64,000 nt of DNA from Holophagae bacterium (lineage in GTDB: Bacteria > Acidobacteriota > Holophagae > Acanthopleuribacterales > Acanthopleuribacteraceae). The DNA lies in assembly GCA_029263455.1 (NCBI GenBank), contig JAJCXM010000008.1:868001-932000 (forward strand). Direction: 5' to 3'. The translations under genes and the position numbers were made by a program. The notes beneath the pieces are model-generated. The model was not told the origin of the DNA. It ran no database searches and saw only the letters and a program-made list of their open reading frames with translations. Shown here in pieces: positions 1-64,000 of this stretch (position 1 is the first letter of the stretch; each line of letters begins with the position of its first letter).

Positions 1-455
1 CCGCGCGCACAAGAGAAGGCGCCTTTGACAAGCACAACAGCGCTGTCCTCTTTAGTACTTTCTTGAGTTTTAAACTCGAAATGTCCTTCTACCCGATCGC
101 CGAAGGCGGTAAACACCACATGGCCTTCCGTATGAAAGGAATACATCTCACGACCCTCTCCTGAAATGATGAAGGATCCCCCCAAGGTGTCCTTGACCCC
201 TCGGTAGTGAAATTTGACGGGGAACCTGCCCGTTGTCGGAGTAAATTCCTTGGAGAAAAAGAGGTTGGCCGAAAATCCGCTACCATGTTCTTTGCGATAA
301 GCACGAGGCGTCACCAATCGCAGGATCCAAACCTTACCCATGTCATTGAAACTGATCGAACTCGAGACCTCGTAGCGGCCCGTATGAGCGCCCTGCACTT
401 CGAACCAATTGCTGTCGCCACCCGCAAGCCCTATGAACATCAACACCCAAAACAC
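1..455 (-). CDS. Hypothetical secreted protein, 3' end cut by window edge
   Basis: An open frame runs from a GTG at 455 to the window edge without a stop, about 151 codons. The start is supported by a strong ribosome site (AGGAGGA, 461-467) five bases upstream. The first residues, FWVLMFIGLAGG, form a short hydrophobic stretch like the core of an export signal. The rest has alternating polar and hydrophobic residues (for example GRYEVSSSISF and EGHVVFTAFGDRVEGHF) that suggest a beta-rich exported domain. No family was recognised. The C-terminus lies outside the window. The gene is divergent from the one starting at 1098, with a 640-base gap between them. Confidence 0.6.
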   Translation of the reverse strand, partial: MFWVLMFIGLAGGDSNWFEVQGAHTGRYEVSSSISFNDMGKVWILRLVTPRAYRKEHGSGFSANLFFSKEFTPTTGRFPVKFHYRGVKDTLGGSFIISGEGREMYSFHTEGHVVFTAFGDRVEGHFEFKTQESTKEDSAVVLVKGAFSCAR

Positions 456-1097
456 GGTAATCCTCCTTCACGCTCCAAACACGATGGACCATACAATTCT
501 AGAGGCCGCAGGCGCTCGCTGTCCAATGCTCGGTTCTACGGCAAAGTGAGTTCGATCAATGGGCACTTCTCGTAAATAGATTCGAACAAGCCATATCCAA
601 GTGTGTTGTGAACCCTGAAGGTGCAGCCAATGACGAGCTCTTTCAGTTTTGAAATATCTTGAGATCCTGTCCATCCTGTCTGAGAGACTTTTGGACAGGA
701 TTAACATGATGGTCAGGATGTTTTTTTGACGAGGTTGTTGCAGCGCCTCGACGGCTTAGGTGCGGACTTCAGGTACAGTGATTTCAACGAATTAAAGCAA
801 CTTCAAGCGTTTGACAAAGATGTCGGACCCTTGCGATGTGATATCCGGTTGTCGGTCAATTGAGCCGGCATGGTACGGCAAGAAACCGATAAAAAGCGGT
901 GGCAAGCCACGTGCAATCCAAATCGGAAGCTGAATGGTCTTCCTAGCCGGCCTGGTGCTCGGTGGTACACTTTTACACGATCACTGCGGTTCATCTTTGC
1001 GTTGTCAAACGCACTGCCAACATCACCTTCAAACACAAATTTGGAATCTATGCTTCCGTATTTGTGTTTGCCTATTGATCTCATTTGAGGAGGCCAT
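456..1097. other. 640-base intergenic region, possibly containing gene debris
   Basis: No convincing intact gene is visible. The leftward promoter of the first gene must lie here. A weak candidate is TTGGAC (521-526, minus strand) with TAGAAT (496-501), but the 19-base spacer is long. An inverted repeat sits at 665-700. Bases 726-863 (+) carry an uninterrupted reading frame of about 45 codons with protein-like composition (LDGLGADFRYSDFNELKQLQ) that ends in TGA and has no good start, so it may be a fragment of a lost gene. Overlapping frames at 803-1117 (-) and 870-1088 (+) look like chance. The GAGGAGG at 1087-1093 belongs to the next gene. Confidence 0.4.
665..720. repeat. Inverted repeat with CATCCTG/CAGGATG motifs
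   Basis: TCCTGTCCA (665-673) is matched exactly by TGGACAGGA (692-700), an inverted repeat with an 18-base loop. Further copies of the same short word follow as CAGGATT and CAGGATG up to 720, then a run of seven T. Short CATCCTG/CAGGATT word repeats occur dispersed in many bacterial genomes, so this may be a relic of such an element. A rightward terminator is also possible because of the T run, but no gene ends just upstream on that strand. Confidence 0.35.
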
Positions 1098-1862
1098 GTG
1101 CGAATTTTCATGATCATGCTACTAAGTGCGGCTGCGTTCGGCCAGGACGCAAAACAATTAATAGATCAGATGATTGACGTTTCTGGGGGCCAAGAGCTCT
1201 TGTACCAGTTGAAGGACGTTGAATATCGCTACACCTATCAAAATGCCAAGACGGGCAAAAAAGACGTATCCCTTGAACGCTATATCTTTGACGGTGAGCT
1301 CTCTTGGGCCCGTTTCGATGAACAAAATAACGCCCTTGCCCAGGTTCCTGGCCAGTTGGTGCAAGGCTTTGATGGTGCCAAGGCGTGGGCCACTATTGAT
1401 GGTGAGGCGCAGTCAGATCCACAAATCCTGAAAATGGCCGATTTCCTGCGCAAAACCAACTACTACTGGTTTGCAATGATGTTTAAGCTCGCCGATCCAG
1501 GAATGACCTATAAATACAACGGTGAACGAAACTTGGAAGGCATTCCCTACCAAATCGTAGAAGTGGGCTTCGAAGTCGGCGTTGGTGACGTGCAAGATAC
1601 CTATGTTCTCTACATCAATCCCTACACACACCTTGTCGATCAATTTCTGTTTACCGTTTTAGATTTTGGACGGAAGGACCCGCTTTTAATGCGTGTCCAG
1701 TACGGGCATGTTGACGGATTAATGTTACCAGTGGTACGTCGCTATATTGCTGCCGATTGGGAAGGCACGCCTCAGGGCGACGATTGGACATTGGAAATCA
1801 TGCAAGACATCAAGTTCAACCAGAATTTGGATCGCGCTGCGTTTTCACCTACTGCTAACTAG
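1098..1862 (+). CDS. Secreted hypothetical protein, LolA/DUF6503-like
   Basis: 254 residues. The GTG start at 1098 has GAGGAGG four bases upstream (1087-1093). The N-terminus MRIFMIMLLSAAAFGQDA is a short signal peptide with probable cleavage near AFG-Q. The mature part begins with an amphipathic stretch (QLIDQMIDVSGGQELLYQLK) and continues with many short beta-strand-like segments, the pattern of periplasmic proteins related to the outer-membrane lipoprotein-sorting fold. No lipobox is present. It probably acts in the periplasm, where its ligand is unknown. Its stop overlaps the 3' end of the convergent ribbon-helix-helix gene by a few bases. The family link rests on remembered sequence character, not on a search. 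Confidence 0.7.
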   Translation: MRIFMIMLLSAAAFGQDAKQLIDQMIDVSGGQELLYQLKDVEYRYTYQNAKTGKKDVSLERYIFDGELSWARFDEQNNALAQVPGQLVQGFDGAKAWATIDGEAQSDPQILKMADFLRKTNYYWFAMMFKLADPGMTYKYNGERNLEGIPYQIVEVGFEVGVGDVQDTYVLYINPYTHLVDQFLFTVLDFGRKDPLLMRVQYGHVDGLMLPVVRRYIAADWEGTPQGDDWTLEIMQDIKFNQNLDRAAFSPTAN

Positions 1863-2113
1863 TTGCCTTCGCGCAGGTTGTGGCTGTCTTCTGAGGTTAA
1901 GTCCAAGCCATAGATTGACTTGATGCGATCGATAGCTTCCTGTGTCTGCTCGTTGAAAGGTGATTTCCCTTCAAATGAATGCAAAACAATGCCTTCAATC
2001 AGGTCGCCTAACGATATGTCGAGGTACTCAGCCAGCGCCTTGAGCACTTTGACCATGCGCTTCTCGAGGCGAACACCTGTCTGTACGCGTTGAACGATAC
2101 GTTTCTGTGTCAT
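1859..2113 (-). CDS. Small ribbon-helix-helix-like DNA-binding protein
   Basis: 84 residues beginning MTQKRIVQRVQTGVRLEKRMVK. The N-terminal third reads as a basic beta strand (RIVQRVQTGVRLEKRM) followed by helix LKALAEYLDISLGDLIEGIV, which is the layout of CopG/Arc ribbon-helix-helix repressors that bind DNA as dimers. The acidic C-terminal tail (QEAIDRIKSIYGLDL) may be a second partner-binding or oligomerisation helix. It is divergent from the gene at 2212, and the intervening promoter contains a 12-base palindrome at 2162-2173 that could be its operator. A toxin-antitoxin role is possible from size alone, but the neighbour does not look like a known toxin. Confidence 0.65.
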   Translation of the reverse strand: MTQKRIVQRVQTGVRLEKRMVKVLKALAEYLDISLGDLIEGIVLHSFEGKSPFNEQTQEAIDRIKSIYGLDLTSEDSHNLREGN

Positions 2114-2147
2114 TGGCTCATTCTAGCAGTAATCGGCTGTCTCATTC

Positions 2148-2180
2148 TTGTTTTCAAATTGGTACCATGGTACATTGGTA
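2148..2180 (+). promoter_or_regulatory. Promoter with overlapping palindromic operator candidate
   Basis: TTGTTT (2148-2153) and TACATT (2171-2176) are separated by 17 bases, an acceptable sigma-70 promoter for the gene at 2212. The perfect palindrome GTACCATGGTAC (2162-2173) lies in the spacer and touches the -10 box. TTGGTA occurs twice in direct orientation (2159-2164 and 2175-2180) with a 16-base period. A protein bound here would block polymerase. The adjacent divergent ribbon-helix-helix gene is the obvious candidate binder, by inference only. Confidence 0.4.
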
Positions 2181-2211
2181 GACGATCTTGTGCACTGAAT
2201 GGGAGGTTGAC

Positions 2212-2628
2212 ATGGCATTGGACAGGGCTTCGGAACGCTTCATTCAGCAATTTGAGCTTGGAACCATTGATGCAAGTGATTTTGGGCATCGAGAACATGT
2301 GAGGCTAGCCTGGTGTTATTTGCACGCCTTCGGCATTGTAGAAAGCCTGACTCGGTTCCCGACTCATCTGAAACGTTTTGCAAAACGCGTAGGTGCGCCG
2401 AATTTGTATCACGAAACATTGACATGGGCGTTCCTGCTGATGATCAATGAACGTCAACAGTGTCAGCCAGGAATTGATTGGCAGCAATTCGTGACGCGAA
2501 ACGAGGATCTGTTAAGGTGGCCGAACCCAACATTGAGTCGCCTGTACCCACAAGATGTGTTGGAATCTGAAATTGCGCGCCGCGTTTTTGTGATGCCACC
2601 TGCGCCAGTTGAACAAGCAAGTGCATGA
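2212..2628 (+). CDS. Conserved hypothetical protein with HREHVRLAW motif
   Basis: 138 residues from an ATG at 2212, chosen because GGGAGG (2201-2206) lies five bases upstream. A longer in-frame start at 2188 would overlap the likely promoter. The N-terminal segment contains HREHVRLAWCYLH, followed by FAKRVGAPNLYHETLTWAFLLMI. This belongs to a widespread family of uncharacterised proteins with a conserved His-rich first helix (HHRDHVRLAW-like) and a conserved YHET motif. The His/Glu pattern suggests a metal- or small-molecule-binding all-helical fold, but no reaction is known to me. There is no signal peptide, so it is probably cytoplasmic. Confidence 0.7.
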   Translation: MALDRASERFIQQFELGTIDASDFGHREHVRLAWCYLHAFGIVESLTRFPTHLKRFAKRVGAPNLYHETLTWAFLLMINERQQCQPGIDWQQFVTRNEDLLRWPNPTLSRLYPQDVLESEIARRVFVMPPAPVEQASA

Positions 2629-2835
2629 GCTATCTAATGGCGCAGTCATCACATACGAACGGTGGGTGAGTGCTAAACAGCTTTCTACCATTTTCCGTAA
2701 CTCTACATATGCAGGTATGTTAGCTAATTCTCTAGTCACTTGATAATGATACGTCGAGCGATGTTGCTTGACCGCGACACCAAATGAGAGGTTAATATAG
2801 GTAACCGATTGTAAAGTTGATGTGGAGGAAACAAA

Positions 2836-3531
2836 TTGGCGTTGGTCGATTTTTCCTACGATAAACATGTCTCGCCCCACGTTTTTTTCTCAGGGCGTGT
2901 TTGTCATGATTTGAACAATATCATTACAACGGCCATGGGGGCCGTGTCGTTGCTCCAATTTAAGGCGCCCATGGAATCGACTTTTCGCGGTGAGCTAGAC
3001 CGTCTCGATCGTTCAATCGAAGCGTTAAGTCAATTTACGAAACGCATCGAACGTGTGTTCTTGGATAGTTTTGACAATCGAATTCCTTACAATCTGACAC
3101 GCCTCATTAAGATGACTATCGACGAGTTTCAGTCGCCAAAACTGGAGATTCGCTTTGATGGCGACTCGGTGCGGCCCTCAGCGATCGACGTATCGGCGGT
3201 TCAAAGTATGATCAAGGAGATCCTCACCAATTCGATAGACTCGATGGCGGGTGAGGGCGTCATTGATGTCAGTTTGAGACAGTTGGCCGCTGGTGGCAGT
3301 CATGCTTGCCAATTGACCATAGCCGATAGCGGCAAAGGCATCGCGGAGGACAATCTCAGCGAGGTGTTTGGCGCATTTAAGTCGTTCGAGAAACGCGGCA
3401 ACCTGGTTGGGTTAGGCTTAGCTTATGTGGGTAGCGTGGTCCATCATCATGGCTGGTCGATGGCGATAGAAAGTGAACTGGATAAAGGGACTAAGATTCA
3501 TATTTCCATTCCCTTAGAGCCAGCGCCTTAG
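2836..3531 (+). CDS. Soluble orphan histidine kinase (HATPase)
   Basis: 231 residues. The start is TTG at 2836, with GGAGGA (2824-2829) six bases upstream and no better alternative. A short N-terminal segment leads into an H-box, CHDLNNIITTAMGAVSLLQ, of the H-D-x-N-N type found in hybrid and NtrB-like kinases, with the probable phospho-acceptor His near residue 25. The ATPase part has an N-box (EILTNSIDSM), a G1 box (DSGKGI) and a G2 box (GLGLAYV). There is no transmembrane segment and no sensory domain, so the input is probably a partner protein or a cytoplasmic signal. No response regulator is adjacent. It converges with the exporter gene, leaving only a few bases between the stops. Confidence 0.85.
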   Translation: MALVDFSYDKHVSPHVFFSGRVCHDLNNIITTAMGAVSLLQFKAPMESTFRGELDRLDRSIEALSQFTKRIERVFLDSFDNRIPYNLTRLIKMTIDEFQSPKLEIRFDGDSVRPSAIDVSAVQSMIKEILTNSIDSMAGEGVIDVSLRQLAAGGSHACQLTIADSGKGIAEDNLSEVFGAFKSFEKRGNLVGLGLAYVGSVVHHHGWSMAIESELDKGTKIHISIPLEPAP

Positions 3532-3537
3532 CCAATT

Positions 3538-6120
3538 TCATTCCAATCGCGAGAATTTCAACTTAAACGTTTCCATCAGGATCGGCAATAAGACGACTGA
3601 TGCTAGCCAGCAGAAGAAGACACCCAGGATGGCACTGATTCCGAGGCTTCTGAAGCCCGAGTACTCGGCTAAGAAGAGCGAACTAAAGCCAAAAATGGTG
3701 GTCAACGACGTTAGCGTGACCGCCTTGGCGCAGGAGGCGATGACGACGCCAATGTCTTCTGATTTCCGATGTAGGTACTTCTCTACAATATGAACTCCAT
3801 CGTCTATGCCAATGCCGATGATGATCGGTGTTGCAACAAAGTTGAGAATGTTAATGCTGATGCCCATTAAGCGCATGGTTCCTAGCATCCAGATGACGGA
3901 AACGCTCAAAGGGACCAGCGTCAGCGCCACGAGCGATATTCGGCGGAAATGCAAGGACAATATGACACAGACGAAGAAGATTGCCAAGGCACTGGTAGCC
4001 TTAAACGAGCTTTGAATCAGCGTCTTGATTTCATCGGCAATGGTCTGAATACCGGTTACATAAAAGGCTTCTCCGCTTTCTATTTCCATGCAATTCAATA
4101 CACTGCTTACAAGTGCCTTGGTTTCCGCTTTGATCCACAAGCCTTTGGCGGGGTAAACATGGGCGATCGCCTTGTAGCGACCTTCTTTGACGTGCAAAAA
4201 CTGCCCGACCACTGATGCGCTGCCGCTTTCGAGCAGCTTTTCTAGCGGGATGGGGTCGAGCGCGCGCACGCCGGCTTCAACATAACTAATGTAGTCGCGA
4301 TTATCGTCGGTTAAACGAAAACCCTGTTCGGCTAAGGCTTGTTCAAAGGTTTCGGTGATCGGTTCAGCGTCTAGGCCCAAATGGCGGATGTACTCAATAT
4401 TAGATTGTTGATCTTCGGGGCGTTGGAGGAATGACAGAGCCGTGTCGTAGCGCACCAATTCACCCTGCTGAATCATGTCGTCGAGTTTGTGCGTCAACTG
4501 GTCGTGAAGTTGATAAAGTTTATGTTCGCTATCGGCTTCTATGACAAAGGTGAGTGAACGCAGTGAGCCACCCACTTTTGAGGTGATGAGACTCTGCAAA
4601 TTGATGGAAGGATTAGATTGAGCTCGTACACTGCGCAAATCAGCATTGAATTCCAGCTGCAATGCTTCGTACCCGAGCCAAAGGGTGCCGATTATGATCA
4701 TGCCTAACACTTCTTTACGTCGCCGAATGCAAGCTACGATTAGCTTTTCTACTTTGAAATCTCGTTGAGGGCGCGTGAACGCAGGTGCTCGATGTCGAAA
4801 CCGTTCACGTAAAAACAACATGCTGGGCAGAAAGACAAACATTTGCAGCAGGCACATGAGAATGCCCAAGGCTGCGATAATGGCAAACTCTGTCAACCCA
4901 CGGAAGTTATTGAAGCCCATTGCCAAGAAAGCCAAAGCGGTCGTACAGCCGCCAATCAGGGTTCCTAATCCCGTTTCGGACAAGGCTATTTCCATCGCTT
5001 GCAAGGATTCTTTTCCACTTGCTTTTTCATCTAAGTAACGTGAAAAGATGTGGATGGCATAGTCGATTCCCAGTCCCACAATGACGGCCGAAAAGGTGGC
5101 CGTTAAAAGGTTCAAACGTCCAAAAAGTAAATAACCAAGTCCTAATGTCCAAGTCTCGGCTGCTAAAAGTGGAATGCCGACGTAAACCAAGGCCAAGGGG
5201 CGGTGATAGGCGATGATGAAAAGCAATAGAACCATGCCGAACGAGGTCACAAACATGGAAACCACATCACCTTTGATGGTCTGATTCTCATGTGCCGTAA
5301 TTGGGTGGGCACCAGTCAACCCTACCTTGAGGATATCGTCAACCGGGCCTTCTTCTTCGGACATTGCCGTCAGGGCAGCCGCAATCTTTTGATTTAAGAA
5401 ATCAGTAAGCCTTACAGAAAACTCCACTTCCTCTGGCGCTAGTGTCGGTTTCCCTAATACGAGCAGCATACGGTGGTCTTTACTGACTAAATAGCCGTCG
5501 GACAGGTCCAACCGGTAGTTGCCCGTAATCTGGTCACGGTAGCTGGCTGTCAGGTCCAAAAGGGAAAGTGGATCTTTCTCAATAAGCGTTTTTGAAGCGA
5601 TACCTGATTCAAGGTCCCGATAATTTTGTTGGACACGTTGTCGGATACCTTCAGAGGTTAGTCGGGCCGCCATTTGTTCCAATTTATCGGGCGGTAGGAA
5701 CCGTATCAGGTACTGCAAATACTCGTAATAGTCGGTCTGCTCGATTTGATCAAAGATATTGCCGTTAAAATATTTGAGGTATTCGGAAAACTGCGGGTCG
5801 GCCCGCACCTCGTCGACCATGATGTCGGCAAAAATTTGTGCGTATTCCAAGTCCTCAGGTTCAAACTGCACTACCATGACGACTCGGTCGATCATGTTGA
5901 AATCGCGGACGGTATCCTCGAAATGACGTACCACTTCATTATGGTCAGGTAACAGATCTTTAAGGGTCGTTTCCTGTTGTAAGCGTAAGGCAAATGAACC
6001 CAGCACAACCGTAATAGCCGTGAAGACGATGAGGATGAGCCAATAAAATCGATAAATAAATCGAGCCAAGCCCTTCAAAACTTGCATGCTCAAGTGTTTT
6101 GTAAGAATGTCTTTTTTCAC
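3538..6120 (-). CDS. RND/MMPL-family exporter (HAE3-like)
   Basis: 860 residues with two homologous halves. Each has one N-terminal membrane helix, a large periplasmic loop, and a block of five helices. The repeated motif at the start of each block, IVGLGIDYAIHIFSRY and IIGIGIDDGVHIVEKY, is typical of the hydrophobe/amphiphile efflux-3 and MMPL branch, which often exports lipids or hopanoids. The start used is a GTG at 6120 with only a weak ribosome site. An ATG at 6087 is a possible alternative. The gene lies about 107 bases downstream of the acyl-CoA dehydrogenase gene on the same strand, so co-transcription and a lipid-related substrate are reasonable inferences. No membrane-fusion or outer-membrane partner is adjacent. 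Confidence 0.85.
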   Translation of the reverse strand: MKKDILTKHLSMQVLKGLARFIYRFYWLILIVFTAITVVLGSFALRLQQETTLKDLLPDHNEVVRHFEDTVRDFNMIDRVVMVVQFEPEDLEYAQIFADIMVDEVRADPQFSEYLKYFNGNIFDQIEQTDYYEYLQYLIRFLPPDKLEQMAARLTSEGIRQRVQQNYRDLESGIASKTLIEKDPLSLLDLTASYRDQITGNYRLDLSDGYLVSKDHRMLLVLGKPTLAPEEVEFSVRLTDFLNQKIAAALTAMSEEEGPVDDILKVGLTGAHPITAHENQTIKGDVVSMFVTSFGMVLLLFIIAYHRPLALVYVGIPLLAAETWTLGLGYLLFGRLNLLTATFSAVIVGLGIDYAIHIFSRYLDEKASGKESLQAMEIALSETGLGTLIGGCTTALAFLAMGFNNFRGLTEFAIIAALGILMCLLQMFVFLPSMLFLRERFRHRAPAFTRPQRDFKVEKLIVACIRRRKEVLGMIIIGTLWLGYEALQLEFNADLRSVRAQSNPSINLQSLITSKVGGSLRSLTFVIEADSEHKLYQLHDQLTHKLDDMIQQGELVRYDTALSFLQRPEDQQSNIEYIRHLGLDAEPITETFEQALAEQGFRLTDDNRDYISYVEAGVRALDPIPLEKLLESGSASVVGQFLHVKEGRYKAIAHVYPAKGLWIKAETKALVSSVLNCMEIESGEAFYVTGIQTIADEIKTLIQSSFKATSALAIFFVCVILSLHFRRISLVALTLVPLSVSVIWMLGTMRLMGISINILNFVATPIIIGIGIDDGVHIVEKYLHRKSEDIGVVIASCAKAVTLTSLTTIFGFSSLFLAEYSGFRSLGISAILGVFFCWLASVVLLPILMETFKLKFSRLE

Positions 6121-6227
6121 GGCAACCTAGGTGGAGAATTTCGAAGTCAGGCGCGCTGGATTCTAACAGGTCTGACTTTACCGTGCTAGGGATGCCAAAA
6201 TTGTCAATGCGCTTAGGCCACTTCAGT

Positions 6228-7991
6228 TTAGGGTTTGAAGGATATTCTAAGGCCAATCGGCGGGTCTTTGCGCATGTTTGTTAAAGCAAATGTGGCTGCA
6301 GGCAATAATTCGGATGCATACAGCTGAGCGGTCAGCACCTTTTCTGTATAAAAAACTTCGTCTGATGATTTGGACTTCTCAAGGGCAACTTGTGCCTGTC
6401 TACTTAAGTAATAACAAGCGGCCAAGTGGCTCATTGACTCTTGAAACTGGACGGCGTGATATTGCACCTGTTCCATGTCCTTGCAACTTGCAAAGAATTG
6501 GGCCGTTGCCGCGACTTCTTGGCTGGCTTTTAGCAGAGCGCTGCTGATGGCACGGAGCTCACCATCGCGTATCTCTCCCGCAAACTGTGTGATTTCAGCC
6601 AACCAATTTTTTAGGTGCAGCCCTTGGTTGCCCAATATCTTGCGAAACACCAGATCCAAGGCCTGAATGCCATTGGTGCCTTCGTAAATACTACTAATCT
6701 TTACGTCTCGCATGTATTGTTCAACGCCATATTCCTGGCAGTAGCCATAACCACCATGAGTTTGAATGGCCATTTCGGTGATTTTGAAGCCCTGGTCAGA
6801 ACCGAAGGTCTTACAGATTGGGGTTAAGAGTTCCACGTAACCCTCATATTTTTCAGCTTCGCTTTGGTGGTAGTGGGCCAAATCCAGATAAAGTGTGAGG
6901 TGGTAGAGCAAGGCGCGGCCGCCTTCTGTTAACGCTTTCATGGTGGCAAGCATGCGTCGTACGTCAGGGTGTTCGACAATTTTGAGGGAGCGGAATCCAT
7001 CTGCTGATTTACGAGACCCTTGGGTCCTTTCCTGCGCATATGCTTTAGCGGCCAAATAAGCTGCAGACCCTTGGGCAAGTCCCTGAACGCCAACTTCGAT
7101 TCGTGCTGCATTCATCATCTGAAACATATGCGCCATGCCCTGGTTGGGTTGGCCAACTAAGTAGCCTATACAGGCTTGATTGGTGCCGAAATTCATGACA
7201 CATGTGGGGGAAGCCTTAATGCCCATTTTATGTTCGATATTGCCGCATTCAACGTCATTACCACCTAGTATGCTGCCATCGTCTGCCGTTCTGTATTTGG
7301 GTACTGCGAACAAGCTCAACCCGCGTGAACCCTTAGGTGAATCAGGTAAACGTGCCAAAACAAGGTGAATGATGTTCTCTGATAAATCGTGTTCACCCCA
7401 GGTGATAAATATTTTGGTGCCACTTATAAGGTAGTGATCGCCATCCGGGATTGCTTTGGTCGTTGAGGCACCCACATCACTTCCTGCGTGGGGTTCCGTC
7501 AAGCACATGGTGCCTGCCCACTGGCCCGAATACATGTTGGGTAAGTACCTGTCTTTGAGCCAATCTGAGCCAAACGAGGCAATTAAGTTGGCCGAACCCC
7601 GCGTTAGCAGAGGCAGCATCGAAAATGAAACACAGGAACCGCACTCCAACTCGGCAACTGGCGCAGCGAAAAAATGCGGCAAGTCTGCTCCGCCGTACTT
7701 GGCCGAGGCCATCATGCCAATGAGCCCCAACTCTCGATAATCGTTCCATGCTTGCTGCATGCCGTTTGGTACCCTGACCGATCCATTCTCGAATTGACAC
7801 CCTTCGCGATCGCCACTGTCATGTAAGGGCGCTAATACCTTCTGGCTGAAGGCACTAATTTGTTCGTAAACCATACGTAATGTATCTTCACCGGCATCGG
7901 GTGAAGGGTGGTTGCCCTCGAGTTGTTGCACGCCCGGGCACTCAAACATATTGAATGCAAGGTCGCGTTCATCGATACGGTAATGGGTCAT
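6228..7991 (-). CDS. Acyl-CoA dehydrogenase, long form
   Basis: 587 residues, FAD-dependent alpha,beta-dehydrogenation of acyl-CoA. An N-terminal extension of about 60 residues precedes the helical domain. The flavin-binding beta region contains MCLTEPHAGSDVGAS and FITWGEHD. The C-terminal catalytic region has SIYEGTNGIQALD, where the Glu is in the position of the catalytic base in this family, and a further C-terminal helical domain brings the length to that of the FadE-like or AcdA long class. The ATG start has AAGGAG (7998-8003) six bases upstream. It is a second acyl-CoA dehydrogenase in the window, separate from the fadE at 23672, so its chain-length or substrate preference is probably different. 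A near-palindrome at 8015-8028 lies just upstream. Confidence 0.9.
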   Translation of the reverse strand: MTHYRIDERDLAFNMFECPGVQQLEGNHPSPDAGEDTLRMVYEQISAFSQKVLAPLHDSGDREGCQFENGSVRVPNGMQQAWNDYRELGLIGMMASAKYGGADLPHFFAAPVAELECGSCVSFSMLPLLTRGSANLIASFGSDWLKDRYLPNMYSGQWAGTMCLTEPHAGSDVGASTTKAIPDGDHYLISGTKIFITWGEHDLSENIIHLVLARLPDSPKGSRGLSLFAVPKYRTADDGSILGGNDVECGNIEHKMGIKASPTCVMNFGTNQACIGYLVGQPNQGMAHMFQMMNAARIEVGVQGLAQGSAAYLAAKAYAQERTQGSRKSADGFRSLKIVEHPDVRRMLATMKALTEGGRALLYHLTLYLDLAHYHQSEAEKYEGYVELLTPICKTFGSDQGFKITEMAIQTHGGYGYCQEYGVEQYMRDVKISSIYEGTNGIQALDLVFRKILGNQGLHLKNWLAEITQFAGEIRDGELRAISSALLKASQEVAATAQFFASCKDMEQVQYHAVQFQESMSHLAACYYLSRQAQVALEKSKSSDEVFYTEKVLTAQLYASELLPAATFALTNMRKDPPIGLRISFKP

Positions 7992-8014
7992 AGAGGGCTC
8001 CTTAGCGCAGAAAA

Positions 8015-8028
8015 TGAATCATGACTCA
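8015..8028. promoter_or_regulatory. Near-palindrome upstream of acyl-CoA dehydrogenase
   Basis: TGAATCATGACTCA is a 14-base near-palindrome (one mismatched base pair) 24 bases upstream of the acyl-CoA dehydrogenase start at 7991. It matches 10 of 14 positions of the palindrome TGAATGACCATTCA found in the fadN promoter at 20084, and it lies at a similar distance from the start codon. It could be a second site for the FadR-like repressor. The match is imperfect, so this is a hypothesis. Confidence 0.3.
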
Positions 8029-8149
8029 CTTTAACAGGATGCGAAGCACCTGTGCAATCAGTCAACGCACATGACAAAGCTTAAGAACCTGCAAACCATG
8101 GCAGGTAATTTGCGTAAGCTCCTGAACACGACTAATTCTGGAGTTCAAC

Positions 8150-10249
8150 ATGCGCCGTCTTAGCATCCTTTTCATCGCAGTATCAGCCCTTATGGCAACG
8201 GATGACATCTATTTCCTCAATCTCGAATTGACCTTTGAAGAGGACAGTGTGATTGTGGCACCTGTACCAGAATCACTTGTCAGTTACGAGAATCTGAAAG
8301 ATGAGCGTTTCGATTTAGGACGCGAAATGATGGAACTGACCTTGGATGCCCCCTTTCGTCAAACGGCATTCTTGTTTCGCACTTTGGATCGGAACCGCGG
8401 CGCAGTGCTCGGCGAATCAAGTCAACCTTTGCCGATAATGAGATTTAAGCTGGAATTGGCGTTGCGGGACCTGACTGGCGAGCCACTGGAAATGCATGAG
8501 TATGACGTAGACCTTGTCTTGTCCCCTAACGAGAATGAAGGCATGATTGTCTGCGATGACGTGACCCACACCTTTGATATCAACAAAGTGAAGAGCCCGG
8601 TCCATTATCTTGAATTCTTACGCACCGTTCTTTTTCCAAAGGGTCCTGAGAAATTTGCCAGACCGGCAACGGACGAATTCATCGTTGATCTCTATTTTAA
8701 GTGGCCCAAAGTTCTAGTTAACAATAATGATGTCCCCATATTTGATCTATTCCCGTCATTGATCCTTTGGAACAAAGGCGATGTCACTAAAGTTATGATC
8801 CATTTGGGCACCACCTATGCTTATCGCCAAGATGGGATCTGGAACTTGGTGATGTCGGATCTATTTCGGCACTATGCTCAAACTATCGAAAAGTACAGCA
8901 GCATTCTCAAACAAATCGAAGACGGCGGCGGCGATGAAGATACGATTGCTGAACTAGAAGAGTATGTCCTATTGGCGCCTGCGGATAAGAAGGCTCTGGC
9001 CCGCTTACTTGACCTCTATCTTGACTACGACATGAAGCCGGAGGCGTACAGCCTTGTGTCACGCTTTCAACCCTTTTTTGCGACCATCCGCGGTGGTCTA
9101 CAGAACAAGAAAGAGCTAGCCTCGGAAGCCCGTCGTAAACGTAATCAACTGCTAGGCAAAAGGGCTCGCTTCAAACGAGATAAGAACGTTGCACTCGAGA
9201 TTACTTCGCCAGTTGATGATGACTTAGTTACCGGTACGACCAAGCTGCAATTCACGCTTGCGCAGATTTCGAGCCCTATCCTGCAGATAGACTGTTTCTT
9301 GGATGAACAGTTGATTGCAACTTTAACGGAACCGCCATTTGAAGTTCCATTCACCGTGGATGGTGAACGCGGTAAATTGGATTTGCGTGTAGTGGCCTAT
9401 TTCGAAAACGAAACCTTTCAGCGCGATGAGGTCCGTGTCAAATCCCTCGACGTTGATACCGAAGAATACGTAAACCTAGTGGGCGTACGTGCCGTTGTTA
9501 CGCAGGGTCCGTCAAAATTCTTACTGGACCTAAAAGAGTCCGACTTCAAGCTGAAAGAAAACAAAGAGGTCCGCGAAATTCTTCATTTCAAGAAAGACAC
9601 GGCTCCATTACGCATTGCCATATTAGTAGACAATTCAATATCGATGTTCGGAGAAAAGCTCTACCGCGCTCAGTACGCTGTGCATACATTCCTATCGAAG
9701 CTGCAGCCCGAAGATCGCGCCAGTATTTACACCTTTGACAATAAGGTTTTGCGCGTGTCTGACTTAACCAATGATTTCAAATCGCTACAACGACAGATGT
9801 TTACCATGAGTCCTCAGCTGGCTACATCTCTGTATGACGCCATTTTGGTTGCCACCGATCATCTGGAAGGTCAGAACGGGACCAAAGTCATTATTGCTGT
9901 TTCAGACGGCACGGACAGCTCTTCTGCCGTGACGGATATACATATCGCGAAATCACTGCGCGGTTCGCCAGTGATGGTTTATTCCATTATTCTGCCCGGC
10001 GATTTTCTGGGTCATAGCAACCGCTCTGGAAATGTCTTTTTGCAAGAGATCGCGCGCTCTACTGGTTCGATTTCTACGCGCGTGAATAAGCTCAAAAATT
10101 TGGACCAAACCTTTGATGATATTTATCAAGAACTGAAATCGTTCTATTATTTCGATTACTACTCAAGTGTATTATCAGCAGGGGAGCGAGAAATTGATAT
10201 TGACGTATCGCGTTTGGGCGCAAAAGCCAGGTTCCGGGCTCTTAACTAA
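8150..10249 (+). CDS. VWFA-domain secreted protein (acidobacterial type)
   Basis: 699 residues with an N-terminal hydrophobic signal (MRRLSILFIAVSALMA). Residues 20-330 are of unrecognised type. Residues about 345-435 look like an immunoglobulin-like segment (ITSPVDDDLVTGTTKLQFTL). Residues 440-480 carry the VRAVVTQGPSKFLLDLKESD motif that leads into the VWFA-related domain named for Acidobacteria. The VWFA domain has a complete metal site: D494-x-S496-x-S498 (DNSIS), a Thr in ATSLYD and an Asp in SDGTDSS. Such domains bind divalent metal and mediate protein contacts. ATG is preceded by GGAG. The amidase gene begins inside its 3' end. Confidence 0.85.
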   Translation: MRRLSILFIAVSALMATDDIYFLNLELTFEEDSVIVAPVPESLVSYENLKDERFDLGREMMELTLDAPFRQTAFLFRTLDRNRGAVLGESSQPLPIMRFKLELALRDLTGEPLEMHEYDVDLVLSPNENEGMIVCDDVTHTFDINKVKSPVHYLEFLRTVLFPKGPEKFARPATDEFIVDLYFKWPKVLVNNNDVPIFDLFPSLILWNKGDVTKVMIHLGTTYAYRQDGIWNLVMSDLFRHYAQTIEKYSSILKQIEDGGGDEDTIAELEEYVLLAPADKKALARLLDLYLDYDMKPEAYSLVSRFQPFFATIRGGLQNKKELASEARRKRNQLLGKRARFKRDKNVALEITSPVDDDLVTGTTKLQFTLAQISSPILQIDCFLDEQLIATLTEPPFEVPFTVDGERGKLDLRVVAYFENETFQRDEVRVKSLDVDTEEYVNLVGVRAVVTQGPSKFLLDLKESDFKLKENKEVREILHFKKDTAPLRIAILVDNSISMFGEKLYRAQYAVHTFLSKLQPEDRASIYTFDNKVLRVSDLTNDFKSLQRQMFTMSPQLATSLYDAILVATDHLEGQNGTKVIIAVSDGTDSSSAVTDIHIAKSLRGSPVMVYSIILPGDFLGHSNRSGNVFLQEIARSTGSISTRVNKLKNLDQTFDDIYQELKSFYYFDYYSSVLSAGEREIDIDVSRLGAKARFRALN

Positions 10250-11012
10250 ATCGTGGTTATTGGGGGTTTGGCTGGCGCTCTTTGTGTCTTGCAGTGCTCA
10301 TAAAATTGAAGCTGAGCCAGACCCCCGCGACTATCGCGAGCAGCTAGCCAGTCGCCGTGCTAATGCCTCTGTGGCGCCAAATATTGATACCCGTTTTGCC
10401 ATCGAAATTGATGCGGAGCGGGTCGATTTGACACGCGAGTACTTTTACTTACATAACAGAACCTTTTTTGATGCCATGCCAAGCGGTGAAGATGCCAGTG
10501 TCTTGGCCATGATTCCCAAAGTCGTGGTTGTTCATTTCACGGCCATTCCAACACTGGAAGAAACGTTGGCCTACTTTACGCCGAACCGTATTTCATCTGA
10601 TCGTGAAATGGTCGCGGTGAACGGCGACCTCAATGTGGGCATACAGTTCATCGTTGATAAGGATGGTCAGATTTATCAGTCCTATCCAGAGAATGCGGTC
10701 ACGCGCCATGTGATCGGCTTGAATCACGTTGCGATTGGCATTGAAAATGTGGGTGAGTCTGATTTAGGCCAGCAACCAAACGGTTTGACCAAGGCTCAAT
10801 TGCAGGCAAATGTGCAGCTTATCGCGTACCTTTTAGGTAAGTACCCCACCATCGATTTCGTCATTGGGCATAGCGAGTATCGCGATTTTGAAGATCCCGT
10901 CCATCCTGGCTATGGTCTCTTCACCGAATCTTCACCAAATTATCGAACGCAAAAGGTCGATCCTGGCCCACGATTCATGCTAGAGATTCGCAAACGACTA
11001 AATGCGCCGTAA
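10194..11012 (+). CDS. N-acetylmuramoyl-L-alanine amidase, probable lipoprotein
   Basis: About 272 residues. The start is uncertain: TTG at 10194 has GGGGAG (10181-10186) seven bases upstream and overlaps the preceding gene by 56 bases, while a GTG at 10167 is also in frame. A hydrophobic segment, SWLLGVWLALFVSC, precedes a Cys in a lipobox-like setting, though Phe at -3 is atypical. The Amidase_2 domain cleaves the amide between MurNAc and L-Ala in peptidoglycan. It has the zinc ligands His in VVVHFTA, His in GHSEYR, and Asp with a catalytic Lys in KVDPGPRF. Envelope location and overlap with the VWFA gene suggest joint expression. Confidence 0.85.
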   Translation: MILTYRVWAQKPGSGLLTKSWLLGVWLALFVSCSAHKIEAEPDPRDYREQLASRRANASVAPNIDTRFAIEIDAERVDLTREYFYLHNRTFFDAMPSGEDASVLAMIPKVVVVHFTAIPTLEETLAYFTPNRISSDREMVAVNGDLNVGIQFIVDKDGQIYQSYPENAVTRHVIGLNHVAIGIENVGESDLGQQPNGLTKAQLQANVQLIAYLLGKYPTIDFVIGHSEYRDFEDPVHPGYGLFTESSPNYRTQKVDPGPRFMLEIRKRLNAP

Positions 11013-11098
11013 TTATGTTCGTTTGTCTTTAACCTGCAAAACTGGATGTGCTAGATTTGGACTCAGCATTTCTATAAATCTTAAGTGATGGGACAACC

Positions 11099-11473
11099 AT
11101 GGAGGCATTTCAGGGTGTTGATTTGGCTGACAGCTTAGTTTTGGGCTGGAGCTTGAACGATGGCACCTTGTCGTTTGACATAGATGTTAGCTTGTGGCCT
11201 GACCATCCGGGCTATATCGCCAATGAAAACGGCGAGGTAGCCTGTTATCGAAAAGCACGATTGATTTTCTCTAGCGTGCGAGATTTACAAGGTCTGCGAC
11301 CTATGGAGAAAACAGAAGGCCACGATTTTGATGGGGTGAAAGACTACGGTACCATAGACTATTTCGCACAGCCCGGGCGTGGTTCGTTTGTTTTGGCCGG
11401 TGAATTTGGTGATGTCGAATTTAAGAGTGACCAGCCTCAACTTGAACTAGCGACACAAAACGAACCTGCTTGA
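11099..11473 (+). CDS. Small conserved hypothetical protein
   Basis: 124 residues, acidic, without signal peptide or membrane helix. The sequence is rich in beta-strand patterns: DSLVLGWSLNDGTLSFDIDVSLWPDHPGY near the start, then ARLIFSSVRDLQGL and a final GSFVLAGEFGDVEF. Small proteins with a WSL-x-D-x-TL-x-F-type opening and a P-x-HP-x-Y motif recur in many bacteria with no known function. Some immunity proteins have a similar size and composition, but no toxin gene is nearby. It ends 12 bases before the xanthine dehydrogenase operon, so it could be the first gene of that transcript. Confidence 0.6.
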   Translation: MEAFQGVDLADSLVLGWSLNDGTLSFDIDVSLWPDHPGYIANENGEVACYRKARLIFSSVRDLQGLRPMEKTEGHDFDGVKDYGTIDYFAQPGRGSFVLAGEFGDVEFKSDQPQLELATQNEPA

Positions 11474-11485
11474 CGAAAGGTTGGC

Positions 11486-12886
11486 ATGGCTAACATCCGT
11501 TTCATTCTCAACAATCAGTCCGTTTCCACCGATTTGCCTAGCGGCAGTCTGGCACTTGATTTCATCCGTCAGACCTCGAAATTGAGCGGCACAAAAATCG
11601 GCTGTCGCGAAGGAGATTGTGGGGCCTGTACCGTTCTGGTTGGTACGCAAAACCGTGACTCGATTGAGTACCGTGTCATGACGTCCTGTTTGTTGCCGCT
11701 AGGTCGCATACATGGCAGTCACGTGGTGACGATCGAAGGCATCAATGGAGAGCACTTGACGCCAGTTCAAAAAGCTATGGTTGATCAATCCGCCTCTCAA
11801 TGTGGCTTTTGCACCCCTGGATTTGTGATGTCCATGACTGGCTATGCTTTGGAGGAAAACAAAGATCAATTATCCGGGTTGTCTGCCATAGATGGGAATA
11901 TCTGTCGCTGTACCGGTTATAAATCAATTGAACGGGCATTATTGGCCGTCAAAGATAAGCTAGATGCCTGTCCAAACGATTCGACCAGGTTCGATTGGTT
12001 AATAGAGCATCGCTTCATACCTGATTACTTTCGAGACATGCCGGCAAGATTACGCGCCTTGGAAAAAACGGATTTTGACACAGAGGCAACTCTGATCATG
12101 GGTGGTGCCACAGATCTCAATGTGCAACGACCCGAGGAAATGATGGATACGTCCATCCGTTTTCCGGCCAAACCCGATGGTTCCGACTTCACCCTGGAGG
12201 ACGGTTATTTGTATGTTCATGCTGGCATGACAGCTGAGCAATTGAAGCGATCTCAAGTCATAGGCAAATATTTTCCACGCCTTCGCGATTATATGAATTT
12301 GATTGCCTCAACCCCTATTCGTCATATGGCGACGTTAGCTGGCAACTTTGCTAATGCTTCGCCTATCGGCGACATGACGATTATGTTTTTGGCCCTGGGG
12401 GCTGAGATCGAGCTGAAACAACAAAATAAGTCTCGCTGGATAGCGCTCAAAGACCTGTTCCTTAGCTATAAAACTTTGGCTAAAGAACCGTTGGAAGAAA
12501 TACATCGCATCCGCTTTCGTGAACCCACAAGCGAGCATAAATTTCATTTTGAGAAGGTGAGTAAACGTACTTATTTGGACATAGCAACTGTAAACTCGGC
12601 GTTATATATGCAACTTGAAGGAACGCATATCGTTGCCTGCCGCGTTGCTGCTGGCGGCGTCGCGGCTATCCCACTGGTACTTGAGAAAACGAGTGAATTC
12701 TTGACGGATAAGCAACTCACGACCGAGGTTGTAATCAATGCAGCGACGTGGGCGATGGCCGAAGTAACGCCGATCAGCGATGTTCGAGGCTCGGCCGAAT
12801 ACAAGAGACAGCTCGTCTACCAGCTGGTTCTGGCTCATTTCGCAGAGCTGGTACCGCAAGAAATCGATTTAGGTGCTTTGGTTTAA
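11486..12886 (+). CDS. xdhA: Xanthine dehydrogenase small subunit (2Fe-2S/FAD)
   Basis: 466 residues. It transfers electrons from the molybdenum site to FAD and NAD. The N-terminal ferredoxin domain has CREGDCGACTVLVG with a fourth Cys in MTSCLL. The second iron-sulfur domain has CGFCTPGF and GNICRCTGYKSI. The FAD domain (from about residue 190) has MGGATDLNVQRP and TPIRHMATLAGNFANASPIGDM. The C-terminal CO-dehydrogenase-flavoprotein-like domain follows. The ATG has AAAGG upstream. Its stop overlaps the start of xdhB (TAATG), so the two are translationally coupled. The split subunit form is the usual bacterial arrangement. Confidence 0.93.
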   Translation: MANIRFILNNQSVSTDLPSGSLALDFIRQTSKLSGTKIGCREGDCGACTVLVGTQNRDSIEYRVMTSCLLPLGRIHGSHVVTIEGINGEHLTPVQKAMVDQSASQCGFCTPGFVMSMTGYALEENKDQLSGLSAIDGNICRCTGYKSIERALLAVKDKLDACPNDSTRFDWLIEHRFIPDYFRDMPARLRALEKTDFDTEATLIMGGATDLNVQRPEEMMDTSIRFPAKPDGSDFTLEDGYLYVHAGMTAEQLKRSQVIGKYFPRLRDYMNLIASTPIRHMATLAGNFANASPIGDMTIMFLALGAEIELKQQNKSRWIALKDLFLSYKTLAKEPLEEIHRIRFREPTSEHKFHFEKVSKRTYLDIATVNSALYMQLEGTHIVACRVAAGGVAAIPLVLEKTSEFLTDKQLTTEVVINAATWAMAEVTPISDVRGSAEYKRQLVYQLVLAHFAELVPQEIDLGALV

Positions 12887-15213
12887 TGGACAGACCAATA
12901 AAGAATCAATCAAGCAAACACATAGACATGGAGCGCCATGTACGTGGCACATCATTGTATGTGGATGACTTACCGCTGCTTGACGGCACGCTGTTTGCCC
13001 ACGTAGTGCAATCACCTGTTGCCCATGGTCGCATCATAAACATGGATTTTCAGCCAGCCATGCAAGTGGCTGGCGTAAAGCACGTTATTTGCGCCCGCGA
13101 CATCCCTGGCGAGAATCAAATTGGTGGCATTTTTCCTGACGAACCACTGTTTGCTGAAGGAACCGTGCACTTTTGCGGTCAACCCATTGCACTAGTTGTC
13201 GCTGAATCAGAAGCCATTGCACGTCATGCCGCTGCACAGGTGGTTTTGGAGATCGAAGAACTTAAGGCGGTTGTTAAGCCAAGGGACGCGTTTAGAGCTG
13301 GTTCAATTATCGGAAAGACGCGAACATTTGAGCTAGGTGAACCTGATCGTGTTTGGCAAGACTGTTCATTGATCGTCGAAGGGCAGGGTGACTGTGGTGG
13401 CCAAGAACATCTCTACATTGAGACCCAAGGTGCCTATGCTATTCCGGGCGAGCTGGGTCACGTGCGTATTGTTTCATCTACTCAGGGCCCGACTGCCGTT
13501 CAGCGTACCGCTGCTCGTGTTCTCAAGCTCCCGATGCACGCCATTGAAGTTGATGTCACTAGGCTGGGCGGTGGCTTTGGAGGGAAGGAAGATCAGGCAA
13601 CGCCTTGGGCCGTAATGGCAGCACTAGCCGCACTCCTGCTTAAACGTCCAGTCAAATTAGTACTGCATCGTCTTGACGACATGGCTATGACCGGGAAACG
13701 GCATCCCTACGAATTTGACTACAAGATAGGTCTGAACGAAGAACATAAGATACTTGCTTATGAAGTCATGTTTTACCAAGATGCGGGTGCCGCAGCCGAC
13801 CTGTCACCGGCAGTTCTAGAACGTACCTTATTTCATTTCACCAATAGCTATTTTGTTCCTAACGCCCGTGCTACGGCGACCAGTTGTCGCACCCATGTCA
13901 CGCCGCATACGGCTTTTCGAGGGTTTGGCGGTCCGCAGGGGATGTTTGCCATTGAGGCTGCTATTGAGCATGCAGCCAGCCAATTACACATCCCGGCCTA
14001 TCAAATTCAACAAGAAAACCTACTAAGCGACGGTGATATGTTTCCCTACGGTCAAGTCGTGGGCGAATCACGAGCTCGGGATTGTCTGCAGCGGCTGAAG
14101 TTGAAGGTTTCATTGCCGCATGTTCATACTGAAATTGAAGCATTCAATCAAGAAAACCCGTTCAAAAAGCGGGGATTTGCGCTGATGCCGATTTGTTTTG
14201 GCATTTCATTTACCAAGACCCATATGAATCAAGCTGGCGCGTTAGTTCATGTTTATCAAGATGGCAGCGTGAGCGTAAGCACTGGCGCGGTTGAGATGGG
14301 TCAAGGTGTGTCAACTAAAATGGCTCAAGTTGCGGCAGATGTTTTTGGTCTGGGTTTGCGAACTATTAAAGTTGAGTCTACCAATACGACGCGTATCGCC
14401 AATACATCTCCGACGGCGGCAAGTGCAAGCGCCGACCTTAACGGACATGCGCTACTACTTGCTTGCGGACGCGTTGCTGCGCGCATGTTGGCAGTAGCCG
14501 CTGAATTGACAAAGTCGACGATGGAACGCGTCAACTTAATTTCGGGCCGCGTCTACGTCGATGACAAAACAACGGAGTTATCCTTCGCTGACCTCGCTCA
14601 AGCATGTTACTTACAACGTATTAATCTGTCAGAACACGCTCATTACGCGACACCAGGACTCAACTTCGACAGCAGTATCGAGCGTGGACACCCATTTGCT
14701 TATCACGTTTACGGTTGTGCCTTAGTTACAGCTACGGTCGATATTCTTCGCGGGATATACGAAATTGATCGCGTTCAGGTCGTTCATGATTTTGGTAGCT
14801 CCATGAACCTCAATGTTGATCTGGGACAAACTGAGGGCGGCATTGTGCAGGGTCTCGGGTGGATGACAATGGAGGAACTGGTTTTTGATAACGAAGGAAA
14901 ACTACGTTCTAACGCTTTGTCTACCTATAAAGTACCCGACGTCTATGCTGCTCCAAAATCTATCGATGTTGAATTCTTGGGTGAGCCAGGCAGTTCGGCT
15001 GCCATTTTCAGGTCAAAGGCGGTTGGCGAGCCTCCTCTCATGTATGGCATCGGCGGATACTTTGCCGTAAGAAATGCCATGGGTAGTTATAAGCGCACAG
15101 ATATGCCTTTTTCAGCTCCTATCACACCGGAAAAGGTCATGATGGGGCTGCGCTCTACAAAGGCATCTCGGTCTCATGCCAGCGAAGCAATTAGCGAAAG
15201 TGTGACTAGATAA
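12886..15213 (+). CDS. xdhB: Xanthine dehydrogenase molybdopterin subunit
   Basis: 775 residues, hydroxylating hypoxanthine to xanthine and xanthine to urate, with Moco as cofactor. The start is ATG at 12886, overlapping the xdhA stop; a longer frame upstream lies inside xdhA and is not used. Family motifs are GGGFGGKEDQ, TAFRGFGGPQG and VEMGQGVSTK. GEPPLMYGIGG near residue 715 supplies the conserved Glu that acts as base in this family. The N-terminus (MERHVRGTSLYVDDL) begins the small aldehyde-oxidase-like domain. The xdhC accessory gene follows after 117 bases. A different hydroxylase substrate cannot be excluded by sequence alone. Confidence 0.93.
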   Translation: MDRPIKNQSSKHIDMERHVRGTSLYVDDLPLLDGTLFAHVVQSPVAHGRIINMDFQPAMQVAGVKHVICARDIPGENQIGGIFPDEPLFAEGTVHFCGQPIALVVAESEAIARHAAAQVVLEIEELKAVVKPRDAFRAGSIIGKTRTFELGEPDRVWQDCSLIVEGQGDCGGQEHLYIETQGAYAIPGELGHVRIVSSTQGPTAVQRTAARVLKLPMHAIEVDVTRLGGGFGGKEDQATPWAVMAALAALLLKRPVKLVLHRLDDMAMTGKRHPYEFDYKIGLNEEHKILAYEVMFYQDAGAAADLSPAVLERTLFHFTNSYFVPNARATATSCRTHVTPHTAFRGFGGPQGMFAIEAAIEHAASQLHIPAYQIQQENLLSDGDMFPYGQVVGESRARDCLQRLKLKVSLPHVHTEIEAFNQENPFKKRGFALMPICFGISFTKTHMNQAGALVHVYQDGSVSVSTGAVEMGQGVSTKMAQVAADVFGLGLRTIKVESTNTTRIANTSPTAASASADLNGHALLLACGRVAARMLAVAAELTKSTMERVNLISGRVYVDDKTTELSFADLAQACYLQRINLSEHAHYATPGLNFDSSIERGHPFAYHVYGCALVTATVDILRGIYEIDRVQVVHDFGSSMNLNVDLGQTEGGIVQGLGWMTMEELVFDNEGKLRSNALSTYKVPDVYAAPKSIDVEFLGEPGSSAAIFRSKAVGEPPLMYGIGGYFAVRNAMGSYKRTDMPFSAPITPEKVMMGLRSTKASRSHASEAISESVTR

Positions 15214-15330
15214 GTCACCGGAACAAGGTGGCGATCTCTTTACGGCAAGTCATTCAGGCATAGGTCTAATGTCCCAAAGCACGGTTTCGTGTAAGAATCC
15301 CAGATAATTTCAACGGACGAAGTAGGTGCT

Positions 15331-16284
15331 GTGAATCGATCTCAACGCACGTTTTGGCGTTCGGTGCGCCAGCGATTGCAGGCTAACGAATCACTAGTCT
15401 TGTGGGTTGTTGCTGCAAGCTGGGGCAGTTCGCCCGGTAAAAGCGGCTTCATGATGAGTGTCGCCCACGACGGGTCAATCGTTGGCACAGTTGGCGGCGG
15501 TATTATGGAGCGCCAACTCATCGATCGATCGCCAAACTTAGCTGAGCCGATTCTGTTGAAACGCGTCCATCAGGCAAATGCATTGGATGGCGAACGCAGC
15601 GGCATGGTTTGTTCTGGAGGACAATGGCTGATTGGCGTTCCACTTGCTCACAAGCATTTATCGGACGTTGAGAACTTGTTAGAGCTTAGCGAATCAGGTG
15701 AACGGGTTGGTATAGCGATAGATTCCCAGGGCTTCCGATTTTGTCGAGACCCGAAATCGATTTTTGTGCACAACCAATCATTGGACTTCCAATACACGTC
15801 TGCCGTTTCATGTGTACCAACGCTTTACGTTTTGGGCGGTGGACACGTTGGTCAGGCGATTGCCAGACAGTTTGCACTCTTGGATTTTAGAGTGTTTGTC
15901 ATCGACGACCGCAATGATGCGCCTGCTATGCTAGAAGACTGTGCCGATGTCAAACAGCAATGTCCCTTTTCCCACGTGGGCACGATTGTGGATCAAGGTG
16001 CGTTAAGTTATGTCGCTGTGGTTACACGAGCGATGGATACAGACACTTGTGTCCTGAAGTCGTTGTTGAACCAGTCATTTGCGTATCTTGGGCTGATGGG
16101 CAGTCGCAGTAAGATCAAGCGTATTTTCAGGACACTAACCGAGCAAGGTGCCGATCCTGAATGGTTAAAATCGATTCATGCTCCGCTTGGATTGTCGATC
16201 GTAAACCACACGCCAGCAGAGATTGCCGTGAGCGCTGCTGCCCAAATCATTGACGTCTGGCATAAATCGTCTTCAAGTTTATGA
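15331..16284 (+). CDS. xdhC: XdhC-family molybdenum cofactor chaperone
   Basis: 317 residues. It binds Moco, protects it and promotes its insertion, often after sulfuration, into xanthine dehydrogenase. The N-terminal CoxI-like domain contains WGSSPGKSGFMM and VGGGIMERQ, with Cys in GMVCSGGQ. The C-terminal Rossmann part begins at about residue 163 with LYVLGGGHVGQAIARQ and includes GLMGSRSKIKR and GLSIVNHTPAEIAVSAAAQI. The start is GTG at 15331, with AGGTG just upstream. Placement directly after the two dehydrogenase subunits fits the usual xdhABC arrangement. Confidence 0.9.
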   Translation: MNRSQRTFWRSVRQRLQANESLVLWVVAASWGSSPGKSGFMMSVAHDGSIVGTVGGGIMERQLIDRSPNLAEPILLKRVHQANALDGERSGMVCSGGQWLIGVPLAHKHLSDVENLLELSESGERVGIAIDSQGFRFCRDPKSIFVHNQSLDFQYTSAVSCVPTLYVLGGGHVGQAIARQFALLDFRVFVIDDRNDAPAMLEDCADVKQQCPFSHVGTIVDQGALSYVAVVTRAMDTDTCVLKSLLNQSFAYLGLMGSRSKIKRIFRTLTEQGADPEWLKSIHAPLGLSIVNHTPAEIAVSAAAQIIDVWHKSSSSL

Positions 16285-16333
16285 ATCCAACAAGCAACTG
16301 GTTAGCGTAAGATAGAGAAGCAGGACAGGATTC

Positions 16334-19297
16334 ATGAATCAGATAGCGCAGGGTGATCATATATCTCATTACCGCGTGATTCGCCAAATTGGGATTGGCG
16401 GCATGGGCGTGGTCTATCTGGCCGAAGATGAAAACCTTAAACGCCAAGTGGCATTGAAGTTCTTGCCTTTCTACATGACGCTTGATGAAGAAAGCAAAGC
16501 TCGTCTTAAGCGCGAAGCTCAAACGGCGGCCAGTCTTAATCACCCAAATATCGTAACCATTTTCGAGATTGGCGATTATCATGGTCGCGCCTTCATTGCC
16601 ATGGAATATGTAGAAGGTCAGTCGCTCAAAGATATGGTGGCAGATGGTGCGTTACCTGTTAATCGAGCGTTGGAGATTACGCTGCAAATCTGTGACGCGT
16701 TGGCGGCAGCTCATGAACAGGGTGTTGTGCATCGCGATATCAAACCTGACAATATTCTCTTTGACCGCTCAGGTCGGCCCAAGATTCTTGATTTTGGTCT
16801 GGCCAAATTTACTCAGATGTCGTTAACCCATAAAGATCAAGCTTTTGGAACGCCTGGGTATATCGCTCCAGAGCAGATTCATTGTGAGAATGTGGACCAT
16901 CGCGCCGATATTTTTTCAATGGGCGTCGTGCTATACGAAATGTTAACAGGCGGCCGACCCTTTGTTGCCGAAAAGAGCATGGGCGTTATTTATAAAATCT
17001 TGAATGATCAACCTGCTCCACTTTCGGACGCCATGGAAGAAGTGAATTCCGGTCTTCAGGAAGTGATCGACCTGGCGTTGGCTAAAAATCCAGATCAACG
17101 CTATGCCGATGTTAAGACCTTTATGCGCGACATAGTCCTGGCTCGTGGAGAAAACCAGACGGGATCTTTTTCGACAAGTTTCTTGTTCTCAGGTGTTATC
17201 AAGTCAAGGCGACGAAAAAGGCTTGCTTGGTGGGTGCTTGCTCTGATCATTTGTATAGCTGTTCTGACATGGCGCATTCGGTCTCAAACTGAACCAGAAT
17301 ATGTCGTGCCCACAGGGACTGGAACAGCCATCGCGGTTTTGCCGTTTACGATCAGGGCAGGGAGCGAATACACCTACTTAGCAGAAGGCATGGTTGACCT
17401 GATGAGTACCAAATTTGATGAGGTCACTGATATTCGCAGCATCGACCCAAAGGTTCTGTTGGGTTATTTGGCCAAGATTGATCCAGATGACGTGACCGAA
17501 GCCAAACGTCACGATATCGCTCGTCGCTTTGGTGCCAATTTTTATGTTTCCGGAAGTATCATCGAAATCGCGGGTACGCTGAATTTGGATATCTCGCTTT
17601 ATGATGTCAATCGACCAAACCCGGTAGCTCATTCCACCGCTCAAGGCCAATCAAACGAGCTTTTTACCATGATTGATAATGCGGCGGTGGATTTACTGGA
17701 AGGCATAGCGCCTGAGCCAGCACAACGAATGCGGCGCTTAGCAGCTATGACCACTCACTCCTTTGCCGCTTTGCGCGCCTACCTTGACGGCGAGAAAAGC
17801 TTTCGTGAAGGCCGCTTTGCCGATGCCATAGATGCAATGCAAAATGCTGTGCAAGAAGATCCCGAGTTTGCGTTGGCTTATTATCGGTTGAGCATGGCAG
17901 CCGAGTGGCTCGCATTGACCGGTTTGTCCAAACAGGCCGCTGAAAAAGCCGTGCAGCAAAGTGGTCGCCTTAACAAACACGATAAGATGCTGCTGGATGC
18001 GAGCTTGGCTTGGCGAAACGGCGATGTAGAAGGGGCTGAACATCTATATCGAGAGATACTTGATGTCTACGTGGACGATATTGAGGCCTGGTTCCAATTA
18101 GGTGAGGTTAGATTTCATTATGGCCCCATCCTAGGACAACCATTATCTGCGTCACGTGATCCTTTTGATCGCCTGATTGCCTTGGACCCAGACCATGTCC
18201 AGGCTTTATTGCATCTGATGCGCATTGAAATTCAGGTTGGAAACTTTGAGCAATTCGATGACTTGGCTGCAAAAGTCACCAAACTTCAACCCGATGGAGA
18301 ACGTGGCATCGAGGTTGAGGCTCTAGTAGCTTACGTGCATCAGGACGAACAAAAAATCTCCCAATTGTTAAAGAATCTGACCCAATCTAGCGACACGGCA
18401 TTGATGTTGACGACATGGAACATAGGCGCCTTCGCACCTAACCCGTTTGACTCATTTCATGTGGCCGAATTGATGACGCAGAGTCATCGATCGGCCGATA
18501 CGCGAGCTTTGGGATTCCAATGCTTGTCCTATTTGAGCATGGCGCGCGGGCAATGGGGAGAAGCACATGCTTATTTGGAGCAGGCCGCCTTAATCGACCC
18601 TAGGGCCGCTTTAGAACTTAAACTGCTCTATTACTCCATGCCTTATATCGATGTCAAAGCCAGTGTATTTGACAGTTTGTCGAAAGAACTGGCCGAGGCC
18701 GCCGATGCCGTAGAGATTGATTCTCAGAATATCTTTCTGACCGTGCACAACCAGTTCCACGATCAAATCGAAGTGTACCTGTCAGGCATTATGTCTGCGC
18801 GATCAGGCAAACTGAATCTGGCGCGAAAGTTCGCGGAAGGGATGCCCGACAGCTCAGATTTTAACGTCAAAATGGCTTCATCGGACATGGTCGTCGGCAT
18901 TCACATGGCGGAAGCGATGTCAAAAGGAGACTCTTTGCTGGCTTACCAATTAGCTCAAGATCTCAATTTACAAGGCTGGTATGGCGGATTTAGCACCTCA
19001 CCCTTTTTCTCGCGCCCCATGGAACGCTATCTCCATGGTGTCGCCGCCGCCAAAATAGGTGATCTGGAGACGGCCGAAAAACGACTATCGTCGTTTGTGA
19101 ACTATTCGATCCATGACCTTATTTTTGTCGCCCCTTCTCACTATCAACGTGGGTTGATGTACGAAAATGTCAATCCACCGCGCGCGATTGAGCACTTTAC
19201 GGCATTCTTAGCGATGTGGGAACATGCAGACTCTAGATTTGACGCCATGAAAGCGGATGCCGAAAGCCGTTTAGATTTACTTGGGTCTAGTATGTGA
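16334..19297 (+). CDS. Transmembrane Ser/Thr protein kinase with TPR region
   Basis: 987 residues. Residues 12-275 are a complete PknB-like kinase: glycine loop IGIGGMGVVYLAED, ALK lysine, catalytic HRDIKPDN, DFG and APEQ. A single membrane helix at about 297-314 (AWWVLALIICIAVLTW) puts the rest outside the cytoplasm. The outer part begins with a TolB/FlgO-like beta segment (GTAIAVLPFTIRAG, YLAEGMVDLMSTKF, RFGANFYVSGSI). From about residue 450, helical TPR repeats occupy most of the remaining sequence. This architecture is common in Acidobacteriota. The periplasmic region probably senses an envelope ligand or partner. The gene is monocistronic; its 3' end is five bases from the convergent fadR stop. 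Confidence 0.92.
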   Translation: MNQIAQGDHISHYRVIRQIGIGGMGVVYLAEDENLKRQVALKFLPFYMTLDEESKARLKREAQTAASLNHPNIVTIFEIGDYHGRAFIAMEYVEGQSLKDMVADGALPVNRALEITLQICDALAAAHEQGVVHRDIKPDNILFDRSGRPKILDFGLAKFTQMSLTHKDQAFGTPGYIAPEQIHCENVDHRADIFSMGVVLYEMLTGGRPFVAEKSMGVIYKILNDQPAPLSDAMEEVNSGLQEVIDLALAKNPDQRYADVKTFMRDIVLARGENQTGSFSTSFLFSGVIKSRRRKRLAWWVLALIICIAVLTWRIRSQTEPEYVVPTGTGTAIAVLPFTIRAGSEYTYLAEGMVDLMSTKFDEVTDIRSIDPKVLLGYLAKIDPDDVTEAKRHDIARRFGANFYVSGSIIEIAGTLNLDISLYDVNRPNPVAHSTAQGQSNELFTMIDNAAVDLLEGIAPEPAQRMRRLAAMTTHSFAALRAYLDGEKSFREGRFADAIDAMQNAVQEDPEFALAYYRLSMAAEWLALTGLSKQAAEKAVQQSGRLNKHDKMLLDASLAWRNGDVEGAEHLYREILDVYVDDIEAWFQLGEVRFHYGPILGQPLSASRDPFDRLIALDPDHVQALLHLMRIEIQVGNFEQFDDLAAKVTKLQPDGERGIEVEALVAYVHQDEQKISQLLKNLTQSSDTALMLTTWNIGAFAPNPFDSFHVAELMTQSHRSADTRALGFQCLSYLSMARGQWGEAHAYLEQAALIDPRAALELKLLYYSMPYIDVKASVFDSLSKELAEAADAVEIDSQNIFLTVHNQFHDQIEVYLSGIMSARSGKLNLARKFAEGMPDSSDFNVKMASSDMVVGIHMAEAMSKGDSLLAYQLAQDLNLQGWYGGFSTSPFFSRPMERYLHGVAAAKIGDLETAEKRLSSFVNYSIHDLIFVAPSHYQRGLMYENVNPPRAIEHFTAFLAMWEHADSRFDAMKADAESRLDLLGSSM

Positions 19298-19302
19298 CCG
19301 GG

Positions 19303-19917
19303 TTAGGCACCTAATCCATGAAAGAGGATATGCATGGTGGGTTGAGCCATGTCCTTGAGCGCATAGTCTTTTTTGCGTAACACCCAATTGGTGGCCATCT
19401 CGTCTAGTGCACCAAAGACAACTTTGACAGCTGTCCAGGCATCCAGGTCGGCCCGGATCTGCCCTGCTTTTTGGGCATCTTCAATAGTCGATTCGATGAT
19501 CTGAAAATAATCGCGTAGTTTCGTTTGTGAAAACTGCTTCATGGTGTGGATGCTATGGCGTAACTCGATCTGGAATACGGCCGCCAAATCTTCGTTAGAC
19601 CCCAAGCTGGTCAAATGTAGATCGACAATCGACTTGAGTTTATCAAGCGGAGTTGGCATATTGGCAATCACTTCCAGGCCCTGCGCAATAAAGCGATCCA
19701 TTGTCTCTTCAAAAATGGTAATCAATAAGTCATCTTTATTCTGGAAGTACAGATAAATCGTACCGTCAGCGACTTGTGCTTCCGCAGCTACTTCAGCAAC
19801 GGTTGTCCCTTGGAAACCGTTCTTGGCGATGACTTTTATAGCGGCATCCAGAATGCGCTGGCGTTTCTCGATCTTCTTGCGTTCACGGTTACTGACTTTG
19901 GTTGGACTGTTACTCAT
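19303..19917 (-). CDS. fadR: TetR-family repressor, FadR-like
   Basis: 204 residues. The N-terminal helix-turn-helix contains RQRILDAAIKVIAKNGFQGT and VAEVAAEAQVADGTIYLYFQ, which closely resembles the Bacillus FadR/YsiA repressor of beta-oxidation (ADGTIYLYFKNKEDIL-type continuation). The C-terminal ligand domain would bind long-chain acyl-CoA and release DNA. It is divergent from fadN, and a perfect palindrome (20084-20097) lies in the intervening promoter, overlapping the likely transcription start. The start at 19917 begins MSNSPTKVSNRERKK. The symbol is assigned by resemblance and context; DNA binding and effector have not been shown for this protein. Confidence 0.82.
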   Translation of the reverse strand: MSNSPTKVSNRERKKIEKRQRILDAAIKVIAKNGFQGTTVAEVAAEAQVADGTIYLYFQNKDDLLITIFEETMDRFIAQGLEVIANMPTPLDKLKSIVDLHLTSLGSNEDLAAVFQIELRHSIHTMKQFSQTKLRDYFQIIESTIEDAQKAGQIRADLDAWTAVKVVFGALDEMATNWVLRKKDYALKDMAQPTMHILFHGLGA

Positions 19918-20049
19918 AGATCCCCCGATTTACCGGCCATGATGCCTTATTATGGCCAAGTTTGTAAACCTATTGTCGATTTCGGACTCGGTAGCTTTTC
20001 TCGATTAGCTAGGCAAAATTACGCGGTCGCTAGCGCCCGAAATCCAATC

Positions 20050-20078
20050 TTGACAAGATGCGTCATAACGTGCAAAAT
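20050..20078 (+). promoter_or_regulatory. Promoter of the fad operon
   Basis: TTGACA (20050-20055) is a consensus -35 box. CAAAAT (20073-20078) follows after 17 bases and matches the -10 consensus at four of six positions. The predicted transcript would start at about 20084-20086, inside the palindrome described next. Confidence 0.55.
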
Positions 20079-20083
20079 AAAAA

Positions 20084-20097
20084 TGAATGACCATTCA
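20084..20097. promoter_or_regulatory. FadR-type operator TGAATGACCATTCA
   Basis: TGAATG-AC-CATTCA is a 14-base sequence with perfect 6-base arms (outer TGAATG and CATTCA). It sits between the fad promoter and the fadN start. TGAATGA/TCATTCA half-sites are the known target type of Bacillus FadR, although the spacing there is longer. Occupancy would block initiation. The frame that starts at an ATG inside this element (20087) is therefore unlikely to be the true start of fadN. Confidence 0.65.
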
Positions 20098-20113
20098 ATT
20101 TTGTGGGGGTGTT

Positions 20114-22471
20114 ATGTCGCGAGAGATCCGAAGGGCTGGTGTTCTTGGGGCTGGAGTTATGGGATCTGCGATTGCGGCCCATCTCGTGAATGCCGGGATC
20201 GACGTTGTTTTACTCGATCTCGAAATCGAGAAAGGTGGCCGGACACTTAACCTAGCCGCTGAGTCAGTGAAATTAATGGCCAAATCGAAGCCTTCTCCGA
20301 TTTTTGTTGGTGATTGGCTTAAGCGTATTAAAACAGGATGTTTTGAGCGTGATTTGGCTGAACTGAAGAACTGTGATTGGGTAATTGAAGTAGTCAAAGA
20401 AGACTTGACCGTGAAGCAAGCTCTATTCGAAAAAGTGGTACCCCATTTAAGGGCCGACGCCATCTTGACTTCAAATACTTCAGGTATTCCAATCCATCAA
20501 TTAAGTGCGGCACTGCCCGAAAGCCTGCAGACTCGTTTTTGTGGCACGCATTTTTTTAACCCACCGCGTTATATGAAACTGCTGGAAATTATTCCGGGAC
20601 CCAAAACAGATTCGGGTTTAGTGGACTTCTTTGTCGAGTTTGGCGAGTCGTGCTTAGGTAAGGGTGTCGTCATCGCGAAGGATTGTCCTAACTTCATAGC
20701 CAACCGTATCGGTGTGCTCGCCATGATGGGCGTGATGCGCGCCATGATTGACGGAGAATACAGCATTGAAGAAGTGGACAAGCTGATGGGCCCACTGAGT
20801 GGCCGCCCAAAGAGTGCTGTATTCAAAACAGCAGATATTGTGGGTCTTGATACCTTCGCTCATGTAGCTGATAACTTGTATGAAGCGGCAACCGACGACG
20901 AGATGCGTGAACATTTTGTTTTACCGCACGCCATTCGAGCCATGATCGATAAAGGCATCTTGGGAAGGAAAACGGGTGCCGGTTTCTACAATAAGGTTAA
21001 GAACGATATTCAAACTATTGATCTAGAAACGTTAACTTATCGCGAACGTCAAAGGGCAAATTTCCCAAGTGTGGAAATTCTTAAGAACGTGGACGATTTG
21101 GGTGAACGATTACGGAAGTTGGTCGCGATGGACGATCGTGCCGGAAACTTTGTCTGGCAAGCGATGTCAACAGTGATGGTTTACGCCGTCAATCGACTAG
21201 GTGAAGTTTCCGATGACATTGTCAACGTGGATCGCGCCATGCGTTGGGGTTTCAGTTGGGAGTTAGGACCCTTTGAAACCTGGGATGTACTTGGCGTGCA
21301 GCATGTTGCGGATCGCCTTGTCGCGGAAGGGAGAGCCGTCCCCGAACTCATCAATAAGATGCTGGCAAAGGGCTGTGACGTTTTTTACAAACGCGAGAAT
21401 GGCCAGCCAAAATTCCTAAATATTGACAATCTTACCTACGAAGAAATACCCGGGCGTCCAAATGTGATCATCCTCTCTGACTACAAACAAAGTGCCAACA
21501 GAGTAGTGAAAACTACGCCAGGCGCAAGTTTGGTCGATTTGGGTGATGGCGTGGCCTGCTTGGAGTTTCACTCGAAGATGAACGCAATTGGGTCAGACAC
21601 GATCGCCATGACCCAATACGCTGTGAAAACAGTGGAGTCCCAATTCGATGCCTTAGTTATAGCCAACCAGGGCGGCAACTTCTCGGCAGGCGCAAACTTA
21701 ATGTTGCTGTTGATGGAAGCTCAGGAAGGCAATTTCGAAGATATTAATCTCATGATTGCCGCCTTCCAGAAGGCGACATCCTCAATACGGTACTGCAAAA
21801 AACCGGTAGTGGTGGCTCCCTTTGGACTGACTCTGGGCGGTGGTTGTGAATATTCCCTACATGCAGACGGAGTAGAAGCAGCGGCTGAAACTTACATGGG
21901 TCTGGTGGAAGTTGGTGTAGGCTTAATCCCGGCAGGCGGCGGAACCAAAGAGATGTTGTTACGCCATGTGGGCGGGGCAGCCAAACGTGGCGAGAAAGAC
22001 TTGTTAACGCCATTGAGACGCCTGTTTGAAACCGTTGGCATGGGCAAAGTAGCTACATCGGCCGCCGAAGCGCGCGAGTTCGGTTTTATGCGTGACCAAG
22101 ATGGGGTCACGATGAACTTAGATGCTTTGCTTTTGGCCGCCAAGAGTAGGGCGCGAGCATTGGCCGACATGGGCTACACACCGCCGCCAGTGCCTAACGA
22201 TATCCCAGTCTTGGGTGAACCTGCCTTTGCTGCCCTAAAGCTTGGGCTGTATATGATGCGACAAGGCGGCTACATCAGCGAACATGATCAAACCATAGGC
22301 ACCCACTTAGCTCGTATCCTAACGGGCGGTGCGTTGACCCCAGGCACCACGATGACGGAGCAACACGTGCTTGATCTCGAACGTGAGGCCTTTTTGCGAT
22401 TGTGTGGGGAACGGAAATCATTGGAAAGAATTCAACATATGCTGACAAAAGGCAAACCACTTAGAAACTAG
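20114..22471 (+). CDS. fadN: 3-hydroxyacyl-CoA dehydrogenase/enoyl-CoA hydratase
   Basis: 785 residues, performing two steps of beta-oxidation. The start is ATG at 20114, after GGGGGTGTT, rather than the ATG at 20087, which lies in the operator. The dehydrogenase comes first (Rossmann [18 protein letters not shown], then [20 protein letters not shown]), and the hydratase comes last ([34 protein letters not shown] with the conserved catalytic Glu region). This order, and the length, match Bacillus FadN and differ from E. coli FadB, where the hydratase is N-terminal. It precedes fadA by eight bases. The Rossmann fold and the NAD-type acidic residue (LLDLE) support use of NAD. Confidence 0.93.
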
Positions 22472-22479
22472 GAGCTCCC

Positions 22480-23658
22480 ATGAGTGACGCATTTATCGTG
22501 TCCGCTGTTAGGACACCAGTAGGAAAAGCCTTTAAAGGCAGCTTTGTTCAGACAAGGCCAGATGACTTGGCTGCGGTTGCCATGCGTGAAGCCATCCAGC
22601 GCGTTTCAGGCTTGGACGAGGCTGAAATTGACGACATTATCTTAGGCTGCGCGATGCCCGAAGGCGAGCAAGGCATGAATGTCGCCCGCATCGCACAGCT
22701 ACGTGCAGGCATCCCTGAAACCGTACCCGCCTTAACGATCAATCGTTTCTGCTCTTCGGGTTTACAGGCGATTGCTTTTGCGGCCGATCGCATTAAGAGC
22801 GGTGGTGCCGACGTTATCTTGGCCGGCGGCGCCGAAACGATGTCAATGATTCCCATGGGCGGGAACAAAATTGCGCCCAATCCTTACCTTGTCGACAATT
22901 ACCCAGAGGTCTATATCAACATGGGTTTGACGGCTGAAAACGTGGCAGATCGCTACCAGGTGTCCAGGGAAGATCAAGATAGGTTTTCTCTCTCTAGCCA
23001 TGAAAAAGCGGTTAAAGCGATACAGGACGGTAAGTTTGACGACGAAACGGTAGCCGTAACGGTAAAACATACTGTCGCCGATAAGGGCTATAAAACCACC
23101 AGTAAAGAATGGCAAGTCATAGTGGACGAAGGTCCGCGCTCCGATACGGGCTATGAAAGCCTAGCCAAACTGCGACCTGCCTTCAAAATGAACGGCAGCG
23201 TGACAGCTGGTAATAGCTCACAAATGTCGGACGGCGCAGCAGCTTCTATTGTGATGTCGGAACGCAAAGCAAAAGAATTGGGTGTTGAGCCGATGGCGAG
23301 ATTTGTGGGCTTCGCACTTGCCGGGGTCAGACCAGAAGTGATGGGTATTGGTCCAGCCTTGGCCGTTCCCAAGCTACTTAAACAAACGGGCGTTAAATTG
23401 AGTGAGATTGGACTATTTGAACTCAATGAGGCCTTTGCTGCCCAGTCTCTGATGGTCATCAGGGAGTTGGATCTGGATCCGCAACGAGTCAATGTGAATG
23501 GCGGTGCCATTGCGCTTGGACACCCGCTTGGTTGTACAGGAGCCAAGCTCACCGCTACCTTGCTTTATGAAATGAAACGGCGTAACGAACGTTACGGCAT
23601 CGTCACCATGTGTATCGGCGGAGGCATGGGTGCCGCCGGACTTTTTGAATTAATTTAA
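22480..23658 (+). CDS. fadA: Acetyl-CoA acyltransferase (3-ketoacyl-CoA thiolase)
   Basis: 392 residues, cleaving 3-ketoacyl-CoA with CoA to give acetyl-CoA and a shortened acyl-CoA. The nucleophile is C91 in [14 protein letters not shown]348 lies in [14 protein letters not shown], and C378 in [13 protein letters not shown] is the acid/base Cys. The ribosome site GGAG lies just before ATG 22480. It is the middle gene of fadN-fadA-fadE, with eight bases to fadN and 13 to fadE. It resembles the Bacillus FadA degradative thiolase rather than biosynthetic acetyl-CoA acetyltransferase because of this context. Confidence 0.94.
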
Positions 23659-23671
23659 TGGGAGGCTTCTG

Positions 23672-25468
23672 ATGATGACAGAACAAAAGAGTAAAGAGTT
23701 CGTGGCAGGTGGAAGCTTCTTAACCAGCAAACACGCGCTTAAAGATGTATTTACACCTGAAGATTTTACCGACGAGCAGAGGATGATGGCGGAGTCTGTT
23801 GAACAGTTTGTGGATGGCCAAATCATGCCGCATATTGAGCAACTCGAAAAAACCGACATCGACCTCATTGTGAAAATGCTGAAGGATGCAGGCAAACTTG
23901 GACTACTTTCAGCCGAAGTACCTGAGGCCTACGGAGGCATGGAGCTTTCCAAGGCTGTCACGTGCCTAATGGCAGAGAAGTTCTCAAAAACCGGTGGTTT
24001 GGTAGTCAGCTTGGGTGGGCATACCGGAATCGGAACCATGCCCATTACTTATTTTGGGACGGAAGAACAAAAATCCAAATATCTGACCAAGCTGGCGACC
24101 GGTGAATTGTTATCTGCCTACGCGCTTACCGAAACCACCTCAGGATCAGATGCGCTAAGCGCCAGGACGAAGGCAGTCCTAACCGACGATGGTAAACATT
24201 ATGTGTTAAACGGCACCAAGATGTGGATTACCAATGCTGGATTTGCCGATATATTTATCGTTTTCGCCAAGATCGACGGGACCGAATTCAGCGCGTTCAT
24301 CGTCGAGCGTGGTTACCCTGGCGTGAGTGTCGGTGCTGAAGAACGTAAGCTAGGGATCAAGTCGTCTTCAACGCGGATGCTGATTTTGGAAGACGTGAAA
24401 GTACCGGTCGAAAACCTTTTGGGTCAAAAAGGGAAAGGCCATAAGATCGCGTTTAATATTCTCAATATCGGCCGTTTCAAACTAGGCGCTGGAACCGTAG
24501 GTGGTGCCAAGGAAACGATAAAGATTGCGATCGACTACGCGAAACAACGCAAAGCCTTCGGCAAATCTATTTCCGAATTTGGCATGATGCAACATAAGTT
24601 TGCGGAAATGTCGATTCGCACCTTTGCGGCCGAATCCATGCTGTACCGCACTGCCGGTGTCATTGACCGCATCCTTGAGGGCGTGAAGTTCAGTGATAAG
24701 GGTGGCGAGAAACAAATACTCAAAGGCATCGAGGAATACGCTATCGAATGTGCCATGGTCAAAGTCTACTGTTCAGAAGTCCTAGATTACGTGGCCGACG
24801 AAGCAGTGCAGATTTTTGGTGGTTACGGCTATTCGCAAGAATACCCAGTGGAACGGATCTATCGAGATAGTCGTATCAACCGCATCTTCGAAGGCACCAA
24901 CGAAATTAACCGCATGCTGATGATCGACATGCTTATTAAGCGAGCCATGCGTGGTCATATCCCTTTGTTGGAACAAGCACAAGGACTGATGACCGAGCTA
25001 ATGGGTCCGCCTTCCTTTGATTTCGATGAGGACTTTGAGGTCTTAAGTCAAGAAACCAAAATGGTCGCTAACGCGAAGAAGGTCTTCATGTTTGTGGCTG
25101 GCGCGGGCTTTCAGAAGTATTTGGACCAGTTGGGCGAGCAACAAGAGCTATTGGGATTAGCTGCTGACGTATTGATTGAAACCTTCACCATGGAGAGCAT
25201 GCTGATGCGTACAAAGAAGGCGATCGAACGCGACGGTCAGGAAAATCTGAGTGACATGATCGCCGCAACTCAAGTCTATTGCCATGACGGCATGGAACGT
25301 ATTCAAACATGGTCAAAAACGGCTCTGGCTGCCATCGAAGAAGGTGATACTTTGATGACTATGTTGGCTGCCGTGCGTCGACTTTTGAAGCACCCTCCCA
25401 TCAATACCGTGCACTTGCGACGTCAGATTGCAAAGAAAGTGATTGACAATGGAGGCTATATCTATTAA
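23672..25468 (+). CDS. fadE: Acyl-CoA dehydrogenase, FadE type
   Basis: 598 residues, close to the Bacillus FadE length. It forms trans-2-enoyl-CoA with FAD as cofactor. Motifs are AYALTETTSGSDALSA and MWITNAGFADIF in the beta domain, and RIFEGTNEINRMLMI, with E407 in the position of the catalytic base, in the C-terminal domain. A long C-terminal helical extension (from about 420) distinguishes this branch from short-chain enzymes. It is the last gene of the fad operon. GGGAGG lies seven bases before the ATG at 23672. An electron-transfer flavoprotein partner is not in this window. Confidence 0.93.
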   Translation: MMTEQKSKEFVAGGSFLTSKHALKDVFTPEDFTDEQRMMAESVEQFVDGQIMPHIEQLEKTDIDLIVKMLKDAGKLGLLSAEVPEAYGGMELSKAVTCLMAEKFSKTGGLVVSLGGHTGIGTMPITYFGTEEQKSKYLTKLATGELLSAYALTETTSGSDALSARTKAVLTDDGKHYVLNGTKMWITNAGFADIFIVFAKIDGTEFSAFIVERGYPGVSVGAEERKLGIKSSSTRMLILEDVKVPVENLLGQKGKGHKIAFNILNIGRFKLGAGTVGGAKETIKIAIDYAKQRKAFGKSISEFGMMQHKFAEMSIRTFAAESMLYRTAGVIDRILEGVKFSDKGGEKQILKGIEEYAIECAMVKVYCSEVLDYVADEAVQIFGGYGYSQEYPVERIYRDSRINRIFEGTNEINRMLMIDMLIKRAMRGHIPLLEQAQGLMTELMGPPSFDFDEDFEVLSQETKMVANAKKVFMFVAGAGFQKYLDQLGEQQELLGLAADVLIETFTMESMLMRTKKAIERDGQENLSDMIAATQVYCHDGMERIQTWSKTALAAIEEGDTLMTMLAAVRRLLKHPPINTVHLRRQIAKKVIDNGGYIY

Positions 25469-25488
25469 ATATAGCGACTTGATTTGAT

Positions 25489-25506
25489 TGAATGACGCCT
25501 CATTTT
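25489..25506. promoter_or_regulatory. FadR-box-like sequence after fadE
   Basis: TGAATGA-CGCC-TCATTTT has the TGAATGA-N4-TCATTCA layout of the Bacillus FadR target with two mismatches in the second half. It lies downstream of fadE in the convergent region and has no obvious promoter role for a nearby gene, so it may be chance. Confidence 0.2.
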
Positions 25507-25523
25507 TTTGCGTCTTCACGAAT

Positions 25524-25588
25524 AAAGGCCGCTTCGGTTGGAGTTTCGCTGCCCCAGTGCCGATTCTTTTCCATACCGAGCGGCCTTT
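25524..25588. terminator. Bulged inverted repeat, probable bidirectional terminator
   Basis: AAAGGCCGCTTCGGT (25524-25538) pairs with ACCGAGCGGCCTTT (25575-25588), leaving one bulged T. The 14-base-pair stem encloses a 36-base loop. T-rich sequence follows on the plus strand. It lies between the convergent fadE and GGDEF genes, where a shared terminator is expected. The long loop is unusual for an ordinary terminator. Confidence 0.5.
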
Positions 25589-25671
25589 CTCCTTTCATCG
25601 CTCGATGCGTAATCGTGCGAATGTATATGTTGACCAACTTATGCATCGTTCTCGGGCTTAAGAATTTGATT

Positions 25672-26814
25672 TTACTTCCAGGTTAAGGCTTGTTCTGGTT
25701 CGAGCGATGTTTCCATATTTAAGTGACCCGTCTCAAGCCACTGAGGCGCAGAGAACTGGTCAATCTGGCGAACGAAATAGGCGATATCCTTATCGGAAAC
25801 AGTTAGCGAAACCCAGCAATTGCGTTGTGTCTTTTTCGCCGCATAAAGGGCTTGATCCGCCAGATCAATCACATGTTCCCAGCTAAATTGGTCAGGCTCA
25901 CTTATTGCAAGTGGGAAACAGGAGAAACCCAAAGAACACGTTTTGTGAATGGTTATGCCGTTGCCAACCTTGAATTCATGCGACTCGGCGTTGCTGCGGA
26001 TGCGTTCTGCGATGGTTCGCCCATACTTAAGTGAAGAATTACGGCATATGACGAGAAACTCCTCGCCGCCCCAGCGCACGATGATGTCAGAATTCCGACA
26101 ACTGTCGCGGAGGATACCACTGAATTGGATGAGCACTTGATCGCCAGCGGCGTGGCCATAGGTGTCGTTCACTTGTTTGAAATGGTCGATATCCACCATC
26201 ATGAATAGCATGTCACTGTTTTCAGAGTCGGATCCAGGCGGTTTTGCATCATGGTAACGGCGGTGAACCAAGGCAATGTCATAGAGAATGTTTTGACTTA
26301 CGAATCGGCGGTTATTTAGGCCGGTCAGTGGGTCTGTTTGCGTGGCCAGTTCAAGTTGGCCATTTAAGTTTTCAAGTTGTTCATTCTTTTGGCGTATTTC
26401 CTCGAGCATGAGTTGATTAAGACGAACAAGCTCGTAGCGTTCGATGACTTTCGTCACCGAGAAGCCGATGGTATGGTCGATGTGCTCATCCTTGATCAGA
26501 TAGTCGTCCGCCCCTAAGGCGATGGCTTGTTTGACGACTTCCATCTCGTCGTTTGAAGTGAGCATCATGATGGGAATCAATATGCCTAATTCACGTATGT
26601 TAGAGACCAATTCCAACCCGTTCATGTTTGGCATATTGAGGTCAGAAATGACCAGCCCCAACCTATCGGCTTGAGCTTCTATATGCTTCATGGCCTCAAC
26701 TCCGTCACCAGCTGTGACTACTTCAAAGCCTTGTCCATGTAGAATATCGGCGATAACTTCACGAGCGAAGGCATCGTCGTCTACTAATAGAACTCTCATG
26801 CTATCGTCAGGCAA
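25672..26814 (-). CDS. wspR: Response regulator-diguanylate cyclase (WspR-like)
   Basis: 380 residues. The receiver (residues 6-120) has the acidic DDD cluster, phospho-acceptor D58 in VISDLNMP and the conserved Lys in YLIKDEH. A linker coiled coil (about 125-158) leads to a GGDEF domain with GGEEF at 249-253 and an allosteric inhibitory site, R240-NSD, five residues before it. It would make cyclic-di-GMP when phosphorylated. The start is TTG at 26814, with AGGAGG (26820-26825) five bases upstream. It is the last gene of the chemosensory operon, and it occupies the position of WspR in function, so the symbol is by analogy. Confidence 0.85.
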   Translation of the reverse strand: MPDDSMRVLLVDDDAFAREVIADILHGQGFEVVTAGDGVEAMKHIEAQADRLGLVISDLNMPNMNGLELVSNIRELGILIPIMMLTSNDEMEVVKQAIALGADDYLIKDEHIDHTIGFSVTKVIERYELVRLNQLMLEEIRQKNEQLENLNGQLELATQTDPLTGLNNRRFVSQNILYDIALVHRRYHDAKPPGSDSENSDMLFMMVDIDHFKQVNDTYGHAAGDQVLIQFSGILRDSCRNSDIIVRWGGEEFLVICRNSSLKYGRTIAERIRSNAESHEFKVGNGITIHKTCSLGFSCFPLAISEPDQFSWEHVIDLADQALYAAKKTQRNCWVSLTVSDKDIAYFVRQIDQFSAPQWLETGHLNMETSLEPEQALTWK

Positions 26815-26826
26815 CTAGTCCTCCTG

Positions 26827-28953
26827 TCATGGGATTAAGTTTTCAATCGTTTCAATGAGGCTTGTTTGTTCAAAGGCGTGTTTAACCAAATATGCGGAGG
26901 CGCCCGAATCAATCCCTTTTAAGCGGTCTTCATTGGAAGCTCTTGCCGTCAACAATATCACCGGAATATCCATTAAGGCGTCGGTCTCTTTGATTTTGCG
27001 CGTCAATTCAAAACCGTTCATATGAGGCATTTCGACATCACTGACAACCAAATCAAATTCACCTTGGATCAACAAATCAAATGCTTCGCGACCATCAGCA
27101 GCCAAATTGACCTGGTATCCGTGGGACTCCAAGATGCTTTTTTCGATTTCGCGGGTGTTAAACGAGTCGTCGACCACAAGAATTCTTGAGCGCCGGGTCA
27201 ATGATGTTTGAGGTCTAGCTGTGAAGGTGTGTTCTGTCATTTGAATGAGCACAGGAATGTTGAGTATGTTCATAAGGCTACCTTCACCGCGAATGGCAGC
27301 TCCCATTAATAGGCCTTGTGCATTAATGTGCTCGGGAATAGGGTGAACAACCACACTGTCAATGTCTTCAACCTTATCTACTATTACAGCCAGTAAGCGG
27401 CTATTTGAAGTGACAACAACCAAAATAGGCTTTTCGTCCGTACTGGGACTACTGCCAAATAGGTGTGCAAGGTCAAGGATGCGCACAATATCGTCGCCCA
27501 AACTCACAGCTTCATAGTCGACTGCATTAATAAAGCTACGACGATCGAGGCGGTGAATACTCCTAATGCCGTTGGTCGGAATGCCAAGCCGGTGTTCGCC
27601 TGACTTGATAGCCATTAACTGGATCACGGCGAGACTTTGTGGGAGTCTTATTCGAAACCGTGTACCTTGGCCAGATGAGTGATCAACGTCGATTGATCCA
27701 TTGAGTTCATGGATGATGTTTCTTCGAACGACATCCATGCCTACACCACGTCCCGACCAATCTGTAACGATTTCCGATGAACTTAAGCCCGGAGCAAAAA
27801 TGAATTCGGTACGTTGTTGCTCCGTCATTTGGTGCCAATCTTTGTCTTCAACAAGGCCAAGCTTTGTGGCCTTCTTACCTAAGCCCTCCAGGTCAATGCC
27901 AGTGCCATCATCTTCAAAACGAATCATGACCCGGCCCTGGTCAAAGGACGCCGTTATTTCAATTCTTCCAACTCTCTTTTTTCCTGCCGCTTGTCGTTGG
28001 TCTGGACTTTCTATTCCGTGCACGATCGCGTTGCGTATCATATGCTCTAGTGGCGCTTGGATTAGTTCCAGCATACGTCGGTCAAGTTCTGTATCTTCTC
28101 CCGTAATGACTAATTCGACTTCTTTTCCAAGGTTAGCCGCCGCATCACGTGCGATGCGCCTTAAAGGCTCAAAAGTCCGAGACAGCGGAATCAGTCCAAG
28201 CCGATGGGCGCCTGTCTGTAGATCAGCCGTCTTTATTTCTTGAATTTCGATGTCGTTTTTTAAGTGATTGATAACCGTTTTTAGTCGTTTGGACAAACTT
28301 TCGACCTGTTGGCGAATGGCTATCCCTTGCTCATCATCACCTACCGCTCGACACTGAGTCCTTAACGATGAAAGGGTGTGATTCAGTTCACGCAGGCTCA
28401 TTAATCTAGCCTTGATCATTTCCAAGTGATTCCATTGTTCCCCGGTAAGTTTCATGACTTCATCAACCCGTGACCGTTTAATTCTTACGGTGTCGGAGGC
28501 AGGCACGGGTTTGGCGGGCAACGATTCGGGCTCCATGTTTATAGCTTTGGGTGATTCGACACTAGCCTCAATATTCTCTAGCGATTGACGCAGGCCAGAC
28601 TCAATGGATTCGTTTACCGTAAGTTCTTGTTTATTCACCAGCAGATCAATCAAACGTTCAAATTCATCGCAAGCCGCTAACAGAATGTTGGCCAATGCTG
28701 GATTAAACACCAGCTTTTGACTTCTCATGGCCGATAACACGTCTTCAAATGTGTGTAGGAATCCGGTCAACGTTTTGAGTCCTAACATCCGCGAGGCGCC
28801 CTTAACTGTATGGATACTGCGAAAGACTTCAGCGATCACGTTTTCATTCAGGCTGTCCTTTTCGAGAAGTAAAAGACCACTCACCGCTTTGCTATGATTC
28901 TCTCGTGCTTCTTCAATGAAGCGTTTCACAAATTTGCTTCGGTCAAATGCCAC
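26827..28953 (-). CDS. wspE: CheA-like hybrid kinase with receiver (WspE-like)
   Basis: 708 residues. The HPt domain has the phospho-acceptor His48 in SIHTVKGASRMLG. Residues 155-250 form a helical dimerisation region. The ATPase has HMIRNAIVHGIESP, DDGTGI and GRGVGMDVV. A CheW-like domain follows (about 435-570). A C-terminal receiver (about 592-705) has D639 in VVSDVEMPHMNG. It lacks a separate P2 docking domain. The GTG start at 28953 is supported by an AGGAAGGG site. The receiver could act as a phosphate sink or as a relay to the cyclase. The CheA-receiver fusion is the WspE/FrzE-like type. Confidence 0.88.
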   Translation of the reverse strand: MAFDRSKFVKRFIEEARENHSKAVSGLLLLEKDSLNENVIAEVFRSIHTVKGASRMLGLKTLTGFLHTFEDVLSAMRSQKLVFNPALANILLAACDEFERLIDLLVNKQELTVNESIESGLRQSLENIEASVESPKAINMEPESLPAKPVPASDTVRIKRSRVDEVMKLTGEQWNHLEMIKARLMSLRELNHTLSSLRTQCRAVGDDEQGIAIRQQVESLSKRLKTVINHLKNDIEIQEIKTADLQTGAHRLGLIPLSRTFEPLRRIARDAAANLGKEVELVITGEDTELDRRMLELIQAPLEHMIRNAIVHGIESPDQRQAAGKKRVGRIEITASFDQGRVMIRFEDDGTGIDLEGLGKKATKLGLVEDKDWHQMTEQQRTEFIFAPGLSSSEIVTDWSGRGVGMDVVRRNIIHELNGSIDVDHSSGQGTRFRIRLPQSLAVIQLMAIKSGEHRLGIPTNGIRSIHRLDRRSFINAVDYEAVSLGDDIVRILDLAHLFGSSPSTDEKPILVVVTSNSRLLAVIVDKVEDIDSVVVHPIPEHINAQGLLMGAAIRGEGSLMNILNIPVLIQMTEHTFTARPQTSLTRRSRILVVDDSFNTREIEKSILESHGYQVNLAADGREAFDLLIQGEFDLVVSDVEMPHMNGFELTRKIKETDALMDIPVILLTARASNEDRLKGIDSGASAYLVKHAFEQTSLIETIENLIP

Positions 28954-30358
28954 GTTGTTGCCCTTCCTTGTGCTCGCCAGTCAGCCGATGATGGCAGAGA
29001 CGAACGACATCTGATTGGGTGAGCGACAAAGGAATAAGGGAGTAGGTCGTGACATCTGCCGATGAGCGGTCTAGATGCTGAAGTGTGGCTCGATACTCAC
29101 GTCGAGCAGCTTTATGTTTACCTAATCGGTAAAAGGCTTCTGCCAGTAAAAAATGTGGAAACCAGTCTGAACCTTGAATAAAGATACTTTTATGGAAACT
29201 GCGGACGGCGAATTCATGATCGCCTTGATGCTGAGCGATCATGCCCAAGAGAATGTGCGTTGCACCATTGTAAGAATCGTGGACCAGCAATCGTTGTCCG
29301 CATTCCCTAGCTTCGTCCAACTTGCCCAACTGAAACAAAATAGTAGCTTTGGTTACCTCGTGCGCGGGCGATTGATCTGTTTCGCTGATATTTTCTAAGA
29401 GTTGAAGCGCTTCATCGTAGCGCCGCTCCTGTGCCAGATCTTGCACCTGTTCCAAGGATTTACTTGGCAAATTGAGAGCGATCGGCGGACTCTCTTGTAC
29501 TACTCTTGGAGGGCACTTTAGTTCTACTCGGCGAGTTTTAGGAACCGTGAATTTTGGCCGCGGATTGGGTACTCGAGCAAAATAGTACAGTCCGTCGCGA
29601 TTGAGGAGTATTAAGCTCTGTGGGTGGGTTGCCAGTGTTTCCGTTGTGCCGACAACCAAGACGCCTTGATCGTTTAAAACACGTTCGATCAGACTCATTA
29701 CTTGTATGCGTGTTTGCTCGTCAAAATAGATGGAAACGTTTCGATACAAAACAAAATCTACAAGACCAACTTGTGCTGGCCAATCGGCGTCAAGCAAATT
29801 GATTTCTTTGAATGTCACCTTTCTGAGCATGTGTTCTTTTAGTTGCAGGGCGTTTACTTGGTCAGGGACGAAATATTTGGGGACAAGATCAGATTTGATG
29901 TTTCGTAGTGATGATTTCCGGAAATGACCACTGCGGGCACTCTCTAGTGCAACAGGATCAATGTCGGCACCTAATATTTCAATATAGTTAGGCCAGGACG
30001 GATCAAAAGATTCGTCGAATAGCATGGCGAGGGAATAAGGCTCTTCGCCAGTTGAACAACCTGCGCAGAGGATTCGGATGCGGCGGGTAGGTTCGGCATT
30101 TCTAATCGTCTTAACCATTTGCAGAATGAGTTCCAAATGACCCAGTTCGCGAAAAAAGTAGGTCTCTTTGACGGTTAATTGTTCAACAAGCGACGTCCAT
30201 AATTTGCCGCCCGCTTCGATCTCGCAAAAATATTGCTCGGCAGTAAGTCCCCTGTTCTTTTGCTGACGTTCAACGATTTCGCTCAGGTAGGCGTGTTTGG
30301 CCGGCTCAAAATACAGGCCACAACGGCTGCGAATTAACTCGGCGAAACGGTATATCAT
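28943..30358 (-). CDS. wspC: CheR methyltransferase with TPR tail (WspC-like)
   Basis: 471 residues. The N-terminal CheR part contains QLTVKETYFFRELG, the equivalent of the conserved TxNET-FFRE substrate region. The SAM site is ILCAGCSTGEEPYSLAM. The C-terminal third, from about residue 305, contains TPR repeats, as in WspC and FrzF, where they mediate protein contacts. It would methylate Glu residues of the MCP at 32211. It overlaps the CheB gene by four bases and the CheA gene by eleven, so translation is coupled. Confidence 0.88.
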   Translation of the reverse strand: MIYRFAELIRSRCGLYFEPAKHAYLSEIVERQQKNRGLTAEQYFCEIEAGGKLWTSLVEQLTVKETYFFRELGHLELILQMVKTIRNAEPTRRIRILCAGCSTGEEPYSLAMLFDESFDPSWPNYIEILGADIDPVALESARSGHFRKSSLRNIKSDLVPKYFVPDQVNALQLKEHMLRKVTFKEINLLDADWPAQVGLVDFVLYRNVSIYFDEQTRIQVMSLIERVLNDQGVLVVGTTETLATHPQSLILLNRDGLYYFARVPNPRPKFTVPKTRRVELKCPPRVVQESPPIALNLPSKSLEQVQDLAQERRYDEALQLLENISETDQSPAHEVTKATILFQLGKLDEARECGQRLLVHDSYNGATHILLGMIAQHQGDHEFAVRSFHKSIFIQGSDWFPHFLLAEAFYRLGKHKAARREYRATLQHLDRSSADVTTYSLIPLSLTQSDVVRLCHHRLTGEHKEGQQRGI

Positions 30359-31359
30359 CCGTTGCTCCCGAGCGACAGCAACTTGGCTGCGATTTCATCC
30401 AAAGGCAGAATCCAACGGGCCGCGTTACTTTCAATGGCACGCCGAGGCATGCCAAACACGACAGAACTGGCCTCATCTTGAGCGATCGTCAACCCACCAG
30501 CGGCTTTAACAGCGGTTAAACCTCGTGCGCCATCGTCTCCCATGCCAGTAAGAACAATGCCGATAGTTTCCGCACCAAGTGACTTGGCGACGGACGTTAA
30601 GAAGAAGTCGCACGAAGGTCGATAAATGTCTGTGTGACTGAAACTGCGTAGGCTAAATTTCCCTTCTTGTAGTTCCAGGTGTGCATGATCGGGTGCCAGA
30701 TAGATGTTGCCAGATTGTGGCTGTACACCTGCTTCGGCGACGGACACCTTAAATGAGGTCACATCGTTAAGCCAATCTGACATTCCTTTGATAAACCCGG
30801 TACCAATATGTTGGACGACCACGATTGGGATCGGGTAGGGGTTTGACAGTTGATTGAGAATTTGAAGGATCGCTTTAGGGCCACCGGTGGATGCGGCGAT
30901 GGCGACCATTTGGTATTGTTTGGCCTGCGTTTCGGCCGTATTGGACCGACTGCGGTGTCGGATCACTTTGACAGCACTTATCAATCGTAACCTGCGCTCA
31001 AAATCAGACTGCTCCTGTCTGTCGATATCGTCAAGTGCCATAACCTCAAGAGCGCCCCTCGAAATGGCTTCGATTGCGGTAACGGTCGGTTGATCACAAG
31101 AGATGGCAAGAATAGGTACTGGGGTATTGGCCATGATGGATTCAATGGCATTCAATGGCTCTTCACTATCGGCAGATAATTCTAGAATGATTAAGGTAGG
31201 CTGCAGATATTCGAGTAGTCGGGTCATATGACTACCCATATCGACGAAGCCAGCAAACTCGATGTCCGTACCTCGTAACTTCTTCATGATGGCTGATCTG
31301 AGAGAGAGTCCTCGTTCCACAACAGCGATCCTGAGTGAGTTCGCATCGTTCGTGATCAT
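30355..31359 (-). CDS. wspF: CheB methylesterase with degenerate receiver (WspF-like)
   Basis: 334 residues. The C-terminal esterase domain is intact, with S157 in AIAASTGGP, H184 in VVQHIGTGF and the acidic residue of TGMGDDGARG (D275). The N-terminal receiver-like domain is degenerate: the usual acidic pair is E15-R16, the phospho-acceptor position reads LIILELSAD with E60 in place of Asp, and the conserved Lys is L109. It therefore probably cannot be phosphorylated. The Glu could mimic an active state, or activity could be controlled by contacts. It lies between the short CheW-like gene and CheR with four-base overlaps. Confidence 0.82.
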   Translation of the reverse strand: MITNDANSLRIAVVERGLSLRSAIMKKLRGTDIEFAGFVDMGSHMTRLLEYLQPTLIILELSADSEEPLNAIESIMANTPVPILAISCDQPTVTAIEAISRGALEVMALDDIDRQEQSDFERRLRLISAVKVIRHRSRSNTAETQAKQYQMVAIAASTGGPKAILQILNQLSNPYPIPIVVVQHIGTGFIKGMSDWLNDVTSFKVSVAEAGVQPQSGNIYLAPDHAHLELQEGKFSLRSFSHTDIYRPSCDFFLTSVAKSLGAETIGIVLTGMGDDGARGLTAVKAAGGLTIAQDEASSVVFGMPRRAIESNAARWILPLDEIAAKLLSLGSNG

Positions 31360-31724
31360 ATGAGCACAAGTCGCTGAAAATCGATGACGGGAACCGCCAA
31401 ATCGTCAATCAAAAAAAGCGCCCAAACGCAAGATATCTGGAAGCTCTTTGACCAAAGTTGAGGGAGTAGGAATAGCTTCTCGATTGGCAGCTGCAGGATG
31501 TCTCTAATGTGATCTACTGCCACGGCGCGTGAATTCCCTCCTCGGATTTCCAAGAGAAACGCTGGAGGTTCCAAGGGTTCTTTGGCGCCGAATAGAGGGA
31601 TGATGGATAGCTCATGGGGCGCACTTGTGTGTCGGACTCCATCTAGCTGGTCGATCATCGTTGCAAGTGTCACCCCATTAGAATCGAATAGGCACAACCC
31701 GACTGTTTGTGGATCATTTTCCAT
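31356..31724 (-). CDS. Short CheW-like protein
   Basis: 122 residues, with no signal peptide. The middle and C-terminal parts match the second half of a CheW fold (VAVDHIRDILQLP, ALFLIDDLAVPVIDFQRL), but the N-terminal strands of a full CheW are weak or missing (NDPQTVGLCLFDSNGVTLATM). It could be a diverged scaffold protein in the place of WspD, or a remnant. It overlaps the CheW gene by 11 bases and the CheB gene by four, which suggests it is still translated. No confident family call is possible without structural prediction. Confidence 0.6.
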   Translation of the reverse strand: MENDPQTVGLCLFDSNGVTLATMIDQLDGVRHTSAPHELSIIPLFGAKEPLEPPAFLLEIRGGNSRAVAVDHIRDILQLPIEKLFLLPQLWSKSFQISCVWALFLIDDLAVPVIDFQRLVLI

Positions 31725-32214
31725 CTGCTAGCTCCGCAAATACGGACGATAGGTTGATAATCATGACCGATTGACTTGACCAGCTGAATTCACCCTTTAG
31801 ATGGCGCCCGACCGGACTTTTTGGGGCTCGAGGTGTGGTGTGTATGTCAGAATCCCGCACTTTAAGGATATCGAGGACGTCATCAACCATCATAACGGTT
31901 TGCAGGCCAGTTACCGCAATCAGCAGACCCTTGGTTTGATTCTCTTTTTGGGCTTGTAACCCTAGGAATGACTTTATGTTGAATACAGTCTCGATGCTAC
32001 TTCGCACATTTATGACGCCCAAGAAATGGACGGGTGAGCCTGGAACGGGATAGACCTTTTCGACGGCTACAACTTGCAAAACGTCGGCAAGAGGAAGAGC
32101 GAAAAGAGATTCGCCCAGCCGAATAATGATGAATTCCGACTCCTTAGTTTCTTCAAGTGACTGGGATGGTCGACCTGCGAGTGATTGACGCAAGTCGTCG
32201 ACGGGGTTTTTCAT
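31714..32214 (-). CDS. wspB: CheW coupling protein (WspB-like)
   Basis: 166 residues, with a full CheW domain from about residue 25 (EFIIIRLGESLFALPLADVLQVV, GVINVRSSIETVFNIKSFLG, VDDVLDI). It would link the MCP to the CheA-like kinase in a signalling array. The start overlaps the MCP stop by four bases. An N-terminal extension (DDLRQSLAGRPSQSLEETKE) is not part of the domain and has no clear function. The gene is second in the operon. Confidence 0.85.
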   Translation of the reverse strand: MKNPVDDLRQSLAGRPSQSLEETKESEFIIIRLGESLFALPLADVLQVVAVEKVYPVPGSPVHFLGVINVRSSIETVFNIKSFLGLQAQKENQTKGLLIAVTGLQTVMMVDDVLDILKVRDSDIHTTPRAPKSPVGRHLKGEFSWSSQSVMIINLSSVFAELADGK

Positions 32215-34268
32215 TCCAACTTGAACCTATCAACTTGGTCCTTGAGTTTTCGCGAAAGCTCTTTGAGATCGTTGGCGATTTGTTTGGTGCGATTGATAGA
32301 GTCTGCTGTGTTATTGGCGCCTTGCGCAATTTCACGCAGTGATACGACGACCTGGTCATTGGCGATCTTTTGTTGTTGCGTCGACATCGATATTTGGCGG
32401 GCGGCATCAGAGGTAGAGCGTGCGTCTTCCACTAAGCCGGTTAACGTGTTGACGGTAGCGACTGCCAAGTCGCGGCCGCCCCGGATACCGTTTGAACCTT
32501 TTTCAGAAGCCATCACCAATTGGCTGACGGCGGTTTGTATTTCGTGTACACGTTCTTTGATCTCGCTGGTAGACTCCATCACGTTATTAGCCAATCTGCG
32601 AATCTCCATGGCCACGACGCCAAAACGACGACCAGCATCTCCGGCACCGGAAGCTTCGATTGAAGCGTTGAAAGCGATCAGTTTGGTTTGATCTGCAATA
32701 CCGCTGATGAGGTCGATTACCTTTGTGATTTCTTGGGAATTCTTGCCTAAATCAACAATCTTATTAATGCTTTCTTCGTTATTGGCATTGATCTCGTCCA
32801 TCTTCGCCATAAGGTTTTGGACAATCTCTGAGCCTGATTCCGTCTCGGCTAGGTTAGTAGAAGCGATCTCTAATACTTGGTTTGAGTTCTCCGCTATTTG
32901 CTTGGATGTCGCGGAAAGCTCTTCGATAGTGGCTGTAATCTCTGTGACCGATGAGGCTTGTTCTGTGGCAATTCCCATCTCTTCAGTTACCGCACCAAAC
33001 AGCGCTGTCGCCATATGATCTACATCAGTTGTGGCGCTTGTTACACCTTTCAATGTGTCACGTAGCTGTTTAACACTGCTTAACATGGTGCGCCTTAGTA
33101 TCTCTGCTTCGTCGCCACCTATTCCGTCGAAGTTTTCATTGGAACTGAGGTCGCCGATCGCCATTAAACGACTGAGCTCAAGTGAGGCTTTCAGAGGTCG
33201 TACAATTTGATTGGCAGATACGACCATAAGAATTGAGCCCAATCCTCCAACCAGCAACGCAGTGAGCACCATTAACCAGAGCGTATTTCTCTTGTTGCGT
33301 TGATCGCTTCGGTTGGAGTGCATCACCAATAAGGAGCCCACTTCGCCGTTGATTTCATAAAGCGGGTACAGAGCTTGAGTGAAGGATTCGTTATTAATAG
33401 TGGTTTCTTGCCAAAGTAAACGGGACAGGCGATTATCCAGATCTTGCTTATCCCACTGATTTTTCAGGGAATCCAGGGTTTTGTCTGAAAGGCGTTCGAT
33501 GTACCTAAATTCACCAGCCAACAAAACAGAGCCATGATAAAAATTGACATGTGTATTACTGGCTTTTGAAAGTTGATTAGCGTAGTCGTCGGTCACAAAT
33601 GTTGTACCCACAATTGTGGCTATCTTCTCAGGTCTATCGTCAAAGACGTCGCGGACGGGAATCACGATGGTCTGCGCTAGGCCCATCCCATAGCGAGAAT
33701 ATCCTGAGGACTGCCCGTTCTCGACGATTTTTAGTGTGAGTTGGATGTTTTCCGGCAGCTCGGAAAAACTCAAATATAGACTCTTGCCATCTGTTACATA
33801 TCTAGACCCCGTCGAGAAGCCTGTCATTTGTTGGCGACGATCAAAAAAGGCCAAAAGCTGATTCTTGTGACCAAAAATACCAATTAGATCAAAGTCGCCT
33901 ACATGTGATGCATTTTTGATTTTTTTGCCCAAATCACGACACAGTTCCTGACTACTCTCGTCCAAGTCACTTCCGTCAAGATCGGCATAGGCTCCATGGA
34001 GAACGGATGCATTGAAGACCACGTCATCGTCGCTCGCGACTAATTCGATGATTTTACGTTTGGTTTCGGCTTTGGTGTCCAGGTCCAGCAATGCAAGCTC
34101 AGTCGCTGTGCTCAAGCGGTTGTGAGCAGCTTTCGAAAACCAAGTGTTCGAGCGAACGACCATCACTGAAACAGTGGCAAGTAAAACGGCGGCGATCACA
34201 GAGATGCCAGAGAAGAGAATTCGACCACGGATTCCAAGTGACTGATATCGGCGCGAAAATGTTCCCAC
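32211..34268 (-). CDS. wspA: Methyl-accepting chemotaxis protein (WspA-like)
   Basis: 685 residues. A membrane helix at about 17-38 (ILFSGISVIAAVLLATVSVMV), a periplasmic sensor (about 40-325) and a second helix at about 329-352 are followed by a HAMP domain and a signalling domain (about 410-680). The hairpin tip region is degenerate relative to E. coli (IADQTKLIAFNASIEASGAG, then VVAMEIRRLANNV). The sensor is larger than the four-helix bundle of Pseudomonas WspA and may be a Cache-like module, so the stimulus could differ. It is the first gene of the operon. The GTG start has AGGAG seven bases upstream. Confidence 0.88.
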   Translation of the reverse strand: MGTFSRRYQSLGIRGRILFSGISVIAAVLLATVSVMVVRSNTWFSKAAHNRLSTATELALLDLDTKAETKRKIIELVASDDDVVFNASVLHGAYADLDGSDLDESSQELCRDLGKKIKNASHVGDFDLIGIFGHKNQLLAFFDRRQQMTGFSTGSRYVTDGKSLYLSFSELPENIQLTLKIVENGQSSGYSRYGMGLAQTIVIPVRDVFDDRPEKIATIVGTTFVTDDYANQLSKASNTHVNFYHGSVLLAGEFRYIERLSDKTLDSLKNQWDKQDLDNRLSRLLWQETTINNESFTQALYPLYEINGEVGSLLVMHSNRSDQRNKRNTLWLMVLTALLVGGLGSILMVVSANQIVRPLKASLELSRLMAIGDLSSNENFDGIGGDEAEILRRTMLSSVKQLRDTLKGVTSATTDVDHMATALFGAVTEEMGIATEQASSVTEITATIEELSATSKQIAENSNQVLEIASTNLAETESGSEIVQNLMAKMDEINANNEESINKIVDLGKNSQEITKVIDLISGIADQTKLIAFNASIEASGAGDAGRRFGVVAMEIRRLANNVMESTSEIKERVHEIQTAVSQLVMASEKGSNGIRGGRDLAVATVNTLTGLVEDARSTSDAARQISMSTQQQKIANDQVVVSLREIAQGANNTADSINRTKQIANDLKELSRKLKDQVDRFKLE

Positions 34269-34466
34269 TGGGTTCTCCTAAAATAAGGGAAATAAGCCAC
34301 ACAGGTTATTTATCGTCCAAACCGAGAATTCGTTAAGCTAAGTCTAACTACTTTTTTTTGAACCAAACTCCGGTCCGCCAAAACATACCTTGATATAACG
34401 CACAGAAAGTTTTGAAGAAACCATCCTGTCGCGGGTCTTAAGGGGTATTACCCATCGGAGGACGCC

Positions 34467-35219
34467 ATGAAAAGTCTGTACTTCTATTTATTGACCGCCT
34501 TAATACTTGCTCTAGCTTTTGCCATGTTTTTTCGTCAATCTAATCGTCAAGTTGAATCTGCCATGCCAATTGACGCATTTCGCTTGGCTACGTACGAAGT
34601 GCCAGCTAACCTGAGGCACCAATTACGTGAACTAATGAATCAACATTTTAGAGCTGTAAGTGGTGACGGGCCTTCTATTGCTCGGGTTGAAATGTTGCCT
34701 GGCGGTCAGTTGGCGCTGATTGGGCCTGTGGAAGTTCAAAAAGGCTTTGCCGAAGTTGTCAGCAAACTACAGACGGTTGAGCCTAGTGTGACCTTAAATT
34801 ATGAGCTGGATTGTTGGGTTGTGCTTGGTCCCGCTGATTTGTGGGCGACAAGAAGTGCTGATTTGTCGAAGATGGAGTTAGAAACTTGGCTGGAGCAATT
34901 GGGTGCAGAAGTTGAGGTCATGGAGCATCTGCGCCTGATTGGTGCCGAAGGAAGCCGCACGCAAATTATCGGCACGCTCTTTCGGGCCGAACCAGAATTA
35001 GCTATGAATGGCCAACAATGGGTTGGGGAACTTGAAATTATTGGAACTGGCGAATATGGTGTCAGCACTGGTTTATCAACGCAATTAGCGCTTTCGCCAA
35101 ATCGACCCGCCCTGATTGGCGGTTCCTCGATTGATTATCATGGCAATGACAAACGCATCCTCGATTTATTGGCGCGTCAAGGTCAAATCTACTATATCGT
35201 GCGCATTCAGAACGCATAA
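34467..35219 (+). CDS. Membrane-anchored hypothetical protein upstream of ECF sigma gene
   Basis: 250 residues. An N-terminal helix (SLYFYLLTALILALAFAMFF) anchors or exports the protein. The segment IARVEMLPGGQLALIGPVEV and the following helix EVVSKLQTVEPSV resemble the N-domain fold of secretins and STN modules, but the match is weak. No catalytic motif is visible. The ATG at 34467 has GGAGG upstream. The next gene, an ECF sigma factor, starts 20 bases after its stop, so the two are probably co-transcribed. A role in signal perception for the sigma factor is inferred from position only. Confidence 0.6.
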   Translation: MKSLYFYLLTALILALAFAMFFRQSNRQVESAMPIDAFRLATYEVPANLRHQLRELMNQHFRAVSGDGPSIARVEMLPGGQLALIGPVEVQKGFAEVVSKLQTVEPSVTLNYELDCWVVLGPADLWATRSADLSKMELETWLEQLGAEVEVMEHLRLIGAEGSRTQIIGTLFRAEPELAMNGQQWVGELEIIGTGEYGVSTGLSTQLALSPNRPALIGGSSIDYHGNDKRILDLLARQGQIYYIVRIQNA

Positions 35220-35239
35220 ATGGATGGGAGCTTAATCGC

Positions 35240-35719
35240 GTGGACTCCGGCGAGTTTGACGCTCTGTATACGGAGCACAGTCGTGCACTCTTCAACACGG
35301 TATACCGGTGGCTGTGGCATGTTGAAGATAGCGAGGATGTGGTACACGAAGCTTTTGCACGCTTTTGGGAAAATAGGTTCGACGAGTCGATTTCCAATCG
35401 AAAGGCCTACCTCTTTCGCATGGCGTTGAATTTGGCCTCAAAGCGGAAACGTTGGCTAAGAATCCGCCATTTTTTCGATCTAAAAAAGGTGGAACTGTAC
35501 GTCTCTGACGCTGAGGAGACGCTCTTGGGTCGCGAAAGGGCTCTTCATATTAATAGAGCGATCGAGCGCCTTCCGGAAAAGCAAAAATCCGTTCTGTTGA
35601 TGATCCGCTTCGCAGAAATGAGTTATTCTGAGGTCGCTCAAGTGCTTGGTATATCGGAAGGTACGGTCGCTTCGCGTTTGCACCATGCGATAAAGGCTTT
35701 GAAAGAGGCGTTGCCATGA
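35240..35719 (+). CDS. ECF-type RNA polymerase sigma factor
   Basis: 159 residues. Region 2 contains FDALYTEHSRALFNTVYRWL and VEDSEDVVHEAFARFWEN. Region 4 contains RLPEKQKSVLLMIRFAEMSY and EVAQVLGISEGTVASRLHHA, a typical helix-turn-helix. The start is GTG at 35240 with GGGAG about 10 bases upstream. The stop overlaps the next gene's ATG by four bases, which points to coupled synthesis with a candidate anti-sigma protein. The genes it controls cannot be seen from this sequence. Confidence 0.88.
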   Translation: MDSGEFDALYTEHSRALFNTVYRWLWHVEDSEDVVHEAFARFWENRFDESISNRKAYLFRMALNLASKRKRWLRIRHFFDLKKVELYVSDAEETLLGRERALHINRAIERLPEKQKSVLLMIRFAEMSYSEVAQVLGISEGTVASRLHHAIKALKEALP

Positions 35720-36015
35720 ATATTGACGACCAAATTGTTGACATAAAACCACCAGATGGTGGACTGGCTAGAGCGCGTGCTTATCTTGATCGTGATCGTT
35801 TAGGTAGCCAGGTAAGAGCTATTTTTGTGACTGTGGCAGCCATGATATTAATCATCGCAGGTGTTGTTATTACGAATAGACAAATTCCGGACCCCATCCT
35901 TTCCGATTGCGCTCTTTTGGCCTTAAGGGCCCCATCACCAACAGAAAATATCTACCAACCACTGATCATCGATTCAACGGAACACGCTGTATACATGGTG
36001 GCTCGACTCCGCTGA
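35716..36015 (+). CDS. Small single-helix membrane protein, candidate anti-sigma factor
   Basis: 99 residues. A short N-terminal domain of about 37 residues (ARARAYLDRDRLGSQ) is followed by one membrane helix (AIFVTVAAMILIIAGVVI) and a short periplasmic tail of about 45 residues. It overlaps the ECF sigma gene by ATGA. This topology and position fit a minimal anti-sigma factor that holds the sigma factor at the membrane, but it has no recognised zinc-binding or FecR motif, so the role is inferred. Confidence 0.6.
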   Translation: MNIDDQIVDIKPPDGGLARARAYLDRDRLGSQVRAIFVTVAAMILIIAGVVITNRQIPDPILSDCALLALRAPSPTENIYQPLIIDSTEHAVYMVARLR

Positions 36016-36198
36016 TGTTTTCGGAAAAGCATTCTCGCCTTAATCCAAGACGCCAGTCGGTTTCTGGCCGTCTAGTTTGCAGACGTCTCGAATCGCTCCA
36101 TGTTCCCATCTGAATCCTCTGTTGAGAAATTCGCGAACAGTCGGCACCCTAATTGATACCTTGGATTCAATTTTCAAGACTGATGATCGGGCATAGCT

Positions 36199-36227
36199 TT
36201 GACTGTATTGTCCTTCTTGCGTGATTT
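36199..36227 (+). promoter_or_regulatory. Possible promoter of metal-efflux genes
   Basis: TTGACT (36199-36204) with TGATTT (36222-36227) after 17 bases lies just upstream of the small secreted protein gene. The -10 match is poor. The 228-base region before it shows no other signal. Confidence 0.25.
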
Positions 36228-36243
36228 GGTGTAGTCTTTGCCA

Positions 36244-36660
36244 ATGGGCAAACTGACATCATTAAAAATTCCGTTCGTGCTTGTCTTGACCATTCTGTGT
36301 TCGAGCGGATTACATGATGTGGTTCGTTGTATAGGTGAAGATGGACATTCTGAGCTGGAGCTCTCCGACTTAGAGGGCTGCTTCTCATGTATCGAAGAAG
36401 ATGACCATGATTCCTATTTAGTCAGTGCGCCTGAAGATGGGCATTGTGGTGTTTGCGTAGATATTCCTCTAAGCACCCCAACCTTCCTCAAATCACGCAG
36501 CGCCAAAGAAATGCCTGCAAAAAAGATCAAGCAACTATTTTCGCTGAATGTTGTTTGCAACCTACGATTTGTTCAGCTAAGGACCACGTCGACGAGGCTC
36601 GTATCGCAATCGGTTCGGCCTCAGTTAGCGCAGCTAAAAAGTACCATCCTCCTGATTTAG
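36244..36660 (+). CDS. Small secreted Cys/His protein of metal-efflux loci
   Basis: 138 residues from ATG 36244. A TTG at 36238 is also in frame. A signal peptide (IPFVLVLTILCSSG) precedes HDVVRCIGEDGHSELELSD, and then CFSCIEEDD and GHCGVCVDIPLS. Proteins with the CIGEDGH and C-x-x-C-x-DIPL motifs occur just before CusCBA/CzcCBA genes in several phyla; I recognise the type but not a function. The Cys, His and Asp/Glu groups suggest a metal-binding role in the envelope. It precedes the outer-membrane channel gene by 72 bases. Confidence 0.65.
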   Translation: MGKLTSLKIPFVLVLTILCSSGLHDVVRCIGEDGHSELELSDLEGCFSCIEEDDHDSYLVSAPEDGHCGVCVDIPLSTPTFLKSRSAKEMPAKKIKQLFSLNVVCNLRFVQLRTTSTRLVSQSVRPQLAQLKSTILLI

Positions 36661-36732
36661 AGCCGGACATTTGCGGCGAGCCCTAGAGTAGGGCATCGCT
36701 GCGTCCAGAGCAAAAAAATCTAAGGAGGATCT

Positions 36733-38049
36733 ATGAGATCTCTTTGCGTTTCCTGTGTACGCCTATTTATCTGTGCATGCTTGAGTCTTTACGGCCAAGA
36801 GCAAATCAAGCAACCGGCCCACATTGAGCCACTAACTGACGACAACGCGAAACCCAAACTAACGCTTAATCATGCAATCGAGTTGACCCTGGCTCAGAAT
36901 TCAGGCTTATTGGCTGCCGGGATCGAGGTCGAGGCGCTCGATTTGGAGATCGCGCAATCAATGCGGTTTCCGAACCCCGAATTGGAAATGGAAGTATCTG
37001 AATTCGCAGGAAGTGGCGAACGACACGGCTTCGGAGAATCAGAAACAACCTTAATCTTAAGTCAACCTATCCCCACGGCTGGAAAGACCCGAAAGAGGGC
37101 GCGAATCGCCGAGGTCAAAAGCGAGTTGGGTGACAGTCAATACCAACATACGCGTAATCAATTGACGGTCGATGTGGCAAAAGACTATTTCCGAACCCTG
37201 TCCATTCAAGAACGAATCCAGGTGGATCTGGAGCTGCTCCGCCTCAGTGAACAGACATACAAAACGGTGTCGGACCGTGTCGAAGCAGGTCGGGTTTCTC
37301 CGTTGGAGCAAACCAAGGCAAGAGTCGAACTTGTGCGCGCTCAAATTAAACTAGACGTGACGAAAATGGAGTTGTCCACAGCGCGTGTTAGATTGGCGTC
37401 ACATTGGGGCGAACTCGAACCAGGTTTTGACCAGGTGGCAGGTAATTTACACCTGCCTGATGCGTTGCCAGTGTTGGCTGAACTCAAAGTTTCGCTAGCC
37501 AGCAACCCCGAATACTTGCGTTGGTCACAAGAGCTAGACCTCAAAAAGGCAAACTTCGAATACGAACGAGCATTGCGTATTCCCGACCTCTCTGTACGTG
37601 CTGGCTATCAGAAATTCAACGACCGCAACGAGCAGTCGATTGTTTTCGGATTGTCAGTCCCAATCCATTTGTTTAACCGCAACAAGAACTCTATTGCCGC
37701 CGCGGCTCGGCGCATGAATGCCTCCGAATATATAGTCCAGGAAGTCGAAGTCCAACTCCATTTGGATCTACAAGACACATTCCAAGCGCTGCGATCAAGC
37801 TATCAAAGTGCGCTTGTGTTCAGGGATGAAATTGTACCGGTGGCTGAACAAGCCTTCCATGCATCGACGGAGGGTTACAAGGCTGGCAAATTCGGGTTCT
37901 TAGACGTGTTGGACGCACAACAAACTTTATTTCAAACCAAAGCCGAGTTTCTGGATGTCATGGATGATTTTTTCCATAACTTAACTGAGCTGGCTCGGAT
38001 TGCTGGGTCCGACTATTTGCATCTGTGGTTGGGGGTTGATCATGAGTAA
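36733..38049 (+). CDS. czcC: Outer-membrane efflux protein, CzcC-like
   Basis: 438 residues, TolC-like channel of an RND heavy-metal efflux system. A signal region is followed by TLNHAIELTLAQNSGLLA, then two repeats of long helices with AYKTVSDRVEAGRVSPLEQTK-like and EGYKAGKFGFLDVLDAQQTL segments characteristic of the family. The ATG has AAGGAGG six bases upstream, a strong site. Its stop overlaps the start of the membrane-fusion gene. The symbol follows the CzcCBA set; the metal is not determined. Confidence 0.87.
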   Translation: MRSLCVSCVRLFICACLSLYGQEQIKQPAHIEPLTDDNAKPKLTLNHAIELTLAQNSGLLAAGIEVEALDLEIAQSMRFPNPELEMEVSEFAGSGERHGFGESETTLILSQPIPTAGKTRKRARIAEVKSELGDSQYQHTRNQLTVDVAKDYFRTLSIQERIQVDLELLRLSEQTYKTVSDRVEAGRVSPLEQTKARVELVRAQIKLDVTKMELSTARVRLASHWGELEPGFDQVAGNLHLPDALPVLAELKVSLASNPEYLRWSQELDLKKANFEYERALRIPDLSVRAGYQKFNDRNEQSIVFGLSVPIHLFNRNKNSIAAAARRMNASEYIVQEVEVQLHLDLQDTFQALRSSYQSALVFRDEIVPVAEQAFHASTEGYKAGKFGFLDVLDAQQTLFQTKAEFLDVMDDFFHNLTELARIAGSDYLHLWLGVDHE

Positions 38050-39193
38050 ATTCACAATAAGTCTCCTTATTTGCGGCTTAATGTCATTGTTGATGCGCGC
38101 ACAAGACCATGATGAACATCAGGACATCGTTCATCTTGACGGCCGCAAAATGAGCGGGCTTAATCTCAGTGTCGCCCGCGTCCAGTCGGGTAATTTCAAT
38201 GAACTTTGCGAATTGCCAGCAACCATCAAGTTCATACCTCAAAAAGTGGTCCATTTGACGCCGCGCGTTCCTGGCCTGGTAGGTAGCGTGTATGTCAAAC
38301 AAGGTGACTGGGTCAGTAAAGGACAGGTACTCGCGATTTTGGAGAGTCAGGCCTTGGGTACGGCTAAATCATCGTATTTATCTGCTGTTGCAAGGCAGAA
38401 CCTATACGAAAAGACGTTCATACGTGAAAAACAGCTGTGGGAACGTAAGATCTCGCCGGAACAGGACTTCTTGGAAGCCGAGAATCGTTGGGAAGAAAGT
38501 AGGATCGAGGTCAATGAACGTAGACAAGCTTTACTTGTGTTTGGGTTAACCAAGAAAGAGATCGCACACGTTGCTGATGCTCAAGACCATGAATTGATTC
38601 AGTACACGTTTAAAGCTCCATTCAGTGGGGTCGTGACCGATGCGCACATCACCAAGGGTGAATTTCTGAATGTAGAGTCCACTGCTTTTGTCATCGTAGA
38701 CCCCAGCCAAGTTTGGGTAGTAGGACAGGTGTTTGAAAAAGACTTACACCGCGTTGATGTCGGACAGAAGGTAATTGTCAGCGTGGATGCTTATCCGGAC
38801 CGCATCGTTGAGGGCACCATCGATTACGTTTCAGCCGCGCTCAATAACGAAACACGATCCGCTGAAACAAGAGTTGTCATTCAAAATGAGAACGGCCTGT
38901 TCAAGAGCGAAATGTTCGCTCGCTTAACCCTATTTGTTGACCATACCAATCAGTCAGACGGGCTGCTACTGCCCGTGGCTGGGATCCAACGCACTGAATC
39001 TGGGCCTGTTGTATTCAAGCAAGTTGGCGAAGACGAATATCAACAAATACCCATCGTGATTGTCAAAAAAGGCAAGGACCTTGCCGAAGTCAAGGGTCCA
39101 TTGACCACAGCAGATTCGATTGCGGTTGGCGATGTATTCATCCTTAGGTCAGAGCTTCAGAAAAGTGAAATGAGCGAAAGCCATAGCCATTAA
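38042..39193 (+). CDS. czcB: Membrane-fusion protein, CzcB-like
   Basis: 383 residues. The start is ATG at 38042, overlapping the czcC stop; an earlier in-frame start lies inside czcC. A signal peptide (KFTISLLICGLMSLLMRAQ) is followed by a His-rich segment (DHDEHQD). The lipoyl-like hairpin halves include YVKQGDWVSKGQVLAILES and YTFKAPFSGVVTDAHITKGE. The C-terminal part has ESHSH near the end, which could bind metal. It bridges the inner-membrane pump and the outer-membrane channel. The pump gene follows after 15 bases. Confidence 0.87.
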   Translation: MSKFTISLLICGLMSLLMRAQDHDEHQDIVHLDGRKMSGLNLSVARVQSGNFNELCELPATIKFIPQKVVHLTPRVPGLVGSVYVKQGDWVSKGQVLAILESQALGTAKSSYLSAVARQNLYEKTFIREKQLWERKISPEQDFLEAENRWEESRIEVNERRQALLVFGLTKKEIAHVADAQDHELIQYTFKAPFSGVVTDAHITKGEFLNVESTAFVIVDPSQVWVVGQVFEKDLHRVDVGQKVIVSVDAYPDRIVEGTIDYVSAALNNETRSAETRVVIQNENGLFKSEMFARLTLFVDHTNQSDGLLLPVAGIQRTESGPVVFKQVGEDEYQQIPIVIVKKGKDLAEVKGPLTTADSIAVGDVFILRSELQKSEMSESHSH

Positions 39194-39208
39194 AAGGAGG
39201 GTCGAGAA

Positions 39209-42200
39209 ATGCGTAAATTAGTTAATTTTTCGCTGGATAACCCAGTACTCGTCATCGCAGCTTGGCTCCTGATGGCCGGTTTGGGTCTGTTTTCACTTTC
39301 GACGCTACCCATCGACGCTGTCCCAGATGTGACCAATGTCCAAGTTCAAATCCTCACCAACTCGCCAGGATTACCACCGGAAGATGTAGAACGTTTCATC
39401 ACTTTTCCGGTAGAAACGGCCATGAGTGGCTTGCCTGAGCTTGATGAAATACGTTCGGTTTCTAAATTTGGATTGTCCGTCGTGACCGTGGTGTTCAAGG
39501 AGAAGACGGATATCTATTGGGCTCGTCAACTAGTCGGCGAACGCCTGAACCGGGCTATTGAAGAGATTCCTGAAGGCTATGGCCACCCCGAAATGGGCCC
39601 GATCTCGACAGGACTAGGCGAGATTTACCAATTCGAGGTACGCGGAGAAGGCTATTCACCGATGGATCTGAGGAATATCCTCGACTGGACCGTGAACTAC
39701 CAATTGAGAACCGTGCCCGGCGTGGTGGAGGTCAATTCCTTTGGTGGTGAGTTGATGACCTACCAAGTAACTGTCAACCCCAACCTGCTAAACAAGTATC
39801 ACCTGACCCTGCAAGACGTATTTGCGGCATTGGAGACCAATAACCGCAATGTGGGCGGTGGTTATATCGAGAGTCAGGGGGAGCAATACCTGATTAGGGG
39901 CGAAGGCCTAATTACCTCGCTAAATGACCTACAGAAAGTCGTGCTTAAACATGATCCAGACGCCAATGCACCCGTATTGATTGAGCATATTGGTGAAGTG
40001 GAGCATGCACCGCTGATCAGACAAGGCGCCGTTACCCGAGATGGTAAGGGTGAGGTGGTCATAGGCATTGTGATGATGTTAATGGGCGAAAACTCGCGCG
40101 TGGTGTCAAAGCGCGTCGATGCAAAGATCAAGAAAATCCAAGCCTCTTTACCTGAAGGGGTCAGCATCCACACTTTCTACGACCGCACAGATTTGGTTGA
40201 TCGGACCATTAAGACCGTATCGACAAACCTACTTGAAGGTGGGCTGCTGGTGGTGTTGGTGCTTTTACTTCTGCTTGGTAGCTTTAGAGGCGGTTTCATT
40301 GTGGCCTTGTCGATTCCGCTATCGATGCTTGTCGCTTTTACCGTCATGCGTGTCGTGGGTGTGAGCGGTAACTTGATGAGTCTCGGTGCGCTTGATTTTG
40401 GCTTAATCGTGGATGGCTCGGTTGTGATGATCGAAAACGTGGTGCGCAATTTACACCAGCAACGCGATCAGTCATTGTCGCATCTGGAAAAAGTACGTCG
40501 CGCTTGCCTTGAGGTTACTCGACCGGTTGTCTTTGCCGTCAGCATCATCATTCTGGTCTACATACCCATCCTAGCTTTGACGGGAATCGAAGGTAAGATG
40601 TTTAAGCCCATGGCGTTAACGGTTGTTTTCGCCTTGGTGGCGTCCTTGTTCTGCGCCTTGACGCTGATGCCGGTTCTGGCGTCTTTGTTTCTGAAGAATG
40701 TCAAAGAGAAACAGCCACTGCTCTATCGGATTAGTAGACGGTTGTATGTGCCTCTATTGAAGCGGGTGACGCCGAGACCCGTCATCACATTAACGGCGTC
40801 TTTGTTGGTTTTTGCCGTCAGCATGGCGATGACGCCCTTTATGGGTGCCGAGTTCATCCCAAAGCTGGATGAGGGTGCGATCGCCATGCAGGTATGGCGA
40901 CTACCTAGCATTTCGCTTGAGAAATCAAACCAGATTAGTGCCCAAGTGGAACGGGTGATCTTGGAGGAGTTCCCGGAAGTGGAAACAGTCATCTCACGAA
41001 CGGGACGGGCTGAAATTGCCACCGATCCTATGGGTGTTGAAATTAGTGACGTTTTTGTCTTCCTGCGTGCTCGGGAAGACTGGCGTTTTAAGAGTAAAGA
41101 AGAGCTGGTTGAAGCCATAGACCATCACTTACAAGAATCGGTCGCAGGCGCTAAGTTCAGCTTTTCGCAACCTATTGAACTCAGAGTTTCGGAACTGATC
41201 TCGGGCGTGAGAAGTGATCTTGCCATCAAGATCTATGGCGATGATCTGGCGCATATGAAACAGAAGGCTGACGAAGTCGTTGAGATCTTGAGCGAAATTG
41301 AAGGTGCTGCAGATGTGAAAGCTGAGCAGGTAGATGGCTTGCCCACCTTAAGGATCCAGGTGGATCGCGCTAGCTTGGCAAGATACGGCGTGCTTGCGGA
41401 CGACGTGTTGGACGTGGTGGACTCGCTGGGCGGTCATCGAGTTGGAACCATCATGGATGGCCAAAAACGATTCGACCTTCAAGTGAGAATTGATCCTGCT
41501 TTCCGGAGCGATATTGATAAGATCAGCAACCTATTAATCGGTAGCTCGGGCAACGCTCATCAACGGCAGATACCACTGGCACAATTAGCAGAAATAGGAA
41601 TTGAAGAGGGCCCAGCGCAAATTAGCCGCGACCAGATAAGTCGCAGGGTGAGCATTGAAGCCAATGTCCGCGGACGCGACCTTGCCTCTTTCGTCAATGA
41701 AGCTCAGATCAAATTAGAAAGTGAGTTTAAGTTGCCAGAAGGTTGGTTCCTAAGTTGGAGTGGTCAGTTCGAAAATCTTCAGGCCGCCTCCAAGCGCTTG
41801 GCAATCTTAGTTCCGGTTGTTCTAGCGCTGATATTCCTGGTGCTTTACACGGCTTTTGGGTCGGCTAGATTGGCGACGCTCATCTACCTCAACGTGCCCT
41901 TGGCGATTAGTGGCGGCATCTTTGCGCTCTTTGTGCGAGGCTATCCGTTTTCCATATCAGCAGGCGTTGGATTCATTGCTTTGTTTGGTGTTGCGGTCTT
42001 GAATGGTGTGGTTTTGGTGTCACGTATTCATGACTTGCAACTAACGGGTGTGAAGATAACGGAGGCGGCAATGGAAGGTGCGATCAATCGACTGCGTCCA
42101 GTTCTTATGACCGCTTTGGTGGCTTCGTTGGGCTTTGTGCCGATGGCGTTGGCGACTAGTGCGGGAGCGGAAGTGCAAAGGCCTTTAGCGACGGTGGTCA

Positions 42201-42289
42201 TCGGCGGTCTGGTGACGTCAACGCTTTTGACGCTATTTGTGATACCAACCCTTTACCGTTGGTTCGGCAAGGAAGTACCGAACAAATAA
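39209..42289 (+). CDS. czcA: Heavy-metal RND efflux pump, CzcA-like
   Basis: 1026 residues. It exports divalent or monovalent metal ions using the proton gradient. TM4 carries DFGLIVDGSVVMIENVV (D396, D402, E409), the proton-relay motif typical of the HME branch. Two large periplasmic loops separate the helix blocks. AAAGGAGGG precedes the ATG. Whether it handles Zn/Co/Cd, Ni or Cu/Ag cannot be decided from the motif alone. It completes a cznCBA-like operon with the two preceding genes. Confidence 0.9.
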   Translation: MRKLVNFSLDNPVLVIAAWLLMAGLGLFSLSTLPIDAVPDVTNVQVQILTNSPGLPPEDVERFITFPVETAMSGLPELDEIRSVSKFGLSVVTVVFKEKTDIYWARQLVGERLNRAIEEIPEGYGHPEMGPISTGLGEIYQFEVRGEGYSPMDLRNILDWTVNYQLRTVPGVVEVNSFGGELMTYQVTVNPNLLNKYHLTLQDVFAALETNNRNVGGGYIESQGEQYLIRGEGLITSLNDLQKVVLKHDPDANAPVLIEHIGEVEHAPLIRQGAVTRDGKGEVVIGIVMMLMGENSRVVSKRVDAKIKKIQASLPEGVSIHTFYDRTDLVDRTIKTVSTNLLEGGLLVVLVLLLLLGSFRGGFIVALSIPLSMLVAFTVMRVVGVSGNLMSLGALDFGLIVDGSVVMIENVVRNLHQQRDQSLSHLEKVRRACLEVTRPVVFAVSIIILVYIPILALTGIEGKMFKPMALTVVFALVASLFCALTLMPVLASLFLKNVKEKQPLLYRISRRLYVPLLKRVTPRPVITLTASLLVFAVSMAMTPFMGAEFIPKLDEGAIAMQVWRLPSISLEKSNQISAQVERVILEEFPEVETVISRTGRAEIATDPMGVEISDVFVFLRAREDWRFKSKEELVEAIDHHLQESVAGAKFSFSQPIELRVSELISGVRSDLAIKIYGDDLAHMKQKADEVVEILSEIEGAADVKAEQVDGLPTLRIQVDRASLARYGVLADDVLDVVDSLGGHRVGTIMDGQKRFDLQVRIDPAFRSDIDKISNLLIGSSGNAHQRQIPLAQLAEIGIEEGPAQISRDQISRRVSIEANVRGRDLASFVNEAQIKLESEFKLPEGWFLSWSGQFENLQAASKRLAILVPVVLALIFLVLYTAFGSARLATLIYLNVPLAISGGIFALFVRGYPFSISAGVGFIALFGVAVLNGVVLVSRIHDLQLTGVKITEAAMEGAINRLRPVLMTALVASLGFVPMALATSAGAEVQRPLATVVIGGLVTSTLLTLFVIPTLYRWFGKEVPNK

Positions 42290-42309
42290 AGAACCCACAA
42301 TCAGTCGTG

Positions 42310-42369
42310 CCGCTCAAAGAAAACCAAGCGGTACGGCAATTGCCCCTAACTTTTAGCGAAATCGTTAGG
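42310..42369 (+). terminator. Tandem hairpins after the efflux pump gene
   Basis: CCGCT (42310-42314) pairs with AGCGG (42327-42331). CCTAAC (42345-42350) pairs with GTTAGG (42364-42369) and is followed by TTCTTT. Both are short. Together they may terminate or weaken transcription between the pump gene and the next gene. Confidence 0.3.
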
Positions 42370-42435
42370 TTCTTTGCAATACGCTTGGCGTGTTCTTTGC
42401 TCGATTGTGGTGAAACGGTTTGGAGATTTGTAGAT

Positions 42436-44232
42436 ATGCTATTTAGTTTGTCCGTTTGGGCTTTGTACGCGGCTCAAGTGAGTCCCGGTGATGGCTGGAT
42501 CCCACACATCATTCCGCCGAATTCACTTTATTCGATGTCGCTGTTTATCAGTAATCCCAACAATTCTCCAGCAAGGGTGACAATTCAGCCTTACGAGCGG
42601 ACCGGAGAGCTTGGAACAACTATCACTATCGATTTGGCTGCCAAGGAAAGCCGTCAAATGTATGCCATTGACTTGTTTGAGCCAGCAACCAGCCATGCCT
42701 GGGTTGGCACAGCTGGCTGTGATGTCTATTGGTCTTACGACTTGGTGGAGAACCCATCAAGGCAACCTCTTTTTGCTATCGACTCGAGCAGGATCTATGG
42801 AGCGACTTTTGATTGGCGAACAGGCGTCGAAGGTGGATTTGGTGTTGCGGTGGTTAATCTGTCCGCTTCCGTTTCTGAACTGGCCTTGACGGTTACAACG
42901 TTGGCGGGCGTTCTCGTCCGTAGTCAGCTTATCCCGATTGGACCTTATGAAAAGATATTGATCGATGAAGCAAAGTTGTGTTGTGCCGATGACGTGCTGT
43001 TCAATCTTCGCTGCGACCAGCAGTTAGCGCTACTTGCTGCACAACGTTCCTGGTCAGGAGCTGCCAGTAGTTTCTTCCCACGAATGCCCATCGAAGAGTT
43101 GCAAGTCCATGCTTCTGAAGTGGTTGATTTTCCTGACCCTGTCCTAAAAGCATTAATGATTGAACTCGCCGACAAGGGCGTGGTTGACGGACAAGTGACC
43201 CTAACAGAGCTAGCCTTAGTCACCGAACTTGAGATTCCGTGGCCTTCAGGAGACGTTGTTCGTTCACTTGAGGGTCTGCAAGCATGTGTCAACCTCAAAA
43301 CTTTTCATTGTTCTGGTCTTATCTCGTCAATTGAGCCGATTGCTGATCTAAGTAGCTTGGAAGAACTCGTTTTTCCCTGGTGCCCTGGACTCGCAGAAAC
43401 ACCGCAAGATTGGACCAGCCCTTCATTGAAGAAACTCGATCTCAAACGCACCGATGTCCGAGCTCCGGATCTTACGGGCTTGAAAGTGCTTGAAGAGTTG
43501 AACCTGAGCGGGGTCGCAGTCGACCTGACCCTTACCCAACTACCCGACTCTCTTCGAATACTGAAGTTGTCTGGTTGCAACATTCAATCAATTCCAGAAA
43601 ACTATTTTTCCCAGCTATACCAATTGGAATCATTGGACCTGGTGTTTAATCAGTCCATTGTCATCTTAGGTGTTGAGCTGCCAGACTCGCTTCGTTCGTT
43701 AAACCTTTCGAGTTGTAACTTGTTCGACCTAGAACTGACATTGCCATATCTGCAGTCATTGAATTTGAATAGTAATCACCTATCTCAGCTTCCGTCAGCC
43801 GACAGCTTTTCAAGTCTGCAGGAACTTTCGGCGTCTTACAATTCACTGCAATCATTATCAGAATTAACAAACTACACAAATTTGGTCAATTTTGAAGCCA
43901 TTGGCTGCTCTATTAGACAAATACCGCAGGGTTTGCGACTTCCTAAACTGATGTCGCTCGTTCTGATGGACAATCCAATTGCAGAGCTCCCTGACTTGAG
44001 CGGACTGTCCAATTTAGGACACATTTCGCTGTATCGCTGTGCATTGAAGGTGATTACGCCGTTATTAGATTTGCCACAAATCAACTATGTCGATATTTCT
44101 TTCAACCAGATTCAGTCCGATCAGTGTTACGTCATTGATCTATTGAAAGAAAAAGCGACCGTTATTTATCGCCGTCAAGACGGAGCGAGGTTGGATTGCA
44201 ATAGCCCAGTTCAAGCGGAGGCGGACCTTTGA
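42436..44232 (+). CDS. Secreted leucine-rich-repeat protein
   Basis: 598 residues from ATG 42436, which has GGAG upstream; the frame is open further upstream into czcA but that part is not supported. The N-terminus MLFSLSVWALYAAQ is a signal peptide. Residues 20-215 form a beta-rich domain (SLYSMSLFISNPNNSPARVT). Residues about 285-575 contain many irregular leucine-rich repeats (SLEELVFPWCP, LEELNLSGVAVD, LQSLNLNSNHLSQLP, LGHISLYRCAL). Such exported LRR proteins usually bind other proteins at the cell surface. The stop overlaps the next gene's start, TGATG, so the two are coupled. Confidence 0.75.
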   Translation: MLFSLSVWALYAAQVSPGDGWIPHIIPPNSLYSMSLFISNPNNSPARVTIQPYERTGELGTTITIDLAAKESRQMYAIDLFEPATSHAWVGTAGCDVYWSYDLVENPSRQPLFAIDSSRIYGATFDWRTGVEGGFGVAVVNLSASVSELALTVTTLAGVLVRSQLIPIGPYEKILIDEAKLCCADDVLFNLRCDQQLALLAAQRSWSGAASSFFPRMPIEELQVHASEVVDFPDPVLKALMIELADKGVVDGQVTLTELALVTELEIPWPSGDVVRSLEGLQACVNLKTFHCSGLISSIEPIADLSSLEELVFPWCPGLAETPQDWTSPSLKKLDLKRTDVRAPDLTGLKVLEELNLSGVAVDLTLTQLPDSLRILKLSGCNIQSIPENYFSQLYQLESLDLVFNQSIVILGVELPDSLRSLNLSSCNLFDLELTLPYLQSLNLNSNHLSQLPSADSFSSLQELSASYNSLQSLSELTNYTNLVNFEAIGCSIRQIPQGLRLPKLMSLVLMDNPIAELPDLSGLSNLGHISLYRCALKVITPLLDLPQINYVDISFNQIQSDQCYVIDLLKEKATVIYRRQDGARLDCNSPVQAEADL

Positions 44233-45563
44233 TGTTGCACCTATTCGTTTTGCTTGCCAATGTGGACATTACAACCACGGAACCCTACATCGACTATCGT
44301 TCGATGGGAACGCGCGCTGGTATCGTGACAATTAGTGTCAATGGCAATGACTTTAGTGACACGTCAACCGAGAATCCAAAGTATCTGCGTATTCGAATGG
44401 ACAAGGGTACAAGGCTCGCTGAAACGTTAGTTGACCTAGAGGGTTCAGCCACACTAAGCGAACCCATTGATTTGGCGATGCGAATCAGTGGAATGGACCG
44501 TGCCAAAATACGAGCGCCCAGGGATACCGTTCGCATTATTCGCTGGCGGCGCGGTGAAGGCGAATTATGGCTTGAGATACGACACAATTCATCGACCTGG
44601 ATTGAAATAGATGGCGAACTCACGTTTCCAAATACGAATAGTCGCGTTAGTTGGACGATGGGGCGTTCGATAGAGAAAGATCAGGCTGATGTCAAAACAG
44701 ATTACGAAAATGGACGCAGTAACTTACCCGCCAATATGCGTGGAAACGAAGCGCAGCACACGTTTTTCATGCTAGATACCAGCAGGTCCATTCTGGCCGC
44801 TGAGGGATTAAACCGAGCGCAGGAATTTGATTGTGACTTTTTTGTTGGTTCCAGGTTGGTGCGTACCGCATTGAGTCCAGCGGGTATTCGGATCGGGCAG
44901 CAAACCAATGCAAATTTTGGCAGTTACTATTTTGGGGTCGGGATGGAGAAATTACCCGTTGCAACCATTCAGACTCTAGCAAGCCCGCTCGACTTAAGAA
45001 TTGACGCCTACAACCGCTGGCCTGATAGTCGCCCCGTGACGTTAGAAGCGCACACCCTAGAGGGTGAAGTCAGCGACGTTTTCATCCGCGTTGCCAAGCC
45101 AGGCTTTAATCAATTTGATATATTGAATGCAGAGGGTACGGGGTTTGCAGCCGTTGTCGTTCGTGAAGCTGAATACTTGGAAGTTGGCGGTTATGTGTCC
45201 AGCAAGAGCGGTCATCGATTTCAACTGATTCCGCCTTTGCATGCGACGCAAATGAGATTTCCGCTAACAGGTTCAGTTGAGAGCCAATTATGGTTATCAG
45301 TCTTTAATTCAAATGAGGAGACCAGCCATGTCGACCTGATCATTGTCGATCAGCAAGGCCATGAGACAGTCGTTGACAGGTTAGAGCTTGAGCCGACAAT
45401 GTCGGATCGGCGGCACATGACTCCACACCTGGATCTGAACGTCACCCAAAACCTGGTCGTTCGCAGTGATCAGCCCGTTCATGTGAACCTGACCAACCAG
45501 GCAATTTCAAACGAGAATCAATTCTGGTTACAGTCGATTTCAGGGAAATCCATCGATCGATGA
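44232..45563 (+). CDS. Secreted hypothetical protein paired with the LRR gene
   Basis: 443 residues from ATG 44232, overlapping the previous stop by one base. A short N-terminal hydrophobic stretch (MLHLFVLLANV) may be a signal. The rest is rich in short beta strands. Segments such as LWLSVFNSNEETSHVDLIIV near the C-terminus have the same look as the N-terminal domain of the LRR protein (MSLFISNPNNSPARVTIQP), so the two may share a repeated beta-sandwich module. No enzymatic motif was seen. It is convergent with the TonB receptor gene. Confidence 0.55.
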   Translation: MLHLFVLLANVDITTTEPYIDYRSMGTRAGIVTISVNGNDFSDTSTENPKYLRIRMDKGTRLAETLVDLEGSATLSEPIDLAMRISGMDRAKIRAPRDTVRIIRWRRGEGELWLEIRHNSSTWIEIDGELTFPNTNSRVSWTMGRSIEKDQADVKTDYENGRSNLPANMRGNEAQHTFFMLDTSRSILAAEGLNRAQEFDCDFFVGSRLVRTALSPAGIRIGQQTNANFGSYYFGVGMEKLPVATIQTLASPLDLRIDAYNRWPDSRPVTLEAHTLEGEVSDVFIRVAKPGFNQFDILNAEGTGFAAVVVREAEYLEVGGYVSSKSGHRFQLIPPLHATQMRFPLTGSVESQLWLSVFNSNEETSHVDLIIVDQQGHETVVDRLELEPTMSDRRHMTPHLDLNVTQNLVVRSDQPVHVNLTNQAISNENQFWLQSISGKSIDR

Positions 45564-45610
45564 TCGAATGTTATGACTCGGATTATTTTGGGCGGAATCG
45601 ACTTGTGTGC

Positions 45611-47944
45611 TCAAAACGTCCAGGTCATACCGAAAGTCGGTAGGATAGGTAGGAAGTCCGACGTGTCACGGTCCACTATCAACTCGCCATTGATGTCTTC
45701 ATACACCTCGTAATCGTAACCCTTGATGTTTTCGCGGTTGAGCAGATTGTGTACATCCAAGTACCATTCGAAGCCGCCTCTTTTGGTGGCCTTAGCGCGT
45801 TTAACCAGTCTCAGGTCAATGCGATGGTACGCCGGAAAGGCCTCACTATTGATTGGGCCCGTGATCAGTAGGAATTCCGACGATGAACCTGCCGGTGCGT
45901 GCTCAACCCCGACTACCGGAGTCGTCCTCCAGCCGGTGTGGTAGCGCCAACTGACGTTTAAATGTAGTCGCTGTGTCCATTGGTAATTGAAGCTCAGGTT
46001 GGCGGCGTGTTTTTGGTCCCAACTGCGCAGGACCTTCGCGCCATCAATCTCGTCTTCGGCTTTAGAGTGTGTATAGTTGGCGATCCAACCCCAATTGTCG
46101 AATTCTTGACGGACCACCAAGTCCACGCCAGCTACTTCAGCGCGCTCGGCATTCACCAAGTAGCGGTCGTCAGATAATTCGGGAAAGGCTTCGAGCGCTT
46201 GGAACAAGTTTTCGTAACGGGGTCGCAAGTCGCGCAGTGCCTTATGAAACGCTTCAATACGGACGTTGGTGCGGCCGCTGAACGCGTGTTCGTATCCAAG
46301 TAGGCTATGTGTCGATCGCTCCGCGTTTTGAAAGGAGTTTACGCCGTCTTCAATCTGTAGTTCTTGAATGCGGCTGGCCTGATGGTATTCGCCCCACGCT
46401 GCGCGCCACACATGTCCTTGCTTGGTTGTGTATGCGGCATTTAAGCGTGGACTTACTTGGTTTTCGTCTGTCAGCGACTGACTGTCGTAACGAAGGCCCA
46501 GATCCATTACTAAGGACGAGCCCACTCGAACGCGATCGCTCATGTATGCGCTTAGCTCATGGCCATCGGGATCCAGCTGCTCGTTCCTGGCGACCGAAGG
46601 CTGTGCGCCGAGCACCAAAATGTCATGCTGTGCGGTGGATCGATATTGGTAATCGGATGTCACGTTTTTGGCGTCCCAACCCCACGTGATGTAGTGGCTA
46701 TTGTCAATATCTAAGGCCCAGTCTTGCTTGATCCCTAGATGTTGGTAGCTGCGCGTGTCATCTACCAAAAAAGCGCTGTCATTGTCCGCGCTTTCCGCGT
46801 CCCGCCGATCTTTGAAATCGCTATAGTAAACAATCGTCTCGCTGCTAAGGTTCGCAAGCCAGACTGAACGCCAATTAGCCCACAAATAGGTATTGTCATA
46901 GTTGGTATCGGCGTTCACCTTTTCATCTTCGTCGTCGAATCGTAATTTGAGTTCGTCGCCCGCTAGCAAGAAGTCAAATGAGATGTTGTGTTGTGGGTGA
47001 ATGACGTATCCAATTTTGCCAAAACTGTCCCAATAATTGATTGAGAGTTCTTCGTCCTCGTCTGCGCCGCCGCCAGTTAAATCCAACAAGATATCCAAGT
47101 AGCCACGCCGACCTGAGAATAGATAACTGCCCAGACCATGAGCAAAAACGCCTTGTGTCCGGAAACTGGCATTGCTGAAACTTAAGCCAGCGGTGGATTT
47201 AGTGGACGTCGGCTGTAGGGTTGACATCTCCATAACGCCGCTGAGTGCATTACCGTGTTGGGCCCCATAACCGCCCGTGATGAGGTCAAGACCGCCGATG
47301 GTTTCCGGGTCAATAATACTGAAAACACCGCTGAAGTCCTTGAGATGGAAGGGATCGTGTAGTTCCATGCCATCCATGGTCACTACCAACTCCCGATACT
47401 CGCCACCGCGCACGCCAAAAGAAGCTGAGTAGTCTCCACTGGATGTTCCGGGAAGGTTACTTAGTGCGCGAAACAGATCGTCACCAAAGCGAGGGCTATT
47501 CTGGATTTCTTCGCGGGTGACACTATGAACAGTTTCTCCAGTTTCGCGGATAAATGAATAGTGGCTCGGGGAAACAACCATGTGTTCCAACAATTGCTGG
47601 GTGGGTTGGAGATCAATCGTGATAGGTTCGCTTCCAGGTCCATATTCGAATTCGACGGTTGCTGACTGATAACCTGCAGCTTCAACGGCAATTGAATAAT
47701 GTCCCGCCTCAAGGTTTTTTAGCGAAAACTTACCGCTCTTCTCAAGTTTCTTGCTGCCATCAGGGCCTTTAAGCTCAAGAAACACCAACGGCAATGCTGT
47801 TTGAGTTTGACTATCCATCACCGAGATTTGTAGATCAGTCGATTGTGCTGCCAATGTCTGTATGCTGGTAAAAATCAAAATGTGCAAAAAGAACAAGCCT
47901 CCGTTGCTTGCGAATCTTGTTCTGGTTCCATGTTGGTCAATCAT
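45611..47944 (-). CDS. TonB-dependent outer-membrane receptor
   Basis: 777 residues. A signal peptide is followed by a carboxypeptidase-regulatory-like beta-sandwich (about 38-112: DLQISVMDSQTQTALPLVFLEL) and a plug domain (about 125-235: REEIQNSPRFGDDLFRALSN, FGVRGGEYRELVVTMDGMEL). The remaining residues form a beta-barrel that ends in Phe (GMTWTF), as expected for outer-membrane insertion. It imports a bulky substrate with TonB energy; the substrate is unknown. It is a paralogue of the next gene: both contain an H-TGWRTT motif near the C-terminus. AGGAG lies 10 bases before the start. Confidence 0.88.
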   Translation of the reverse strand: MIDQHGTRTRFASNGGLFFLHILIFTSIQTLAAQSTDLQISVMDSQTQTALPLVFLELKGPDGSKKLEKSGKFSLKNLEAGHYSIAVEAAGYQSATVEFEYGPGSEPITIDLQPTQQLLEHMVVSPSHYSFIRETGETVHSVTREEIQNSPRFGDDLFRALSNLPGTSSGDYSASFGVRGGEYRELVVTMDGMELHDPFHLKDFSGVFSIIDPETIGGLDLITGGYGAQHGNALSGVMEMSTLQPTSTKSTAGLSFSNASFRTQGVFAHGLGSYLFSGRRGYLDILLDLTGGGADEDEELSINYWDSFGKIGYVIHPQHNISFDFLLAGDELKLRFDDEDEKVNADTNYDNTYLWANWRSVWLANLSSETIVYYSDFKDRRDAESADNDSAFLVDDTRSYQHLGIKQDWALDIDNSHYITWGWDAKNVTSDYQYRSTAQHDILVLGAQPSVARNEQLDPDGHELSAYMSDRVRVGSSLVMDLGLRYDSQSLTDENQVSPRLNAAYTTKQGHVWRAAWGEYHQASRIQELQIEDGVNSFQNAERSTHSLLGYEHAFSGRTNVRIEAFHKALRDLRPRYENLFQALEAFPELSDDRYLVNAERAEVAGVDLVVRQEFDNWGWIANYTHSKAEDEIDGAKVLRSWDQKHAANLSFNYQWTQRLHLNVSWRYHTGWRTTPVVGVEHAPAGSSSEFLLITGPINSEAFPAYHRIDLRLVKRAKATKRGGFEWYLDVHNLLNRENIKGYDYEVYEDINGELIVDRDTSDFLPILPTFGMTWTF

Positions 47945-48151
47945 GTAATTGAATCTCCTGTGTTTGGAAAGAGCGGGCAGGATAGTGACGAGCTAGTTTG
48001 CCCATTTGACATCAAAACGTTTGAATGACGATTTACCCCTATTAATTGTCTTCAACTTTCCTGGTAACTCGCTGGCTAACAAAGCCTCAGCGGCTGATCA
48101 AACGGGCAAATAGCGATTTGTCGACCCGAAGATTCTTACTGGCTTAGCGCC

Positions 48152-50719
48152 CTAAAAAATAAGTTTGAAACCCAATGACGGAGTGCGTTCGATCCATGTA
48201 CTTCGGTCGAAAACCAAACGAAACTGACCGGACTCAATTGGGACAAGGTAGGGACTACCTGTTGAACTTATGTTGGCCTTGTTATACGCGTTAATGATTT
48301 CGAGATAGACGGACAAAGACTTGCCTTTGCGCAGCTCAAATTGGCGCCGGATTCTTACGTCCATACGGTGGTAGTCCGGGAATTTCTCGCCAAAATAGGG
48401 ACCAACTACAGGATTAGCCTCAACGCTGCCATCAGGCTGGATGCTTTCCTGCACGTCGACGTCGGTTGTTCGCCAACCTGTGTGCCAGAACCAAGCCATT
48501 CCGGTGTGCCAACGCTGCCCTCGCCGATAATTGAGGGACAGCTTAAATGCGTGACGTTGGTCCCAGGGTAAGGGGATGATTTCTTGATCGACTTCGGCTT
48601 CGGCCGTCGAGTAAACGTAATTGGCCATCCATGAGAGATTGGTACCAGCTCTTTGGATCAGCAATTCAATGCCACGACTATTTGTCTTCTCAAAGTCGAG
48701 ACCGACACGATCAGGGAACAACTGGCCAGCCAAAGTGAAGCGGTTCACGAAGTTGAAATAGCGAGGGTATTGATGCGTGATTTCTTGTTGATAGATAGCA
48801 AGGCTAAGTCGTACTTCGTTATGCAAGAGCTGTTGGAAGCTGAAATCTATTTTTTCCGCGTGTTCGGCTTTGGTGTAATCAACCTCACCATCACCAATTT
48901 GCAGGTCGCCCAATTCTTGTGCTTGATGAAAAATGCCCCAGCCCATTTTCAATTCGCTGGTTGGAGTTGGGGAGAAAACGACGTGTGCTCTTGGACTCCA
49001 CTGTGAGTCATTGGTATGAGATTGGCGATCGCTTCGCAAACCGAGCTCAGCCACAAAACGGCGGCTAAATCTAATGCGATCGGCCGCATAAAAACCAATT
49101 TCAGTGCTTGATGTTCTGTTTTCGTAGCTGATGCTGCTGTCAATGCTACCCAAAAAGGTTTGCCCATTTCTTTGATGACGGTAGTCAATAGTTGCGTCAG
49201 CCTCGCGCCAACTAAAGCCCCATTTCAGAAAGTGAGTTGAGTTCAAGCTATATGACCAATCCTGACGGAGCCGAATATTCGAAAATGAACGCTGGTCGGC
49301 GTATTCGTACTGGATAGAGTTGAAATTATCTTCCGTGTAGGTGTCAAACGAGTTGGCGCTAGTACTGACAGTGGTTACGCTAGATAGGTCAGGTGTCCAA
49401 ATTGACGCAAGTCGCAGCCAGGTCTGATAACTGCTTCCTTGCATGCTTATTTGCTCAAACTCGTCGCGGTTTCCTAAGAATCTTGGTTCGTGAATATCTA
49501 ATTTGCTTTGCGTCCAGAGGTAGGCGGCCGTCAAAACATGGCCCGCAAATACATATTGGATTCTGCCCAGAACATCATCAAAATTGATATCGTTTGTAGA
49601 GCCGTTTTGATTGTCGTCAAAGCCAAAAATAATGTCCAAAAACCCGTGGCGCGCGGACAAAGAATAGTTTCCTAGGTCATCGTCAAACGTGCCCTCAGTT
49701 CTGAATTTCATACTTAAGAAATTAGACTCAAATGTTGATCGTCGACCGACATCCGCTGAAGCAGTTTCGAACTTTAATGCACCGCCCATTTTGTTTCCGA
49801 ACTCGACTGGGAAAACACCAGAAAGCAGCTCGATTTGTTTTAGTGAATCCGAATGGATTACGCTGAACAGGCCCAATTCTCCGGCCGAGAAGTGTAGTGG
49901 CGCACTCAATTCGATGCCGTCGATCATGACCAACACATCTTGACCGTCGCCGCCGCGAATACGCACTTCCGAATAGATGTCCGATCCGCTGACGCCAGGT
50001 AGATTTTCGGGGAGTTTAAGGACGTCGCCGCGGAGGTTGGGCGTCTGAGCAATCTCTTCACGGCTCATTATTAGAGGCACGCCGGAGACACTGCCTAACA
50101 GCGCGTGGCGGTTGGTTGTGACCACAACGTTGGCAAGCGGAATTTCAAGCGCTGACACTGGCTGCCAATTAATCGTTAATCTGGTCACTGAATTCGGTTG
50201 GATTTCAACCGCCGTCCAGTCCATGGCTGGCTGTTGGAAAGGGGTCGCCCGTATGTAATAGAGTCCAGGCAACAATTCACCAAAAGCAAATGAACCGTTC
50301 ATGTCGATCACTTGTCGATAGCGGTTCTGGCCTGGTTTTGAATCTGAGCTTTGGGCGAATTCGATCAAAAACTTAAGGCTCGGTTTGTTGTTGTCTTGGA
50401 CTACTCGTCCTTCGACCGAGCCGTTGACGTCCGATTGGCGTGCGATGACGTATTGATTACCAACTCGTTTCCATTCAAAAGGCGTTCCGTTAGTAATTTT
50501 GTTCAAGGCTTCTTCGGGCTGGCACGAGTCACACTTGGTAGTAATGTAAATGGACTCTTCCAGGCTGGCTGGGTACACAATAGGCATCTGGTATTTATCC
50601 ACCAACAGGCTTAGCACGGTATTCATGTCTTTATTCACAAAATTGAAGCGCAAGGGCTGGGCTTGAACAGGGAGTAAACAAAGGGTTACTAGGAATGGCA
50701 AATAATTGAGTCGATGCAT
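48152..50719 (-). CDS. TonB-dependent receptor with N-terminal STN domain
   Basis: 855 residues. After the signal peptide, residues about 22-95 form an STN domain (FNFVNKDMNTVLSLLVDKYQ, then IYITTKCDSCQPEEALNKIT), as in receptors that also signal. A carboxypeptidase-like domain, a plug (SGSDIYSEVRIRGGDGQDVL) and a barrel ending in SLGFKLIF follow. The STN domain often talks to a FecR-type anti-sigma factor, but no FecIR pair is adjacent; the ECF module is about 12 kb away. GGAGGGG lies nine bases before the ATG. It lies upstream of the other receptor on the same strand, separated by about 200 bases. Confidence 0.88.
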   Translation of the reverse strand: MHRLNYLPFLVTLCLLPVQAQPLRFNFVNKDMNTVLSLLVDKYQMPIVYPASLEESIYITTKCDSCQPEEALNKITNGTPFEWKRVGNQYVIARQSDVNGSVEGRVVQDNNKPSLKFLIEFAQSSDSKPGQNRYRQVIDMNGSFAFGELLPGLYYIRATPFQQPAMDWTAVEIQPNSVTRLTINWQPVSALEIPLANVVVTTNRHALLGSVSGVPLIMSREEIAQTPNLRGDVLKLPENLPGVSGSDIYSEVRIRGGDGQDVLVMIDGIELSAPLHFSAGELGLFSVIHSDSLKQIELLSGVFPVEFGNKMGGALKFETASADVGRRSTFESNFLSMKFRTEGTFDDDLGNYSLSARHGFLDIIFGFDDNQNGSTNDINFDDVLGRIQYVFAGHVLTAAYLWTQSKLDIHEPRFLGNRDEFEQISMQGSSYQTWLRLASIWTPDLSSVTTVSTSANSFDTYTEDNFNSIQYEYADQRSFSNIRLRQDWSYSLNSTHFLKWGFSWREADATIDYRHQRNGQTFLGSIDSSISYENRTSSTEIGFYAADRIRFSRRFVAELGLRSDRQSHTNDSQWSPRAHVVFSPTPTSELKMGWGIFHQAQELGDLQIGDGEVDYTKAEHAEKIDFSFQQLLHNEVRLSLAIYQQEITHQYPRYFNFVNRFTLAGQLFPDRVGLDFEKTNSRGIELLIQRAGTNLSWMANYVYSTAEAEVDQEIIPLPWDQRHAFKLSLNYRRGQRWHTGMAWFWHTGWRTTDVDVQESIQPDGSVEANPVVGPYFGEKFPDYHRMDVRIRRQFELRKGKSLSVYLEIINAYNKANISSTGSPYLVPIESGQFRLVFDRSTWIERTPSLGFKLIF

Positions 50720-50941
50720 GAAGCGTGTCCCCTCCGAGGAACAGTGTCATATCTTTTGAATCAAGTCGAGTGTAACCCTTTTGTTTTTCCGGATGTAATT
50801 ACGAACGCAGGATTCAACCGCTATATCCTGTTTTATCAGGACACGTGGACTCAACGCGATTGACACTAACCTCTTGGCTAGCTGCATTTACTAAGGATTA
50901 TTGCTTTAAAGGACTCCAAATATTCGAGGCGGGCAGGGATG

Positions 50942-51562
50942 TCAACACACTTTTGGAGTAGAATTCCGGTCTCTTTGGCTGCGTCGGCCAACTGCGAGCA
51001 CGACAGCCATCGAACCTTTTTTTGTCGACATGTGAAAGGATTCCCCGATACTGAGGCTGGCCAATCCTGCCTCAGCAAATGCAGATTGAATGCGGTCGAT
51101 AGGCATATCGTTTAACCAATCCCACTGGGTAAACAGGCCAGATGGCTTGAGAAGAGACGATAACGCTTGAAGTGTGGAAGGGTAGTCGGGTAAAAAGCCG
51201 CACACTGAAGAACATGTGATTAGATCGAATTTCCGAGATAATTGCGGGGTAGTAGTCTCACTAGCGGAATCGATTGAAGCAACCAGCGTGTCTATATTGG
51301 TGATTTTCTGATCTCTTATTTTACCGCGTAAGACGTCAATCATCGCTTCTGATGTGTCGATGGCCAAGACATGGGCACAATGCCGAGCCAGCTTTTCCGT
51401 CAGAAGCCCGGTGCCGCACCCAAAATCCAATACTTGGCATCGAGTAAGAGCAGGAATCCATGTCGATGTCTTGTCTTGCAATGAGCTGAATACCCGCTCC
51501 GAATAGAGCTGAGTTTCATCGTTGTCCCACTCGTTGGCAAACGCGTCCCATTCGTTCTTCAT
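50942..51562 (-). CDS. Class I SAM-dependent methyltransferase
   Basis: 206 residues. The SAM site is VLDFGCGTGLLTEKLARH with an acidic end of strand 2 (VLAIDTSEAMIDVL). The sequence begins MKNEWDAFANEWD and includes the family's VCGFLPDYPSTLQALSSLLKPSG. The substrate is unknown. The extreme C-terminus (GRRSQRDRNSTPKVC) departs from the usual AVGK-type ending. An overlapping frame at 50878-51078 gives a protein-like tail (TGILLQKCVDIPARLEYLES), which could mean a frameshift near the 3' end, but the enzyme core is complete. Confidence 0.82.
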   Translation of the reverse strand: MKNEWDAFANEWDNDETQLYSERVFSSLQDKTSTWIPALTRCQVLDFGCGTGLLTEKLARHCAHVLAIDTSEAMIDVLRGKIRDQKITNIDTLVASIDSASETTTPQLSRKFDLITCSSVCGFLPDYPSTLQALSSLLKPSGLFTQWDWLNDMPIDRIQSAFAEAGLASLSIGESFHMSTKKGSMAVVLAVGRRSQRDRNSTPKVC

Positions 51563-51730
51563 TGCGACAGAATAACACCCCTATCGAAGGGCCGACAGTC
51601 ATCCGATTGGTCCAGGTTTATATGCAGGCTAGTGGCACGCAGTTTGAGGCGAACAGACCAAGGTCCTTTATTCGATTATCACGCTCGCGAACGCTTGGCG
51701 CATATTTTGGGTGCCTACAAGGTTGTTTTA

Positions 51731-52342
51731 CTAGAGTCCGAATCTAGCGTTAGATTTCACAAAATGATTCTTGAGACCCTCTTGACTAAATGGCGTTGGC
51801 TCCTGGTCTTTGCCCGCCCAGCTGGTTCGGCCCGGGGCGAAGAAGTCGCCACCGTAGACGTGAATGGCAGCCGTTAATCTTGGAGTGGGATTGACGACGG
51901 AGTGTATGGCATCATGGTCGAGCGAAGTAACTTCACCTGCACCATAGGATCCAGCTCCGACTGGCTCAATCGCCGATTCAGAGCGTTTCCAAAAAATATT
52001 GTCCTCACGTCCTTCATAAACGCCGATGCTGGCCCACATATTATGGTCGTGCGGCCGCAATACCATCAGCGGGGCCCAAGTAATATTTAGGATGGTGAGT
52101 TCAGAAGTATTGTAAAGAACTCGAATTCCGCCCTTTGTGGGTTCGCCTAGCCTGTTGAGCAGATCTCTTGGGTCCGAGGTTAACCTTTTTAATGTCTCTT
52201 CGACGCTTTTTTGGCCTTCACTATAAGCCTGCTTTAGGGCCTCGATCATCGGAGTCACTTCGTCATTGATTGAAGCAAAAACGCCTGGGGCAATCATGAT
52301 GGCACCTGCTGTCGCTAGAAATTCACGTCGAGAAACAGTCAT
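51731..52342 (-). CDS. Tat-exported cupin, cysteine-dioxygenase-like
   Basis: 203 residues. The N-terminus SRREFLATAGAIMIAPG is a twin-arginine signal. The cupin domain has probable iron ligands H98 and H100 in RPHDHNMWASIGVYEGRED and H161 in AIHVYGGDFF. The H-x-H with a later His is the three-His site of cysteine and 3-mercaptopropionate dioxygenases. A periplasmic location is unusual for these enzymes, which are normally cytoplasmic, and suggests a different thiol or other substrate. GAGGG lies just before ATG 52342. There is no operon partner. Confidence 0.75.
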   Translation of the reverse strand: MTVSRREFLATAGAIMIAPGVFASINDEVTPMIEALKQAYSEGQKSVEETLKRLTSDPRDLLNRLGEPTKGGIRVLYNTSELTILNITWAPLMVLRPHDHNMWASIGVYEGREDNIFWKRSESAIEPVGAGSYGAGEVTSLDHDAIHSVVNPTPRLTAAIHVYGGDFFAPGRTSWAGKDQEPTPFSQEGLKNHFVKSNARFGL

Positions 52343-52546
52343 GTAACCCTCACTTAGTATTGAAGATCTGGTGCTTCGAGAACACAGTTTGGTACACCAG
52401 TATTCCTACAAGATCATTATTTTGAAGTCTTAAGCGCCATTATACACCTCAACAATACCGCTATCATTATCGGCATCAACAAGCGCAAACGCAATCAGCT
52501 GTCCATTAATGTTATGGTTTATGATCCTTAAGGTTCTCGGGAGCGA

Positions 52547-53707
52547 TTGATGAATTACAGGATCTATTTCTGTGCCGCATTCTCTATAGTTTTACTAGTC
52601 AGTTGCAGCAATAACAGCGGTGAGAATCAACAAACATCGAATGGCATCATTACGTTTGGGCGGCAGGAGAAATTCCAACCTCCATCGTGGTCTGGCCCCT
52701 ATTTAGTGGGTAGCACGGCCTTACATATGATTGATGCCAACCGTGGAGAACCACATACGGAAGACCCCAACGATCAGCGAGAGCTCATGGTCCGTCTCTT
52801 TTATCCAACCGCTGGTTCCCCTGATGCGTCCCGACTAGCGGTTGTGACGGAGCGGCGCTGGGAATTCTTGGGACGAGAGCAAGTGATCGACAACCACCGA
52901 CTACGAAAATCTAATTATGAAGGCGTAACCTGGGATGTGCAATTAGATGTAAATCCGCTTAGTTTAGCCGTGCCAGCGCCCCTCCTTGTCTTTTCCCATG
53001 GCTATGGATTCTCAGCAGAACAGCACGTGATCATTGCTGCAGAGTTAGCGAGCCGAGGCTACGTGGTGGCATCAATTACCCATACCTACGGAGCCTATTT
53101 CTCTGAGTTCCCCGACGGGCGCGTGATAGGTTCCATTGATCTACCTCGTGACGATTTAGGCGCCGATCTCATGCTCTGGTCTGATGACCAAGTATTCGTT
53201 TTGGATGAACTTAGTCATGAAAACAGCGATGAAGACGGATTGTTTTTTAGCACATTCGACCTTGATCGAATTGGTGTGCTTGGACATTCATACGGTGGCG
53301 CAGCTGCTTTTCATTCCTGTGTGCAGGATCCACGTGTTGTTGCCGCCATTGACCTGGATGGCACGATCTTTAACAGTGCCGGAAAATTCATCAGTCAACC
53401 TTTCATGTTGATGCAGAGCGGACCTGGCGACAGCTATGAGATATTTGAGCAGGTAGATAATCAAGGTTACGCAGTCGCTTTCGAGAATCGTATCAAGCAC
53501 CACAGTTTCGCGGACTATGTGCTCTTTTGGGCTTGGGATTTTCCTGATCAACAGCCTTTTGGGCCTATGGAAAGTAAGCGCGCATTTGAATTGATCACCG
53601 ATTGTATTGATCTATTCTTTGGCAAATGGTTCTTTGGTGACGAGGCCGCACTGCTTGATGACCCCAGCCAAACACCGGATGATCTACGTATTGAGAGATT
53701 CCCGTAG
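52547..53707 (+). CDS. PAF-acetylhydrolase-like lipoprotein
   Basis: 386 residues. The N-terminus has a lipobox, LLVSC with C20, so the protein is probably membrane-attached. The alpha/beta-hydrolase core has an oxyanion segment LLVFSHGYGFSAEQH, nucleophile S248 in GHSYGGAAAF, an acidic residue in AAIDLDG (D269 or D271) and His in KHHSFADYVLF. This set matches the platelet-activating-factor acetylhydrolase/lipase branch, which hydrolyses short or oxidised acyl esters. GGGAG lies six bases before ATG. The gene stands alone. Confidence 0.82.
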   Translation: MMNYRIYFCAAFSIVLLVSCSNNSGENQQTSNGIITFGRQEKFQPPSWSGPYLVGSTALHMIDANRGEPHTEDPNDQRELMVRLFYPTAGSPDASRLAVVTERRWEFLGREQVIDNHRLRKSNYEGVTWDVQLDVNPLSLAVPAPLLVFSHGYGFSAEQHVIIAAELASRGYVVASITHTYGAYFSEFPDGRVIGSIDLPRDDLGADLMLWSDDQVFVLDELSHENSDEDGLFFSTFDLDRIGVLGHSYGGAAAFHSCVQDPRVVAAIDLDGTIFNSAGKFISQPFMLMQSGPGDSYEIFEQVDNQGYAVAFENRIKHHSFADYVLFWAWDFPDQQPFGPMESKRAFELITDCIDLFFGKWFFGDEAALLDDPSQTPDDLRIERFP

Positions 53708-53712
53708 CCTTA

Positions 53713-53730
53713 CTTGCGCAGCAACGCAAG
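53713..53730 (+). terminator. Hairpin after the hydrolase gene
   Basis: CTTGCG and CGCAAG form a six-base stem with a six-base loop, five bases after the stop codon. No T run follows, so it may be a weak or Rho-assisted terminator. Confidence 0.3.
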
Positions 53731-53821
53731 GACCTACTGTTGACGGCTTATCCCATCCGTCCAACTATCGTATAGCGAGATTGTCTTTGTTCAAGGCATA
53801 AGAGCGAGTTTGACGATGTAT

Positions 53822-54250
53822 CTATTCATCCACCGCTTGCCATAACACTTTGGTGATCATCCAACGATCGTCATATTTCGCCAAGAGCAAGTAGTCAATT
53901 CCCCAATAAAGTGTCAACTTAACGCAAGCGATCTTGTCTTGAACATCTAAAATTTCAACCTTTTTTGCTGCGTCCTTTGGTGCCTTCCACTTTGGGTCAT
54001 TTGCCACGTCACGCGCGTAATCCAAGGCACGCTCGTAGGACATCTTATGTTCTTTGGATCCTTTACTCTTGGAGCCAAATCCCAATTTAGATAATTCCGG
54101 ATGAATACTCCGCTCTATTTTGGTGATATCTCCCTCATAAAATCCTTCAATGTAGTCCAGAGCCGCACGTTCTATATTGGCTCGGTCCTGACTTAGTGAA
54201 TTTGTACAAAGACAAAAGATCAGCGGAGTTATTAATATCGTTTTTATCAT
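53822..54250 (-). CDS. Secreted NTF2-like/lumazine-binding-type protein
   Basis: 142 residues with a signal peptide (MIKTILITPLIFCLCTNSLSQ). The mature part, AALDYIEGFYEGDITKIERSIHPELSKLGF, and a final KYDDRWMITKVLWQ show the helix-then-sheet pattern of the NTF2-like fold in the putative lumazine-binding family. Members are small periplasmic or extracellular proteins of mostly unknown role. No catalytic group is evident. Neighbouring genes are not obviously related. Confidence 0.75.
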   Translation of the reverse strand: MIKTILITPLIFCLCTNSLSQDRANIERAALDYIEGFYEGDITKIERSIHPELSKLGFGSKSKGSKEHKMSYERALDYARDVANDPKWKAPKDAAKKVEILDVQDKIACVKLTLYWGIDYLLLAKYDDRWMITKVLWQAVDE

Positions 54251-54521
54251 GACTCAAAATCCTTAGTTATTGTTGTAATTCAGCGAGACGATTGGTCGGC
54301 GCAGCATATGCTGGATGGACCTATAATAATAGATCCGAATGGAATCATTGAATAATTAATTGGGTCACGTGAAACGTTGTTTCCCTTCCAACTTTGGGAT
54401 TCACTCTTAATCGTTTCGACTCTCAAGTGGGTCCTTATTGTAAGAGACACAAGCTTTCAACGGTTGGCTAACGGATTCGTGGTAGAAGAGAACATAGCGC
54501 TGTCGGCTTACCGCCATCACA

Positions 54522-57488
54522 CTACAGCGGCAAAAACAACGAAACCTTTACGCCATCATTGGACGTGATATCCAGTTGGGCGTTCATTTGTTTGGCCCGT
54601 GAGCGAATGCTACTGAATCCCTTTCCAGCTGGTACTAGGGGATCGAAGCCCTTGCCGTTGTCGTGCACGACCAGATAAAAACGATTGGCATTGAGTTCAA
54701 CCTCAATGTCGACCTCAGTAGCTGAGGCGTGTTTAATGATGTTGTGGATACATTCCTTGAAGATCATGAATAGGGGATGGGCCAGATCCGCTCGCCACGA
54801 TTCACCACGCAAAGTCACTTCGCGCTGGAAGCTTACCTGAATTCCTTGTCGTTTGAGACTTGAGGAGGCGAACAGGCGCATGCGTGCGATCAAGGTGCTC
54901 CACGACTCGTTTTGTTTGTCCAATGTCCAGATGATGTCGCGAAATTGTTGAATGACCTGCCGTGTCAATTCACCAATTTGTTCGAAGGCAGAGCGCGTCT
55001 CGTCCTGGCTCTTTATCTGACCTAATTGAGCCGTTTGTGCGATGTGCGTCAGGACCATACCTACATCGTCGTGCAAATCGTCGGATATTCGCTGTTTGAT
55101 ACGAGCTACGGCGAGTTCCTGCCCGACACGGATTCGATAGAATCCGGCACCAATCGCAAACACAATCAAAACAACGAGTGAATTGAACCACCAAGTCTCC
55201 CAAGGGGCGGGATCAATGACGATGGAGACATGAGCTTCATGAGGGCTCCAAGAATGCTCGTCGATAGAAGCCTGCACACGGACGTTGTAAGTTCCGGCTC
55301 TAAGGTCCGTTAGCGGCAATTGGTGATCGCCAAGCTGCGCTAATACCCATTCGTCGCTGAGCCCCGCCACCTGAAAACGAAATCGGGTTCCGTCTTTGGG
55401 TAATGTGGACGGTGAGGAGAATTCCAAAGAGACAAAATCCTCACGATGACTAAAGCGCAGTTGAGAGGTATGCTCGATTCGGTGTTCAAGGGAAAACCGC
55501 TTAAGCTGGTCGCCTGGTCGGATTCTTTGATTGCGTACCAGTAGTTCAGTAAATAATACTTTCGGTGGTCGTGGTTCCGCGCGCATGTTCTCAGCATGGA
55601 AACGTATGATGCCCCAATGAGAACCGAAATACAGCGAGCCATCATCGGCTTTGACAAAGGCTTCGGAGTTGAATTCGGTTATAGGTAGTCCGTGGCGCCG
55701 ATCAAACCTTTTGATAGCAAGGTCTTTTTCGGAGATTCGTAAGATGCCATTGTCAGTTGAGAACCAAATATGCCCAACATCGTCGGCCAAGCCTCCATAC
55801 ACTCTTTCTCTTTCTAGCTTCGGCAACTGAAGATATGAATCGTCGTCGATGACCCAAATTCCTTGGCCGTAGGAAGAAAGCCAAAGCCGGCCGCGACCGT
55901 CTTTGTGAACGTCCAATAACAAGCTTTTTAGAAGTGCTTCTGGAGCGTTTTGAGGGCGTTCCATCTGGTTTGAGCTTCGATCCCAATGGTATGGTCCCCC
56001 CACTCCCGCCAAGAAATAGTGCTGATCGCCCAAAGGCATGATTTCAACGAAGGGCAAGGAGGTGACTTGAAGCGTGCGGGCTGGCGTTCCCTGAACGTAT
56101 TCCATGATGCTCAGTCCACCCATCAGCATGTCACCGGAATCCTGTTCAGAAAAACAGGATATCAAACCTGTTGACCCCTCTACTTTAGTGATCTGGTCGG
56201 CTGTCTGATTGTAGATATATGCACCCGCTGCCGTTCCAATCCATAGGTTGTCTTTTCGATCCACGTACAGCTTGTTCACAATGTCGTGGGGTAGTCTGCG
56301 GTTGCCAGGTGCATCGGGCGACAGCACTATCGGTTCATCTTTACCGAGGCGGACCACCCGATCACTTTCAAATTCAGCCCACAATTTTCCGCTACGATCG
56401 AAGCAGAGTGAGTAGACTTGATTCTCTGCAAGACTTTGCTGTGACGAGTGACTGCCGAAGACATCAAATCGTTGACGTTCCTTTGATGCCACGTTGATTC
56501 CGTTGTTTGTGCCTAACCAGATGCGACCGGAACGGTCCTGCATCATACTCAACAAATGCGCCGAGATAGGGAAAGGCTGGTTTGATTTGTGCCTATATGT
56601 CACAAGCGTCTGGTTGTGTTGGCTGTAACAGTTAACGCCATAATTGTCGGACGTGGCCCAAATGTTGTAGCTTTGGTCGACCATAATTTGGTTGGTGCCT
56701 AAAAAGTCGTAGCTGTCGATGGGAATCAGCGTTTGCTTGTAGTTATGAATATCGATCTTGTAAACGCCAGCTGATGTGGTGGAATAGGCAAAGGAATCAT
56801 GGATTTGTATGTCGGAGGCCTGGATGCCTGTCATTACTGGCTGAAATTCCGCTAAGTTTACATCCCATTTGAAGACACCTTTGGTACCTACAACCCAGAC
56901 CCCTCCCAACGTGTCCACGTCCATTTTGTGGATGGGGTCGCTCACGCCTGCTTGGCCCGTCGCGCTCAGGTTTTCTGGCGAAAGTGGCGTGGATTTCAGA
57001 TCCAAAAGCTGGGATGGTTTGCCATCAGCATCGATTTTGGCCAGCCAATCCTTACCAGCGAGCCACAAACTGCCCGGTCCGTCGCAGGCCAACGTTGCCG
57101 GGGCGCTAAAGTCTTGCAAGTGCGGCAAATACGCGACTTGACCGGTCCTAATGTCTACCCAACCTACCTCTTTCCCGCGCGTCATGAATACTAATTGGTC
57201 GCCAGACGCTTCTAACTCAATGATCATTTTTTGGAACGGACTGCGGTCCGGTTCAAAGACAAGGTCCGCATCGAATCGGTGACCATTGAAGCGCGCCAGA
57301 CCGGCAGGGCTACCGGCCCATATGAAACCAAATGAATCTTCCGCTAGAGCCAGCACGGACGACACAGGAAGGCCTTGCTCAGTGGTGAGGTGATCAAAGG
57401 CAATTTGTGCAGGCGAATAGGCGCAAAAACTGACCAAAAACGTCGTCAATACCTGTGATATCAACCGAAAATGGGAGTATTGCATCAT
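54522..57488 (-). CDS. Beta-propeller sensor histidine kinase (Reg_prop/Y_Y_Y type)
   Basis: 988 residues from ATG 57488 (a second ATG at 57485 is equivalent). A signal peptide precedes a large periplasmic propeller of Reg_prop repeats (ALAEDSFGFIWAGSPAGLARF, MMQDRSGRIWLGTNNGIN). A Y_Y_Y domain lies near residue 710-770. One membrane helix (FNSLVVLIVFAIGAGFY) leads to a HisKA_3 domain with His in SDDLHDDVGM and a HATPase domain (VHDNGKGFD, SSIRSRAKQ). In Bacteroidetes similar sensors are fused to AraC regulators; here the partner is a separate LuxR-type regulator starting upstream on the same strand. The ligand is probably a polysaccharide or peptide, but this is not shown. Confidence 0.85.
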   Translation of the reverse strand: MMQYSHFRLISQVLTTFLVSFCAYSPAQIAFDHLTTEQGLPVSSVLALAEDSFGFIWAGSPAGLARFNGHRFDADLVFEPDRSPFQKMIIELEASGDQLVFMTRGKEVGWVDIRTGQVAYLPHLQDFSAPATLACDGPGSLWLAGKDWLAKIDADGKPSQLLDLKSTPLSPENLSATGQAGVSDPIHKMDVDTLGGVWVVGTKGVFKWDVNLAEFQPVMTGIQASDIQIHDSFAYSTTSAGVYKIDIHNYKQTLIPIDSYDFLGTNQIMVDQSYNIWATSDNYGVNCYSQHNQTLVTYRHKSNQPFPISAHLLSMMQDRSGRIWLGTNNGINVASKERQRFDVFGSHSSQQSLAENQVYSLCFDRSGKLWAEFESDRVVRLGKDEPIVLSPDAPGNRRLPHDIVNKLYVDRKDNLWIGTAAGAYIYNQTADQITKVEGSTGLISCFSEQDSGDMLMGGLSIMEYVQGTPARTLQVTSLPFVEIMPLGDQHYFLAGVGGPYHWDRSSNQMERPQNAPEALLKSLLLDVHKDGRGRLWLSSYGQGIWVIDDDSYLQLPKLERERVYGGLADDVGHIWFSTDNGILRISEKDLAIKRFDRRHGLPITEFNSEAFVKADDGSLYFGSHWGIIRFHAENMRAEPRPPKVLFTELLVRNQRIRPGDQLKRFSLEHRIEHTSQLRFSHREDFVSLEFSSPSTLPKDGTRFRFQVAGLSDEWVLAQLGDHQLPLTDLRAGTYNVRVQASIDEHSWSPHEAHVSIVIDPAPWETWWFNSLVVLIVFAIGAGFYRIRVGQELAVARIKQRISDDLHDDVGMVLTHIAQTAQLGQIKSQDETRSAFEQIGELTRQVIQQFRDIIWTLDKQNESWSTLIARMRLFASSSLKRQGIQVSFQREVTLRGESWRADLAHPLFMIFKECIHNIIKHASATEVDIEVELNANRFYLVVHDNGKGFDPLVPAGKGFSSIRSRAKQMNAQLDITSNDGVKVSLFLPL

Positions 57489-57493
57489 GGGCC

Positions 57494-58123
57494 TTAAAGG
57501 ATGCGATCGCCTAGACGATAAATGTCGCCTTTCGAATGGACATTCAACTTGCGGTAGATCCGTTTTATATGAGAGTGAATGGTGCCAATCGAAACACACA
57601 GTCGATCGGCAATCTCTTTATAGCTGAGACCATCAAGAATGGCAGCCACTACTTCCTTTTGGCGACTGGTAAGATCGGATTCCTCTTCCCGCGTGACTTG
57701 GCGTTCGGGGTGGAAGTGTTTGACCACCTTCATGGCGATTTGAGGTGTCATAGCCGCGCCTCCTTCCCTCAGCAGGAGGAGCGTCGTTATCAGTTCATCT
57801 AAAGGGCTGGACTTGAGCAGATAACCTGATGCACCGGCCTGCAGCGCCTTGAATATGTAGTCCCAATTTTCGTAAATCGTAAGCATAACCACGTCTGTAT
57901 CCGGCCAACGGTCGCGAATCATTGTAGCCCCACGGATTCCGTTCATTCCTGGTAATTCGATATCAAGCAACGCCACATCCAGCTGCTGAATGTCCCGTGC
58001 ATCCCACAAGAAATGCTCCATGCTGTCAGAGGCAATGACGACGTCAAATAGAGGCTGAGACTCCAATATTTCTTTGAGTAATTCTCGATAGCGATGATCG
58101 TCTTCGACAATAGCTACTTTCAT
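57494..58123 (-). CDS. LuxR-family response regulator
   Basis: 209 residues from ATG 58123 (MKVAIVEDDHRY); an in-frame ATG at 58153 adds ten residues and cannot be ruled out. The receiver has phospho-acceptor Asp in VALLDIELPGMNG and the conserved Lys in GYLLKSSPLDEL. The C-terminal HTH has LTSRQKEVVAAILDGLSY and SIGTIHSHIKRIYRKL. Its stop is five bases before the sensor-kinase start, so the two are co-transcribed and form a pair. Confidence 0.85.
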   Translation of the reverse strand: MKVAIVEDDHRYRELLKEILESQPLFDVVIASDSMEHFLWDARDIQQLDVALLDIELPGMNGIRGATMIRDRWPDTDVVMLTIYENWDYIFKALQAGASGYLLKSSPLDELITTLLLLREGGAAMTPQIAMKVVKHFHPERQVTREEESDLTSRQKEVVAAILDGLSYKEIADRLCVSIGTIHSHIKRIYRKLNVHSKGDIYRLGDRIL

Positions 58124-58325
58124 TAGAAACCGACCTTGATTGCTGTTATTCATATTGTGACCTAATTGGGTCTCTTTAGGCTGTACAAATATGAGAATAC
58201 CCAGTTTTGGGCCAGGGCGTCCGAGGTAAGGACTAGTTCAGGATTGATTATTACCATCGCCATGAGGGACAAAACGCTGACCAGATTTGAGTCACTAATG
58301 ATGTAATGGCTCCTATCTGTCTTGT

Positions 58326-59270
58326 CTAGAGTGGAAAGGGATCGCTCGCGTTTAAGGTGGCCGGAGGCCAGGGGAGGTAGACGCCTTGGTCTCGGTTCAC
58401 GCTGACGTCCTGACTAGGTGCCAATCCAAACAAGCGTTTGAACTCGCGGCTGAATTGCGATGCGCTTTTGTACCCTACCCGGTAAGCCGCTTCCCCTGCA
58501 TTGGCTCCTTCGTGCAGCATGAATGCTCGAGCGCAGTGCAATCGCAACGACTTGACATAGTGTAGAGGTGACATGTCGGTTACCGCTTTGAAGTGGCGGT
58601 GGAATGAGGAGGCGCTCATGTGCGCTTCAGAAGCCAATGTTGCGATGTCCCAATTTCGTTGCACCGACTCGTGAATCTGAGCCAGCACGCGAGCGATCTG
58701 AGTGCGGTGTCCCCGGCCCTGGACCAGGCTTCGCAGGGCAAGCCCTTGAGGACCTCTTAGTACGCGGTAGTGTATTTCGCGGACGATTTGTGGCCCCAAA
58801 ATTTTGGCGGTCTCGGTATGGCGGCTGGCCTCTAACAATCGAATGACGGCGTCGATTAGAAGCTCATCGATGGGCGTGATATGGATGCCGTGATTTGGCT
58901 GCTTTTTCCCTGTGAATGGGCCGATCTGTGCCAACAGGTCGGTAACGATCAGTGGTTGGATAGCGATTTTCACTGCCAGATATGGATTTTTGATGGACAC
59001 ATCGACGATTTCGCCTTCGATGGGTAAGGGAATCGACAGTACAAGCATGTGCTTGGCGTCGTAGCGATATGTTTTTCCTCCGGCATAAAGCTGTTTGCTG
59101 CCTTGAGCCGCGAAAACGAATTGAGGGTCGTATAAGACCGGGGCACGGTTCCTTGGTTTTGTGGCTCGCAAGTGAGTCACATGCTTTACAGGCGAAAGGG
59201 TGATGCCTTCAGATGGCGTTACACTTTTGATGGCTTCGATGAATTGTGTGTGGAGGGACGCGTCGATCAC
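58326..59270 (-). CDS. AraC-family transcriptional regulator
   Basis: 314 residues from a GTG at 59270, which has GAGGT four bases upstream; a longer frame from 59351 would use up the space needed for the divergent promoter. The N-terminal cupin-like domain (LYDPQFVFAAQGSKQLYAGG) resembles AraC_N regulators of small-molecule metabolism. The C-terminal double HTH has IATLASEAHMSASSFHRHFK and GYKSASQFSREFKRLFG. It is divergent from the aldo/keto reductase, which it probably controls by analogy with many similar pairs. Confidence 0.82.
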   Translation of the reverse strand: MIDASLHTQFIEAIKSVTPSEGITLSPVKHVTHLRATKPRNRAPVLYDPQFVFAAQGSKQLYAGGKTYRYDAKHMLVLSIPLPIEGEIVDVSIKNPYLAVKIAIQPLIVTDLLAQIGPFTGKKQPNHGIHITPIDELLIDAVIRLLEASRHTETAKILGPQIVREIHYRVLRGPQGLALRSLVQGRGHRTQIARVLAQIHESVQRNWDIATLASEAHMSASSFHRHFKAVTDMSPLHYVKSLRLHCARAFMLHEGANAGEAAYRVGYKSASQFSREFKRLFGLAPSQDVSVNRDQGVYLPWPPATLNASDPFPL

Positions 59271-59422
59271 AGTTACCTCAATGAACTCTTTGCTTGGTAT
59301 TGAAACAAACAAGGGCTCTTGAATCCATCCCTTGGCAGGAATAGGCAACACTTTCGCAGGATCGTGTATTCACCCTGGTGGGTCCGAATCCTAGAATAAT
59401 GCAAACAACAAGGAGGTTGGAA

Positions 59423-60403
59423 ATGAAGACGTTAACTATAGGAAGCCAATCATTGGTGCGTGTGGGCTTGGGCTGCATGGGCATGTCCGATTTTTATGGC
59501 CCCACCGACGAAGCTGAATGCATTCGCGTCATTCATCACGCACTTGATCAGGGCATTCAAATGTTAGATACAGCCGATATGTATGGTCCTTGGACAAATG
59601 AAAGATTACTTGGCAAAGCCTTGCGAGACAGGCGTGAACAAGCGTTTCTGGCAACAAAATTTGGCGTTGTTAGGCAAGAAGATGGTGCGTTTATGGGGAT
59701 CGATGGTCGGCCTGAGTACGTATTAAAGTCCTGCGACGACAGCCTCAAAAGGCTCGGTGTCGATCATATCGATTTGTATTATCAACACCGTGTCGATCCT
59801 CAAGTCGATATTGAAGAAACCGTAGGTGCCATGGCGCGCTTAGTTGAGGCTGGCAAAGTCCGTTACCTTGGACTGTCGGAAGCTCATCCTAATACGTTAC
59901 GACGAGCACACAAGGTGCACGCTATAGCCGCGCTACAATCCGAGTACTCTTTGTGGAGTAGGGATCCTGAACTCGGGCACTTACAGGCTTGCCGCGAGTT
60001 GGGCGTCGTTTGTGTGGCTTATAGCCCACTTGGCCGTGGGTTTTTGACGGGTAAGCTCCCTAATCCGGGCGCATTGTCAGATGGCGATTATCGCAAGACT
60101 GCACCGAGAATGAGTGGTTCCAATCTTGCCGAAAACCAAAAGTTTGTCGACGAATTGGGCCGCCTTGCCAAGGAACACGGCTGTACAACGGCACAATTGG
60201 CTTTGGCCTGGGTCCTGGCTCAGTTGCCGCAAATAATGGCCATTCCAGGAACCACCAAATCACATCGAATTGATGAGAACCTGGCCGCGTTAACGGTTTC
60301 GTTGGGCGCATCAGAGCTTGAAAAATTGAATGAGTTGGCGCCTCTAGGCGTTGCGGCAGGTGAACGCTACGATGAGTACGGGATGGCAATCGTCAATGGT
60401 TGA
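59423..60403 (+). CDS. Aldo/keto reductase
   Basis: 326 residues. The start is ATG at 59423, with AAGGAGG eight bases upstream. The catalytic tetrad is D49, Y54, K79 and H122 (LDTADMYG, LATKFG, YYQHRVD), so a NADPH-dependent reduction of aldehydes or ketones is expected. IPGTTKSHRIDENLAA near residue 275 is the coenzyme-binding region. It belongs to the AKR family that includes YghZ- and Tas-like enzymes. The physiological substrate is not evident. It is divergent from the AraC regulator. Confidence 0.87.
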   Translation: MKTLTIGSQSLVRVGLGCMGMSDFYGPTDEAECIRVIHHALDQGIQMLDTADMYGPWTNERLLGKALRDRREQAFLATKFGVVRQEDGAFMGIDGRPEYVLKSCDDSLKRLGVDHIDLYYQHRVDPQVDIEETVGAMARLVEAGKVRYLGLSEAHPNTLRRAHKVHAIAALQSEYSLWSRDPELGHLQACRELGVVCVAYSPLGRGFLTGKLPNPGALSDGDYRKTAPRMSGSNLAENQKFVDELGRLAKEHGCTTAQLALAWVLAQLPQIMAIPGTTKSHRIDENLAALTVSLGASELEKLNELAPLGVAAGERYDEYGMAIVNG

Positions 60404-60953
60404 TTGATGTTTATTCAATGACAATTCATCGAGCATCATCTGGTTCTTTGCAACTGGTAATTGGAAGAGATCTTGTTTGGCGATCTATTAATCGCGCCGA
60501 CAAATTCCTTGTTTGGGAATTGGTTCGACGACCAATTGTTCAGCCGTCCCGGTTGCACTGGCTTGGTTTTAGTGAATTAGTTAGCGGCTTCCAATGGTCT
60601 AAGAGATACAAACCGAAACGCGAAGAGGCGTTTCAATTCAACGTTGCTATTGGATGATGATCGAAGTTTCTTGCATAAAACAATACCCCTTCTTGCTCCT
60701 GAACCAACTTAGACCGGCGTTACTAAGTTCTGCGTATTGACAGATTCCCTTAGGCTCATTTTCTTGCACAGCAGAGCAAGGAAAAGTCACCTGGGTTTTT
60801 GAGCTAGCCCACTTTCGAATATTGATTGGCAGGACGATGGTCAGATCCAACTAATTGATTGATGATCCGGCGCAATGTTAAGAATTATTTACATCAAGGC
60901 GAAAATAGATTACACTGTGTGTGGTTAGTTATACATTTCTTAAGGAGACGTTG
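60404..60953. other. 550-base gap with hairpins and a promoter
   Basis: No intact gene is supported. AATTGGT-TCGACG-ACCAATT (60518-60537) is a seven-base inverted repeat. GAAACGC (60615-60621) and GCGTTTC (60628-60634) form another. A frame at 60647-60850 (-) gives a 67-residue sequence with some protein-like parts (NEPKGICQYAELSNAGLSW) but no good start. The promoter TTTACA (60888-60893) with TACACT (60911-60916) serves the membrane-protein gene. Confidence 0.4.
60888..60916 (+). promoter_or_regulatory. Promoter of membrane protein/HTH pair
   Basis: TTTACA (60888-60893) and TACACT (60911-60916) are 17 bases apart, upstream of AAGGAG and the ATG at 60954. Both boxes are close to the sigma-70 consensus. 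Confidence 0.45.
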
Positions 60954-61367
60954 ATGCCATATAGAGAGAAGATTGCTTGGTTGTCGCTGATTGCAATGGC
61001 CGTTACTTTTGGTCCCTATTTCGTGGTTGTTGGCACGGCGGAACCCATGGGAATGCTGCCATATTTACGTTTGTTTGGCATTGCCGCGCTTGCTCAGATG
61101 CTCATCCTGGGCTTTGGCCATCTGTATTTTCGATGGATGTCACCCGAAGAGGCGCGTTTGCCGATGGATGAGAGGGATCGTGCGATTATGTTTCGCTCGA
61201 TCACGAATGCTTATTATGTCCTCATTGTCGGTATGATTTTGGTGGGCTGCGTCATGCCATTCAACTCCAGCGGATGGTCGATCATCAATGCTGCCATCTT
61301 TATGATCGTTGCTGCCGAAGTTGTTCACTACGGGTTAGTTGTGGTGTGTTATCGCAGGCATACATAA
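60954..61367 (+). CDS. Small four-helix membrane protein (DUF2178-like)
   Basis: 137 residues from ATG 60954, chosen because AAGGAG lies six bases upstream. Four hydrophobic helices (IAWLSLIAMAVTFGPYFVV, MLPYLRLFGIAALAQMLIL, NAYYVLIVGMILVGCVM, IINAAIFMIVAAEVVHYGLV) are separated by a charged loop, MDERDRAIMFRS. The E-R-D-x-x-I motif in that loop is typical of a small membrane family often found with an HTH gene. Its stop overlaps the start of that HTH gene (TAATG). Function unknown. Confidence 0.75.
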   Translation: MPYREKIAWLSLIAMAVTFGPYFVVVGTAEPMGMLPYLRLFGIAALAQMLILGFGHLYFRWMSPEEARLPMDERDRAIMFRSITNAYYVLIVGMILVGCVMPFNSSGWSIINAAIFMIVAAEVVHYGLVVVCYRRHT

Positions 61368-61588
61368 TGGATGGATCGTTATCTAATCGCGTTCGAACCC
61401 TTCGTTTTCTAAACGGGGAAATGACCCAAAGCGAACTGGGTCAACGTATTGGTGTCACGAGGCAAACGATTGCTGCGATCGAAGCTGGAAAATATTCACC
61501 GTCGTTGGAAGCCGCTTTTCGAATTGCCCAGGTCTTCAATGTGGCACTAGAGGACGTGTTCCAATGGAAGACTGATGCCAATGGTTGA
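61367..61588 (+). CDS. XRE-family HTH regulator
   Basis: 73 residues from ATG 61367, overlapping the previous stop by one base. The sequence is a single helix-turn-helix: MTQSELGQRIGVTRQTIAAI and EAGKYSPSLEAAFRIAQVFN, with a short C-terminal end (DVFQWKTDANG). It matches the small Cro/C1 regulators that pair with DUF2178-like membrane proteins. It may control its own operon. Confidence 0.82.
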   Translation: MDGSLSNRVRTLRFLNGEMTQSELGQRIGVTRQTIAAIEAGKYSPSLEAAFRIAQVFNVALEDVFQWKTDANG

Positions 61589-61673
61589 GCTGTTACTTAG
61601 TGAGTAACTACACAACCAGCTCAACGAATTTCTGCTATGTTTGCGGGATCGATATTGTTAGCTGGCGGTGGAT

Positions 61674-62147
61674 ATGGCAGATCATGAAGGTGGGTGCGTG
61701 TGCGGAGAGGTTCGATTTAAGCTGACTGACACACCGTTAATCGTACATTGTTGTCACTGTCGATGGTGCCAAAGGGAAACAGGCTCGGCGTTTGCCCTGA
61801 ATGCCATGATCGAAAGCAATCGCATTGTCACGCTCAATGGCCATCCTGAAAAAGTGAAGATCCCATCTGAAAGTGGCAAGGGCCAAAAGATATTACGCTG
61901 TCCAACCTGTCGCATAGCCCTTTGGAGCCACTACGCCGGAGCCGATGAAGCACTCAGTTTTGTGCGAGTGGGAACCTTAGACTCACCTGATCAACTTCCC
62001 CCCGACGCGCATATCTTCACCAGTTCCAGACAATCCTGGCTTAAGGTTAGCGACGGTAAACCTGAATTCTTGGAGTTTTATCGCAAGCGCGATGTGTGGA
62101 GAAAAGAAGCCCTTGAGCGCTTGCAAATCTTGATGGGTAAAGCATGA
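61674..62147 (+). CDS. GFA/CENP-V-domain zinc protein
   Basis: 157 residues from ATG 61674; a GTG at 61668 is an alternative. Zinc ligands are in GGCVCGEVRF, HCCHCRWCQRETGSAF and LRCPTCRIALW, the GFA domain pattern. The family includes proteins once linked to glutathione-formaldehyde chemistry, but most members have unknown substrates. It overlaps the next gene by four bases (ATGA). Confidence 0.85.
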   Translation: MADHEGGCVCGEVRFKLTDTPLIVHCCHCRWCQRETGSAFALNAMIESNRIVTLNGHPEKVKIPSESGKGQKILRCPTCRIALWSHYAGADEALSFVRVGTLDSPDQLPPDAHIFTSSRQSWLKVSDGKPEFLEFYRKRDVWRKEALERLQILMGKA

Positions 62148-62605
62148 ACATTTGGATGGATGCGGATGCCTGTCCTCGCGGAGCCAAGGACCTCTTGTAT
62201 CGAGCGGCCAAACGAGAATCGATTCCGCTGATTTTGGTCGCCAACCAGGAAATGGGTATTCCTAAGAGCGCCTGGATTAGTAAAGTAATCGTGGAACAGG
62301 GGTTTGATATCGCCGATGCCTATATCACCGATCATGTTGAAGAAGGGGACTTGGTCATTACGGCAGATATTCCCCTTGCAGCTAACGTAGTGGATAAGGG
62401 GGCGATTGCCCTTGATCCGCGGGGTCTTATTTACGACGAGGAAAACGTCAAAGAAAAACTGGCTACCCGTAATTTATTGGCGTCGCTTCGTGATGAAGGC
62501 ATGATGGGCGGAGGGCCACCGCCTTATCAGGCGAGTGATCGCCACAAATTTGCCTCCGCACTAAATGTCACTCTTCAACGTCTGAAGAAAGAACAGCAAG
62601 CCTAA
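62144..62605 (+). CDS. YaiI/UPF0178-family protein (DUF188)
   Basis: 153 residues. The N-terminus MNIWMDADACPRGAKDLLYR, the VITADIPLAANVVDKGAIAL segment and the GGPPPYQASDR region are signatures of the UPF0178 family, possibly a PIN-like nuclease fold with acidic residues (D6, D8). It is coupled to the GFA gene by a four-base overlap. Its biological role is unknown. Confidence 0.9.
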   Translation: MNIWMDADACPRGAKDLLYRAAKRESIPLILVANQEMGIPKSAWISKVIVEQGFDIADAYITDHVEEGDLVITADIPLAANVVDKGAIALDPRGLIYDEENVKEKLATRNLLASLRDEGMMGGGPPPYQASDRHKFASALNVTLQRLKKEQQA

Positions 62606-63128
62606 GTCGATCAGTTCTGTAAGACCTTTCAACGTTGCCTTACAATTGCGACCAAAGACTCCACCATACGACAGCTACCGATGTGCCGGCCAGGATCGCT
62701 CCGTCGGCAAAGATGGGAAGAGCAATTATGCGCCCAGCCACTTTGCCGGCTGATTTGGCTGTCCTTGAAGGTCCTGACGCCACTGCGTTTTGTTCCTGAG
62801 CTGCCGTAAATGTTCGAAGGTTATGGGCTTGGATGATGGATAGTTACGTTGTTGGATTAGACAGGGGAGTGGGATAGCTAACGATGATGAATTATTGCCA
62901 GTTGTATCTCGTCTCGAATGCATGAACAAAATGAGTGACACAGAAATTATCGCGATCAAGGTGATGAACTTTGTGCGTCTCAATGGCTGGTTCCCGAGCC
63001 GAAGTGGCGTTTGTCGTTAATTCTTTTCTTGTGATTCTCATCGACATGGGTAGCGTCGTCTATCCCCCAAACCTCGGTATTTTTCACCCTTTATAAGCTT
63101 CACACACATGAGCCTTCGGCACTTGTTG
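62606..63128. other. 520-base region with two overlapping degenerate frames
   Basis: On the minus strand, a frame from a TTG at 62983 to 62726 gives 85 residues with an N-terminal membrane helix (FITLIAIISVSLILFMH) and a polar tail (TFEHLRQLRNKTQWRQDL). Another minus frame, open from 62843 to a stop at 62640, gives a protein-like end (SAGKVAGRIIALPIFADGAI) but has no start codon near its beginning. They may be the two halves of a frameshifted small membrane-protein gene, or one may be chance. No good ribosome site supports either start. Confidence 0.3.
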
Positions 63129-64000
63129 TTATGGCCAGGTAATCTTTAATTTGTCCGGTGAACTGGTCTGTACGCGGCGATTGACGACACCTGGGTTTAA
63201 AGCGTGACCTCCAACTTGCACAGATATGTTCTGTAATTCGTCGATCACATAAATCGGCAGCACCGGCCCGTTAAGAAAACGAGTTACAGCGGGATTGGGG
63301 ATTTGACTTGCTGGATTAGTAGGGTGGGCGATGGTACGTGAGACTAGGGAGCCTGGTCCGAAGCGAAAGGATCCAACTGGGTCTGAATAGGTGCCTGTAG
63401 CTGTCATGTTCTGATTTATGGGTTGAGCCGCGTTTTCTGTGACTGCAGCGCCCGCATAGATAGCGTCTAGTCGATTGCCAAACTGATCATTCACAGCGAC
63501 GTCCAGAGAAATGACGTGCCAGCTGATCAGCTTAACTTGATCTGCCGTAAGCGGCCCGAACCATGCAGGTGTTGTACTGGCATCTGTGGCTAAATTGAGG
63601 CCGCTGACCGTGCCGTCATAAACAGGGTGTGGTGTGGCGATTGCCGCAGGAATGACGACCACTACATTTGTGCTAGCCAGCACTTGGGCCCCGTCTTGGG
63701 CTTCTATTTGTGTATCACCGTTTGCCAGGTTACTTGGCGTCGCCGATAGACCCTTGACGTCAAAAGTAATCGTGCCATCGGCGGGATTGCGAACAATGTT
63801 TTGAATGCTTACTCGTGCATTACCAGTAATGACAAGTTGAACGGACTGAGCTTTAGCCTTTGGTATGACCGAAAGGATGACTGTTTTTGAGGTAACCGTG
63901 GAGAGATTAAGCGGCAAGGTGTAGCCGGTAGTGACCGAATTTGTCGAAAAGGAGCCGCTCGCTTCCTGCGACTGGCAGGCAGCGAGGTTGAACAGTAGTA
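63129..64000 (-). CDS. Lipoprotein, start cut by window edge
   Basis: At least 290 residues. The frame continues to the window edge past the apparent start at 63917. The first visible residues, LLFNLAACQSQEASGS, contain a lipobox (LAAC), so only the first few residues of the signal peptide are missing. The rest is beta-rich, with QSVQLVITGNARVSIQNIV and TITFDVKGLSATPSNLANG suggesting Ig-like or bacterial repeat domains. Function unknown. The C-terminal stop is at 63129. Confidence 0.7.
   Translation of the reverse strand, partial: LLFNLAACQSQEASGSFSTNSVTTGYTLPLNLSTVTSKTVILSVIPKAKAQSVQLVITGNARVSIQNIVRNPADGTITFDVKGLSATPSNLANGDTQIEAQDGAQVLASTNVVVVIPAAIATPHPVYDGTVSGLNLATDASTTPAWFGPLTADQVKLISWHVISLDVAVNDQFGNRLDAIYAGAAVTENAAQPINQNMTATGTYSDPVGSFRFGPGSLVSRTIAHPTNPASQIPNPAVTRFLNGPVLPIYVIDELQNISVQVGGHALNPGVVNRRVQTSSPDKLKITWP

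Follow-up and report, generated by a model that had tools for sequence, protein, structure and literature searches.

Which chemosensory family does a seven-gene operon in the genome of a Holophagae bacterium belong to, and what does it control? The operon lies in a stretch of 64,000 nucleotides (hereafter, the window), and a first-pass annotation had read it as a Wsp-type system with a reshuffled gene order in what might be an Acidobacteriota-like host. The host is indeed a member of the Acidobacteriota (family Acanthopleuribacteraceae), and the ORF positions and Pfam domains bore out the seven coupled genes in the order that had been given, namely MCP, CheW, short CheW, CheB, CheR, CheA/REC and REC-GGDEF. 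All seven ORFs are intact and lie on the minus strand, the first starting at 34268 and the last ending at 25672; neighbouring ORFs overlap by 4-11 bases, except at one junction with a gap of 12 bases. Pfam analysis found MCPsignal, CheW, CheB esterase, CheR with TPR, Hpt-HATPase-CheW-REC and REC-GGDEF architectures, and the 122-aa ORF had no Pfam or NCBIfam match. We consider it probable that the operon encodes a stand-alone one-receptor pathway of the Halomonas cluster-2 type, which would control c-di-GMP through an output cyclase recruited from the host lineage. The protein interactions, phosphotransfer and physiology described below are what we infer from gene content, domains, residues and trees.

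Table 1. Positions of the operon genes and their domains in the window.
Feature	Position	Strand	Basis or remarks
Receptor (MCP), 685 aa	32211..34268	-	two hydrophobic segments, periplasmic sensor, signalling domain with QTKLIAFNA hairpin tip
Orphan periplasmic sensor domain, about residues 32-327	33288..34175	-	without relatives in any search
CheW, 166 aa, full coupling protein	31714..32214	-	Pfam CheW 1.9e-20
Short CheW-like protein, 122 aa, CheW3/FrzB type	31356..31724	-	hhalign profile match
CheB methylesterase, 334 aa	30355..31359	-	Pfam CheB_methylest 7e-59
Degenerate receiver of CheB	30985..31359	-	phosphorylation residues substituted
CheB esterase domain	30370..30912	-	Ser-His-Asp triad present
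CheR methyltransferase with C-terminal TPRs, 471 aa	28943..30358	-	Pfam CheR 6e-47, TPR matches
CheA with C-terminal receiver, 708 aa, Hpt-HATPase-CheW-REC	26827..28953	-	Pfam
Predicted output diguanylate cyclase REC-GGDEF, 380 aa, C-terminal tail	25672..26814	-	Pfam; GGEEF active site, RNSD inhibitory site

To place the core of the operon, we constructed a CheA tree (51 rows) and a tree of the concatenated CheA, CheB, CheR and receptor signalling domains. The Wsp references were four loci (L123-L126) found via WspR, with genes in the A-B-C-D-E-F-R order; L034 is a Halomonas plasmid cluster, and the Holophagaceae label of L035 is a reading from kinship. In the CheA tree, the window grouped with L035, L034, a Chromatiaceae MAG and Treponema (support 98/92), apart from the E. 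coli and Pseudomonas Che CheAs. The four Wsp CheAs formed a separate clade, so that the CheA phylogeny went against the Wsp assignment, and a grouping of Wsp with the window was rejected (AU p 0.033). The concatenated tree again placed the window with the Halomonas cluster 2, Holophagaceae and Treponema clusters (support 100/99), and clades joining the window with canonical Wsp (AU p 0.00012) or with Frz (AU p 0.00018) were rejected; the groups put to the AU tests were partly suggested by the preceding trees. The trees contain long branches, including that of the window CheA (1.76 in the CheA tree), and the position of the window within the cluster-2 clade is weak (84/52 in the concatenated tree). 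By these phylogenies, the core is a member of the Halomonas ‘chemosensory cluster 2’ family and not a reshuffled Wsp operon. Its MCP-CheB-CheR-CheA order recurs in the Halomonas and Holophagaceae clusters (L034 and L035). Besides the window, a close CheA relative was found in one of 396 Acidobacteriota genomes (G009, 1249 bits, itself within the query profile), and the next match scored 535 bits.

Cluster 2 of Halomonas titanicae comprises an MCP, CheB2, CheR2 (with TPR), CheA2 (with REC), CheY2, a cyclase with an Hpt and two receivers, CheW2 and a truncated CheW3, and its authors noted a resemblance to Wsp with a different gene order (PMC5907407). Similar and circularly permuted clusters have been reported in Proteobacteria. 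The window shares with cluster 2 the core order, the TPRs of CheR, the C-terminal REC of CheA, a CheW followed by a truncated CheW and a cyclase as output, and the cluster-2 core proteins are the nearest to those of the window in the trees. However, cluster 2 runs MCP-CheB-CheR-CheA-CheY-cyclase-CheW-CheW3, whereas in the window the CheW pair directly follows the MCP and there is no CheY. The cyclases also differ, being Hpt-REC-REC-GGDEF in cluster 2 and REC-GGDEF without Hpt, of apparent host-lineage origin, in the window. Unlike cluster 2, the window has a degenerate CheB receiver and a sensor without detectable similarity.

The 122-aa protein had initially been equated with WspD. We compared it by hhalign with a profile of seven short CheWs from other loci (L034, L035, L044, L045, L048, L049 and the FrzB of L067, a Pyxidicoccus frz locus), which was built without the window ORF. 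The match scored 95% (E 3e-8), compared with 0.8% against an ordinary CheW profile and no more than 1.6% in any of 20 shuffles; the profile of the short group itself matched the CheW profile at 97.5%. In the first six of these loci the short CheWs are ORFs of 122 to 160 aa placed after CheW, and FrzB is likewise placed in the frz locus. In the alignment, the G-V-x-N-x-R-G stretch, which is CheA-binding in CheW, is absent from the window protein and most of the group, and corresponds to the strands absent in FrzB and CheW3. FrzB is known to lack the CheA-binding strands and to act on receptor clusters (PMC6952110). By profile and alignment, then, the 122-aa protein belongs with the truncated CheWs of the CheW3/FrzB type and is not a WspD; Wsp has two full CheWs (WspB and WspD). 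Single-sequence structure prediction of the protein reached a pLDDT of 48, too low for a usable fold. FrzB has been described as restricted to Cystobacterineae (PMC4546325); despite this reported limit, truncated CheWs of the FrzB type adjoin CheW in several phyla (the six loci above).

The receiver of CheB showed an alteration that the first-pass annotation had missed. Its acidic pair DD is replaced by ER, the phospho-Asp by Glu and the Lys by Leu, and its Pfam score (14 bits) falls under the cut-off; the esterase retains its full Ser-His-Asp triad. Given that such a receiver cannot be phosphorylated, demethylation would lie outside the kinase feedback, and the CheA-to-CheB feedback should have been lost, as in Myxococcus FrzG, whose receiver degeneration has been published (PMC4546325). 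The residues of the other enzymes are conserved: the catalytic R, D and Y of CheR are retained in the alignment, and H48 and the receiver residues D595, D596, D639, T669 and K691 of CheA are invariant. Pfam found no P2 domain in CheA. The phospho-Asp was missing in 3 of 72 CheBs compared, namely those of the window, L036 (S. meliloti pSymA) and L114. The degenerate receivers of L036 (11095-12159) and L114 (14989) accompany intact esterase triads, and these losses are apparently independent. Separately, in all four WspF receivers (L123-L126) the conserved Lys is replaced by T or I and the phospho-Asp is present.

These features introduce the question of whether the operon is a Frz-type system wired to a cyclase. 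Frz shares with the window a FrzB-type short CheW (the FrzB of L067 lies among the short CheWs), a CheA with REC, a CheR with TPR and a degenerate CheB receiver (PMC4546325, PMC6952110). However, FrzG has lost the acidic pair and retains the phospho-Asp that the window has lost; therefore, the two receiver losses look independent. Frz also has a cytoplasmic receptor, the FrzZ output and another gene order, whereas the window has a membrane receptor and no FrzZ, and the core tree excludes Frz as reported above. We therefore regard a Frz origin as improbable.

Next, we consider the operon in the context of the host genome. Two other members of the family, Sulfidibacter corallicola and Acanthopleuribacter pedis, are flagellated (PMC8841776); the host genome, which is 95% complete, yielded no FlhA-family (FHIPEP) protein of flagellar export. 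Its single MCP lies in the operon, as do its two CheW domains, one in the only free CheW and one in CheA. A second CheB domain occurs elsewhere, in a 1004-aa open frame with a weak CheR match adjoining it. The operon is the sole chemosensory system of the genome. A flagellar chemotaxis system was considered and rejected, on the missing FHIPEP and on the placement of CheA outside the E. coli and Pseudomonas Che proteins. No CheW domain was found in the same-genus genome G001, and other members of the family have 8 to 16 CheW matches each. On the basis of G001, the genus seems to have lost chemosensing except for this operon. The degenerate CheB receiver and the missing CheY might then be marks of an operon that is itself decaying, in line with the CheW-less congener, the missing FlhA and the long branches. 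However, the seven ORFs are intact and tightly coupled, and the catalytic residues of CheA, CheR, the CheB esterase and GGDEF are all present, so we think decay unlikely and favour a functional cluster-2-type pathway.

The receptor has two hydrophobic segments (residues 11-31 and 328-353), which delimit about 296 periplasmic residues, compared with about 158 in canonical WspA. The sensor of the WspA in L124 matches 4HB_MCP_1, whereas that of the window has no Pfam match. The initial description of a large periplasmic sensor instead of a small helical bundle was therefore correct, as was that of a different sensor on an operon feeding c-di-GMP, given the REC-GGDEF cyclase. No relatives of the sensor were found in Pfam, in the other 395 Acidobacteriota genomes, in plasmids or in the PDB, and its hhalign scores against the Halomonas and Holophagaceae sensors were no better than those of shuffles. 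The structure prediction that had been proposed for it was of low confidence (single sequence, pLDDT 34). The signalling domain showed a clearer affinity: its hairpin has 34-35 of 52 residues identical to Halomonas, Holophagaceae and Treponema, compared with 26-28 of 52 to WspA, and the tip sequence QTKLIAFNA is common to the cluster-2 clade and absent from WspA and Frz. In the receptor, 147 residues follow the tip, an informal measure of its length against the 40H class of cluster-2 receptors. The Halomonas cluster-2 receptor reportedly binds purine derivatives.

We also analyzed the origin of the output cyclase. It has an intact receiver, a GGEEF active site and an RNSD inhibitory site, its REC-GGDEF layout is that of WspR, and WspR is its best PDB match. 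However, its GGDEF domain is nested within a clade of cyclases from the class of the host (support 100/99), and groupings with the cluster-2 cyclases (p 0.009) and with WspR (p 0.0005) were rejected. The C-terminal tail (R-N-x-W ... T/S-S-L) is common to the host-class cyclase clade and was not seen in WspR or the cluster-2 cyclases. REC-GGDEF cyclases of Acanthopleuribacteraceae (G004, L155) share this tail, and the G004 protein is 40% identical to the window cyclase over the full length. In G004, the gene follows an ORF of 952 aa that has a weak CheA/REC-type match, and no chemosensory genes were found in the stretch around it. The host genome contains 23 GGDEF domains. Given that the GGDEF domain nests in the host-class cyclases, apart from those of cluster 2 and from WspR, a native cyclase of the host lineage has apparently replaced the output gene.

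This bears on the kinship with Wsp (L123-L126; PMC8552884), of which the gene classes, the non-flagellar operon and the cyclase output stand, and the core clade, the short CheW and the cyclase family do not. That the operon is Wsp proper, only with its genes shuffled and its sensor changed, is very improbable, because, for all the shared gene classes, CheR-TPR, CheA-REC and a REC-GGDEF output matched best in the PDB by WspR, the AU tests separate both core and cyclase from Wsp, and there is no WspD, no 4HB sensor, no phosphorylatable CheB receiver and no wspA-B-C-D-E-F order (as in L124 and L125). Although published work confines Wsp to beta- and gammaproteobacteria (PMC8552884), complete Wsp operons with the canonical gene order occur on plasmids of Alphaproteobacteria, in L125 (Mesorhizobium japonicum pMLb, 2554-10954) and L126 (Novosphingobium humi, 2633-10939), one of them conjugative.

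In the cluster-2-type pathway that we propose, the periplasmic sensor would bind an outside signal, and the receptor, via the full CheW, would set CheA autophosphorylation. Phosphorylated CheA may then have two phosphate acceptors, namely its own receiver, probably acting as a sink, and that of the REC-GGDEF protein. The REC-GGDEF protein would dimerise and synthesise c-di-GMP, and filling of its inhibitory site would end the synthesis. Because the short CheW is predicted to bind receptors and not CheA, its part would be to shape the receptor array or to spread it, in the manner of FrzB. Receptor methylation would be set by CheR-TPR and CheB, with demethylation free of kinase feedback. The native cyclase would have taken the place of a parent-type Hpt-REC-REC-GGDEF enzyme plus CheY. 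More tentatively, we suggest that the pathway is modular, with an esterase cut from kinase feedback and an exchanged native cyclase, so that its sensor, its adaptation arm and its output each evolve on their own, and that the FrzB/CheW3-type CheW is a general array-shaping part and not a myxobacterial speciality; this broader view is possible but somewhat doubtful.

The assignment would bring the Acidobacteriota into the cluster-2 chemosensory class, which was described in Proteobacteria, provide a likely case of output-gene replacement within a chemosensory operon, and link FrzB with the Halomonas CheW3 and the short CheWs of several phyla. As the sole chemosensory system of a genome with a single receptor, in which the search for a flagellar export gene was negative, the operon also offers a clean case for asking what purpose adaptation serves with a seemingly non-phosphorylatable CheB.

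The exact seven-gene layout is known from one genome only. The G+C content of the operon (0.46-0.50) is like that of the window (0.47-0.51), so that its base composition gives no sign of recent transfer, and a promoter scan gave no signal above chance. The operon is flanked on one side by a convergent acyl-CoA dehydrogenase-like gene and on the other (34467-36015) by a divergent gene, small ORFs and a sigma-70-family-like ORF (35240-35719), with efflux-like genes beyond them, all named from their translations.
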